A DNA stretch of 64,000 nucleotides from Thuidium tamariscinum. Lineage: Eukaryota > Streptophyta > Bryopsida > Hypnales > Thuidiaceae. How positions within the stretch are numbered: position 1 is the first letter of the stretch; every line of letters starts with the position of its first letter. The notes beneath the pieces are model-generated. The model was given only the letters and a program-made list of their open reading frames with translations. It searched no databases and was not told the DNA's origin. A program made the position numbers and the translations under genes. The stretch lies in the NCBI GenBank assembly GCA_947034885.2, contig OX344751.2:37973082-38037081 (forward strand), given 5' to 3'. Below, one piece after another: positions 1 to 64,000 of this stretch.

Positions 1-2360
1 AAAAAAATGCCTCCAACTATACTGAATTGCTTAAACTGACGATTTTGGGTGTTTCCACTATATGCTGAATTCCTTACTTTGAACAGTTATGGATGCTGCT
101 ACCTTAGATGTGACGGTGACACCTTTCTATTTGGGGTCATGGAATGGTTCAAAGTAATCAATGATCCAACTAAGGTAGTGGGACCTTAAACTGACAAGTA
201 GTGGACCAAACACATTTTAGCAATCATTGAGCTGCAAAAGCCAATTGAAAAAAAACACGCAACTTTCACAGAGCCCTTGACGGGTTTATTGGGTTCGTCC
301 GTCGTGGCGCCCGAAGTTGCTGTGCTTTTGGGGCGCTGTAGAGTCTCGTATTCTTTAAATGAATCCTCTCTCATACAGCGATTTCAGTAGTATCGTACTC
401 CGAAAGATTTTGATTGAAAATATACATTGGTACTCAATTTCTGAGGGGATTTTGGGCGGCCATGGCGAAGTCTGCTTGTCCGAGGATATGGCAATGGCTT
501 CAATGACGAGAAGGCTGCAGAAAAGAACGCTGGCTTTTTAAGAAAAAGTGTTGAGCTCGGCAGTAACGGAAGGGTTTCTATGGTCAATTTGTTTGCGCAT
601 CCACTCCTTTTTCACGATACCTCTCACGTACAAGATTGATGTAGAAAAGATGAGTGTCTGAGTGTTCCAAGTCCACGAGTACTCTGAAACTTTACCTCTT
701 TTGGGTACTCTATTGATTTACGACACTCACATCAGACTACTTTTGTTTTGCACAGCTGAGAAAGTACGCTCCAAGTCTTACTATTTCACCATCTTCATCG
801 TCATGGAGCGGTTGGAGAGCTTACACTGACCCTCGCTCGCTTTAAGCACTGCAAAGTACATCCTTCAACTTCAACACATGCAATACTAGTAGCCAGCGAT
901 CAAGAGGTTTTATTCTGAACTCGGTTCTTAGCAGCGTCTAATTTTCTTTTGAAAGTTTTTTTCTATCTTAGCTTGGCGAGGCCGAGGGTGCCTGTGATGG
1001 ATGCTGGGTATGTCAATGCCCCAGCTACGTCTCTGATTCTACAGCTTGCGGAGCTTCTTATGGTATGTCAATATTGGAGGCCTCATTCTTTTCGTAATTT
1101 GCATTTGGTATACCGAATGATCTGATTGCGTCGTAAACCTAATGCAAAGAAGGAATAGAGTGAGACTGTGGGCTTCGTCCCTCTGTATTCGTTTTCCATA
1201 TTGTGGGCATGCCGCAATTTCAGCGACACAACAGCTTACAGATTTACACCTTGCGCTTCGGCGATCTAAGCCCTGGTAAGTACTTGTAACTTCCGCACAC
1301 TCTAAATTGACATATCAAAGTACTTGTTACAGACGGCACAGCTAGTTAGGATTCGATACTTTACCAATCAGTGGTGCCGTTTAGTGTAATTGATCTCCAT
1401 GTCCAAGAAGACAGCAACACCATTGTGTGTATCAACTATTGTTCAGAACACAGTAGTGGCGATGGGGTGAGGAGCAAGCAACCTGAGCATGCGATTATGC
1501 CACATCAATCAAACTTCAAAGCATCCGCATCGAACCGTCTGCGAAATTGTCGAAGGTGTCGTGTGTTTCCAAAATTCGAATATCTCAAAGCTAAATTGAC
1601 ACGTAACCTTTAACGTAGCCTGAAGCCAGAGGACCGAAGGACGCCACAGAAGTTGAAGTAAACCGGCGTTACTTTCAAGTGCAATTATCCATGTCAACTG
1701 TACAGTATGACGACATTAAGGCCCCGACTGTTTTTGGAGGATCGTACGTCTCTCGAACCCGCAATTTTAGGTCAGGAAATCCTAATAAAACTTACACTGC
1801 GCGAGTTTGACCGTGATTGGTGGTAATGGAATAGTTTACTGTCGGCACGCCTGTATCTTGTGCCTCTGGTTCAATCCGATCATGAATAATCTGCCTCACC
1901 TGCTGTTTAACAGGCGGCTTACACGCAGACAATCTTCTTGCAGACGATCAATATATTTTCTTTGCAGCTTCAAAAAACGTATTCAATTCGTACAGACGCG
2001 TTTCGTGAGTCAGGTTAGTCAGGGAACATATCAGCTTGGAGCAACTGGGGATAGGGTTGTCGGAATCGTATGTTGTCAGAAAGTTCGAGTTCCTCCAAAG
2101 TCGAGCATGCACAGGGACTTTAGATTCTGGAATATCTGATCAAGCAGAACGAAGTTCCTCTAGTACTACATGTCTTTTATGTATAAACTGTAGGTTTTGT
2201 CTATGCTGCAGACAATTCACTTGGGCTAGAATGTACTTGAGCGAGAATGTCGGCAGAAGTACAGTGATTTATTTGCAGCGTAAATCAAGTCGGAGCGCAT
2301 ACTGCAGACAATTCACAACCGTTGCTTGCACACTTTCGTTTGCCTTCACGCCTCTTTTAA
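1..2360. other. Intergenic, no gene recognised
   Basis: The base composition is balanced compared with the AT-rich DNA further on, so this may be a gene flank. Short open frames (for example 1807-2139 plus and 384-587 minus) show no family motif, no convincing start context and no splice-linked partner. The last few hundred bases are the upstream region of the gene at 2615. I see no RNA gene here. Confidence 0.5.
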
Positions 2361-2365
2361 AAAGC

Positions 2366-2373
2366 TTCGTGAA
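2366..2373 (+). promoter_or_regulatory. Heat-shock element core
   Basis: The sequence TTCGTGAA is an exact TTCnnGAA pair, the core of the heat-shock factor site. It is preceded at the right spacing by AAA, a two-of-three match to a third GAA block. It lies about 45 bp upstream of the TATA box of an Hsp20-like gene, a typical distance. One short site can occur by chance, so the support comes from its position and from the downstream product. Confidence 0.5.
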
Positions 2374-2417
2374 ACATACTGCATATGGGGCCCATGCATC
2401 TCTCTCTCTCATCTACC

Positions 2418-2425
2418 TATAAATA
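2418..2425 (+). promoter_or_regulatory. TATA box (TATAAATA)
   Basis: This is a consensus plant TATA box. Transcription would be expected to start near 2450, giving a leader of about 165 nt that includes the CT tract at 2463-2486. A second TC run lies just upstream at about 2399-2410. Confidence 0.65.
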
Positions 2426-2462
2426 CATGCTAGGGGTCTTCACTCTGTTTCAATTAAAACTC

Positions 2463-2486
2463 CTCTCTCCCTCTCTCTCTCTCTCT
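2463..2486 (+). repeat. CT microsatellite in 5' leader
   Basis: This is a nearly pure CT dinucleotide run between the TATA box and the start codon. Pyrimidine-rich (GAGA-type) tracts are common in plant core promoters and leaders, and this fits the 5' UTR reading of the region. Confidence 0.8.
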
Positions 2487-2614
2487 GCGTAGGTTCTGCT
2501 GGATCGTTCAATTTTCAAGGCAGTTATCCAGGCCAGTCGAGATTTCACTTCGCGGCTAGCGACTGATGCGGGTGGTTGTCATCCGGCGCTTGAACCTGAA
2601 CCAGCTTTCCCACC

Positions 2615-2977
2615 ATGAGTGCCTCCACGCAAATTTCCAACGCGACGAAGCATATTATGAAACTCCAAGTTGGGAGCGCTCGTTACGCCTCCGACTTGGC
2701 CTCGGTTGCGGCGGGGGGGAAATACACCATCGGAGTTGATTTCAACGCGACGTATCGAGAGTACATCGTGCAGGTCGACGCTCCTGGGCTTGCGAAACTC
2801 ACCGTGAGCTCCGATGATTTGTGTGACAACAAATGCATTACTATCAAGGAAGAAGGCGGGAAACTGAACATGGAGATGGATCCCCGGCAATCGGAGACCG
2901 CCCAAAGTGACCCTCCGGGCCAAACCTCCAAGAAATCCAAGTGGATTCCAGCGTGGATATCAAGATCGGAGCGGTAG
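2615..2977 (+). CDS. Hsp20/alpha-crystallin-like small protein, partial domain
   Basis: A 120-residue single-exon product. The ATG sits in a good context (CCACCATGAG) and is the first ATG after the TATA box. Residues around 46-85 (VDFNATYREYIVQVDAPGL and the following VSSDDL, ITIKEEGG) resemble the first half of an alpha-crystallin domain, with the xVxxDxPGL strand of plant small heat-shock proteins. The second half of that domain (the GxFxRxFxLP strand and the GVLTI strand) is missing; instead there is a polar stretch and a basic, tryptophan-containing tail (KKSKWIPAWISRSER). It is therefore a truncated or highly diverged Hsp20, or an Hsp20-like regulator. The heat-shock element upstream supports a stress role by inference. 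The gene has its own TATA box and poly(A) signal. That it is a real gene is fairly likely; the family assignment is tentative. Confidence 0.5.
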   Translation: MSASTQISNATKHIMKLQVGSARYASDLASVAAGGKYTIGVDFNATYREYIVQVDAPGLAKLTVSSDDLCDNKCITIKEEGGKLNMEMDPRQSETAQSDPPGQTSKKSKWIPAWISRSER

Positions 2978-3132
2978 ATTGTCCTCATTTTAGCTCAGGC
3001 TATAGTTCAAAGTGAACAACGTATGTGCTCTATGACGAAGCAGTCTATCTTTTGTATGTAGAGCGGCCTTAAAACATTGTATACTTTGCACACTGAACCC
3101 TGACTGGCGTCTACCCCGAAAAAAGATTATGG

Positions 3133-3138
3133 AATAAA
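3133..3138 (+). terminator. Poly(A) signal AATAAA
   Basis: A canonical near-upstream element about 155 nt after the stop codon of the Hsp20-like gene. A TTGTATGTA stretch at about 3052-3060 could be the far-upstream element. Confidence 0.5.
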
Positions 3139-3139
3139 A

Positions 3140-4146
3140 ACATCCTTTATTTGTGTACCTCCTTGTCTAAGATTGTGTATGTTTATGCTCTGACTACATA
3201 CGGTTGGTAAGCTCACTTGTGGATTTAACAAGGGTGCTTGACTTCTGTGCTGAGTTTCTGAGAATAGAAATTGTCGAATGGACTTTTGCTGTTGTTTGGA
3301 ATGGATGGAATTCGTAGCAGAAAAAACTATGCGCGTAAGTAATTGCACCTAAAAGTGAAGCCATCCGAATGTAGCTCCAGAACAATTTACTGAAGTCTCT
3401 GAAACTACCACAAGGTTTCAAAAGCACCCGGTGGTTCAAGTTGAAGTGAGCAATCAATGAGAAATCTTACGCATTAATTTCCTCTGATCTAAACTTTGAA
3501 ACTTAGTAAAATTAGTATTGTTGGAGTATCAGAACAGTCGAGCAAATTTTTTGGGGTTTCCGTCCCCTTCTCCTTGCTAATGCATTGATAAAATTAAATT
3601 GCCCATATGAAGGTGGGATTAGAAAAAGTGTCTGAATTAGAATAGATTGCCTTTGACTACCAAGACTGGCAACAATGATATAATCTAACCATTGATTCAT
3701 GCCGACAGTCACGAATTGTTGCTCAATATCTCAATTTCAGTTCCTCCGGCATGATGCAGACGTACTGCACTGCTGATGTTCATCGTTTTAGTATGCGTTC
3801 TCTTTTGCGTCTTCGCACTATTGAAGCCCAGCCGGGAGCCCAGCGGCGATGATTGCTTCTAGCAGACCGCTAATGGCCAACTGCAGTGAAATTTTTCTTG
3901 CAGCTGATAAGCCTTTTGTTCTCTTGTTAAAACAACGTACGTGACTGTTATCGAAGCGGCAAAAAATCGGCGAACACAGTCGTCGAAGCGAAATGCAAAG
4001 CCTGGCAAAGTCTCTATCGCGAACTAGCTCAGTAGGGCAAGAGTTTCTAGGACGCAATTTCAAGCATACCGACAGCCTCTGTCAAGACCGGAAAGTTCAC
4101 ATGAAAGCTGCACATGAGACTTCACAGACTTGAGAAGCAAGTAAAC
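3140..4146. other. Intergenic, no gene recognised
   Basis: Moderately balanced composition downstream of the Hsp20-like gene. Short frames on both strands show no recognisable domain. No repeat or RNA gene was found. Confidence 0.5.
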
Positions 4147-5395
4147 GGCCGAGATGAACTGACGCCCTCGCTCGGCTACTCGGGAAACGCTGAAATTTTT
4201 TATTGGTTCTGTCCTTTTGACACAGACCATGACATGACTATGGGCTTTGGATCTCTGTTTCCAAATCCCCCTATGAAGCATTAGAGAAAATCTGGACTCT
4301 CCAGAGGGCCCCTAAGAAGTGGCGAAAGGGACCCTCATTCCATTTATTTAGTATGAGGCACAATTTTCCCCCTATAGTTGTGATGGACAAGTGTCATGCA
4401 CTCAACAATGCAGCCAAACATCAGAGCTTCGAAATACGAGCTCTTCAACTTCATTGGACGAAAGTTGTAAAAATTGACATATTCTGCGTGGTAGTGAAGA
4501 TATTCACACAAGCTGAACTGCATCTCCGGTCAGGAATCGGGCACTTTACACAGAAATCAAGCTGACACAGAAATCCTTATATAGACCGGCTTGTCAAAGT
4601 TAGACGGCCCTCTGGAGAGTTGATATTTTCTCTAATGATACGCTATTTGTTTGTTTGGATGTTTGTTACGTTGAGATCTCCCGGACCGTGAGTCCCTCGG
4701 GTGCGTGTTTGGTACCGTCGGAAAGCCCTCGGCAAGGAGGGGTGCACGGGCTTTGATTCATGCTGTTCCAACCTACGACATGAAAGTTATTGAGTTTTGA
4801 AGTTTCTATACATTAAAAAAATTAGAAAATTATTTATTCTGTTGTTTTCCCGGACCATGGCAACGGCACGGGCCACCCTAGTCTTATCTAACTTATAATC
4901 CTATTCATATTGCACCACAACATGGAGAGACATTTGCTTGCTCGAAGGGGGGCCGTCTAGGTGAACCCTTGTTTGGTCAAGGGAGGAGGCCACCTAAATA
5001 GACTCCTCCTTTGAAGATGAGGACCACTTGGGTGGACCCTTGGCTAGCCAAAAAAAGGTCACTTAAACAAACCTTGTCGAGCCTACTATTTATTTTGTTT
5101 AAATAATTTTCTTTAATTTCTCCTCGGTTTAATATTTTCTAGAAATAAAACTAATATTTTTTTTTACCTAAGACAAAGCCTCATGGTCACATCATTCTTG
5201 TTTTCCACACATAATAAAATTTCCAAATTTTGAATTCATATTTGCAATAACAGACTCCTACTTAGTTGGGAGAGATGTACCAGGTAAATTATCTAGGCAC
5301 CAAATAGGGGGCTTCTATTTTTACTTGCACCCATGGAATGACTTGGTGTAAATGAGCAAGGGGGCTAGTTCACCCGGACCAAGCAAACGACACCT
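4147..5395 (+). repeat. Dispersed repeat R, copy 1
   Basis: This copy shares sequence with 24528-24892 and 63777-64000. Left part: a GAACTGACnCCCTCGCTCGGC block and CGCTGAAATTTTTTATTGG. Middle: a TTGGTTCTGTCCTTTTG block. Right part: GGTCACATCATTCTTG, then a block with ATAGGGGGCTTC and GAATGACTTGGTGT. This copy is split by an insertion of about 600 bp (about 4267-4885) that includes the inverted-repeat element at 4279-4637. No coding capacity and no clear terminal repeats are visible, so the class is unknown (possibly a remnant LTR or a non-coding retroelement). Confidence 0.6.
4279..4637. mobile_element. Inverted-repeat MITE nested in repeat R1
   Basis: A 359-bp element with long terminal inverted repeats. 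The left end CATTAGAGAAAAT continues to ACTCTCCAGAGGGCC, and the right end is its reverse complement with a few mismatches over about 31 bp. It is absent from copy 2 of repeat R, which runs straight through this point, supporting an insertion. No open reading frame of note. A target duplication is not obvious. Confidence 0.7.
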
Positions 5396-5489
5396 AAGTA
5401 AACTACACGTCCACATCTAAGGTCAATCAATTGACTACTACAAATCACCCGATTCCGTCATCTATAGTATCGTCCCAAATGCGTGAAGG

Positions 5490-5682
5490 TTGCTATTATG
5501 TGAGCCTCAAAGACTACATACCTATAATATAGGTGAAACTTTCCATAATTATAGTGCATCTACATTATAAATACCGTAATTACACGTGTTTATTATATAA
5601 TCACCATCAATGGTTGTTGTATATCTACTTATATACATACTCAAGGCTCACATGCTTGCATCTTCATGCTAACATACTACCA
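5490..5682 (-). mobile_element. Small MITE family C, copy 1
   Basis: A short element related in inverted orientation to 8871-9102 and 12683-18668. The ends carry GCTATTATGTGAGCCTC and its approximate inverse near CATACTAC. The interior includes CCTATAATATAGGTG. It is non-coding. Confidence 0.5.
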
Positions 5683-6494
5683 TTGTTGCAAATGTGTGAG
5701 TCTAAGACCAAGTTTATATCTAATCATACACAATTTAAGGTTGATTAAGATATAGTTTAATAAATGATGGCTTACGTGGATTTAATAGTGAGTAAATATT
5801 TATCAAAATTAATTTGATTTTCAACCAATAAAAGAGGTGCTTTTAGAATGTTGAACTTTTGCTTCTATAACATTCATTAAACAGAACTAGGATGGTAGGT
5901 GCGTGGTTTTGAACCTTTCGAAGATGGTCATGACTCATGACCCCCACCTAATGGGTAATTTTTTTTATTTGAAAAATCATATCAATTTTAATTCTTATGA
6001 GATTGATATGATTCCACTTACATTTCATTCAATTGAACTACATCTTTCTTTGAAAAATACATACAACAATCTACACATTATATAAGGTATCTAGATTGCA
6101 AATCGGGGGGCAATGCCTTGTTCTACCTTACACCTTTTAATTACACACTCACTTCTAGAATAATTTTGCCATAGCATCCAAAATCAAAGAACAACAATTT
6201 TTAGTTTTAAAACAAAATTCTTTGTATTTGCACCATTGTACATTCACATCCTGCAATATCATAAGAAACTTTAAGACAAACATGATAGTGATAGTAACAT
6301 GGAGTGAACAACTCCATTTAGACCCCAATTCAAGACACGTAGGGCATGATCCATCAAAGTCTTGTATCAACCTATGACAAACTTTTTCAATAAATAAGAT
6401 TTGGGCTTAATTATATCCACTTAGTAGCTACAACCAATGTAGTTTTAGGTGATGACAATGGAGTGATTAGTGACTACATCAAGAAATTTCATAT
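5683..6494. other. AT-rich intergenic
   Basis: AT-rich DNA without a recognisable gene, repeat copy or RNA. Confidence 0.5.
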
Positions 6495-7453
6495 TTAACC
6501 CCTAAACCCCCGGACAACGTTTTTTGAGATTATAGATTTTTTGGGCAGCTCACTACGGATGGAGTTTTTATTTTTTTTCTTTGAAATTTTGATACAATGT
6601 GTGTCCGAGGAGTAGCTTTAAGGCCCAACAATTTTCATAACTTTTGACTTTGTGGATAAAAAGTTATGGCATGATATGTTACTTTGTTTGCTCGGCGGGC
6701 AGCCCGGGCAGCTGAAAAAACTTTTTCAAAAAAACTTTTTTTTGAAAAGTGAAATTTCAAATCGGTTCTTTAGGTTTATACAGACATGTGAAACTTTGAA
6801 TCAATCCATTCCGATCAATGAGTCAAAAGTTATGAAGATTTTAAGGTTTGGGGTAGTTTGCAGCCAGTTACAGAATCTGCACAGCACAAAAAAAGTTTGA
6901 AATTCTTCATCAGTTAATTCAATTTTTCATATTTTTGAAAAAAAATAAAAACAAAAAGCGTAGATTGTTTATTTCAACATTTTAACCATTGGGATTGAAA
7001 ATTTTCAATTCCATGAATAAAATGTTCACAATTTAGTATTTTGGCTCATTTTTTACTTCTTTCTACTTACTTACTTTTTCCTATATGTTGTACAATTCCA
7101 AATGGTTTGAAATTTTTTGAGAATGTAGCCAACTTACATTGAAGTAAGAATTCAAAGAGTAACCACCATTTTGAAATTTTTTTCACACAAATGTGACCTT
7201 GTGAAGTGCAGCTGCCCGGATTTTCGCAGGGATAAAAAAACAGTTTTTGTCAATTCAAATGCTTATATCTTGCAATCTACATGGTGGAAATTTCTGAAAT
7301 TTTTTCCACATGTTTACAAACCACCTTACTACAAGATCCTACGGTTACATGAGTCAAAAATGTGTTTTAAAAAAAAAATTGCTCTTGTATTAGAAATGGC
7401 AGTTTTGGAGCATTTTTTTTGGTGAAAAAGTTGTCCGGGGGTTTAGGGGTTAA
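6495..7453. mobile_element. TTAA-flanked non-autonomous element, family A copy 1
   Basis: A 959-bp element (counting the flanking TTAA) with a perfect 24-bp terminal inverted repeat, 6495-6518 against 7430-7453, starting TTAACCCCTAAACCCCCGGA. The interior is AT-rich and non-coding. Related interiors occur at 8709-9884, 18989-20868, 25180-26400 and 57260-59005, all containing a block close to GCCCAACAATTTTCATAAC and one close to TGCAATCTACATGGTG. The perfect ends make this the least decayed member of the family in the window. The TTAA at both ends suggests piggyBac-like target choice; see the findings for the site comparisons. Confidence 0.8.
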
Positions 7454-8708
7454 GTATAAATTTGTTACAAGTAAAGACCTTTTTAGCCTTTGTGTTGTGG
7501 TTATGTTAGGAGATATTGTAATTGATACAGGTGTGTAAGACAACTATTATGAATCCACTATTTGTTGGTTTGGAGTAGTCTAGATAGTCTTTAAAACCAT
7601 TGAGCAAAACAATTCAAAAATTCATAATAAATCCATACTTTGTAAAATAAATAAAAAATTTAGAAATACCATAAAGGTAAACTAATAATTCTACCAATGA
7701 TGGGTTGTTCTACCTTAACTCTTAATGACCGCAGGGAGGGGGGCTTTCAAAATGGTCAAAAATTGCCAAGAATTTGAGTAATCTATTTTCTTAAGATTGG
7801 ACAAAATACAACTATAGCCTAAACTTGAAGTTCACATGGAGATTGAATCTTTCAAAAAAAATTAATTATTTGATTGTATAGTTTATAGTAGATATTAAAG
7901 TATGAAGTTTTGTTTGTATTGAAGGAAAGAACAAGGCAACACACTTTGAAAAAGCGTATTTCAATGAGAATATTTTAAAATGATTACTTTTTTGTCCACA
8001 CTACAAGATGAGAGAGTTGAAATACTCATCTAAAATTTCACAACAATTCGAGCATTTTTCAATTTGTAGTGGAGCATGCAATGCACAATGGTTATTGAAA
8101 TGTGAGCAATGATTGTGAAAAAAACAAGAATGAGACACTTGTCTTTTCCTTTAATTCCTTGAATTTAGCCCTTTTGAAGTGAATCAAACTTTTTTGAGGT
8201 TAATAGCAATCACACTAGTTGGTTGACTTTTCAGTCATGCCCAACTAGACTACCCTTCAAAATGAGTTGTGAACTACACTACACCAATCAATGCTAAAAA
8301 ATTCTACAAGGCAAAATTGAACTTGGAATTTGATGACACTACCACCAATGCATTTATAAGACAATTCATTTTCTAGAAATAATTATTACAGGTTAGGTGT
8401 AGAAGGTTTAGGGTTAAGCCATACAAATTACTCCAAACCATATGATTCATTATTGATATTTGATATAAATTTAGAAATGAAGTGTGAACAAGTTCTATTT
8501 GTATTCCATCATAAACTTTTGAAACAATCCAAAAGGGCAATGAATTTTTACAATTGCAAACTCTATGTGTTAGAATTCAAATTTTAAACTAAAGCATATT
8601 TTTCAATACTCTTATCTAATTTTTAAATTATCTTTCAATTTATATAATAGAATATTATCTTTCATTCAAATATTTTTTTCCCTTAAATATTATTTGTTCC
8701 AATGTATA
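7454..8708. other. AT-rich intergenic
   Basis: AT-rich DNA with no gene, RNA or clear terminal-repeat element seen. Confidence 0.5.
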
Positions 8709-9884
8709 TTAACCCCTAAAAGACCAACTTGTTAAATTTGGCAATATAGTGATTTTAGGCAAGTACATGTGATTAGAAATTTTCATATTTTGGGCCTAGA
8801 TTTGATTGAACATGGAGACAAGGAATGTCTTTCACGTGTACTAAAAATCACAACATTTTGAAATAATGATGCTAGTGTGTGAGTATGAACATGCAAGTAA
8901 GTGAGCTTCTAATATGTATATAAGTATATGTACTACCATCTTTGAAGGTGTTTATAGTAAAAATACCTTTAATATAGGTAACTATATTATAAATATATTC
9001 TTATCATAGAAGATTTCTATAGTATAAGCACCTATACTATAGGCCTATAGGTGCATCATCTTTGAGGCTCATAAGCTCACACTTCTATACTCACATACTA
9101 GCAACCCTCCATTTTGAAATATGAGTCAAAAGTTATGGCTTGATATGTTATTTTTCTATAAATGGGCAGTTCGAGCAAATTGGAATTTTTTTTTCCAAAA
9201 ACAAAGATTTGAAATTGATTTTATTTATTTATGTATACATGGAGAGCTTTGAATCATTCCATTTTGATCAATGATTCAAAAGTTATGAGGCATTTTTGTT
9301 TGCAGGTAGTTATAGATTTTCTACTCTATAATAAACTCAAAAGTCCTTTATTTCACTCAATTTTCAATATTTGTTGAAAATAATTAAATCATAGGATGTA
9401 GATAATTTATAACAACATTCCAACCATTGGAATAGGCATTTTCAATTTCACAATTAAATTCTTAACAATTTTGTATTTTAAATCATTTGCTATTACTTTT
9501 TATTTACTTTTTTTTTTCCTGTATGTTCTACAATTTTAAATAATTTGATTTTTTTTAGGCAAGTATCCTACTTGACCTCAACAATGAATCCAAAGAAGCA
9601 CAACTATTTTGGAAAAAATTTCATATGATTTTTGTCATTTGAAGTACAATTGCCTTGCTTTCTACAGAGTGAAAAAAATGATTTTTGAGCATTTAAGCAT
9701 TGATATCTTGCAATCTACATGGTGAAAATTTTTGAAAGTTTTTGCACACGTTTTCAAACCAATTTCATAAAATATCCTATGGTTACAAATCTCAAAAAAT
9801 GGTTAAACAAATGGTATTGATATTAGAAATGATAGATTTTGATTGTTTTTGGAGTAAATATAATCAAGTAACTTTAGGGGTTAA
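8709..9884. mobile_element. TTAA-flanked element, family A copy 2 (host of a nested MITE)
   Basis: It begins TTAACCCCTAAAAGACC and ends CTTTAGGGGTTAA. The interior matches copy 1 (6495-7453), for example the TATCTTGCAATCTACATGG block. It is interrupted by MITE C2 at 8871-9102. No coding capacity. Confidence 0.65.
8871..9102. mobile_element. Small MITE family C, copy 2
   Basis: A 232-bp element with imperfect inverted ends: GCTAGTGTGTGAGTAT at the left and ATACTCACATACTAGC at the right. It lies inside family A copy 2. It preserves the region corresponding to the insertion point of the LTR retrotransposon in copy 3 (ATATAAGTAT near 8926-8935). Confidence 0.65.
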
Positions 9885-10335
9885 TACTCGAATGAATTTG
9901 AAGACATTGAGAGACCTTGAGTTATTTTGAGTTTTCAAACTATAGGTACACGCAACATCAACAATCTAATGTAGACAAGAGACTACCACATTAGAATTTT
10001 TAAATTTAAATTTTTTTGATTATTTTTTAGATATTTTTTTGGAAAATAAAATCTTTTAATTGATTTTAGGTTTTTTAACACTTTATGGAATTTAAGAAAA
10101 ACTTAATCTAGTATTTTTATAGTTATAAGACAACATTAATTCTTGGTTTGTATAATAATCTTCTACACTATCATGTACATCTTCAAAGAAATTTTCAGAT
10201 CTTTTTACCTAATTTTTTAATTAGATGTACAGTTTCTTCAAATTTTCTTCAAAAATATACAATAATTTCAATTTTCACAACAAAATCTAAGCTTTTGTAT
10301 AACTTATCAAAGACATGTGAATTGAACTTTGAATA

Positions 10336-10355
10336 CATATATATATATATATATA
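10336..10355. repeat. AT microsatellite
   Basis: A run of alternating AT of about 20 bp. Confidence 0.85.
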
Positions 10356-11265
10356 ATTTTCATTCATAAATAATCCTAAAATGATACAATATAGGTTGAA
10401 GGATTCCCTAAATTTAAAAAAAAATTAAATAGTTGCAATTTGAATTAAAGATCAATAACTACAATCTACTCATTTTTTGATTAGAATGTTACTAAATTTG
10501 GTTTATGCAATGATATTTTGCACTATAATATACATTAATAATTTTCTAGAAATTTAGGTATCATTATCATTATTTTTTTTACCAAGCTTCTAGAAAGCTA
10601 CAACCTACAATATCTATAGTAAAATTTTCATAATTTTAAGCCTATATTTGATTTTATTTGATTTTTCATCACTTTTGCTCTAAATATTCATAATAAGTGC
10701 TTTCAAATATGTCCCTTCAAAATTACAGCTCTAAATTTATTTTTGGGGAATTGGGGGTAGTAAATAGTACTAAACTCCTCAATTAGTAAGTGTGAGAAAA
10801 ATTGAGGGCTATTTTGGATAGTAAAATATCCTTGAAAAAGATACACCTTGAAAAAAATACACCTTGTCTAATTTTCATGAGTTCAATTCATCTTAAGTTC
10901 AATCCGTAGAGGTTTATGACTATATTTCACTTCAAATTACCATTATTTGTACAAAAAGTTATAATAGAATAGAAACTATTTTTTTCATATTCAATATTGT
11001 AGGTAGGGTCTTGCAAAAGAACTTGTACTAGTATAAGAATGTATAGGAAATATAATTCAAACCTTTGACCTTGTAGCTTGTTACATCAAAGAAAAACTGA
11101 ACTCTCTAAAGGATCATTTATTTGCTAGCTGGATGTGCAAATACAACAAAAAGTGAATTAAATTAAATTAAATTATATTTTTAATTTTAAAAATCATGTC
11201 CCATGTATTTACCTCAAGTGCCATATAAAATTGTAATTTTCTTTACAATCATTTTTTTCAATTAA

Positions 11266-11350
11266 ATATAGATATAGATATGGATATTAATATCAATATC
11301 AATATAGATATAGATACAAATATAAATATAGATATAGGTATAGGTATATA
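11266..11350. repeat. Hexamer minisatellite (ATAGAT-type)
   Basis: Roughly 85 bp of degenerate six-base repeats (GATATA, AATATA, GGTATA variants) in tandem. Confidence 0.8.
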
Positions 11351-12739
11351 AGTTTGTGTATTATTTGATTTCCTATATTTTTAAATATAAATGATGTGTC
11401 TTTCTCCTATAGAGAATTGAAATTTTCTCTATTTGATAATAGTATTCAAAATAAAAGAAATTATTTTTTATACAATACTTTATAAGTTTGCAAACTTTTA
11501 ATCCTTTGAGCTTAAATTTTTTGCTCTATATAATTTTGAAATTTAAACCTTCATAGTGAAAATATAATTCAAAATCTAGGAAAAAAATAATCATTAAAGA
11601 AAAGCAATTGTTTTCATTTTTATAAAAATTCTAATGTAGAAATGACAATTGAAGATGAAAGACAAAATAAAACCATGTATAGCTCTAAAATACAATTGAA
11701 ATATGTTGACCCTTTGGTGACATTGTTGAAGCAAGTAATCTACATCCGATAGACATTTTTGTTTTAGAAAATTGGAAAAAATTGATTTTATAAACATATC
11801 CTATTTGTTAATTTTTTCTTAAAGATTTCCTAATTATTGAAAAAACAAGAATCTTTCCATAAATAATCTAAATGGAATGAATCAAATTTTTCTTTGTAAA
11901 TATAAACATATTTACACTACAGGGAAAAAATTAGAAAATTTTATTTTGAATTTTTGGGTATCTATTTTGTTTCATTAGAAGCAATTTAGATCAAGTAGAG
12001 GCCTTGCAAGGGGCTTGCAAGCAAAGGTAATGAGTTGAATTTTGGTCAAGCATACTATCCACATAGAGATTTGCCATCATTGTGAAAGGATTAATTAGCT
12101 ACTTACTAAAATGACATGGTAGCAAAGGATGTCAAAATTCAAGGTAGGAGTGTCTTGAATATGATGAGTGTTGTGGATTGTTGGACACCTTTGGGCCTCT
12201 ATTTATTGTTGTTTTGGTTGCACATCTATTATCATGTGCATTATATTGATACCCCTATTGATAAGGTTTCCCCCTCAATTGCCATGGCTACATAAAATAT
12301 ATAAATGATAGATTTAAATATTGAGTTACCAATGGCTTCAAGTACATTCATACAAGTGTTACGATACATGGTGTCTAATCGTGTCTAATATTGTAGACTC
12401 TTAAAATTTTCAGCATTCCAATGTACAATGATTTTCCTTCCACATCCATCACATTGATAAACACATTGATGATTGTTTATTAGTTGCACCCCTCTTTGTT
12501 TCAATTTGGCAATAAAAGGGGTGCCATTGGTAACCATTAAGAAAATTGGCACCAATGGCATGTAAGCACAACCACTCCATGACACATCCTTGACCACAAC
12601 AACATCCACAAGGCTTCTCTAGCTCTTCCCAACTCCAAATTGCTTCTAATGCCTAGGTTTGAGCATTTTGTATATCAACGGTGCTAGTATGTTAGCATGA
12701 AAGTGTGAGGATGTGACCCTAAAGCATATATATAAGTAT

Positions 12740-12986
12740 TGATACAGGGTTTTTCATGATCAAGCCCATGAGGACTCATCAGGAACCAATAGTGTAGAGA
12801 GAAGTTAGGTCTGATCAGGGTAGACTGTGATCAATTCGTCCAAATGTGAAAAGTAACTGCCAGTTGGGCATAACCACCATAACGGTGATTCCTGATAGAG
12901 AAAAGAGAGGAGAGCAGGCAAAAGAGGCCAGATGTAAGTTCACCAGATTCATGAATAAAAGCAAGGGAATTTAAATGCATGATTCA
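12740..12986 (+). repeat. 5' LTR
   Basis: A 247-bp direct repeat, from TGATACAGGG to CATGATTCA. It is identical to the 3' LTR except for five single-base differences, all transitions. Confidence 0.95.
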
Positions 12987-12989
12987 TCT

Positions 12990-13006
12990 TGGTTCCGTTG
13001 CCGGGA
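12990..13006 (+). other. Primer binding site
   Basis: TGGTTCCGTTGCCGGGA begins three bases after the 5' LTR. It starts with TGG and closely resembles the tRNA-Asp-type site (TGGCGCCGTTGCCGGG) used by Tat/Athila gypsy elements, differing in the fourth and fifth bases. Confidence 0.75.
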
Positions 13007-13687
13007 CGCGAGAATTTGTTACAGGGTGAGAGCCGGGAGAGTGATAGAACGAAGCGCAGAATCAAGGAGGATTTGGAAGATGTGCCTCGCCCATTCACGA
13101 GCGAGTTCGGAGATAACTTCGGAGATAACCCAATCGTTCAGAAATCTACCATCAGAGTCAGCGTTATTTCAAGGATCACATAGAGCGGTGCCGGTACACA
13201 ATTTAAAGTTAAAAACGAGTAATTACGGAATTCAAAACGCCCCAGCTGCATATTTCAGTAAGCTCCTTCTTCAAGGAGCGTGTAAGCAGGGAAACATCGT
13301 CCATTATCGAACTTCCCTGGCTGGTTGAACGCGCAACCGGGAAGGGACGACGAAGTCCACTGAGAGTCGAACACAGGACCTTCCACGAAGCCCACGCCGC
13401 TGAGAGTCAAGTATCCGCATCATCTGAGCCAGTGCACTGAAACTTGATCATGGGGGACAGTATTCGATCGATCAAGCCAGAGATTCCAGCGTCTGGGTGC
13501 GGGGAGCTGATGTCGACGATGAGATCCAAGCAAGAGATGCTGGGGAGCTGATACGTGGGCTGTGAGGTCCCATCGACATCAGGAGGGTGTCGATTCAGTT
13601 CACGCTACCGGGGTGAAGAATATAATTTCTTGGTCGCCAGTTATCAGCTACTCATTGACAGTTTAAATTCACCAGACTTCACGTCGA

Positions 13688-14077
13688 ATGAAGCCTTGGA
13701 AACTCAATTTTGACGAGTCTTGCTCGAAGCGGTTAGGTTCGGGTGCTGGGGTGGTTTTAGAGAATCCTACAGGGGAGAAAGAAATCTTCCATCGTGATCT
13801 CGACTAAAGCTTAACCTACAATCAGTTTGAATATGCAGCTTTGATAGCCGCGTTGAACATTGCTAAAGGGAAGAATGTACACCATGTGCAGATCAGAGGT
13901 GATTCGAAACTGGTTTGTAATCAGGTGGCTGGAAACTGGGAGGTAAAGTCGGAGAACTTACAACCTTATTATGAGACCGTGAAGGGGTTAACCCAAGAAT
14001 TCAAATCCGTGGAAATTATCCACGTGCCCAGGGAACAAAATCACGAAGCCGACGCGGCAGCTAAAAGGCTGTCGTAG
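13688..14077 (+). pseudogene. Extra RNase H (RVT_3/archaeal-type) domain upstream of gag
   Basis: A 129-codon frame from ATG at 13688 to TAG at 14077, interrupted by one in-frame TAA at 13805-13807. The parts around the stop resemble the additional RNase H domain of plant Tat-type gypsy elements: KPWKLNFDES, GSGAGVVLENP, FEYAALIAALNIA, GDSKLVCNQVAGNWE and REQNHEADAAA. All four expected acidic catalytic residues are visible (D in NFDES, E in FEYAAL, D in GDSKL, D in HEADAAA). In described Tat elements this domain sits in pol, after RT-RNase H; here it precedes gag, in a different frame from gag-pol. It could be an internal rearrangement or a captured domain. Confidence 0.7.
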
Positions 14078-14114
14078 AAAATAATTTTGGTGAAAGTGTC
14101 AACGATCAAGTATC

Positions 14115-17100
14115 ATGGTAGCTATACTGGGTTTTTCAGGAAAGGAAAAAGAAGACCCTGAACGGTTTATCAAACAATACAAACGAGCATGCATGGCAAA
14201 CGGGGATCGAACAGAGGTTGTCTGGTTGGAATTGTTGCCGATCCATCTGGATGACACAGCAGCGTTTTGGTACGACAGGCAAGTGCCCGGAACGCGGGCC
14301 ACTTGGTAAGCCTTGATTGAAGCCTTAATGTCCGAGTTTCAAGAACGAGAAAGCTATCAAAGTTTGTTGGGTACATTAAGCTCAATTAAACAAAAACCTG
14401 AGGAAACGATGCGACAATTCAGTGAAAGAGTGAGGGAGTTGCAAGCTCGTATCCAGAGAAGTGTGAGTAGTCCGGTTTCCATGAATGGAGGTCATGGTGC
14501 GACAAACGTCGAGAATACCGTAGCCAACTTAAGTAGTATCAACGCACTGGTACTGCGAAGTTTCGTGGACGGTTTGAAACCAGTAATCCAAGAGATCATG
14601 GCTTGGAAGGATCCGGCAACGTTCGAGGTAGCCCTTACTTTAGCACAACATAAAGAATTAACCATAACTAATATGGTGCAGAGCTCGTCATTGGTGGTAA
14701 CAGGAACAACTTTCGTGCCAAAAGTAGGCGAAGCTACTCTTGGTCCAACAGAAAGTAAGTGCATGCAAGGCGGAACGGATTCTGAGTTATCGCAATTGGT
14801 GGCTGAGATGCGTGACCTGAAATTATTCCTGTTGCAAGGACAAACGAGCAGCCGCGCCAAGAGTCCGCAGTCAGAATTTAGAGGACCCTCGTCACGTGCT
14901 GTCCAGTTTGTTACGTGTCATGGGTGTGGATTAAAAGGACATTATAAAAGCGACTGTCCGAACCAGGAAAAGATCGCGACGCCAAGCACTGCTAAATTAG
15001 CAGAACTACATTTGGTGCAAATTGCAGGCGGTTCGAGGGAGAACCCTGAGGTAATGATGGCAAAGCGCAGTAGACCGACGAGAGAGGCAGTCCCCACATT
15101 GACATCACCGATTGAGCTTCACCGAGATAAACGTGTTCGTTCGGACAATAAGGTTCGTAAACCGCGTCGACGCATTGGGATCGACGATTTGTTAGTGGGC
15201 TGCGGCCAGACTGAATATTCTATATTAGGCAATTTCGGCAACCAAGCTGCGAACATAACTATGGGGCAATTAATTGCAAAATCTCCTGCTTTGAGGAGAG
15301 AGTTATGACAAGGGATAAGTGCACGACAACGACGATCCTCGGCGGAGATTTATGTCGCAGATAAAGCTCATGGAGATCTCAAGGCGCCGCAAGTCGAAGC
15401 CACGATACACGGTCATACCGTCGAAGGATGTTTGATCGACGGCGAAGCAGCCGTGAACATCATGCCTAGTTGGTTCATGGAGGAAGTAGGACTAAAACCG
15501 ACCAAGTCCTTGTCAATGCGATTGAAAGTAGCCGATCAAAGATGCATAAAGTTCCTCGGCCAGATCAGTCAAATCCCTGTTGCTGTAAATGGCGTTACGG
15601 TAAAAGTTGATTTCCATGTATTAAATATATCGGTGAATAATGGCGGTTATCCTATGATTTTGGGGCGACCTTGGTTACGACAAGTAAAAGCCGTTAACTA
15701 TTGGGAAAAGGGAAAGATGAAAATAGGATCTTCTCTGAATCGCGTGAGCATTCAAGTGGTGCCAGAGCCTGGGAGTGACTCATCGAGTAATTCGGCGACC
15801 GAAGACTCATCTGGTGAATCTTCGTGGGATTCGGATCCTGCATCAGATTCTGATGCGGAGTCTGAGGACACGGAGGTGGAGCTCTACGCCATCAACGTAT
15901 TACTGCAAGTCATTACCGATTCGATGAATCATTTGGAAGATCAAGATGTGGGCCCTTGTGCGAGGAGCGAGCTGTTGTCACTGCTTCAATTCGAACCCAC
16001 CCTAACTCCCATCGAGCGCGAGGAATTAGAAAAAGTGGTCATTGAGTACGCAGACCTCTTTGTTACAAAACATGTGGATCTACCAGTTATTACCTTGGAG
16101 GAGCATCGAATTGAGTTGCTGCCCGGAACGAAACCCGTCAGAGCTAAGCAACGGAGGATGGCCCCAGAAAAGATGACGATTTTACGAGCTGAATTAGATC
16201 GTCTCTTGGAGGGAGGATTCATTACCGAAGTACGGAACACGGAGTAGGTGTCTCCTGTTGTTATTGTCCCCCCAAAAGGAGGGAAATGGAGAGTCTGCGT
16301 AAACTACAGAGCATTGAACCAATTCACGAGGAAAAATCGACAGCCATTACCTCATATTGATGAGTTATTAGATGAGGTAGTAGGGCACGAACGTTACTCT
16401 TTTTGCGACGGATACTCAGGATATCACCAAATTCGGATTCACCCAGATAGCATCTTGTTTACGACATTTACCACGCCTTGGGGCACGTTTGCATGGTTGC
16501 GCATGCCTTTTGGATTGTGCAATGCAGGTGGGACCTTCCAGCGAGTGCAACTCAAGATTTTTGCACCCTATATTGGTTGGTTTATTAGAGTTTATTTAGA
16601 TGATTTCGCAGTATACGGTGATAAAGTGGTACACGTAGAGCAAGTGCGTGCCGCTTTTCAGCGATTACGGGAGCATGGTTGCTCTTTAAGTCCCTCAAAG
16701 TGCAAATTTGGGTTTGAGGAAGGGCCACTGTTAGGAAACGTGGTGTTCAAGGGAGGATTAAAGGTTGATCTAGAAAAGGTGCAACGCATATTGGAGATGA
16801 AGGCTCCTACTTCACGAGAACAGGTATCAAAGCTGTGGGGTACGACGATTTATCATAATCGTTTTATTCCAAACCTTGCAGGCATTGGCCGACCCATAAG
16901 TTCCTTAATAGCGAAATCCAAGCCCTTTGAATGGAGTAAGGAGTGTGTTCAAGCTTTTGAATATGTGAAATCATGCCTGGCAAGTAGCCCAGTGGTCCGA
17001 AACCCAGATTAGAAACTTCAATTAATATTAAATCCTTCGGCGTCTGAATTTGCAGTTGCGGCAATCTTGATACAAAATGACGAAACAAGTCGAGTACATC

Positions 17101-18269
17101 CTATATATTATGCCAGTAGACTCCTATCTGTTTGCGAGGTGAAATATTCTCCCTTAGAGAAATTGGGAGTGTCTCTCTTGTTTACTTGCTCGAAGTTCAA
17201 GCATTATGTATTGGCCAGTTCCTTTCCGACGTTGTTCGCGGACTGTGCGTAGTTTTGCAAAACGTGTCAACAGTGTCAAGCATATGCGAAGCAAATAAAA
17301 CCATTCACCGAATTACACCCGATTTATCCTACCGGAATTTTCGAGAAGTGGGGCGTGGACTTCGTCGGGCCTCTTCCTATGACTGCAAAACGGAACGAAT
17401 ATCTGATAGTAGCCACGGACTACTTAACCAAATGGGCGGAAGCTTTACCCGTGCGAAGTTGCAATAAGAAGGTCGCTGCCGAATTCATCTTTAATCAAAT
17501 TGTGTGTCGCTATGGATGCCCCTTGGAAATCGTCACAGATCAAGGAACTCATTTTATTAACGAAGTTGTTGCAAGCCTTATGAAAAAATTGTCAGTAAAA
17601 CATAGAAGAGCAAGCCCGTACTATCCGCAAGCAAACGGATTGGTAGAAAAGACCAATGGGATATTGATCGGCATCATCAGCAAGGTCGTTCTAGAAAAAC
17701 GTCGCGAGTGGGATCAGCATGTTTACGAGGCTCTGTGGGCTTATCGGACAGCTCACAAGACCGCCACCGGGTATACTCCATTTCATTTGGCTTTTGGTAT
17801 TGAAGCAACCATCCCTATCGAATTGGAGCTCAAGTCTTTGCGTATAGCAATGCGACATGGATTAGGCGATACAGATTCATTAGCTGAACGAGTGCATCTG
17901 CTGGAAAAGTTAGACGAAGATCGGCGTTGGACATTGCAAAATTACGAGGCTCTCCAGCGGAAAAGAAAGATACGACACGATGCTCGTGGAAAAGTTACCA
18001 CATTCGATCCAGGTGAATTAGTCATGATGATAGATCACTAGTTAATTAAACAGTACGGACAAAAATTCAAGCCTAAGTGGTTAGGACCGTACGTTATTCA
18101 CCGCCGGTTTGATAATGGGACTTATAGCCTAAGCACACCCGAGGGCACCATTTTAAAGAAAACTTATAATGGAGTGAAGCTTAAGAGATACTATCATAAA
18201 ACAGGTCAGAACCTGCACGCTCCTGAAGTTCCAGGTCCTGGGGAGGAGATGATACAGGGTTTTTCATGA
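14115..18269 (+). pseudogene. gag-pol polyprotein, one frame with nonsense codons
   Basis: A single continuous frame, without frameshifts, from ATG at 14115 to a TGA at 18267 inside the 3' LTR. Domains: gag (14115-about 14880); CCHC zinc knuckle CHGCGLKGHYKSDC at 14916-14957; aspartic protease around 15340-15720 with LIDGEAAVNIM at the active site (D at 15438) and ILGRPWL; reverse transcriptase about 16040-16800 with YLDD at 16593-16604; RNase H start near 17030-17250; integrase from the CC half of its zinc finger (CKTCQQC) through GVDFVGP, TDQGTHF and NGLVEKTN (catalytic D, D, E); GPY module about 18060-18200. In-frame stops lie at 14307, 15306, 16245, 17010, 17250 and 18039. The RNase H end and the HH half of the integrase zinc finger are missing, an internal deletion near 17250. 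Confidence 0.9.
18239..18249 (+). other. Polypurine tract
   Basis: TGGGGAGGAGA lies directly before the 3' LTR, the expected plus-strand primer. Confidence 0.75.
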
Positions 18270-18496
18270 TCAAGCCCATGAGGACTCATCAGGAACCGAT
18301 AGCGTAGAGAGAAGTTAGGTCTGATCAGGGTAGACTGTGATCAATTCGTCTAAATGTGAAAAGTAACTGCTAGTTGGGCATAACCACCATAACGGTGATT
18401 CCTGATAGAGAAAAGAGAGGAGAGCAGGCAAAAGAGGCCAGATGTAAATTCACCAGATTCATGAATAAAAGCAAGGGAATTTAAATGCATGATTCA
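18250..18496 (+). repeat. 3' LTR
   Basis: 247 bp, TG...CA. It holds an AATAAA at 18464-18469 that could serve as the element's poly(A) signal; the same sequence is in the 5' LTR. Compared with the 5' LTR the changes are A to G, T to C, C to T, C to T and G to A. Confidence 0.95.
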
Positions 18497-19116
18497 GTAC
18501 ATATTATGAAACCATTGAAGGTGTTTATGCCCTAAACACCTATAATATAGGTATTTATAGAATATATGCACTATTATTATAGAAGGTTACTACAATATAG
18601 ACACTTATATCATAGGTGTATAGTCTTTTAGGCTCATGGGCTCACACTTCTAAACTCACATAATAGTAACCCTCTTGGACCCTTCCCTTTTAAAAAATTA
18701 AACTCCACTAAATTTTGACATCATAGGAACCTCTATAAAATTCTAAATCATTAAGGTTTAAGAAGCACCATGTGGATTGTGACTTGGTGTCTTTTCTATA
18801 TTTAACTTAGAAGGTGCATAAATTGCCATATATAGCAATTACAAAAGTTTGCATTCATGTTAAGTGAGATTCAATGACATATTCATGACACTTTCAATTT
18901 AGATCATTTTGTCACCTCCTATACATATGACACTATGAGAAGTTGCAAAAAAATCATGTCTTCTATATGTACGGTGCCATGTTTGAACTTAACCTTTAAG
19001 TGCTAAAATTACATTTTTTGCAATATAGCAATTTGAGGTAGCTCACTAAGTTAGTGGGGGTTTTATTTTATTTTTTCTTTAAGATTTTTCACACAATTTG
19101 TGCCCAAAGAGTCATT

Positions 19117-20132
19117 TTAACCTCTAAATGTCCAAGGCACCTATTTTAGTGTTTGCAAAACTCTGAAATTAAATAAAACCTTATCAAGTTTCTATTTTTA
19201 GTAGTTTCTATTTTAGAAAACTTTTTTTGGAAGTCTAGTTTAAAAATTAAGAAAATTGATCTTGAAAATGATTGATTATGATTTTTCTATTCAAGATTTT
19301 GTGCAAGGGTATCCATTGCAATCTTGGCTTTCTCTAGTATTGAGGGCTATTAGAAATGAGCCTCAAATACACTAGATCTTAGAGAAAAACACACATTAGA
19401 ATTTCATTTTAAAAAATTGTTGCGGAAATTTTGAGAAGTCATCTATTGATCGGGGTTAAACATGTTAGGCCACCTTTAACCTCATATTTTTCTGGTGACC
19501 AACTTTTTAGATATAACATGTGAAAAGAGGATTGAAAGACTTCAATTCACTTTTGTAGTTTTAACATCCTCATAATCAAACATTATCATAAGGGGAGATT
19601 TGAAGGCAAGGGAGGGCCATTTGAGGGCCATTCCCATACGTGTTCCTTATGTTGTTCTGAAATTATAAATCACCCCACAATGATTGAATTTTTGAAATTT
19701 TGAAAAAACTCCAAAAATTCCAAGAAGTGTTAAAAAACCTAAAACTCATTAATTTCTTTTTCAAATTAAAAAACTAATAATTGTTTTAAAATTATTTTTA
19801 AAAATATTATTTTTTGACATGGCAATCTCTAAATCCACGTCAGATTGCTAATGTGGCACACTCCCATAATTTGCGAACTAAAGATAACTTTTGGTCTTCT
19901 AATGCCCTTAAATCTCTCCAAGTGAATCTTTCAATCTATATGTATTTATATTGTTGTGTTTTCTTTTTTTAAGTAATCTTTAACATGATGTCTAGTTTGA
20001 ATTTGTAAAGCTATATTTCAAGAAAATTTAATAAAGCTTAAACAGGTAAATGAGTGTGAATATGTTTGTTTTTTTTCAATTTAGAGCAAATTCCTAGAAG
20101 CTCAAAAAAGACCTTAAGCATTTAGGAGTTAA
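19117..20132. mobile_element. TTAA-flanked element, family D copy 2 (nested)
   Basis: It is bounded by TTAA at 19117-19120 and 20129-20132. The inverted ends are TTAACCTCTAAATGTCC and CATTTAGGAGTTAA. The interior matches 56131-56783, with blocks such as GAGCCTCAAATACACTAGAT. It sits inside family A copy 3 at a spot where family A copy 1 has a single TTAA. It is longer than copy 1 of its family because of a third insertion at 19592-19920. Confidence 0.75.
19592..19920. mobile_element. Family E element, innermost of the nest
   Basis: About 330 bp absent from the homologous element at 56131-56783. The imperfect inverted ends are GGGGAGATTTGAAGGCAA and TGCCCTTAAATCTCTCC. It contains a paired GACATGGCAATCTC / GATTGCTAATGTGGC segment. 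A related copy lies at 26397-26730. Confidence 0.5.
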
Positions 20133-20868
20133 GGCCCAACAATTTTCATAGCTTTTGATTACATAGTTCAAAAGTTATTGCATGATATGTAGTTTTCATT
20201 GCTTAGCAAGCAACTCAGGCAACTTAAAAATCATTTTTTTCAGAATTAAAAATTTGAAATTGGTTTTCAAGATTTATAAATATGTGAAAAGATTTGAATC
20301 ATTCTATTTTGATCAATGAATTAAAAGTGATAAGGAATTTTAGTAGGTAGTTATAGAATCTCTTTTCTAAAATAAACTTTGGAGTCCTTTATTTAATTCA
20401 ATTTTCAACATTAATTTTTTTGAAAAAAGGACATTAGGTGAAGATTGTTTATTAGAACATTGCAATGATTGGAATTGGAATTTTTGAATTCCATAAACAA
20501 ATTCTGAAGAATTTAGTATTTTAAATCATCATGTATTTCTTTTTACTTATTGTTTTTTCTTATACGTTGTACAATTCCAAATGATTTGTACATTTTTTCA
20601 TATTATTGTGATCATGTGAAGTAAAATTGCTTGTTTTTCCACATGGTTAAATAATAAATTTTTATCAATCTGAATGCTTATATCCTGCAATCTACATAGT
20701 GAAAAATTTTGAATTTTCTTTTACATCTTTTCAACCCAATTTACTACAAGATCCTTTGGTTACATGTGGTTAAACAAGTTCCTTTTTAGAAAAACATGGT
20801 TTTGTACTAGAAATAGTTGTTTTAGAGCATTTTTGGTGAAAATATAGTCAAATGCATTTAGGGGTTAT

Positions 20869-21250
20869 TAAAGATAAGATATTGAAATGATCTCCATCCA
20901 AGTGAAAAATGTTAGTTGTTGAATTTCCAATCCAACAGTATATATCTTGTCATATTTGAATGAATTCTTCATATTCTAAGAGTGAAATACGTAGCCATAT
21001 ATGTTTACAGTCCCCACCAAACTGCCTTCAAGCAAGTGTCGAAACCCCATTTCAAGACTTTGGACCTTTCATTAAAGAAAGTTTGGACGCTCTAGAGAGC
21101 CATTTCTCTTCTAGTCAAATGTGCAAATACAAAAAGAGATTTTTTTCAGAAGAAGAATATTATAAATATAAATATCCAAAATCATGTACCATGTGATTGC
21201 CTCAGGTGCCATGTCAGACTACGGTTTTTTTTGTTTTTTTTTTAATTTCA
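20869..21250. repeat. AT-rich diverged repeat
   Basis: It shares blocks with about 10740-11230 in the same order (AAATACAAAAAGAG and then AATCATGTACCATGTGATTGCCTCAG). No gene seen. Confidence 0.4.
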
Positions 21251-21858
21251 ATTTTTTTTTTATGTATATTTTCCTGTATTTGCGCATCTGGCCAGAGAGA
21301 AACTGCCTACTGTAGGTAACTAAAGAGGATCTAGACTCCAGATGCGGAGCTAACAGGGCCCTTCCTTCGTGTAACAGGTGACTTCTACTAACTGTGCCGC
21401 CTCGTAGGCATCACAATGTTTCTCTGCCTTTCTCGGGAAGCCCAGATCGATCTACTTTTGTTTAGGCGCCTGCAGTTCAGTGGGACACGAATCCCATCAG
21501 TCGGATTTTCCTCCTTGCAAGCGCGAGCAAGGCCGGCGTGACTCCACGGAAGGGAAGGATCCCATGCCACCGTAATTCATTCCTTGGTAGGGTCCATAGC
21601 CAGGTTCACATGTCTGCGGGCGATCGAGTCTGCTGCCGATTGCAAGCCAGGTAAGCCAGGCAACGAGAAGATGGCCGGAGAAAGGAATATATCCTAGCTC
21701 CTCAGATTAGGTTCTCACATTCCCTCTCTCGCGCACACATTCAACCCATGAAGGCCATGATAAATATGCACCTAGCTAGCTAGCTTGACAGTACCCTAAA
21801 TATCAGCCTTCCCTTTTAATATTCCAATCAACTCCGCTAGAGTGGCACTAGATTGCTC
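21251..21858. other. Upstream region of the hairpin locus
   Basis: The composition shifts sharply from AT-rich repeat DNA to balanced DNA, marking a gene island. No coding frame is recognisable. This stretch probably holds the promoter of the locus starting near 21890. Confidence 0.4.
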
Positions 21859-21865
21859 TATAAAT
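21859..21865 (+). promoter_or_regulatory. TATA box (TATAAAT) of the hairpin locus
   Basis: A consensus TATA box in the sequence CTCTATAAATC, about 290 bp upstream of the first hairpin, at the edge of the balanced-composition island. It would place transcription start near 21890 for a Pol II transcript covering all five hairpins. Confidence 0.5.
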
Positions 21866-22151
21866 CTTTGCGTTTCGCAGGGAGTCTCATCGTCCCTGAA
21901 TTCCAGCTTGGATTTGGATCTAGAGAGCTCAATATGTCATCTATGTCCGTGTCAGTCGACTCTCGAAGCTCAGTTGTGCTGACTGACTGCTGAGGTTATT
22001 TGATCGTAGATAGAGTTTGAATTGGGTACGTACATTGTCTGTGTTGACGCACAGTTTCTTGAAGTGTGCAAATGTTGCGTTTCGCTAGGTAATGCCTGCC
22101 ATGTGTTGCAAGCAAAGTAATGGTCCGAACGGACGAGGCTGACACGTGAAG

Positions 22152-22278
22152 TATCAGTGAAAATCATAATGTTACTGATGTGGGAAACAATGCTCTCCTT
22201 CTTTCGTTACCGAGAACGTCAGCTAGGGTAGAGAGTTTTCGTTCCCCACTTCAGTAGCATGATGATTTTCTGGAGATA
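22152..22278 (+). ncRNA. Candidate miRNA-type precursor hairpin 1 of 5
   Basis: A 127-nt imperfect stem. The 5' arm (22152-22186) contains TAATGTTACTGATGTGGGAA. The 3' arm (22242-22278) starts TTCCCCACTTCAGTAGCATG and ends TCTGGAGATA. The blocks GAAAATCAT, ATG and TACTGA pair, with one A/G mismatch and one U-G wobble between them, plus a mismatch where this copy has CACTTC instead of CACATC. Pairing extends weakly into the loop (CTCTC with GAGAG). Hairpins 1 and 2 share this variant. Confidence 0.6.
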
Positions 22279-22370
22279 TTATTGTAATCCTCTGCTCGCT
22301 CATAAAAATGAGTTTCAGAAAGAGTTCAGCTCGAGTACGTGGCCAAGGCTGATTCAACTAGAAATGCATA

Positions 22371-22496
22371 TATCAGTGAAAATCATAATGTTACTGATGT
22401 GGGAAACAATGCTCTAGCTCTTTCGTTACCGAGAATGCTACCTGAGGAGAGAGTTTTCGTTCCCCACTTCAGTAGCATGATGATTTTCTGGAGATA
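22371..22496 (+). ncRNA. Candidate miRNA-type precursor hairpin 2 of 5
   Basis: A 126-nt stem whose two arms are identical to those of hairpin 1, with a slightly different loop. It begins 219 bp after hairpin 1. Confidence 0.6.
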
Positions 22497-22574
22497 TTAT
22501 TGTAATACTCTAGAGACTCTGTTCAATCATCAAAATGTGTTGCAGATCGATAGTGCCAACTGGTGTAGCGTATC

Positions 22575-22697
22575 ATGTCAGTGAAAACCATAATGTTACT
22601 GATGTGGGAAACGCAAAATGCTCATCTTGCAAGAGTGTTCACTGTGCAGGGCGTTGTAGTTCTCCACATCAGTAGCATGATGATTTTCTAGAGATGT
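22575..22697 (+). ncRNA. Candidate miRNA-type precursor hairpin 3 of 5
   Basis: About 123 nt. The 5' arm has GTCAGTGAAAACCATAATG and then TTACTGATGTGGGAA. The 3' arm starts TTCTCCACATCAGTAGCATG and ends TCTAGAGATG. Here TACTGATGTGG pairs completely with CCACATCAGTA. The loop is quite unlike those of hairpins 1 and 2. Confidence 0.6.
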
Positions 22698-22765
22698 ATA
22701 ATCTTCTGGTCGATTATCAAAATGCGTTGCAGACACAGCTCAGAAAGGTCAACCCGTGAACCCCA

Positions 22766-22882
22766 TATCAGTGAAAACCATAATGTTACTGATGTGGGAA
22801 ACAATACTGATTTGCAAGAGAATGTTCTCTGTGCATAAGTTCTAGTTCTCCACATCAGTAGCATGATGATTTTCTGGAGATA
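22766..22882 (+). ncRNA. Candidate miRNA-type precursor hairpin 4 of 5
   Basis: 117 nt. Its 3' arm carries TTCTCCACATCAGTAGCATG. Thirteen consecutive pairs form between GTTACTGATGTGG and CCACATCAGTAGC, one of them a U-G wobble. The stem base is closed by ATATC with GATAT. Confidence 0.6.
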
Positions 22883-22954
22883 TTATAAACCTCCCATCAC
22901 GAATCAAAATGTGTTGCAGACACGGCTCAGAAAGGTTGACTACCTCGTGAAGCA

Positions 22955-23056
22955 TATCAGTGAAAACCATAATGTTACTGATGTGGGAAACAATGATCTC
23001 CACGCTTTGAGAATTCCAGTTCTCCACATCAGTTGCATGATGATTTTCTGGAGATA
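22955..23056 (+). ncRNA. Candidate miRNA-type precursor hairpin 5 of 5
   Basis: The shortest copy, 102 nt with a loop of about 30 nt. The 5' arm is identical to that of hairpin 4; the 3' arm has TTGCATGA in place of TAGCATGA. The spacers between hairpins 2-5 also retain blocks (ATCAAAATGYGTTGCAGA), so the array grew by tandem duplication of a unit of about 190-220 bp. Confidence 0.6.
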
Positions 23057-23256
23057 TTATAAACCTCTTGCTCAACAAGATACATTCCAGCTGCTGCCGT
23101 TGGATCGTGTTGAAATGGTAACATGTTTTCGAAACACCAATTCCTTTCAAATTGTTTGATTTCTCTGCAATCGCCTCTTAGATATATGTATGACCAATTC
23201 CTTTCAAAATTGAGCGTCATTGCTTTTCTTTCAAAGGTGAACCAGCGAAATTAATG

Positions 23257-23262
23257 AATAAA
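23257..23262 (+). terminator. Poly(A) signal AATAAA after the hairpin array
   Basis: A canonical AATAAA in ATGAATAAATCG, about 200 nt after the last hairpin. With the TATA box at 21859 it would frame a primary transcript of about 1.4 kb. Confidence 0.4.
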
Positions 23263-23296
23263 TCGAAATTTGGATCCCAAGTTGTGCACAGTTGAA

Positions 23297-23548
23297 ATGC
23301 AGGTGGTTAGGAGTCGAACTATACCGATTTCACTCTCGGATTATACAGTAGAGGTAGCTGTACCCAATGTTCGGTTGCACGATAAGAGTTCTCTTAATTT
23401 TTCTTTTGTAGAGGCGGGTTCCAGTGAAAGAATAGAAACCTCAGAGCAAAACCTCAGACTGTTATCCCATGCAGTGGAAGAGCTGGAAAATCTTTCCCAT
23501 TATGTGAGATATAATTTAACGTTCACTTCTTCTCAATCAAAAGACTGA
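23297..23548 (+). CDS. Small unrecognised ORF after the hairpin array
   Basis: An open frame of 83 residues from the first ATG (MQVVRSRTIPISL) to a TGA at 23548. The second half (SEQNLRLLSHAVEELENLSH) has a heptad-like leucine pattern that could form a short coiled coil. No domain is recognised. It could be a short protein, a 3' exon of a longer transcript that includes the hairpins, or a chance frame. Confidence 0.2.
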   Translation: MQVVRSRTIPISLSDYTVEVAVPNVRLHDKSSLNFSFVEAGSSERIETSEQNLRLLSHAVEELENLSHYVRYNLTFTSSQSKD

Positions 23549-24527
23549 ACTGCACACGTTTGTTCCACATAATTATGATTCTTTTAGATCGACTTTAAAG
23601 CTTCTGATCGACAATTTACATCAAAATCCCACCTTCTGCTCCTTGCTGCTTGCAGAGGTGATCCATTATACCACGATCGAGTCACAAATAGCATAGGAAG
23701 GTTCATTCTAGAAGCAAATGATAAATAATAACTAGCAAATCAGCTATTGACACATTAAACAATGATGATATCAGAAGGCTTATAACGTCCATATTCTCAT
23801 GACAACGAGAATTGACGCAAAAAACGTAAGCATGAGAGTATTGGCATCTTTCAGAGCACCAATAATGGGACAGTCAAGTGCACAAAGCTCTAGCTTTAAT
23901 TGTACGTGTGTACATCTGAGATTCCAGATAGGGTTTAAGGAAGTACAAATTTTCTGAAATTTCGCCATTTTATCGAATATGGGGAGTACGTCTTTCACGT
24001 CACTCCAACAGTAGACACAGCATCAAGACATCACAGCAGCTTACTTTAGTCCTGGAAGAGACCTCTGAACCCATAGCCAACCGACAGTGTTACGAAAACC
24101 TCTAGCAAGCAGTGTCGTAAATAATAGAATATGAGGCCCTTGATTGCAAAGAAGATATTGCAACTGACGGAGGATCTGATGGCGATTGATTCTTCGATGA
24201 CATCTCTGTTTGGATTCAATTGCAAATCAGCAAATCTGAGTGACACTGCTGATGGGTCAAATCCACTGTTTAGGCCCAAATTTCAGTTCGCCCAAATGTC
24301 ACTGCAAGTCTGAACTTTCAAGTGCTCGGTGGGTTTTGTAATTTCCATCAATGAAACCCTAATCCTCTGTCGGGTCCTGCCGGGTGGCCTGAATACTATG
24401 ATTCTTCCTAATCGACAATGCTGAACGATTTGACTTCAATCTCATTTTTCTTCTTTTTTAAAAAATGAGACGGAATTTCATTGCAAAAGGGAGAGAAACA
24501 AAACCGCCAGTCACAAGTGCTCTACTC
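23549..24527. other. Intergenic, balanced composition
   Basis: It holds overlapping short frames on both strands (24131-24313 plus, 24046-24279 minus) without recognisable domains. No repeat copy was found. It may be the flank of the hairpin locus or an unrecognised exon. Confidence 0.4.
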
Positions 24528-24892
24528 CGCCAAGTTTTTTTTATTGGTTCTGTCCTTTTGGACACAATCCATGGCATCGACTATGGTGGGTTTTGGATCT
24601 CTATTTCCAAATCTTATCTATAACCTTATTCACACTGCAACATAATGACATACACAAACATTTGTTTTGGGGATCTGGGTAGACCTCTTTTTGGTCAAGG
24701 GGAGGGCTACCTAGAACCTAGGCAGTCCACTGGCTAACCAAGGAGGGTGACTTCATTAAATTCACTATTTATTTCATTTTAATAATTTTGTTTAATTTCC
24801 GTTATGTATAGTATTTTAATATTTTTCTAGCAATAAAACTAATGTTATTGTTCACCTAAGATAGAGCCTTATGGTCACACCATTCTTGTTAG
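24528..24892 (+). repeat. Dispersed repeat R, copy 2
   Basis: It matches R copy 1 from TTATTGGTTCTGTCCTTTTG through TCACACCATTCTTGTT. It is uninterrupted where copy 1 carries its insertion of about 600 bp, so it shows the older state. The far left and far right parts of the repeat are missing. Confidence 0.65.
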
Positions 24893-25179
24893 AGCATAAA
24901 ATTGAAACATGGTGTATAGACTCTAAAAGCTAGAGTTGGCATATGTCTATTTTTAGAAGTTTCTAAAAATGCATCTAAAAAAAGTTCTAATATTTGAAAA
25001 TTATGTCAACATTGCCAAAATGACCACTAATGGTAGTCAAAAATTACTTGAAAAAGTCAAAGGAGAGGTGGATCGTCTTATTAATTGCATATCTTTTCAT
25101 TCAAAATTTAAAGTGTATAGCAAACAAATTTCTTGTAGTGGAAAAAGTCATGTATATATTTAGTGTAAATAAGACAGTT

Positions 25180-26400
25180 AATCTTTAGGAGGTTAGGATG
25201 AGGAATATCTATGAAGCCTAACAATTTTTGTAACTTTTGATAACACAATTAATCCATTAAGGACCGATTGACCACTTTTTGGTTGATATTGACACTTTTT
25301 ATTGGTAGCCAAAGTTTTAGAATGAATTTGGATATAGACCAAAGGGGACAGGTGTAGAGAATTGGGAATTGAATGCATTGGGACAAGAATTACAACAATC
25401 TTTGCTAGTATGTGGTTTAGGGGTTGAAAAAACTAACAAAATATGGGCTAAAAATACAAAAAAATTCTAATAGGAGAACCTTCAATTGCCAAAAAAGTTA
25501 TTCAAAAGACCCAAATATTCATGCCAATTTCATTAGTATAGTTAGATCTTTGGAATGCATCATGATTTGGTATATTTTTCTATATTTAGCTTGAGGCTAG
25601 AAAATGTTTTGTCCGCCCCCAAAATCAACCATGGTCCTTATAGGTTAAAAAGATATTGCATAATATATTTATATGGTGTTTGTTTTTTTATCTATGCAAA
25701 GTGTTTGAGTTGGAAAAGAAACATTACTTTTTAAAAGAAGTAGAAATTTGACATTTGTTTTATGGATCTATATACATATGAAAAACTTTGATAAATGAAT
25801 CAAAAGTTATGAAGAATTTTAGTTTGCGGGTAGTTATGGATTCACTATTTTAAAATAAACTTTGAAGTCCTTTATTTTATTCAATTTTCAATATTTTTGA
25901 AATTTTTTTTTTTGTTGTAGATTGTTTATTTCAACATTGGAACCATTGGAATTGGCAATTTTCAATTTCATATATAACTTCTTAACAATTTAGTATTTTG
26001 AATCACTCTTTACTTCTTTCTATTTACTATTTTTTTCCTATATTTTATGCAAATCCAAATGATATGGAAATTTTCAAGCAAATAGCTTACTTGCCTTAAA
26101 GAATGAATCTAAAAAGTACTACCATTTTGAACATTTTTTCATACAAATGTAAGCTTGTGTAGTAGAGCTACCTGAATCTTTGTGGCCAAAAAAAGGATTT
26201 TGGTCAATTCAAACACTAATATGTTGTAATCCACATAGTACAAATTTCTGAAATTCTTTTTGCATCTTCTCAAACCAACACACTAGAAGATCCTATGGTT
26301 ACATGTGCCTAAAAATAATTTTTTCCAAAAATTTGGTACATGTGTTAAAATGGTAGTGTTGGAGCATTTTTGGTAAAAACATAGTCAAGAAATATTAGGG
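25180..26400. mobile_element. Family A copy 4, truncated and nested
   Basis: The interior matches family A copy 1 (AACAATTTTTGTAACTTTTG at 25219, TTTATTTCAACATTGGAACC near 25925, and a closing GGTAAAAACATAGTCAAG near 26370). It is split by the TTAA element at 25249-25648. The right end runs into a family E element at about 26397. The left end is unclear. Confidence 0.55.
25249..25648. mobile_element. TTAA-flanked element, family F
   Basis: 400 bp bounded by TTAA on both sides. The inverted ends are TTAATCCATTAAGGACC and GGTCCTTATAGGTTAA. It is inserted in family A copy 4, where copy 1 has an uninterrupted sequence with ATAA at the matching place. Non-coding. Confidence 0.65.
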
Positions 26401-26730
26401 AAGATTGAAGCCAAAACAAGACTACAAGTTCCCGAATGTGGAACAGTGCCACATCAACAATTTGACATGGCCAAGACCATACTACATTAGATATTAATTT
26501 ACTAAATTAATTAATTTTTAAATATATTTTTTAATTTAATTTTTAGTTTCTTAATACTTTTTGAAATTTTGAAAATTTTGAAAAAAAATTATTTTTTGGA
26601 AATTCAAAAAATTGGGTTGTTAGTGCTGGTTCATAGTTCTTAGACGGTGTAAGGAATTGTCAAGGGAACAACTCCAAAATGGTCCTTTTTGGCCCTTGAA
26701 TCTCTATTAATGCTTTAGAAATTAAACTAA
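26397..26730. mobile_element. Family E element, copy 2
   Basis: About 330 bp with ends GGGAAGATTGAAGCC and TGGCCCTTGAATCTC, a T/A-rich middle and a CCACATCAACAATTTGACATGG segment. It resembles the innermost element at 19592-19920. Confidence 0.4.
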
Positions 26731-27479
26731 TTGTTGGTATCCAAGACCATAATTTCTACTTAAGAAGGCATTCATCTAATTTTCACCAACCTAATCTTTC
26801 TTCTAATTTTTTCTAGGACACCAACTAGGTGTCAAGAACATTAGTTGAACACCCATGGAAAGATACAATTGTATTGATGGTTTTATAAAAGGAACCTGGA
26901 CAATTTGTTGAAGAGGGGTAATGGTGGGAGTAGGGTTATAAAAATCACATTTAGATAATAATAAAGAATCTTAAAAGTATCATGTTTGAGTGCTAGTTTA
27001 GAGGGTCTTGTTGAAGGTTTTTAGGTTATATTACTAAAAGTCATTGTCTAGTAGAATTGTCAAAAAGTGTAATAAAGATTAAGTATTTGTTTTGAATCAC
27101 TATAGTCTGAAGGCCTCCTTATCATGAAAAAATACCCCAAATTGTCATTTCTATTTCAAGGAGCAAAAAAGAGAATTTTCAATTTTTCTCAATATTTTTG
27201 TTCTAATATCTAACTATGGTATCATGTACTAGCATAAGAATGTAATGAAGAAATTTCAAAAACTTTGATCTCTTAGATTGCAAGATATTTGCATTTCAAG
27301 TGGAAAAAATAGGGTAGGTGGGTAGATAACCTTGCATGTCTAATAATCTAATTAAGGGTTTGGAAAAGAGATTTGAAATAGAAACTTGATTTTCTTAAGT
27401 AAAAAAATTGATGAGTTCTTGAAAAAGAATTTTAATTTAATTAAATTAAATTAAATTAAAAAAACATGACTTACGTAAA
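26731..27479. other. AT-rich intergenic
   Basis: No gene recognised. An AATTA-type pentamer run lies near 27432-27460. Confidence 0.5.
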
Positions 27480-28093
27480 TATCTTCAAAATGAAGGTTTC
27501 CAAGGAAGGAAATGCATAGAAAAATTCTCCAAGTAGAACTTGAAAAGTGCCAAATCTCAAGAAAATAGGTACTTTGATGTTTAAATTAGTTTAAAATAGT
27601 AAAAATAAGTGAATACAAAAAATAAAAAATGTTCATTTGTAACACTTCTATGAGTCTATGGAGATGGTCATGCACCAAAAATCCCACTAAAGTCATATTT
27701 TATATATTTCAAAAAACAAGTAGAAAGAAGCTCACTTTGTAGACTTTCACACCACATAAAATTAATTATTTTAAAAAGTCCTTCCCTAAAGAGCTAAAAG
27801 TCTACTAGAAGACCATCTCATCTAAATTTCATCTCAAAATCATTAAAAAAAGTACTCTTTAGTACTAAAAATCCCTAGACTACAAAGTGTGACATTCAAT
27901 TGAAGTCTATTTTTGGATAATAAAATATTTTTGAAAATTATTAAAAAAATTAAGGAAGGTGTATGATACTTATGAATACCTTTTATACAAATCTTGAGTT
28001 ATTTAGAACCAAAACACAAAAGTTGTGGCCAAAAAACAAATCAATATACAACGTGTGACACAAAATAATACAAGTGTTTCTTGCAATGACCCA
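27480..28093. mobile_element. Family B element, copy 4, left-truncated
   Basis: It shares sequence in order with 45087-45667 (GGAAATGCATAGAAAAATTC, GTACTTTGATGTTTAAATTAG and a GGAGATGGTCATGCACCAAAA block) and ends TTTCTTGCAATGACCCA, the family B terminal repeat. The opposite end is not found. Confidence 0.55.
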
Positions 28094-29327
28094 TCAGCCA
28101 ACACCTCGAGAGTACACAATGGAAGTCAAATTTCAATTTCCAAATGTGCCAAAAAAAACATAAAACTACGGGAACAAACAAACATATATGTCGTATCTTA
28201 CACCCCACAACGGAGTCAACAAATCTTGCAATCTCACTGCTTTTGAGTCGAGCCCGTATTTCAAACACTGCGGGTTGCTCACCGTACCTAAAATCTGAAT
28301 AAAAAAAGCAGGTTGTGAAGTTCTGCCACGTGATCACTATGCATACATACGGGCACTTTCGGCAATGAAATTATGGAAAGCGCAACTTCTTCACATGTGG
28401 ATGCCTCAACAAGTCAGTGCAATGGTTTTGGTGGCATTATTTTATAGTAATACTGTACACTGAAAATGCGATCCAGATCTTCAAAACAATGAAAAGTGAA
28501 GAACCCCCACTTAGAAAGGAGGGATCGCGGGAAAGTTCAAAAGGTCACAATTATTGGGATCAATCTTCCTGACAAACGTTTCCTCACTCCCTCATCACCG
28601 TTTTCTGGCCGTTAATAAGCCTTAGAAGCAATGCAGAGTTGCAGACAGGCTATCCAAGGTCTGATGTGACACCATCCCAAGTGCACCCACTCCTCGAATT
28701 ACTAAAGATCGAAAGAAACACCAAACGCAAAAGTTGGGTGTAAAGTATGTACTGCTTGTCCGTAGCTTGCTACACTTCCAATTGAACATGGTGATCTTAC
28801 AATAAAGATGAGGCTGGTCTGGCAATTCAAAAAGGCCCATCTCTTCTACAGTGTGAGTCATCCTCATGTGTCGAAACGAGGTATTTCTATAGATAACTAC
28901 TTCAATCCCTACGGTTACAAAGAAGAACACTCTCTCTACGATGGTGTCAAAATCTACATTCACTCTCTACCGTTGTGTTAATCCAACTCTACACTCTCGA
29001 GGTCAAAACCAATAAAATCAAGACATTGTTGAATCTGTCTTCGAACACTTGTCAATGCACTGGTTAGTCTTCTGTCTAACTAACTCTAGAGGACAACAAC
29101 TACCCTGTACAATTCTAGAGGCTAGTACAATCAAAACTACAAACTCTCCAAGTGAAGGAACAATCTCTCAGATAAAGACCAAATCACCAAATGAATGCAA
29201 GCTGCTGGTTGATCCGCATCTGTGATTCCCCTCGTCAACGAACATTACGTCACGTCACTGAATGTTCACCAAAATTGTCGAGGCCATTCCAAAGGATTTG
29301 GAAAACCTCTGTTACAATCTCCGAACT
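28094..29327. other. 3' flank of the minus-strand VQ gene
   Basis: Balanced composition. It probably holds the 3' UTR of the VQ gene transcribed leftwards. Short frames (28622-28963 minus) show no domain. No clear minus-strand AATAAA was found close to the gene. Confidence 0.4.
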
Positions 29328-29738
29328 TCACGTCATCGAGAACGTATGCCGATTCTCCAGCGCCACTAGGGTTGTCTCTTCAGGGACAGGAGCGTAGCCT
29401 CCAGCTAATTGGCGTTGATGAAGATACGGCGCCTGGTTCGTGAAGCGAATCGAAGGGAGGCAGTCTAGATAGTTCGGTTGATAATTCAATTGACTGGACC
29501 AGCCCGTCGAGATATCGGGCAACCCGGCCAGGAGAAGCCGAGGAGGTAAATTCCTCGAAATCGAATCAATGTTGAAGGAGCTTATTCCTTCTTCGGGATG
29601 CGTTAGGGAGCGAGACAATTTTGGAGCAATACCAGGGAGCTTCAAATTGGCAGGAGGGTGCATGAAATTGGAGAAGGAGTGATTAAAGGGGGAAGAGAAA
29701 CCATTTTCCTTGTATGAGAAAGGCAACTCCGTCTTCAC
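29328..29738 (-). pseudogene. Stranded C-terminal part of the VQ gene after an in-frame TAG
   Basis: 136 codons in the same frame as exon 2, directly after the TAG at 29739-29741. It still resembles the C-terminal half of the paralogue at 62412-62938: VKTELPF against VKMEPVN, a LLAGLPDIS segment against LFAGLPELS, a YLDCL segment against FLDCL, and the end TTLVALENRHTFSMT against GTMVALENIQAFMLT. Preservation of the extreme C-terminus means the stop is recent, or is removed by splicing, or sits between two separately used parts. The preceding bases TTTCCTCCTAG|GTGAAG look like a 3' splice site. A phase-0 donor GTGAAG at 29867 would give a 129-nt intron removing 43 codons, including a conserved segment. 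Confidence 0.6.
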
Positions 29739-30693
29739 CTAGGAGGAAAGCATGGTGCCTATGGCGGGGGAAGGACCGTCGAAATGGGAGAACATCAACA
29801 AGTTGTTGTTGTTGTCGAATTCAAATTCGGAGTCGAAGGGACTCCAGGGGGAGTTCAATTGCTTCACCACAGTCGCTAATTCACCACAGCGGTTGCGAGT
29901 AGTGGGACCAAACACCACGAACGTGGCTGAATCCTCCGAGCTCATGGGGGAGCCCCAATTTGACATTGCAGACGAGGACACTGAACCTGAAAAATGCATA
30001 GGAATTGAAATCAAACTCGTCGTCAATAATCGTTGAAACTTGAACCTCACAAAATTCTAAACTGCGACCTACGGGATCAAAATTGTGATCTTCCAGTTCC
30101 AAACTGCGACCTAGTAGCTTGCGGTTCAAAACAAAGCCTTCCGTGAGTCAAAACTGGAATTTTCCGTACGTATGATCTCGAAATGAGTAGCAAGGTTCGA
30201 GACAATTCATCAAGAGATATGGGAAAGAATTGAATTAGCGCTCATTACCTTGTCGTTGAATGGAGGCGCCCTCGACAGTGTGCTGAATTGGCTCCGTAGT
30301 AGCGGATTCAGGATTCGACGCTCTCCTGGACCCACTCGCCTCCCTCGCCTTTTCAACTTTCTTCTTGGGCGCCGGCTTCATCTTCTTCAGCCGCAACCTC
30401 GTGTCATTGGATCCCGTAAGCTTCTGCACTAGCAACATGAAGTCGTCCGGCTCCGTGTGCATCACTTTGGGCGAGTACGTGTGGATGATGACCGGCGGTC
30501 GGTACTGCACTTGTGGCAATGGCAACGGCGACTTCCAAATGTGCTGAGAGTCTTTCCTCACTTTTAACGGGGAGTTCCGATTCTCCTGCTTCCGAATTCC
30601 AAAGGTAAGTCCTCCTGCAAGCAGGTCCTTCCCGTCCATGGCACTAAAATCTTGTGCCCTTGTACTACTGATGACAGGCGTATAGGGACTCAT
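29739..30693 (-). CDS. MKS1-like VQ-motif protein, truncated by a nonsense codon
   Basis: Exon 1 is 30693-30249 and exon 2 is 29986-29739 (TAG). The intron of 262 nt has donor CAAG|GTAATG and acceptor TTTTTCAG|GTTCAG; the phase-1 junction restores GSV, exactly as in the paralogue. The predicted product is 230 residues. Residues 41-58 (SPLKVRKDSQHIWKSPLP) resemble the conserved N-terminal MAP-kinase docking region of MKS1-type VQ proteins. Residues 85-94 (FMLLVQKLTG) are the VQ motif, followed by a basic nuclear-localisation-like run (RLRLKKMKPAPKKK). VQ proteins are nuclear cofactors of WRKY factors, and MKS1 is an MPK4 substrate in Arabidopsis; the role here is inferred. The start is the first ATG and matches the paralogue (CAGGATGAGTCC). 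The conserved C-terminus lies beyond the TAG. It may be a pseudogene, a truncated form or an alternatively spliced gene. Confidence 0.75.
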
Positions 30694-32642
30694 CCTGATC
30701 GATCTCAATGCCAGACGATCCTAAGCCTTGGAATTCTTAAACCTTCCGTCACCGTAGCAACACACCTCCTATTGCAAACACAGGTTTATCACCATTATCC
30801 CTCGGTGGCTGCGCCAACCAGCAAAGGCAACTGCACGGTGGACACTGGAGATGACGACAGGGAGAGCGAAAGATGAGGAAACCAGGGCAGGGCCGTGCTT
30901 AACAAGGATGAGCCTGGAGGGGTTTAATGGAACCTGTAGACAAGATGCTTGGGAAACCATTGCATCTTTTGCAGGGAATCTGATCTTAAGGCGCTCGGTG
31001 TGGGTGGAGTGGGGGGCCATTTGGACATGCTATCGCTTTGCTCGCTGGGCCAGTGACTGTAGCTGTAATTTCCTGCTACTGTATATGAATGAATGAATAA
31101 TATGCAATAAGTCCAGTTGTATTCAGTTTTATTTTTCAGTTGAAAGGACTGACTGTCGTCAGTTGCATCTGGAGCAAGAACAAGAGTCGTTTTTATGTCA
31201 TGGTAAGAGTAGTTGCGTTCACCTCGGTGTACTCTCCTTTCAATTCAGTGTTGTGAGGTCTTGATTCATTGCAATTCAGGGCAGTCCTGGAAAAGGGATC
31301 GGGGCTTAGGCATCAAAGGCATTCAAAGGATAAGTTTAGAAACTTGAGCATGCGGCTAGGGTGGGCATTTGATGTGATAAGGCATTTTGGCTTACTGATG
31401 TGATAAGGCATTTTGGCTTACAATGGTGGGGTCAAGAAAAAACGATTGTTTTTGCAGTTCCTACACGAAGAAGCAAAGATCTTACACCATGAGTTGCGCA
31501 CTTACGGCACTCTTCAAGTTACAGTACAGTTTTCTTTGTTGCATGGAATGTGATGTATTCTAAGTTTGGGAAACTTCACTGCGAGCCGATCTTTTGCTTG
31601 GTAAGTCGAATGGAAAATACATTATCGTGATTTTCAAGGCTCTTTTCGGTATGATTACATATTGCTATGCAGATAGAACACTATATAGGGAGCATACTAC
31701 ACAAGACTCATTTGTACATACATTCACAAGCAAGTCAAGTGAATTGGCCACCATCCTTGCCATTCATTTCTACATCCTCATGAAGCCTCCATTATGCATT
31801 TATGCATAGCATGGCTATGAAGTGTGAAAATATTTGTTGACTTTGATAGCTTAGAAAGTAACTTTCTTGATGTAAGGCAACCTAATTGTCAAGGCAACCT
31901 CATTTCACTATTTCGTGTAAGGCAATGGTCTAATTGGGGTACCTCCAAAAGCTACTTTAGCTATAAAATGGACTAGTTGAGCAACTTTTAATAAGTCCCT
32001 CTTCAAAACAAAATAACAAATGAAGTAACCAAATGTGGTTGTCTTTCTTACATATACTAATAGGGTACTTAAGAAAAAAAATTCACCAAATTGAAGCCTT
32101 TAAACAATTCTTAAATGAATTTCTTGCTCAAAAAACAAAATTTGTCCCAAAGTTACAAAAACATTATAGAAATTTATTTAAAATATCAAATGACATCAAT
32201 TTTGTACCATTTTCACGTGAATTCCATTTATATGTACACTACTTAGAATAATTAGTTTATAGGAATAAAAATTCTATTCATTTAGTGATGCAATGCTTGC
32301 AAATGTTGATTTTAGGCAACTTTTTTGACAAGGCATAAAAATATGATAAATATTCATTCAAATAAAAAATTGCATAGATTGAAACATTTCATTATACCTA
32401 GTTGCACATTTTTTGATTATTCATTTATTTTATAAAAACATTAAATTGAAGGAAATGAAAAAATTGGTCAAAAATTAGAAAAATCGAGATATATTTATAA
32501 TTTTCAATTTTTTGCTTAGCATCAAAGATAGAATTCACCATCTAAATCGATGAATTTTAGATAGTCCACACTAGTCTTTCAAACTAGAGGTTCCCTTCTT
32601 CTTTTAGAAACATGTATTTCTTACTCTCATAAGTGCTTGAAT
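30694..32642. other. Upstream region of the minus-strand VQ gene, then AT-rich DNA
   Basis: The first kilobase has balanced composition and probably contains the promoter and leader of the VQ gene. The sequence immediately upstream of the ATG ends ATCAG|G, so a 5' UTR intron is possible, as in the paralogue. From about 31600 the DNA is AT-rich. No other gene recognised. Confidence 0.4.
31370..31421. repeat. Perfect 26-bp tandem duplication
   Basis: The unit TGATGTGATAAGGCATTTTG plus GCTTAC occurs twice without mismatch (31370-31395 and 31396-31421), a recent local duplication upstream of the VQ gene. Confidence 0.95.
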
Positions 32643-33755
32643 GGGTGATTGCATGAAACACCCGTACTATTTTTTGTCACACATCTTTAGTTGATTAGTA
32701 TTTTTACCATAATTTTTGCATTATGGCTCAAAATGACTCAAAATTTGAAGACAAAATACTCATAACTAATGTACACTTTGCCTAATATTTTAGAATTTTT
32801 GAAAAATGCTTAACTATCCAAAAATAGCCCCCAATTGTATGTTACACTTGCAAATTTCAAGATTTTTTGAACAAAGTAAGGTAGAACCACCTGTAACCGA
32901 TCATTTAAGGTATTTTAGGCATGATCTAGTGTAGTGCAAAGCAAAACAAATATTTTCAAAGGTGTAAAGATAAAAATGTTGGGGATTCCAAAAAAATTGG
33001 TAATTTTATCACATAAATTGAAATTACTATAAATTTTAGAAGGCATAAAGTGTACTTGACCAAATACCAATCTGTGGAGTCTTCTAATTTCGATCACGCA
33101 AAAAACTACATTTTTACACACTCTTTTCTACTTTCCTGCACACTACATTGGAACATGTGCCATGAACTTTTAGTCCCAACTTTAAAAATGAGAAAAAAAC
33201 TCATTCTAGCCTTGGTTGGAAATATGTCCATCAAAAGGTTGACTATGGGGAGCCTATTGGTTATAGGTGGCTCTACCTTAGTATCCAAAGAAACAAATTT
33301 GGAGATGAAATTTGGAAGAAATGGTCTTGTAGTATACTTTAAGTTGTATTTCAAAAGATTTCTAAGAATAAGTATTTATAAGTCGTGTAGAAGTCTATAC
33401 AATGAACTTCTTTCTACTTGAAACATGTAAAATAATTTTGTTGGTTTTTTTGGTGGATGACCATTTCCAAAAAATTCTTGAAAATGTTCGATTTTATTTT
33501 TTATTTTTTTCTATTTTTTATTAGTTCAAACATGTAAGTATCAATTTTCTTGAGATTTGGCACTTTTCTAGTTATCCTACTCAGAGAATTTTTCAATGAT
33601 TTTCCTTCAATGGTTACCTTCATCTTATATGTGTATACATTCACTATATATTTTTTAATTTAAAAATTATTATTCTAATTTTCAAATATTCTAGAAGAAA
33701 AGGCATGAATACTATAAAAATGCAACAAAATTGGCAAGTATTTTGTGCAATGATC
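32643..33755. mobile_element. Family B element, copy 3
   Basis: About 1.1 kb between GGGTGATTGCATGAAA and TTTTGTGCAATGATCC, the family B terminal inverted repeat. The interior runs opposite to copy 2 (45087-45667): TTGAGATTTGGCACTTTTC and GGTTACCTTCATCTTATATG are its reverse complements. Short open frames inside (33050-33421 plus) show no transposase similarity that I can recognise. Confidence 0.6.
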
Positions 33756-36460
33756 CTAATGTAGAATCTTGAACGAACAAACTCTTCATAAAGACCCCAA
33801 AGTTTAAGATTTTTCTCCCTTCTCTATATCCAAGGTAGTTGCATGCTAGTTTCAAGTTGATGGCGTCCCTGACATCTAATATCCATCCCATGTCCTCCTA
33901 TTCTTGTTTACACCCTCCCTTGGTCTATCTTGTACAAACATTGATTCTAATTTTTTAATCATAGTATTGATATGCATCATCTATTTACTATTTCTTGATG
34001 ATCATGTGATAGATATACTTTGTCATAGATTCATACTATCATCTAACAAGTCCATCACATATAAGGCACCATAGTAATAGAGATAGTCACACCTCCTTCA
34101 ATATGCAAAATTCTATGAAGCTAGAGAAATTGGTGAGAGAATAAAGAAGCCAATGGCAAGTTGCTTTGCATGAAAGAGGTGTGACACCCCTTTTCATTAT
34201 TTGGAGTGCTCACTTCTCAAGGAATGTGTTACCTGCAAAATTGGATGTAAATTCCACAAGTTATGCACACATAGCCAACAAAATTGAAAATTTTCTTGTG
34301 AAATTTTTCCTTGAGAATGTTTCTTCATCTCCAAAGAAAAAGAAACAATACTCTCAATTTTAAAAAAATACAAGCTCCACCTACTACAAATTGCCAACAA
34401 AAAAACGCCATGTGCACATTCTCTACAAATTGCAACTGTGTATTGAAGAAGGTGTGAGTACCCTCATAATTCAAGGATTGACTAATGATGACCTTGCGAC
34501 AAGCCAAGAACCTACTCACTTAGTCCAAGTTGGTGAGAAGTTGTAGAAGACACTCCAAGGTGGAGGGCCTCTTGGCTTGCTTTTTTTGGATGCATCTTCT
34601 TCTTCTCCAATAGCATCCCTTTGACTTTGCGGGCAAGCATAATAACTTAAAGTAAACCTACCATTGATTGGATGGTTCCAAATACTAGATGGTACAATTG
34701 CTAATAAAAGATCAAACATGCACTCTTGAACTTTGCAAGTGCAACAATAGGAAGAAAAAATTTGACCACCACACAATCACTGCACAATGTGCAATGAAAG
34801 GTAGTAGTGTTTTTTTTATGAAAATTTCAAGTATGTTACATTCAAGTTCCAACAAAATTGACAAAAAGAAACCTTTTTGCAAATCCTTTTTGGAAGTGAA
34901 TCTTAACACGACATTGAGTAATTGTGTCAAGTTTGAGAGCTTGCAAGTTCCTGTTGGGTTGTGGAAAAAGATTTGAATTTTCATTGTGTAGTGATTGACA
35001 AGGTTCCTCTACATGCTGGCATCTCCCATCTATCCAATCTCACAAAAACAGATTTCACCATTAGAAGAGGAGATTATTGATTAACCGTTGAAGAACACAT
35101 AGGTGGCCGTGGAAATCATGCATTTTGATACCGTGTGACATCATCTACTTTGAAAAAGCCAAAAATACTCATTGGAAGTGTCCTAACCTTTCCTTTCCAC
35201 CCCTAATACGAAGGATGAAAAGTTGCAATTCTGTCCTACAAGAAAGACTCTTTGTCATTCAAAGGACATCAAACATCCACAGCGGCCTTCAAGAGTTAAC
35301 TTCATCAGTTAGGCATTGCATTGGAGTCCCAATGATCAATGGAATTGATAGGCCACCTGAGTTTCGGAAATGATTTTGTCACTGATTGGATTTGAGAAAA
35401 CTGAAGGCCGTGGTATCAGTTCAGTGGAGAAAGTGAGAAACTCTACTCTCCTCTACAACACAACAGTGTCTCCATGTGCTGCAATAGGGTGTCTGTAAGT
35501 AGGGGATTGGATGTTGACTTCACTTGGAGGGAGATTTGCAAAAATATCAGGATTAGTAACGTAGGTTTAGCTTGGGCTCCGGTTGGGGTGAACCTATTAT
35601 TAGGAGAAGCAGGCCCAGCAACATTTACAGCTGTGTTCCGGAAACTTTTTGAATTTTACCGGCTAATTTCCTTCAATTCCCAAATTGAAAAATGGAACCA
35701 GTTTTCCAAGCACGGTGTCCGGTTATTCTCTCTACTTTTTATTCAAGATAGAAATTCTATAGATTTTTCCACTCGTTTTTGCCAATGTTTTCAAATTGCA
35801 ACCAATTTTTTTTTCCAAGTCCTCCAGCTAACTTTGAACTAGCTGCCGGGTTTTTCCAATCATTGTATGAGACTAGAGTACCATAGACTAAAACCTACAT
35901 GGATCTGTACCCTATGCAACTACTACAATCCAAATAAAAGTAAAAGTAATTTTTTAATTTTTCATTCATTAGAACTTCCAAATAATTTTCACACCATAGG
36001 TCCAAATTCAATGAAACAAAGCCCGTTCGCAAAGGGCCTTTCAATGGTATCAAGAACATGATTTAGAAATGATTGGTCCTGTAGACCTCAACGTGAGAAA
36101 CAAAACAAATAAAATATACAAACAACCTCACTTAAGGTATGGATTATTATAGTGGCTACACACATTTGAGTTTTAACAAAAATAAATCTAAAAAAATAAG
36201 TTAATTAGTGTAATATAGTCATATTTTGGTTTGTACTAATTCAAATATATTGGACATAGAATGGCTTTATTATAATTTTATCTCGTGCATTAATAGAAGA
36301 AATAGATGGGAAGGGAAAGCAACCTATGGCAAAGAAAATGACTAGTTTGCCTTGTTGGCATTGTTGAAAGATTCCAATACTCTTAAATGACTAGAATTCT
36401 ATTACAACCTTGGTTGATTCTTTTTTGTATTTTTTTATCAATGCAAACCTCCCTTTCATT
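33756..36460. other. Intergenic, no gene recognised
   Basis: Several short frames on both strands without domains. Composition is moderately AT-rich, with a more balanced patch near 35400-35650. No RNA gene or clear repeat seen. Confidence 0.4.
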
Positions 36461-38440
36461 GTACAGTGGGGTACCAATCAAAATGTCGTTTTCGAATTCG
36501 CAGTGAGAAAAATTTCAGTACTGCCAACTTTGAAAGCCTCTCGAGAGCTCAAAAATTGGTATTTTACCACTAAAATTTTAATACAGCATCATCTTTAAGT
36601 TAATTATACGTATGACAAATTTCAAGTCCAAAAGATTCATCAAAAAAAAGTTATTCAAAATCTACCAACATGGGTAGTGGTGAGAAACATTTCACTACTT
36701 TCAACTTTGACACCTTCCTAAGGATTGAGTTTTTTATTTTTTGCCATGAAATTTTTTTCATGAAACAATATCTATGTTTTTAATATGCATAAAAAATTTC
36801 AAGTTAAAAAAAGTTTTTTTTAAGAAGATATTTGAAATCTCCCAACTGTAGTTAAAAAAATGTAGTTTTGAGAAAAATTTCACAATTGCCAACTTTGACA
36901 CCCTGCCAAGGACTGGAAAATTGGTTTCTTACCATGAATATTTTTGCGTGAAGTCATATATATATTGATAATATGCTCTCCAAATTTCAAGTTCAAATGA
37001 ATTACCAAAAAAGAAATATACAAAATCTCCCAACATGTGTAGTTGTGAGAAAATTTTCACAATTGCCAACTTTGACACCTTTCCAAGGGCTGAAAATTTG
37101 GCTATTTAACATGAATTTTTTTGAATAAGATCAACTTTATGTTGATAATATATGTTCCTAATTTCAAGTTCAAAACACTTACCCAAAAAAAGATATTCAA
37201 AATCTCTCAACATGTGTAGTTGTAAGGTTGAGTTTTTACATTTGTGTCAAACTTTGCTCCACAAATTAACACTATACTAAGGGCTGAAAAACTCTTCCTC
37301 ACAACTACACATGTTGGGAGATTTTGTATGTCTTTTTTTTGATAATTTATTTGAACTTGAAATTTGGAGCACATACTATCAACATAGAGATGACTTCACA
37401 CAAAAATTTCATGGTAAAAAACCAATTTTTCAGCCCTTGGGAGGGTGTCAAAGTTGGCAATTGTGAAATTTTCTTCAAAACTACACTTGTTGGGAGATTT
37501 CATATATCTTCTTAAAAAAACTTTTTTTAACTTGAAATGTTTTATGCATATTAAAAACATAGATATTGTTTCATGACAAAAATTTCATGGCAAATTAAAA
37601 AAAAAACTCAATCCTTAGGAAGGTGTCAAAGTTGAAAGTAGTGAAATGTTTCTCACCACTACCCATGTTGGTAGATTTTGGATAACTTTTTTATGGTGAA
37701 TCTTTTGGACTTGAAATTTGATATACGTATAATTAACTTAAAGATGATGCTATATTAAAATTTTCGTGGTAAAATACCAACTTTTCAGCTCTCGGAAGGC
37801 TCTCAAAGTTGGCAGTACTAAAAATTTTCTCACTCCAAATTCGAAAACACCATTTTGATTGGTACTCCACTGTACAATGGGGTCCCAATCAAAATGGCGT
37901 TTTCGAAATCACGGTGAAAGAAATTTTAGTGCAGCCAACTTTGAGAGCCTCTTGAGAACTGAAAAGTTGGTATTTTACCACGAAATTTTTATCATAGCAT
38001 CATCTTTATGTTAATAACACATGTGCCAAATTTCAAGGCCAAAAGATTCACCATAAAAAAGTTATTCAAAATCTATCAACATGGGTAGTGGTGAGAAACA
38101 TTTCACTACTTTCAACTTTGACACCTTCCTAAGGATTGAGTTTTTTTTCTTTGGCCATGAAATTTTTGTCATGAAACAATCTCTACGTTTTTAATATGTA
38201 TAAAAAATTTAAAGGTAAATTTTTTTTTTAAAGATATTTGAAATCTCCCAACAGGTGCAGTTTTGAGAAAATTTACACAATTGCCAACTTTGATACCCTC
38301 CCAAGGGCTGAAAATTTGGTTTCTTACCATGAATTTTTTTTTGTGAAGTCATCTCTATATTGATAATATATTTTCTAAATTTTAAGTCCAAATGAATTAC
38401 CGAAATATACAAAATCTCTCAACATGTGTAGTTGTGAGTT
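36461..38440. repeat. Forward-reverse-forward array of about 180-bp units
   Basis: Forward arm 1 (36461-37222) has four tandem units. The shared CAACTTTG starts at 36525, 36702, 36890 and 37067, giving spacings of 177, 188 and 177 bp, and a decayed fifth follows at 37247. The reverse arm (about 37262-37870) holds their inverse complement. Forward arm 2 (37876-38440) repeats units 1 to 3. Each unit carries a stretch like AAATCTCCCAACATGTGTAG followed by TTGTGAGAAAATTTCAC. The arms join head to head at 37870 around a palindromic CCACTGTACAATGGGG. Non-coding. Confidence 0.85.
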
Positions 38441-38949
38441 AAGGCAATCTTGATCCCTCTAAGGTAGGAGGCTCAAAATCTACTTAGGCTTTGAATTCAC
38501 CCACCTCCTCAAATGTACACTTCTTGTACATGTTGCATTTTCATCTTCACAAGACCACACAAATAGTGTCATTTGGTAGGTTTAAGAGCATGAGTGGATT
38601 TGACTTCAAAAATTCATAAGTAATTCCACGAAGCTCCTAAAAATATGAAAAGACTTGCATTATATGCCAATTCCACTTGCCTTTTAAAGAAAACTTACTG
38701 GAAAATATTTTGAGAAGTTTGACCTCCCCAAATTCAATTTCAGCTCTAAGATGAGCAGATTTTACCCCTCCTACCGTAGGTCCCCTTTTGAAAAGGGATC
38801 CGAGGTTGGAAAAGGGACCCCTGCCTCATTGGTAAACAATGTCATGATTATGTACGAAAGTGATCTCCATGTAGGGCAGTCCTAATTAAAAGATTTTAAT
38901 AATTAAGAAAGCTTGCACCAACCAAATTTCATTACAACTGGCTGGAAAA
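38441..38949. other. Intergenic, no gene recognised
   Basis: Moderately AT-rich; no repeat or gene identified. Confidence 0.4.
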
Positions 38950-39500
38950 TTCAATTTGCTGATGAGGGATGAGGGATGAGTGTCCAGCATAGGATCCCCG
39001 CCGGCCTTTGGACGTTTCCCGGCCTCGTTCCCACTCCCCAGTGGCCCACGAGTCCAGGACGGCCTTTCTTTCCCCATTTGCCATTTCAGGATTTCAATTG
39101 GAAAGGCGCGGCTGGGGCGAGTGAGGGACTGAGGGGCGGTGCCGCGATTCCTGATTGCTATTCATTTTCATTCCCAGTTTCTTCTTCTTTGGAAAGCAAT
39201 CAACTGAACTGATGCCCGGGAAACAGGCACTCGGGAAAAGAGCCCCAGAGCTTCCAAATACAGTATTGGAGCCACTCGAATAAGCTAACAACAATATGGC
39301 AGGTCGAACTGAACTTCGGGGACCGACCGACTTTGCCAGGAAACTGGCTTGGAATTGGGGTTGTTTTTCCAGCAAATAAATTAACTGGATTACAAATTTG
39401 GAACACCCAATTGGGTGCAGGACAGTAATCTCGAAATCAGCTCAATCATCCCCCCACAGACCCACATCCCCCATTGGACGGCTCATGAATGCCATGAAAA
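38950..39500. other. Isolated GC-richer island without a recognised gene
   Basis: A sharp local rise in GC within AT-rich DNA. A 78-codon frame at 38976-39212 (plus) and a 93-codon frame at 39094-39375 (minus) overlap and show no family motif. It could be a gene fragment, an exon or an RNA locus. Confidence 0.3.
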
Positions 39501-39958
39501 AGTGCACTTCACTTCATCCAATCAAGGGGCATTGAAGAAAGGAATTTCAAGGAATTTACTCTTTCGGGGTAAGGATAATGAACGCTCAATTTGAACCAAT
39601 GCCATATTTGGAAAAAGGTTTCTATTATTTTCAATCATTCGTGAAAGTGATCTTTAGACCTTTTTAGATTGGAAGTAGAAAGTCATCTTAAAGAAGTTTT
39701 TAGGGTTTTCAACAAGAGTTTTTGACCGATGATTGAAAGATGAAATCAAACCAATTGGAAAGAATTGAAGATATTTTTTTTAAAAATTTGTGCATTATGA
39801 TCTTGCATTTGGTAAGGGTTTTATTATTCTAAAATTTTAAGAGAATATACTCTAACAAGTTAATTGAAGGATCCTATGGTTGAATTTGCTAAATTGAAAC
39901 ATAAATGAAGAAATTAGCCTTGCTTTGGGGACTAGTATTTTGAAGCCTTTTTTAGTCT

Positions 39959-40215
39959 TTAACCCCTAAGCATCACAAACCAAGCAGCTCTAAAGACAAG
40001 ACCATTCTAAAAAAAACAATATAACTTGAATTTGAATTGATTATTGCATTTTTCACAGTCGAGATCTATAGCAACAACCTCATTAATCTAAACTCATTTC
40101 TTTTGGGAAAATCCACCATACGGATGCAAACATTATAAGGTTTGATGAACCCAATCGTCCAGAATTCATCCTCTGTGACGTTCAAAGGTTAAACATGAAA
40201 AAACTCTAGGGGTTA
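39959..40215. mobile_element. Short TTAA-type element, family K
   Basis: 257 bp between TTAACCCCTAAGC and CTCTAGGGGTTAG, an imperfect inverted repeat with the same CCCCTA start as families A and D. The right tetramer is TTAG rather than TTAA. No coding frame. Confidence 0.45.
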
Positions 40216-41034
40216 GAAATAATCTTTAGGCCTATTTAGACCAGAAGTTCGAAGCCATGTAAAATAAAATTTCAACCAATGAAAGTTTTGAAATTTGAGA
40301 AGACTAAAGAATGTAATAATATACTGTAAATTTCAAATTCCAAGGGTATAAAGGATGTTGAGAATGCTTTAATTTAAACTTTGAGGTGCACTAATTTTGA
40401 ACCCTATAATTTTGTAGTGTATTGAAGCTCGATATGCTTCATTACTATTCCAGGATTTAGAGATTTAAAGAAAAATAGCTCATAGCCAATCGTTTTATAA
40501 GATCTTACATTTGAGATGCATTGGTTTAGAAAATATTTTAAACTATAGATTTGACACTCATAGAGTAGCCTAAGCTTATTTATACTACCTTCAAAGCTTG
40601 TCATTACAAAAACAAATTAGAAACCTCAAAAGTTTATTCACTAAGGTTGTTTAAATTGAGTATAAAGAGGGCTTTGCTTTATTTAATTTGATCATTTAAG
40701 AATCAAAGAAGACAATTTACCATAATAACCCCAAACTTGTACTTTACAATAAAATAAATTAATGTACATGCCCCATATAAATAACAATAACTCACTTGAT
40801 TCTAAAAATATGCACATTTGCAAGGTGCAATAATATTGTAGCTCTTGGAGTGCAATTTTGCACCAAACATGGTTCATAACAACTGCGTATTTTATCATAA
40901 TTGTTACATACATGCCAAAAATTTAGAAGTAAAGAAGGTTTTAGCACAATTTATTTTTTATTACCCACTATACCTCAAAAACAAGATATAACATGACTAT
41001 TAATCCAAACATCTCAATTTGTTTGAATTACTTG

Positions 41035-41293
41035 TTAAAATGGTGGTATTTCTTATGTCATTTTTTAGACTATATAGTTTGAATTGAAAACTGACATCTA
41101 GGAGTGGTATAGATTTCAAACATCTAAAATGCATGTAGATTTTCAAAATCTATGATTTGTTTAGATTTTAGACTGCACGGTCTAAAATATTTTGGACATA
41201 TGTAGATTTCAAAAATCTATGCCAGTTTTAGATTTTAGACCGCGTGGTTTAAACTGTCAAAAGTGTCAAAGTAATGGAATACCACCATTTTAA
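41035..41293. mobile_element. TTAA-ended foldback element, family L
   Basis: 259 bp with a perfect 16-bp inverted repeat: TTAAAATGGTGGTATT at the left and AATACCACCATTTTAA at the right. The interior has two related direct blocks (TTTAGATTTTAGACTGCACG and TTTAGATTTTAGACCGCGTG). Non-coding. Confidence 0.65.
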
Positions 41294-41700
41294 TGAAATT
41301 CACCATATGGACTCTACAATTCAAAAAGAGAATACTACATCCCTATTTCTTGAATATTAGGAATGGGAAGAAGGATTGAATTGTATGACAACCCCTATTG
41401 GTAATATCATATATTAAGTTCTAATTTATTTGGCTTCATACAAAATCATTTTTTGGTTGAATTTTCATTCATTAACTCAATTTGGAATTTTTGGAATTTT
41501 GTTTTATTAGAATATTTCATAACCTTATACCAATTCAAAATATTGCAAGAACTTTAATAGTATTCACGACCTCAACTTCAAGTGTGTTTTTTAGGACTAA
41601 AATTGTTTTCATTAGTATTTTCTACACTATTCAATTATGTCATGTTAAATTTTTGAAAATCTCATTAGTTGCCATATTTATTATCTTTTGAATTATTTTT

Positions 41701-42690
41701 TAACAAATCTAACCCTAGCGTAGGGTAATCGTGAGAGAGGGTAACATCTCGATCTCTCTCCTCTTTTTTTTCCTCTCTCTCTTGTTCTCTACTCCTTTCT
41801 TGCATTGCCGCATTTCTCAACCCATCCCCTCCCCCGATGTCGTACTGAGTAAACGCATGTCATGAAATCTCTGCGTTCAGTTTGCCGATTGATTGCCGGC
41901 TCTAGCCAGTCTAGTCGCAGGGCTCCCGAAGTGAAGAAGAAGAGCCACTTCACTTTTTTGGAGAGAGCAACCAGATTTGGGGAATGGCTGCAGGCCGTGC
42001 AGGGCCAAGATTAGCAGGCTCCAGCTAGCTAGTTGCAGTGCCCGACCGGATTGGGCGACCGACCATCGCCCTTCTTCCGCTCTTGTCTGCTAAATAATTC
42101 TCGATCGATCGATCGATCCCGCGCTCTGCCTTGCCCCCGCTTCTGCACAGCTTGCCTGCAGAACAAGGACCAATCCTGCAGGCAGATGCTAACTTAAGCT
42201 TAGTTGTTACGGAGTATTGACTCCGTGGAGATGGTTTTGGATTCATCGTCTGTTTTTTCTTCAGTTCCGTGCGACACGGGGTCTCAGAACCCTAGGCAAT
42301 TCAACCGGTCTGTCGCCATCGTGACGAATTTAACGGTATTCTAAGCTAGTTCGATTTCACAGGATTTGCACTCAGAGATGGCCTCATCAGGGCCTCAGCC
42401 TCCGATCCCGAATCGACTTCACGCCGGATCGTAGTAGACTAAAGTTATTGAGCAGGACGCTCGCGAATACAGTATATGGCCTCACGGCCTCCCATATCCA
42501 CTTCACGCCGGACTATCACTTGCCGCTGGGTTTCCAGAGTTCGGCAGAAAACGCCGTGAGTAGAAGTGCACATCGGAAGGGACGTCGAGCTTTCAGTTTA
42601 ACCCTTAAAAAGGACGGACCTACAACCACTGATTTCAAGCCTGGTTGCTCATCACCCAGTTTATTGCCATTTTGGAACTAAATATGTATG
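41701..42690. other. GC-richer island, possible gene or gene remnant
   Basis: It starts with CT-rich tracts (41733-41800) like those in the Hsp20-like promoter, followed by balanced DNA and a 77-codon plus-strand frame at 42448-42681 without recognised domains. CTTCACGCCGGA occurs twice (about 42417 and 42497). A real transcript is possible, but no product can be named. Confidence 0.3.
42102..42118. repeat. GATC tetramer repeat
   Basis: Four GATC units in tandem in the island at 41701-42690. Confidence 0.9.
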
Positions 42691-45086
42691 AAATCTTTTA
42701 AATTTTTTTATCAGAGATGGAATGATATGTCTTCTCTTCTTCACAGAGAATTTAGATTTTTTTTAAAGAGGAAAATTGATTTTTTTGAGAATTTTTGAAG
42801 AGAAAGTGAAGAAAAAATCATATCAAATAGAAAAATTTCTAAAAAATCTGAAATTTTCACCATGTGTAGATATTGCAGTGATAAACATCATGGTGTAAAC
42901 TCAAAAACCGTATCTTTCTATAAATATAATGCAATAGACATTAAAAATACATCTAAAGTTTAATCCGTAATAAAATATTCTATATTACGAATTTTCACAA
43001 AATTCTAATTAGAAAAGAAACTAGACTAGAGGACCTTCGTTTCATTAGTTAGTCTCAAACTCAAAAAATATCATTTTTGTGGAGAAATTTTAGATTAATC
43101 AATTTCTCAAAATACAATATTATGGCAAATTTTGCCATCTGTTTTTTTATTTATTTACTTCTCAACTACAAGGAAACAAACATTAGTGAGATTAAGAATT
43201 CAATACGCTTTGTAATCTTTGCAACTCAACATGAAAGGTCTTAAAAAAATAGTGGATGAAAAAATTGCTTCTACATTGTTTTTCCTAGGACCCTAGACTA
43301 TCATCTAAATGCCACAAAGTCGTGCTCACAGTGGTCAACAGGTTAATCTTGAATGGAAATTTGAGGTACTAGGAAGGCTCTCAAACTTGTATTTCAAAAC
43401 CTTTCTTAATCCTTCAACATTGACAAGGACATTTTATAGCTAATGGATGACAAATAATCTTTTTTTATAGGATAGAAGTGCAACTATTCATCCTCAATAT
43501 TAGGGGTGGGAAGGGAAGCTTTTCTATAGCACTTTGACTTCTAATAAGTGTATTTGGCTTATTCAAAGTAGACGATGTCACACAATATCAAAATGCATGA
43601 TTTCTATAGTTAACAATTTGTCTTTGAAGGATTAAATGGGCATCATGTAGTTTGTTTAAATGACAAATCAATAATGAATTTCTGCCATCCTAGAGGTCTT
43701 AAGTAACCTCAAAGGTACTATTCAAAATTGTTTTTAAACTTTCCAATGCAAAAAACTAACTACAAGTTTATCAAATTTTGATTCAAAACCCAAAATTTAG
43801 ATACATCTTGTGAAGACAAATAAAATGATACCAAGGGAGTTCACATGTTAGGAGTTGAATATTGGACAAGTTATCATTAAGATTCTCTAAAATTCCAACA
43901 CCTCAAGTTGGATCTCTCTTTTAAAGGGTAAGGTAATCATATGAACAGTCTACTGAAATTTGCAACTCAACATTCTTGTTTTTACAAAGGAATCATTCTT
44001 ATTGGAAATTGAAAGAGAACTCTTTAACATATTTGAGTATGTAATATTTGAATATTAGAGGAATAAATTGTGACATTTTGGTTTATTATCAATGTACCAA
44101 AACTTAACACCAAGTTCTCCTAGATTCTCATCTTTTGATTGTGTAATGTGTATGTCTTATGTCAAACATTGATATCTAAATTTTAGTGTTCATTTTGGGT
44201 CCAAATGTCGTAGTCCCAATTAGGGTAGTGATAGTTATTGGTGTATATACCTTATATACGTCAATTTGTAACATGACTGCATTAAAAATTTTCATTTGTT
44301 GTAATTCAACAAAATTTGACTAGGATTTGAATGGAAGAATAATTTTCATTTTATACCTATTACTCAAGAGGGCACAATCAACTAAAAGTACAATGACATC
44401 CATCAAATTTGTAAATTTTTCTTTAAAATGAATCATAGAGAAAAAAAAATCAAAGCATGAATTAGAAAGCATTAATTTCATTAGTAGAAGTATATTGCAA
44501 TAAAAATATATAATGAGGAAAGAGATTCTAGATTTGAGCCTTACACAATAAAGGAATATGGCTCTAAAGTCCACCCATGCATTCTATTAGTATTTGACAT
44601 TCATGAAGTAAATCATTCATTGTTTTGTCCACCTCCCTTTTGAGCTTTGTTATTATAACTACAATTTAGTAAGACACACTTTCTATGAGCCTCTTGCAAT
44701 AAGGTATAGCGATAGAAAAAAAAAATTCTACCAAGCATTACCATGTGCAATGTTATTAATTCAATTAGATGTGTCTCACATCAATTTAATTTCTATTTAA
44801 TATTTGTCCAAATTAAGTAGATTGGACTTAGATTAGGAGATTGAACAAACACATGTAGAAGAATAGAATGTTGCCTTAATAAACTCTCTTGACAAGTGCC
44901 TTCACCTTATAACGGAACAATATCTTGTCAAAATGATACAAGAATCTTTTTAGCCAAACTTTGTGATTATCCTAAAGACATTTTTCATTAAGTTATTACA
45001 ATAATAAGGCTAAGTCATGCATAGTTACTTGAACCTTGCATATCAATCTAAGTCCATATATACACATGCATCCTCAAACCATAATT
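42691..45086. other. AT-rich intergenic
   Basis: No gene, RNA or clear terminal-repeat element recognised. Confidence 0.5.
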
Positions 45087-45667
45087 GGGTGATTGCACAA
45101 AAACACCTATCAATTTTATAGTACTTATATACACCTATAAGATGAAGGTAACCACCAAAGGAAATACATAGAACAATTCTCTAAAGAAGAGAACTAGAAA
45201 CAAGCCAAATCCAAAGAAAATAGATACTTTGATGTTTTAATTAGGAAAAAAAAATTGAAAATTGAAACAAATAGAATGAAATAATCCATTTGCAACAAAT
45301 TTATGGAGATTGTCATTCACCAAAAGAAAACCAAAATAATTTCTTAAATGTTATATAATGCAAGCACAAAGAGGTTTAGTTTGTAAGCTTCTACATGATA
45401 TATAATTAGATATTTTTGAAAATCCTTTGAATACTAGCTAAAAGTATTCTATAGACCATCTCCTCCAAATTATTATTTTGGATATTACTGAAAAAAATCC
45501 AAAATTGGCAAGTGTGACAATAAGACTAGGGGGCTATTTTTGAATAGTAAAACATTTAAAAAAAACTCCAAAAAATTAAAAAAGACTCACAATCAAGATG
45601 CTCAAAAAAAACTAATCAGCTAGAAACATGTAATAAAAAATTGTACAAGTATTTCATGCAATCACCC
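45087..45667. mobile_element. Family B element, copy 2
   Basis: 581 bp bounded by GGGTGATTGCACAAAA and TTTCATGCAATCACCC, inverted repeats with AATT directly outside both ends (a possible 4-bp target duplication, or part of the repeat). The interior is homologous to 27480-28093 and, in inverted orientation, to 32643-33755. Non-coding. Confidence 0.7.
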
Positions 45668-47703
45668 AATTCCTTTATAGTAATCTACCTAAATCACATT
45701 TTCCTCCCTTTCTTTATGTGTCTAATACCAATCCAATGAATCCATTCCATTTGTGAATTGAATTGGTTTATTTTCTCTAGTGTAAAATGATAACTTCAGT
45801 CCATTTATCAACAACTCAATATAATTCTACAATTTGATATTAGTGAACTCTACCAAATTCTAAATAGTCATACCTTCACGTTCTAGGAGAAATATATGAC
45901 TTCATTACTTTTATTTAATTCTATAGATTGATACTAACTCAAAAACATTTCAACCATTCAGTTTCAAATTATAATGAGGTGAAAGTTATGAGGAGTTTAT
46001 TTTGTCAATAAAAAGAGTAGAAAAAACATATAAACTTTTGTTTTGAACTTGATTTTGAAAATTTGTGTATGGAACAAAAAATAAATAAAAAATCATTAAG
46101 TAGTACATTCATTCAATGGGGATTAATTGTTTTCAATTTCTTATAAAAGTTATTCGCATTTAGTTTATTCTTTCCTCAATACCACCTTTTCCTATAAAAT
46201 ATTTTAAAAAATAAATATGAATTTTTTTGGATTTAATCTATTCACATATATTTTCAACACATTTTCAGATGTATTGTCTAAATTGCACAAATTTTGAATA
46301 TACATGTTTTCTAAAAATGTTGAAAGACAAAAGCCCACTTTTAAAGAGGTCTACAAAAAGTTATTTTTTTAATATTTAGGCCTAACTTACTTGCAATAAT
46401 GCGGATTCTTGTTCCAAAATTTAGGAAGATGTATCTAAATAAGTTAATTATAGAATCTTGTGGTTGAACTCATCATAGAGTAAATAAATACAAAGACTTT
46501 AGCCTTGCAATAGATAGGAGTATTTTGAAGCAATTTTGGACCTTAAAATATGATAGTATTTTAGAGATTAATGAAGAACACCTCTAACAAGTGCACTCAT
46601 AAAAGTTTGATGGCTAACTCATATTCCCAATATCCATTTTCTTGATTTTTTCACATATGCACAAATATCCACCGCCCTTGATGATTCCTAGTGTACATGC
46701 TCTTTTATTTTCTCTATTCATAATCCTTGGCTTACTTATCTTTAAGTTATATATATATTGGAAATACAAACAAGAGGAATGCTATGTGCAACTTCCACAT
46801 TCCTAAGTTTATGTGAATGCCTTCTTTAGAGGATGGGAAGTATACTCTTATATATCAACTTAGATAATGATTTTGGTATCTTTGAAGAAGGCATGTATGG
46901 CAAAAATAATTACATTGACAAGTAGTAAACAGAAAGTTCTATAGAATTTTGTAAGTGATAGAATCATAAGTTTATAGTTGATTCTACTATGAAATAAAAT
47001 ATATTAAAAAAAATTTAAAAGAAGAAAAAGTCTCAAGAGTCTTTAAAGAACTAGGGTATCCAAAAAGTTTGTTTGTTTCATCTATAAGGATATTGAAGAC
47101 TTTTTTCTCTTTGGACTTGGATTGGAGGTGTAAATGATTGTGCAAGAATGACTACTTGTCTAGTTTCACTTAAGTTTGATTTGTGCATCTAAGATTGCAC
47201 TAACTTTGTTTTCTTGACAATGTCTAAATCATTTTGCAATTGTGACTACAAATTGAAGATGAAGACACATAACATTCAGTAGCTTGAGTAAGGGCTGCCT
47301 TTCCTCTTTGAAGCCCCAACTAAACAGAGTTCATCCTTGTAGTTAGAAAGGAAAGAAGGTAGGAATTAGTTTATAGTAACTTACTTGAGATGGTGCATAT
47401 CAGCTTGCGTTGGGAGCGCAATCTGTCAGCATAAGTTATTGTACTATGGCAGCAGGCCACTGGATCAGCTTGATTTACTTTGTTAAATGCTAAGTCAATT
47501 ATAGGCAACTGAACAAGCAAGGGATTGCCCAACCTTGAACTCTAAAATTAGTAGTTACTGATATGGTACGGAATATTCCGCACCATTCCATCCACAGGAA
47601 GGCAAGATTGCTTACTGCTACTGAATGTTATGCATCACAAAGTTCAAGATTCATTTACTTTGTTTGTTCAAAATGTAGTCAATTTATAGTTGGGAACAAT
47701 CGG
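45668..47703. other. AT-rich intergenic
   Basis: No gene recognised. A slightly more balanced patch at about 47270-47700 contains a 62-codon plus-strand frame without a domain. Confidence 0.45.
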
Positions 47704-47918
47704 CACTGTAAAAAAGTGACGTTTAAGGTGACAAGTCTCAATTTTTCTTGATGGATTTTATTAGACATCAAATGAAACATCCCATGTTTTTATGTTAATA
47801 TTGATGTTATATTAATTGTTTTTGTTGACATAAAAAATGGGTTGTTTCATTTGATGTCTAACAAAATCCATCAAGAAAAATTGAGATTTGTCACCTTAAA
47901 TGCCAATTTCTTATAGTG
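47704..47918. mobile_element. CACTA-like foldback MITE
   Basis: 215 bp forming a nearly complete hairpin with arms of about 95 bp. The ends are CACTGTAAAAAAGTG and ATTTCTTATAGTG, matching the CACTAnAAGAAA terminal repeat of plant CACTA elements. The flanking triplets CGG and GGG match at two of three bases, the CACTA duplication length. Arm blocks such as CTTGATGGATTTTATTAGAC and their inverse are almost perfect, so it is young. Confidence 0.75.
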
Positions 47919-50900
47919 GGGAAATCCAATGTAGATGGCTCAATCATAAATGACTACATGGTTGTCATACATTGCAATTGGGCTTTATTTATGTACAACT
48001 CTAAAATGATTGTAGGGTCCTATATAGTCTCATTCCACTATATTTCATGCCAGGAATGGTGATTGATATGGATGACAATCATTGTTGAGTTACTAGATGG
48101 CAAGTGCACTGAGTGAAAAAAGTGCACCATAGTCAAATATGAGTATCACAACACTACGACTTTGAAAGCAAGTGTCATCCAAGGGCTAGTTTAATGTGTC
48201 TCCATTGTCACTTGTACACAACTTCTTAGCTCGTCTCATAGAATTCTTATGCATACCTCTTGCGGAATTCTTATGTCATATGACCAAGTATTCTTTTTCA
48301 ATAGTCAATCTAGGAATGAAAACACAGTTTCCTATTACTAGAATGAAGATAGGGCTCGCAACTATAGTTTATAAACATTGCAAGTGTAAAATGTGATGGA
48401 GTCTTGAAATTAATTAATTAATTTTGAAATTTTTAGGCATCATAGTATATATTTTATTATTATTTTTAGATAGAAATAATTATTTTATACAATACAAAAC
48501 CGAATGTAAGTCATATCCAAAAATGATATCAAAATAAAGTTGTTTAATATTCCAAATGCTTGATTTTGAAGATTCTAGTTGAATAAGACTCAACTTGTTT
48601 TTTCAATTAAAAATTCATGAATTCAAAAAAAAAATCTTTGATTGTGATGAATTCTTGTTCTTAATATGTTATAGCCAAAAACTATTTAAACCACATTTAA
48701 TAAATTCATATTCAATTATAATTAGAAAAAACAAAAACTTGTTTGATACAACAATGTGGATTGAAATTGCAATGGAAAGGATTTTTTTTTGTGCCCTTAC
48801 TAAAATTTAATTGTGCACTAAATACAAGAAAAAGAACATAGTTGAATTTGAGTACAAAAAAGCCTTACCTTGTAACTAGACTTTACTTTTGTATATGTTA
48901 AAAATGACTAAGGGTTTACATAATTATCTTTACATTGAGTTCAATATAGAACATTGCAACTTTTGACAATTCAAATGACCATGCTTCTATCTTCCCTCGA
49001 TAACTATATTTGTTCTCCTCCATTATTAAAGAATGGCAACAAATGACAATATAGGTAATCCAATAGTCATAAACTAGTAAGCACCTACAAGACGTACTAC
49101 ACCTTTGGGGGTACTTTCTTAGGTAATTCAATATACGGTTCACATACTACACGGTTGACAAAGGACTTCTTCTGCATCAATTGAGGAGATGTAGAACAAC
49201 CATATATATATGTACATGTTTTGTACACCTCTCCTTACATTAATAGCAAAGCATATCTACTACAACCTTGTAATATACATTCGTCTGTGTATTACAACTA
49301 AAGAATGACTACAGAGGCAGTTTCTAGCACCAAATTTGATATGGAAAATCATGTATTCATAAACTAGTTTCAAGAATGACTACTAGATGAAGCATTAATG
49401 AGAGCTCAAATGAAAACTATTTTTGTCTATGAGTTTCCATTTGTTCATCCAAACTTTAGTTGATATAGACTTTCGAAGTACATCTTTGACATACAAATTG
49501 TAACTAAAGGTGGATGACATGAATTCAAGGAGAAGTTGTAAAATAAATGACTATTTGTAAAAAACAATTGAAGATCAAATTGTAAACTAGTGGAGAAGTC
49601 GACCAATTTCTGGGGGAATTTGTGCATTTTTAATTTCAAGCATGTTGATTGGATTGTCTCACTACAATTACTTCTTTTGTATGCCAAATCAATATGCAAT
49701 TTAGAAGAAAACAATGTTGGAGTTAGCACAATCTACATGGAATTTTTATTTTGTTTTTAGAGGATTTTTTTGTTTGTGGAAACAAAAAATGTCATATAGG
49801 TTATAGTATTGACTACAATATAGTTTTCTTTTAGTAATGTAAGTTGTATAATAGTTGTAATATAAATAACTTCATGTAGAGGGTGCTATAGATTAACTTA
49901 TAAACAATTTCAACTCAACTCATAAACAACTAGTATTTCACATTCCCCAAAATTTCCATCATCCTTTATTGGATGGATTGATTGTACTATTTGACTACAA
50001 TGAGTCATTTTTTTGAATGAGCAGGAGTGAGCATAGTAAATTGTATAGTAGTTGTAAGTTTGTTGTATGTGTTTAGGCTTCTTGTATTCTAAAATTATAA
50101 TTTGACTATTAATTGATTGTTAGGTAGTTGTGCTTTGATAATTCTTTGCATTCTAATTGAATGGTAGAAAACACTTATATTTTTCTATATACAACTTAGA
50201 TTTCTTGTCACTTGTTATTATAAATATACTTGTGAATCAAAATTATTTTTATTCTACAAACCAAATTAGTTACAACTTTTACATGAAGTAACCATGATGT
50301 GCTACATCTAATATTTGGCAATTTAATGGCACCAACTATAGGGGGACCTCTTTAGAATTAGTGAAGGCCCTTGTCTCTACTATGGTAAAGCAAGAGGTAG
50401 TGGGAGATAGAGCAATAGACTTTGATTTGTAGAAGGGACGACCTTTGTAACTTCTCAATGTCATATTTAGCTTTTATTTGATTCACTATGTGTTCTTTTA
50501 ATACCTTAGTGCCTATAGTTTATTACAAAACAAATCTATATAGGTTTCTACAATAGAGAAGAGGAGGCAGAGGCCTTTGACAAAGGAAAAAAATTAAAAT
50601 ACAAGCTTGCATAAAATAGGTTGGGCACAAAGTTAATAGAGAAATCAAAGTCAATCAAAGAAGCAAGCAATAACCTATAAGTGCTATTCTTCTTTCCTCT
50701 TTTGATCTATAAGCATGTTAGAAAGCATTGCAAATTGTTGGTTGTATAGTTTTGGATCACTCAATTTGTTTACAAAATGTTAAAATGCATGCCATAGATA
50801 TGTCTTTCTACTTGCATGTATGTCATTTTTCAATTGTTTTTCAATTGCTTTAGAGTTATAGCTATCATTTTTAGTCTAAGTGAAAGTTATATAGTTGTCA

Positions 50901-53900
50901 ATGGATTGTATTGCAATTATTGTGATGTCTGGGGTGTGATGTAGCAAACACTTGACCTACAAATACAATTTTGATCCAAACAACTCAGATTTTGTCTTTC
51001 TTAGGGACTCTCCTAGTACTTGCCTATTGTTTCTATTTGATGTGTGTAAACTTGAATCTAATTCTATACATATGTTTAGGAGTTGTCTTTCAATGCAGTT
51101 ACCTTTGGTATTGGGTTAGCTCTTAGGACGACTTGCACTTTTGTGTGGTTTTAGTTGGGATGAATGTATTTTAAAATATATCTTGGTTTAAGGTTAGGTG
51201 TTTTTTTTCAATAAATTTTTTTCCTCCAAAAAAAAGTAGGAGGAGATGTAGAATAGAAGGGTTGGTTAGGAGATTGACTTTTATTTTTAAATTTTCATTT
51301 ACTAGGATTTGGTCTTCTTCACATTGGCACTCTTTATAGAGTTGAAAGTAGGTGCAATTCATAGTAGGTTTGGTTGGAGGATGAATTTTAATTTTCAAAA
51401 TTTTCTTGGCTTAAGGTTAGTTTTTTTTGGTAGTGACATTTTTGCAAAGTTGAGGATAGTAAAAATTGCAATTTAAGAAGGGGGGTAGAAGATGAACTTT
51501 AATTCTTAAATCTTTTCTTTGCTTAGGGTCTAATCTTCTTTGTAATGACATTTATAGAAGAACTGACGATATGGGAAGTTTAATGTGGCAATTCAATAGA
51601 TAATGAATTATAATAAAACAACTAAAGTACATGACAATTGTTGCTAGGTTTGACATGGATGAGAATGTGCAAGGTAAGGGAGTTGTGAGCCAAGTGGTTC
51701 ATGATGATAAAAGCCCCTATACCTTCTTTGAAATACAACACTAACTTTTGTGTATAGATTTGTGCAGAAAAATACAAAAAATTAGGAGGTAAGGTCTAAA
51801 AAGTATAAAGAACATCCAAAGCAAAAGGAAAATGTTACCTCTAATTATTCATTGAAGAACTTTCATGTTTTTTTTGCCATGTGAGTTATTGAACAATGCA
51901 ACAATAATTGCATTTAATTGATGTGAAGTTATTTTGTTGTAATTTAGACAAGTTTGTGTCTTAGTTATGAGGTAGTCATGTAGAAGTCATCTCAATGCAC
52001 TTTGTATAACACTATAGGTTCCTAAAAACATTTGTATAACAAACATTCTTATATATGGAGGCTATTTGGCCACTTATATTCTATTGACTTGATTTCAGTG
52101 AGTAGTCATGAATTGTAACTCTACTATAAATAACTCCATTATCCCTTCATTATGTGAAAATTAGACCTTAGATTGCATGCTACATATGTCTTTATAACTA
52201 ATCAATAAGTTAGAAATGACGATCTACACCACCTATAATAGAAATGGCAATGACTCTACTATAACTTGAAAATGATAGGAAAATGACATGCCACATGTTA
52301 ATGCCTCAAAACCATGCATGGTTATATTGCAAGATGGCAATAAACTTGAATTTCATGGCAAATTTGATGCCATTTGGTTAGGACGCGTACCATATTGGAT
52401 TACGGAATCCTACCCAGACAACACTGTGTAATTAGTAGTACTAGATGGGACTTATTTTCCCACATGTACGAATCGTGAGCAATGCAAGGTTTACCCCGTG
52501 TGACTATGCAAATCCAATGGAAAGGCATTTTGCCTACAAGCTTTGAGATCCTTGGTCCATTGCATTCTCATGAATGCCCCACACTCCCACACATGATTGA
52601 CACCTATGAGCCACCACATTGGCTCACAATTTAGAATTAAAAAATTAGACAAGTGTAGATGAAATTATAAGTTAAGAGTTAATAGTTGGGGGAATTTAAG
52701 CTATAATTGTGATTTAATGGATTTTCAATAGGTAGAAATTGAAATTTTACAATGATGACATGAATTTTAGGAATTTGTAATCATATGATAATTATGAGTA
52801 AAGCCTAGAGAAATATTAGGAATTATAAATCCAAGAGACATTAGGTAAAAATATGAATTTAATTAAATAAGGTAAATGGTCAAATGTAGAGAAATTAAAA
52901 TTAAATTACTACAATAGAAAAATTGTATTAAAAATGAGTTGGAAATAAAAAATGCAAACATAAAAAATAAAAAACTTATTAGTAGAGGTAGAACTATGTT
53001 TAGAACACTAACAATATCAAAGACACTCTAAAATAGTAGAAAAAAGAAGTAAAGTAGTGAGACTTTCCTCAATTTAGTGCAAATTTCAATAAATTAGTAT
53101 TAGGATGAAATATTAAAGGATGAATTCCTAAGCTAATGGTTCTTAGTGTAGGAGTTTAGGATTTGAACTAGGGTTTGAAGTTGTCTTCTCTCTCTTGGGG
53201 TGTTTGAGTGTATTTGGGTTGGTGCTTGAGGAAAATGGTTGGTAAGAGCTCTAGAGTAGGTTGAGTAGGAAAATTTGTTGAGTTGGTTTGCTACAATTCC
53301 TTCTATAGTTTGGAAGGAGGTTGATTGAAGTTAGAATGAGAAAATGGATCTTAGAGTAGAACAACATTTTTGAAGGGCAAGATAAAAAAGAATACAATAA
53401 ATTTGAAAATAAAACTTTGTGTTTTGGTGTGAATTTAAGTTAAATTTCCAACAAGCCTAGTTTCGCTTCATTTGAAGCAAGTATGAAGATTTGACAATCA
53501 TTTTAGTACAAGTGTGTCTGCTTTCAACTTTAGCGAGATGTTCAACTTTGACGAACAAGATTAGGAGGCCAATGGTACAAAACAAGCTAAAATTTTGGGA
53601 GGTGGTAGACTGGCAAGTCAACTTTTTAAGAGGCCTAAGTTCGCCCAAATCAAAGCAAAGATGACGAGGGAGAAACCATTTTAGGGCAAGGGATTTGTTG
53701 CCCCTAGATTCAAACAACTTTGAAGTTTTGTGATCTTTGCGCAATTGATGAATACACTTATGTAGAGTAAGGTGTGTTGCCTTCAAATTTTGTATGGCTA
53801 TGAAAACATGTATAAATGAATTAGTCACTAAGAAAATTTTGAAGTGAAGGATTATTCTTCAATTCATAAAATATCAAGGTGCACAAAAATAGATTCCTTG

Positions 53901-54436
53901 GGTCCATGTGCAACTTAGAAATGGATGAAGGTGGTGCAATGGATTGTATATGCATTGATAGGAAATTGAAATTGCTCAAATTTCTCAAATTTGAGCTCAA
54001 ATTAAATTGTATGAAGGAATGAAATAATTTAATTGTAAAGTGAACCATGAATTTGGTACAATCGAGGTTTTTTTTTTAATATTTGATTAGGAATTTTAAG
54101 ACAACATTTAAATATAATAATCTATAGGATTATGGAGAAATTTCATTGCTTAGAAGGCTAAGTAGTACAAACTTTCCTTTAGACTCTTCTAGAGGTATTT
54201 TTTGCTATTCTAGTGAAAAACACTCATAATTAGTATTTATTTTCATAATAAAATTGAAAAGCTTATTAGATTTTCTAAGTTTTCATTTTTTGTATACAAT
54301 TAAAATTCTATGATAATTAAAACTTAAAAAGTGCTAATTATAATTTTGTCCAAAATTGACCCTAAGATCTCATATTCTCAAGCAATAAACATTTTAGAAT
54401 TGGGTATGTAGAGATTAGTTTCTTGCATGGTTGAAA
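47919..54436. other. Long AT-rich intergenic stretch
   Basis: No recognisable gene, RNA or bounded element. Diffuse short motifs (GTAGTTGT, TGACTACA) recur between 48000 and 52300 but without a clean period. A slightly more balanced patch lies at about 52380-52620. The 123-codon minus-strand frame at 53457-53828 shows no domain. Confidence 0.45.
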
Positions 54437-54934
54437 TCAACCTTTGAATGCCCAAGGTATTTTTTGAGTTTCTAGGAATTTGATCTAAATTGAACAAAAA
54501 ACAAACATTTTGATAAGTTGTATGAAATTTTTCCAAACTATAACTATACAAATTCAAACTAGACATATTCAAGACACATTAGAAAAGAAAACACAACAAT
54601 ATCACTTATGGATTGAAAGATTATAATGTTTGATTATGAGGACATTAAAACTATAAGAGTGATGTGAAGTCTTTTAATCCTCTTTTCACATGTCAAGCCT
54701 AAAATGTTGGTCACCAAAAGAAAATGGAGTTAAAGGACCTAACATGTACAACCCCAATCAATTAACAACTTCTTAAAATATGTATTGTTTTGAGACTACT
54801 AAAATGTACATTTTAAGAAATTATTGAAGAAACGGCCAACTTTTTTTAAATTAAAAAAAAACTTGATTAGGTTCTATTTAATTTCAAAGTATTGTGGATA
54901 CCAAAATTTGGTGCCTTGAGCATTTATGGGTTAA
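54437..54934 (-). mobile_element. TTAA-type element, family D copy 3 (reverse)
   Basis: A reverse-orientation relative of 56131-56783. It runs from TCAACCTTTGAATGCCCAAG (left end decayed) to TTGAGCATTTATGGGTTAA (TTAA at 54931). The interior keeps CACAACAATATCACTTATGG and GGTCACCAAAAG in the matching order. Non-coding. Confidence 0.6.
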
Positions 54935-55348
54935 GATGTAATTAGCTTTGAGAATACAAATTGTATCTACAACAATTTTTTAAATTCCTTTCATTGTCTA
55001 TTTAGACATGGGTTCAACAATTCTATTATAAATTCTACTATATTGAGATAAGACAAAGCTCTTGAAAATACTTAGAACTAGAGTAAAGAGCATTTGGATT
55101 ACAAAGGACAACAAACTCCATCGGAAAAAATTTCAATCCAAGGGAAGGCTGTTTTTGGCATAAAAATGTGCAAATCTAGAAAATAATAATCTGAGATGGC
55201 TCAATATAATTACTAATTACATGTTGAAGTTTGCTAGTAAAAGTCAGTTTTGTGTATACTATATGATTATCAATTAAAAAGATATTTTCTTAAAATTATT
55301 AATTAATTTTTATTCTATTGAATTTGCACATTTGCCAAAATTGGAACA

Positions 55349-57054
55349 GGGTGATTGCAAGAAAGAGTGACCATTTTTCAAGGTTTCCAGCCAAATTGGT
55401 TTTTGTCTAAGCTATAATTTTTGAATTTTAGACCCAATGCCAAAACAAAGAATCTATTTCTAGATGTTTTGATTGTAATTTAATCCTTTATTTTATTTTA
55501 TATTTAATATTCAATTTCTCTAATTTTTCACACGACTTTTGTTTTTTGTTTTTTAGTATTAAAGAGTGTCAAAATTTAATGATATAGATGTCAAATTTTG
55601 GTGGTTTATTCCTACACTACTTACGCATGTTTCATATGAGGAGCAACAAAAAATACATTATTTTATGCCCTTCATGTTTATGCAAGTAGGCCAAAAGAAT
55701 GGTTCTTTTTGCATGCACATTTCTAAACATTAAAGATAGTTTCAAGTTTATTTTTTTGGTGAAATCTCATCAATATCAAACCTTCACCAATTTGATTTTT
55801 AAAAGGTTTTATTTTACTATGTTTGATTTATTAAAAATCAAAATGTTGAAATTCCCCTTTTCTACCCACAATTTCTATATATCCCAAAAAAGGGTATTTC
55901 AATGTTTTGATCTTTAATAAATCAACCATAGTAAAATTTGAAAAACTAAAAAGAATCAAATTGGTGAGGACTTGATAGTCATAAGATTTCAACAAAAAAA
56001 TAAACTTGAAACCATCTTCAATGTTCAGATGTGTACATGCCAAAGAACCTTTAATGTCTTTTGACCTATTTGCATGAACAGAAAGGACATAAAATAATGT
56101 ATTTTTTGTTGCCACCAATATGAAACATGTTTAACCCCTAAATGCCCAAGGCACCAAAATCTCATGTTTGGAAAATTTTGAAGTTAAATAAACCCTAACC
56201 AAGTTGTTAGTTTTAGTAGTTTATATTTTTTGAAAGTTCTTTTTGAAGTCTAGTTTTAGTGCCAAAAATCTGATCTGGAAAATGAATGATAGTAATTTTT
56301 CTATTTAAGATTTGGTGCAAGGGTGCCCAATGTAATCTTGACTTTCCATAGTATTGATAGCTCTTGAAAATGAGCCTCAAATACACTAGATCTTGGAGAA
56401 AAAATTACATTCAAAATTCATTTACAAAAATTATAGAGTAGATTTTGGGAAGCCATAAATTGATAGGAGTTATGCATGTTAGGCCTTTAACCTCATTTTT
56501 TTTGGTCACCAACTTTTTACCTTGACTTGCCAAAAGAGGATAGAAAGAATTCACATCACTTTTGTGATTTTAACACCCTCATGGTCAAACATTATAATCT
56601 TTTTACTCCATAAGTGATATTGTTGTGTTTTCTTTTCCTATGCAATCTCTAATATGTCTAAATTGAATTTGTATGGTTACAATTAAAAAGAAATTGATAC
56701 AACTTATCAAAATGTTGGCATTTTGCTCAATTTAGAACAAATTTCAAAAAGCTCAAAACAAGCCTTGGACATTTAGGGGTTAACTAGTGTAGGAATAAAC
56801 CATGAAAATTTGAGATCTATATCATTAAATTTCGACACTCTTTAATACTAAAAAGCAAAAAACAAAAGTAGTGTGAAAAATTAGAAAAATTGAATTTTAA
56901 ATATAAAATAAAATAAAGGATAAAATTACAATCAAACCATCTAGAATAAATTCTTTGTTTTAGCATTGGATCTAAAATTCAAAAATGATAACTTAAACAA
57001 AAACCAATTTGGCAAGAAACCTTGAAACATAGTCACTCTTTCTAGCAATCATCC
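55349..57054. mobile_element. Family B copy 1, long foldback element
   Basis: The two arms (about 55349-55860 and 55890-57054) are inverse copies of each other, apart from the 653-bp element D1 inserted in the right arm. The ends are GGGTGATTGCAAGAAAGAG and TCTTTCTAGCAATCATCC. The centre lies near 55870. A transcript across it would form a stem of about 500 bp. Non-coding; the frames inside are mirror images of each other. Confidence 0.75.
56131..56783 (+). mobile_element. TTAA-flanked element, family D copy 1
   Basis: 653 bp including TTAA at 56131-56134 and 56780-56783. The inverted ends TTAACCCCTAAATGCCCAAG and CTTGGACATTTAGGGGTTAA differ at one base. It lies in the right arm of the foldback at 55349-57054; the left arm has the unfilled site. 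Non-coding. Confidence 0.8.
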
Positions 57055-57259
57055 AATGGCACTCTATAGAGCCCAAATTTTTATTAAAGTCATATTGAAT
57101 CCTAGATGTAAAAAATATACAATGCCTACATGATCCATTCATTTACCTCCCAAAAGATCAAGCTTTGTTTTTGGCTCCATAGAAATTTTCAGTAGTTTCA
57201 CTACAATTGGAATCTTTATTTTATTCAAAAAGAAATTCACACAATACATGTGGATGAGA

Positions 57260-57554
57260 TATAACTTTAAAGTGCAACAATCTTTGTAACTTTTGACTAT
57301 ATGGTCAAGAAAGTTATTTGTATGATTTGTGGTTTCTTTCTGCCCCTTTTTTTCTTGGCCAAACAATCAAGGCAAATAAAATATAGATTAAAATTTGAAT
57401 TAAAAAAAAGGTTATATATATATATATTTGTAGAGAACTTTGAATCATTCCATTTTGATTAATGAGATGAAAGTTATGACAAGTTTTGGTTTGCAAGCAA
57501 TTATTGATTTCCTACTCTTAAATAAATTTTGAAGTTCTTAATTTAATTCAAATT

Positions 57555-57635
<81 letters not shown>

Positions 57636-59005
57636 CATTACACCCCTTGGGATTGACATTTTTCAATTCCATTTAAATATATATTCAACAATTTAGTATT
57701 TTGTATCATAAGAGATTTTTTCAGGGTATTGAGAGACTGTTTGAGCCTTGTTCCCTAATCTGTGAAGCAGTGACTATTGATCAGATTAAAACAAAAAATT
57801 TAATAAAAAAAATTTTTTAAAGAAAATTTAAATTAAAAAAAAAAAATTTAAGAATTTTTAAATTTTTAAATTTTTAAATTTTAAAAATGTAATAAAATAT
57901 TATTATCAGACGTGGCAGTCTCTCCGCCACATTAGATTACATCAGACCACTTGTTGGGACAGATTTCAGCAAGTTCTCTCAGTCCTAAAAGGCGGGAACC
58001 ATAATTAAAGAATTTTTGAGGTGCATAGGAGGCCCCCAAAGATTGACATACACTTCTATTTAATGAAGAGCAAAACTAGTAGCACAAGTACCTACTTGCT
58101 TGTTGCTATCTTGTGTGAAGTATAAGTGAAGACTACAATAGATGACAAACCAACAAGGTACTATTACCAAATATTAAATTTGGATAGTACAATATTATAT
58201 TGATGGTTGTCAAAGAAGAATCCATTAGTGGAGTGGATGTATAATACTATATTATTATCTTAATGGTTGTATAATATAATGTTTATAGGTTGGATACTAA
58301 TGTCATCCTCATGTCCTAAACCCAAATTTTGAATGTCAAAGCTTCATCATGGTCTCTGTGACCCACCCAATGGGAGCTATTGTCCCATAAAAGTACATCA
58401 ATATTTTTTTTTTCCAATGAGCGGGCAATCAATAATAGGAGAATAGCCTTCCTCAAGGACAATATTTAAATACAAAAGCACCCTTCCAACCACCCCTCTT
58501 ACTCTCTTAGAGGCCCTCTTTAGAGCTCAAAAATCCTCTAATGTTGTAGTCTCTCAACAATCAACATGGCGAGAAAACCTCTTATGCATTTTCTACTTCT
58601 TAGACTTACTTTTTTTTTACTTTACATTGTAAAATTCCAAATGATGTCAAAATTTTCAAGCATATAACCAATTGAAGAATGAATTCTCAGAAGAACCAAC
58701 AACATGGAAGTTTTTTCATGGAAATGTGACCTTGTCAAATATAGTTGCCTTGTTTTTTTTGTGAAGGCCCAATATTTTTTTTATCAATTCAAATGCTAAT
58801 ATCTTGAAAGTCACTGACTCACTGGTGAAGTTTCTTAATTTTTTTTGACATATTCTCAAATTAGTGTGCTACAAGATCTTATCAAATGTTATAAATATGT
58901 ACTAAAAAATGTTTATTTTTAAAATTTTGATACTTGTATTAAAAATTGCAATTTTGGAGCATATTTTATACAAATATAATCAAAACAAAGAACTTAAGGG
59001 GTTAA
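57260..59005. mobile_element. Family A copy 5, heavily interrupted
   Basis: Family A blocks occur at both ends: CAACAATCTTTGTAACTTTTG near 57278, TTTAGTATTTTGTATCAT near 57690, and ATTTTGGAGCATATTTTATAC near 58960 with the end AACTTAAGGGGTTAA. Between about 57720 and 58590 foreign DNA intervenes, including a segment (GACGTGGCAGTCTCTCCGCC) like family E, plus the AT microsatellite. Confidence 0.5.
57562..57632. repeat. Long AT microsatellite
   Basis: About 71 bp of pure alternating TA, a likely hypermorphic locus and a point where assemblies often err. Confidence 0.95.
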
Positions 59006-59300
59006 GCATGCATTCATGCACCCATTCCAAATTTGACACATCTCTAGCTAATTAATTTTTTGGCTACACCTTTTGCATTCTAGCTCAAAATGACTCAAAA
59101 TTCCTCAAAAAGGTACTTATTCAGACTATTATACAACTTGCCTAATATTTTGGAGTTTTAATAAATGTTTTACTATTCAAAAATAACCCCCAATTTTATG
59201 TTATACTTGCTAATTTTAGATTTTAAAAGATCAGAGTAGTATTCAAAGAAATAGATTTGGAGCTAAAATTTAAAAGAGATGGTCTTCTAGTCATTAAATC
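59006..59300. mobile_element. Family B fragment
   Basis: It shares blocks in order with the left part of 32643-33755: CATTCTAGCTCAAAATGACTC, CTTGCCTAATATTTTGGAG and AATAACCCCCAATTTTATG. The rest of the element is missing. Confidence 0.5.
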
Positions 59301-60845
59301 CATCATCAATACAACTATCTTAGGAAGAAACAATTACAAGTTGCTTCATATACACAAGGCAAGCTTGCTAGGAAAGGAATGCTCCGTAATTGCTTGCCAT
59401 TTGTTCCCATAAGGTCATTCAACATGGCCAACTCTTCCTCAATGATCGGAATTAGTAAATGGAGTTTTTTAGTGGCACTTAATTGGAAGGTTTTTATAAG
59501 AATAGAGGAAGAAGTATTAGTGTAATGAAATGAAACTTAAGCCCTTTAGATGAGAAAAACGACTATGTGAAGACGTGCTGGTGGGTCAAGTTTGTCGTGC
59601 GGGTCTTCTTGTGGGTCATTTCCCCAGTCTATGCATCCCCCAATTTGTACGGAGCACCAGTGCAGCCAACCCACTGATGAGTTGTATGAAAGACCTGCGT
59701 CATGTTTCCTCCCTTCTTGTGAGCCTGCTAAGCTTCTCATTTCTCACTCTATCAATGATGAACAACACACCAGCAAACAAAGCCTCTCAGCACTCGTGAG
59801 AACGCCATTTAAAACAGTGACGCAGTTATTAGCACAAGTTTCACCGACCCCACCCTAATTTTAGATACTATCCAGGCATCAAACTGAGAATCAGACTACC
59901 GAGGGTCATTACTAATTTAGTTTATTGATTACGCAATGCAGTACTGTACACTGCTCCCCGAGAACACGCGCTTCCTTTCGGCATTAAAAGCTCCGTGGAA
60001 GAATGATCTGCTCGCTGCATTTAAGAGCTAGCGTCCCTCAACGGTCGCATACCGAATGCATCACCAAGACCCCTAAACTCGCCCTCCAAGCCATCGACCC
60101 ACCCCCAATCAGCCGAAACAGAACCTAATGGCCTCGGAAACTTGCGACATCACCGCTCTCCTGTACGGTCCTTGCAATTGCTCGTTACAGTAAAACTCGC
60201 AACGGATCCATCAACAACTGAACACCACGTCATCATCATTGCCGTTACAAATCTTTCGGGCTTCTAACGTGACGTCATCACCCCTGTCCTCGATCGATCC
60301 TTCAGGCTCTCTCAGTGCAACTAGGTTGCCACAGTACCAAGGGCAGGCCTTTGCATCGTCAGGCAGACGTCTTCCACTGAGCTGGTGTCTAGATTGTATA
60401 TTCGATCAAATTCGTGGATTTTGATTCTTTCAACCAGAGCCCCGAAATTGTGAACTCTAAAACTAGGGACAGCAGAAATCCGAGGTTCGGAATTGACGCC
60501 GGCACTAGTGCCAATCTCGATTGTATAACATCGACATTTTAAGGAATTTGGCTAGCTAGTTTTGTTTGGTTAGACTGCGTGAAGCTACATACTCTATATG
60601 AAGCTGGGTAATTAATGAGTTCCAGGACTACATGCACCACTTCGTCGTTTGAACGAATTTCAGGTTACAGTGTCTCGATTGTGCCTATTCAAACTGCGTT
60701 TCAGAATTAATTGCGATCCCGCTCATCACGTTCTCTCTGTCCAGCAATGGCGTCAATGTAGTGGAACCTGTGATAAGTTGAGGAAGCTAGCTGATGAGTT
60801 ACCTGCTTTCGAATTGGGATTGTACGTGGTGATTCGCTTTGCAGG
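59301..60845. other. Upstream region of the plus-strand VQ gene
   Basis: Composition becomes balanced from about 59560. Short overlapping frames at 59546-59858 show no domain. A weak TATA-like CTATATG lies near 60594. The sequence before the ATG, TTTGCAG|GATGAG, has the form of a 3' splice site, so the leader may be spliced, as in the paralogue. Confidence 0.4.
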
Positions 60846-62938
60846 ATGAGTCCTAGTTCCTTGAGCTACACCGTTGGCAAGGTCAAGCATGGCGAGTTGC
60901 AACCGGCTCCTACCAGCGGGTCGAGATCGGCGACGACGAGTTTTCAGTTCGGCATCCGCAGTCGACTGCACCACCAAGCGGAGAAGGTGAGCGTGTCGGC
61001 GCTCAAGGTGTGCAAGGACTCGCACCGCATCCGCAAGCCGCCGTTGCCGCTGCCCCGACCCGCAGCCCGGGCGGCGGGATTGCATGCTACCGCACAGCTT
61101 CGATCTCCGGTGCAGTACCGGGCGCCGATCATCATCCACACGTACTCGCCTGAGGTGATTTACACGCAACCCGACGACTTCATGTCGCTGGTGCAGAAAC
61201 TCACGGGCTCCTACGACACGCGACACCGTCTGAAGCGAAAACCGTTCAAGAAAGTGGGGGCCAAGAAATCTCCAAGGCCAGGGAATGATCCACCCGTCTC
61301 CACTACGGTCGCAGTCAACGCGGCTGTGGCGGCCCTCCAGCAGCAAGCAGGTGAACGAAATGTCAATTCATTCTTCAATTTCTTGGAGATTCAATTACTA
61401 GATTTGGGTGTTTGGCATTGCATGCAATTCGTTAACTGTGGCAGGTTCGAGTTAGGATACCACATGATCTAGATTACGCGGCCGCTGTTTAAGCTGTTGT
61501 CTAGGCTCTCAAGCAGCAAGATGATACCCAAAATGTGAATGCATTCTTGAATTTGTTCGAGAGCCAAGTACCAAATTGTCTAGCTTTCGGCTGTTTGCAT
61601 TGAAATTCGTCACCGGCAGGTAGCAGGTTAAGATTAGGGTAGAGAGTAGCTAGATCACGTGCCGGCCTTCTGGTATGTAGATTCTTGTGTGCTGGCGTTT
61701 TGCAATGGAATTCGGGACCGGTAGGAGTTTGGGTAGCAAATTATCGAGATTATTCGGTGCCTAGCATCGGGTGCCAAGATTCTGGTTTTTTGAGGTTTTT
61801 CATTCATTTGGAAGTCGGGACCGTTGCAGGTTTGGGCTGGTTACTAAATTATCTAGATTTCGATGTTTTATTTCTGGTCTATTGAGGACTTGGATTGGAA
61901 CTTGGTAGCGGCTTCAGGTTCTCTTGACTCTTTCTATTATGAATTATTTGGATTGTAGTCTAACTTCAAGGTGGAAACCATACACTTGTTCGTTCCTCAA
62001 ACAATAATGCATGGACCGTCGTAATATCAAGGTTAGACCGTTTGGGATTGGGTGCCCATTTTCCAAAATTCCGGTGTCTAATTTCTGGGGACTAGACTCT
62101 GGACTAGACTGTGGTGATCGGAGGATTTGGATTGAAATTTGGTACTGATTGTAGGATGTGTTGTCCCTTTCTACTTGTCGGTATTTCGATTATTCTATGT
62201 TTGGGATTGACGAGGCAATCATGGATTTGCACATGTTGATTCCTTGAAACAATAGTATCCAAACCAAGTTATGCATCTTCATAATATCAAGCTAGCTCTA
62301 AATGGCTAGTACCATTGGATTTGTACACTGATTTTGTAGTCCAGATTTTGGTGTGTGCTGACGCTTTGAATTGGAATTCAGTTGCAGATTTGCCTGGTTC
62401 GAGTCTCTCAGGTTCGGTTTTGAACTGCGGATCACCCTCCAGCTCCGAAGACGATTTAGCTGCAGTGCGTGACGGTCTAGCGTCCGTGAAGCAGTCGAAT
62501 TCTCCTCGAGGCCCGTTATCGAACTTCGAATTCGACAGCACGTTTGCTCCTGCTTCCGAGGCTCCGAGTTCATCGGGAAATACACATGTTCCAGTGAAGA
62601 TGGAGCCCGTGAATCCCGGCGATTCCTTCAACTTCTTCACGGGGTTGAAGCCTCTGCCGAAACCGGAGAATGGTCTCTGCAACTCGTACTTCTACAGCTC
62701 TGATATGAACTCGCCCCTTCCCTCGCCGGGGTTTCTATCGCCCGGGCTGTTTGCCGGCTTGCCAGAGCTCTCGCCGGGGACCGCCGCTTGGTCGCAACAG
62801 TTCCTTGACTGCTTGAATGGCTCCCCGCAGCTGGTCAATCAGCCTCCTCTGCAGCCACAACGGGCCTCCGGAGCTGGTGGTGCCTCGGAAGGGACGATGG
62901 TTGCGTTGGAAAACATTCAGGCGTTCATGCTCACATGA
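60846..62938 (+). CDS. MKS1-like VQ-motif protein, intact paralogue
   Basis: Exons 60846-61350 and 62412-62938 encode 343 residues. The 1061-nt intron has donor GCAG|GTGAAC and acceptor CTCTCAG|GTTCGG; the phase-1 junction gives GSV at the same place as the paralogue at 29739-30693. Residues 52-70 (ALKVCKDSHRIRKPPLPLP) resemble the KDSHKIxKPP segment of Arabidopsis MKS1. Residues 112-121 (FMSLVQKLTG) are the VQ motif, preceded by PIIIHTYSPEVIY. A basic run (RHRLKRKPFKK) follows and may be a nuclear signal. Exon 2 is Ser/Pro-rich and contains a VKMEP sumoylation-like site and a conserved end (TMVALENIQAFMLT). The expected role is as a nuclear MAP-kinase substrate and WRKY cofactor in defence signalling, by family inference. 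Alternative starts upstream are not supported because the paralogue begins at the same ATG. Confidence 0.85.
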
Positions 62939-63776
62939 TAGAATATCATTCAGAAATTATTGACTCTTTTATTTTCAGAACAACCTCGCAGCCAACTGAA
63001 CAGACTCACCAGTGGAAGGAAGATATCTATTGATATGATTTTTCCGATGAAGCTAGGTTATGTTTTCGTTGAAGGAGTTCACTTAATTAGCGCTTCACAA
63101 GTGTACGTAATGTATAGTTGGCTGAGGGTTGGCGGTCATCTTGGTTAAGTTTAGACTTTACCGTTGGTGTCTTGACATGAGCTAGGTAGGCGGCAAGTGA
63201 TTAGGTTTGTAAATTGGAGATTAGCGAGAGAAACAGGAGCAGTAGAATTGATTAGCAGCAGACTGACAAGTTGTTGCTTGTCATCCGTCCCAAACGATCG
63301 GCTGCTTGAAAACTGAAGTTCTTCCTTTTTCACTTGCTCCTCTGCAACAGAGATATGATGTGCAGCAATTTGTCAACCAACTAGTCAGAGCAGATTTGAC
63401 AAGCTTACAGAAGATTATTTAGTGAATTACTCAGACATCCTTGTCACATAGTCGTGTCAAAGTCGTGTCAAAGTCGTGTCATATTGCCATTAGAATCAGA
63501 CACTGTACTATCTTGACAATAATGAGATAGTATATGACGGGGTTTTGTCATCAATCTCTTTTCCGACAGCCAAGTTTGATAAATAACGTGCAAATGTGCA
63601 ATCCTTTGGAAGCCATATTTAATACTGATCAGGGAAGCTGCACAGTGGGCTCGGTTGATAACTTAAGGTGCTTCTCGGTTGATAACATTTTCAATTTTGA
63701 AATGAGGGTTGCACACCTGCCCATGGAGACACGGTTGATGCACGGAGAAATACTCTCGACACGGTCCTCGTCACTG
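62939..63776. other. 3' flank of the plus-strand VQ gene
   Basis: Probably holds the 3' UTR; no canonical AATAAA was seen soon after the stop. Short frames (63534-63791) have no domain. Confidence 0.4.
63451..63481. repeat. 11-bp tandem repeat
   Basis: GTCGTGTCAAA occurs in tandem almost three times, downstream of the VQ gene. Confidence 0.9.
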
Positions 63777-64000
63777 GCCGGGCTGAACTGACCCCTCGCT
63801 CGGCCACTAGGGAAAACGCTGAAATTTTTTATTTCCACTCATAAAATTTGCAAATTCTGATTTCATATTTGCAACCAGAGGCCCCAAATTTGCTAGGAGA
63901 GGTGTAGAGGTAAATTAATCAAGCTCAAAATAGGGGGCTTTCAATTTTACTTGCACCCCTAGAATGACTTGGTGTGGCCAAGCAAGGTTGTCAGATCACC
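63777..64000 (+). repeat. Dispersed repeat R, copy 3 (runs off the window)
   Basis: It begins GGCCGGGCTGAACTGACCCC and CGCTGAAATTTTTTAT like copy 1, then jumps straight to the right-hand block (CATATTTGCAACCAGAGG, AATAGGGGGCTTTC, GAATGACTTGGTGT). Relative to copy 1 it lacks the whole middle (about 4200-5205). Confidence 0.7.

Follow-up and report, generated by a model that had tools for sequence, protein, structure and literature searches.

Five Tandem Hairpins With an Invariant 5′ Arm: A Probable Polycistronic MicroRNA Cluster and an Unlinked Sixth Hairpin

Introduction

What would five tandem inverted-repeat units, placed close together on one strand, encode: a processed small-RNA precursor, a mobile or decaying repeat, an undiced structured RNA, or a repeated peptide? 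The preliminary description of this locus had proposed a processed small-RNA precursor because of its conserved arms and free loops. Both features are supported by the present analysis, and the precursor reading is stronger now, because a sixth, unlinked hairpin has been found. We consider a polycistronic MIRNA cluster to be the best reading of the locus and a very probable one. Throughout the text, the window is the whole stretch of DNA analyzed (64,000 nt, C3:37973082–38037081), and the genome searched comprises 363,211,507 bases in 19 contigs.

Results and Discussion

Organization of the Array

The array and the features discussed together with it are as follows.

22152..23057, plus strand: five tandem hairpins (units 1–5), proposed polycistronic miRNA precursor
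22152..22279, plus strand: hairpin 1, 128 nt; 5′ core 22166–22188, predicted guide 21-mer 22167–22187, 3′ arm 22242–22265
22371..22497, plus strand: hairpin 2, 127 nt; 5′ core 22385–22407, predicted guide 22386–22406, 3′ arm 22460–22483
22576..22697, plus strand: hairpin 3, 122 nt; 5′ core 22590–22612, predicted guide 22591–22611, 3′ arm 22660–22683
22766..22883, plus strand: hairpin 4, 118 nt; 5′ core 22780–22802, predicted guide 22781–22801, 3′ arm 22846–22869
22955..23057, plus strand: hairpin 5, 103 nt, the weakest fold; 5′ core 22969–22991, predicted guide 22970–22990, 3′ arm 23020–23043
21859..21865, plus strand: TATAAAT, a weak possible TATA box that may occur by chance, 293 bases upstream of hairpin 1
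23257..23262, plus strand: AATAAA, a weak possible poly(A) signal that may occur by chance, 200 bases downstream of hairpin 5
21251..24750, no strand: G+C-richer island holding the array, with 14/14 quarter-kb windows at 0.36–0.55

The five hairpins occupy 906 bases, with unit starts 189–219 nt apart, and thus form a cluster in the sense of same-family hairpins located near each other. The unit starts given previously hold for four units (22152, 22371, 22766, and 22955), while unit 3 aligns from 22576 and not from 22575. The 20-mer TAATGTTACTGATGTGGGAA from the 5′ arm has five copies in the window, all with 0 mismatches (at 22167, 22386, 22591, 22781, and 22970), compared to a mean of 0.02 matches at ≤3 mismatches and a maximum of one in 100 shuffles. 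The full 23-nt 5′ core is ATAATGTTACTGATGTGGGAAAC.

The island that holds the array has AT-rich flanks, at 0.22–0.34 in the five windows before and the five windows after it (region 20000–26000 examined). A TATA box and an AATAAA had been described as framing the array, and both words are indeed present at these places, but they carry little weight: the plus strand of the window has 112 occurrences of TATAWAW and 83 of AATAAA, or one in every 571 and 771 bases, respectively, so that such words are common enough to be met by chance and constitute weak evidence. We have dropped them as support for a transcription unit.

Folding of the Units

Folded one by one, as had been suggested, the units yield five hairpins, a single one each, with minimum free energies of –49.1, –48.5, –47.5, –45.4, and –32.3 kcal/mol for units 1–5 and plus-strand z-scores of –6.06, –6.79, –5.47, –6.66, and –3.78, respectively. 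Each of them lies beyond all its 200 shuffles (0/200 folding as well for each of the five units).

Distribution of Conservation Within the Array

In the alignment of the five units, invariant columns number 67 of 74 in the arms, compared to 92 of 249 overall (hypergeometric p ~3e-31); if only ungapped columns are considered, the respective fractions are 67/73 and 92/153 (p ~2e-15), both p-values assuming independence of columns. The near-invariant arms and variable loops reported in the preliminary description are thereby confirmed, with the 5′ arm identical in 5/5 units. Units 1 and 2 are the closest pair, with 42/52 identical loop positions. In units 4 and 5 the loops are unrelated (9/47), whereas the arms are identical at 35/35 and 38/39 positions. 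Loops that have diverged while the arms are kept make the array unlike a simple decaying tandem repeat.

The 3′ core is also conserved within the array, with 21/25 columns invariant across the five units, and its differences define two 3′-arm variants, one in units 1–2 and the other in units 3–5, with one extra change in unit 5.

A Sixth Hairpin on Contig C7

The exact 20-nt 5′ arm has six copies in the whole genome, five of them in the array and one at C7:11408763–11408782 on the minus strand. The latter has a 3′ partner 48 nt on and folds as a hairpin of its own.

C7:11408676–11408798 (L036:2677–2799), minus strand: unlinked sixth hairpin, with an identical 23-nt 5′ core and a folding energy of –41.7 kcal/mol

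Comparison of the array units with this hairpin demonstrates a steep gradient. The 5′ core is identical at 23/23 positions in 5/5 comparisons, the 3′ core at 20–21/25 (i.e., four to five changes), and the two sides of the lower stem at 9–10/14 and 11/15, while the loops are unrelated (4/48 to 18/48). Across the six hairpins, invariant columns make up 23/23 of the 5′ core, 18/25 of the 3′ core, and 1/55 of the loop, so that the mature sequence is more conserved than the remainder of the precursor, a supporting though not a defining property of miRNAs. A BLAST comparison (E below 1) of the 2.2-kb array region with the 6-kb C7 region retrieves only the hairpin and a fringe of at most ~21 nt. The identity of the 5′ core at two loci, while the loop and the surroundings are unrelated, points to constraint on the 5′ arm itself, which is the mark of a miRNA guide.

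Dozens of genomic copies had been named as a sign of a transposable repeat. A genome DNA search with unit 1 gives five matches, all of them the array units, and a search with the C7 hairpin retrieves itself and three array matches; together with the six exact copies of the 5′ 20-mer, this yields six hairpins at two loci, counts that are possible lower bounds and speak against a mobile repeat.

At both loci, some hairpins are preceded by a word similar to ATGTGTTGCA(G) (22104, 22538, and 22912 in the window; near 2886 in L036, minus strand). This word might represent a 3′ splice site or a remnant of the ancestral unit, and we have given it no evidential weight.

Consensus Structure and Strand

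RNAalifold applied to the five units and the C7 hairpin predicts 31 consensus pairs, with 98.4% of the 185 cells of the six-hairpin stem paired (3/185 unpaired). Covariation is weak: a single pair of the 31 is changed on both sides (C–G to U–A in the C7 hairpin), and 94/500 shuffles match this, hence we rejected covariation as proof of the structure.

The reverse strand folds well too (z-scores of –6.27, –6.42, –4.81, –7.75, and –4.78 for units 1–5), because an inverted repeat must do so. The fold energy is better on the plus strand in units 1–4 and on the minus strand in unit 5 (–35.7 vs. –32.3 kcal/mol). G–U pairs are found in six stem column pairs and A–C, equivalent to G–U on the opposite strand, in two, the pairs having been chosen on the plus strand; a bias of six column pairs versus two was rejected as proof of the strand. 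A covariance model scores all six hairpins higher on their own strand (110.6–135.6 vs. 48.0–61.6 bits), partly by construction, as it was built from the same six hairpins. Taken together, the energies, G–U pairs and model scores favor the plus strand as the probable transcribed one, without proving it.

Predicted Duplex and Guide

All six hairpins, being 103–128 nt long, are within the limit of 300 nt and lack secondary stems in the duplex, as restated in PMC11293646. This source allows for at most six mismatched positions in the duplex, at most three of them in asymmetric bulges. With A's substituted for the loop, the duplex of the 21-mer has two to three unpaired positions per side and spans 21 and 21 nt in 6/6 hairpins; equal spans on both arms imply no net asymmetric bulge, and hence all six duplexes, with loops so replaced, are within these limits. 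In free folds the 21-mer has two to four unpaired positions.

The 5′ arm stays unchanged while its 3′ partner drifts and yet mostly pairs, which suggests that the 5′ arm is the working sequence. Three 21-mers fit inside the 23-nt core, and only one of them starts with T, TAATGTTACTGATGTGGGAAA. Plant AGO1 prefers a 5′ U. The register of TAATGTTACTGATGTGGGAAA is therefore predicted from this preference and from its being the sole T-starting candidate. Two related products had been considered possible from the 3′-arm variants; the variants are real, but the 3′ arm is probably the passenger, and the 5′ arm would give one product.

We infer a mechanism in which transcription, its strand, the dicing register, the guide arm, and the repression of mRNAs are all deduced from the features above. 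One Pol II transcript of the plus strand would carry the five hairpins of 103–128 nt, and Dicer-like 1 would cut each of them into a duplex of ~21 bp. The guide loaded into AGO1 would be the invariant 5′ arm, with the predicted 21-mer UAAUGUUACUGAUGUGGGAAA, and the passenger would be the 3′ arm, drifting while most of the pairing is kept. The five copies would multiply the output of a single guide, the single-hairpin gene on C7 would make the same guide, and this guide would repress mRNAs. The genome has three Dicer_dimer matches over the cut-off.

Search for Candidate Targets

Scanning of the whole genome with the 5′ 20-mer at ≤3 mismatches gives 85 rows, compared to 49 for a reversed control with the control's repeats left in. 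By hand count, the 85 rows comprise 57 places of one high-copy repeat, 11 hairpin arms, four copies of a repeat on contig C6, and 13 single sites, 17 rows being left after removal of the high-copy repeat and the family's own arms. A wobble-tolerant 21-mer with one mismatch gives 226 rows and its control, 203. Hence no clear excess of complementary sites over reversed controls is seen in the whole genome for either the 20-mer or the wobble-tolerant 21-mer.

The high-copy repeat (57 places, e.g., L013 near 1501) contains ATGGTATTGATGTGGGTAAC, which differs from the 5′ arm at three positions; its flanks are similar in the ten copies read, and its target score is 6. The resemblance to the 5′ arm is probably a coincidence.

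All 13 single sites and one of the four C6 repeat copies were scored with the usual penalties in six registers of the 5′ arm, and 8/14 sites score ≤4.5 in some register. No convincing sense exon was seen at these eight sites, for which we considered the frames around six and the longest overlapping frame for two, the frames being mostly judged without database comparison. The best of the following, at C2:18941835 (3.0 in one register), is flanked by two exon-like frames that belong to a gene on the opposite strand, which we take to be MED20-like. The site at C3:22056119 (3.5) is antisense to frames that are presumably LepA-like, and the one at C10:2181475 (3.5) lies within no clear gene. The site at C4:560138 (L046:4639–4658), scoring 4.0, shares its strand with a NAC-domain frame that starts ~3.85 kb downstream of it, and is a weak lead to a possible target.

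Alternative Explanations

The closest alternative retains a miRNA cluster but makes the 3′ arm (TTCTCCACATCAGTAGCATGA and its TTCCCCACTTCAG variant) the main guide, or has both arms active, which would yield two related products. The 3′ arm begins with U, and the invariance of 21/25 of its core columns in the array shows that it is conserved there, too. A search with the 3′-arm pattern retrieves five array rows and one site outside the family, C3:3267461, with three mismatches, compared to none in the control. However, this only outside site lies in no clear gene, among short frames of 60–133 aa judged without database comparison, and it is the 3′ core that has changed at 4–5 of 25 positions relative to C7, against 0/23 in the 5′ core. 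We consider a 3′-arm guide unlikely, and the assignment of the guide to the invariant 5′ arm preferable.

Both remaining explanations dispense with a miRNA, and we regard each as very improbable. Tandem units with inverted arms could belong to a MITE-like, hairpin-forming mobile element or a decaying tandem repeat, whose inverted repeats would produce heterogeneous siRNAs, and further inverted repeats are indeed present in the window (e.g., 37599–38148 and 47704–47918). Yet only two loci, possibly a lower bound, were found in 363 Mb, the similarity between them ends at about the limits of the hairpin, and the conservation is concentrated in the arms, the 5′ arm above all, rather than spread over the whole unit; on the number of loci and the confinement of homology we rejected the mobile repeat. 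A conserved hairpin would also be compatible with an undiced structured non-coding or protein-binding RNA, but letter-perfect 5′ arms combined with drifting 3′ arms are not predicted for such an RNA. As to a gene for a short repeated peptide, frames of 106 aa (plus strand) and 111 aa (minus strand) cover part of the array, and some units contain a repeated peptide similar to ISENHNVTDVGN. Among the frames listed, however, the repeated peptide is not kept in one frame across units 2, 3, and 5, and in unit 3 it stops before the second half, hence a coding repeat was rejected; moreover, the 5′ core is invariant at all positions, with no codon pattern. The miRNA cluster with a 5′-arm guide thus remains the reading that we prefer.

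Other Features of the Window

Two VQ-motif frames, 30235–30708 (minus strand) and 60846–61472 (plus strand), are in opposite orientation ~30 kb apart and share a 126-nt inverted match at 81%. The frames beside them, 29328–29738 (minus strand) and 62315–62938 (plus strand), resemble each other on visual comparison, and neither matches Pfam. The VQ-motif frames, the NAC-domain frame and the Dicer_dimer matches fit a land plant, and the appearance of the VQ proteins, along with the number and size of the contigs, suggests that it is probably a moss.

An LTR retrotransposon is located at 12740–18496, with reverse transcriptase and integrase frames and 247-nt terminal repeats that are 98% identical, and is probably a recent insertion. 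The region 36457–38416 is a nest of ~180-nt units in both orientations, including a spacer-free palindrome at 37599–38148 with 275-nt arms at 89%; this nest could be a source of long-hairpin siRNAs. A lone inverted repeat at 47704–47918, with 87-nt arms that are 90% complementary and a 41-nt loop, is possibly a young hairpin or a MITE.

Comparison With Known Families and Clusters

Scanning of the whole window with Rfam 15 at the gathering thresholds gives no matches, and an E-value scan of 21850–23300 gives eight, with the best E of 0.67 and all well under the gathering scores. Fragments of the arms have no match in the open-access literature (5.39 million papers), a search outside which miRBase and supplementary tables lie; three short fragments have no match in the main text and Table 1 of PMC1838911, and no sequence match is present in the portions of text considered from PMC4957126, PMC3565333, and PMC5569507.

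We regard as evenly balanced the more specific proposal of an undescribed moss-lineage miRNA family, with a 21-nt guide that is letter-perfect in two unlinked genes whose surroundings have diverged, one of these genes having expanded to five hairpins on one transcript, which would raise the guide dose. Under this proposal, the strong constraint on the guide would imply an important target. If it is true, a miRNA family would be added beyond the few well-studied plants, the array would provide a clean example from nature of how one guide is amplified in copy number inside a transcript, and the unlinked single-copy paralogue on C7 would serve for comparison. The guide is sharply defined as a single 21-mer, directly testable in small-RNA libraries.

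Homologous clusters listed in PMC2812943 include rice MIR395m-s,x and MIR166k-h, as well as MIR156 and MIR169, usually with two to three copies and a maximum of eight. The array resembles these clusters, as described there, in having several hairpins in tandem that belong to one family and share their mature sequence, probably derived by successive duplication of an ancestral hairpin; unlike them, its hairpins have no Rfam family and are known here from sequence alone. Similarly, the poplar MIR482–MIR1448 polycistron consists of highly homologous hairpins, and the single transcript proposed for the array is known for poplar, but the poplar polycistron is a pair rather than five hairpins, and no Rfam match links the two systems (PMC3475693).

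According to the 2022 review PMC9291395, only one moss has a characterized miRNA repertoire; 25% of the miRNAs of Physcomitrium patens are polycistronic (after Axtell, 2007), and Marchantia has one polycistronic locus. The array is like the polycistronic MIRNAs of Physcomitrium patens in probably coming from the same plant group, in which, as the review indicates for Physcomitrium patens, clusters are common, while its arm fragments are unmatched in the open literature, a comparison made without miRBase entries. As both same-family clusters and moss polycistronic clusters have been described (PMC2812943, PMC9291395), the architecture of the array is already known. Judged by Rfam and the open literature, with miRBase outside the search, the array would most likely represent a new family within this known architecture.
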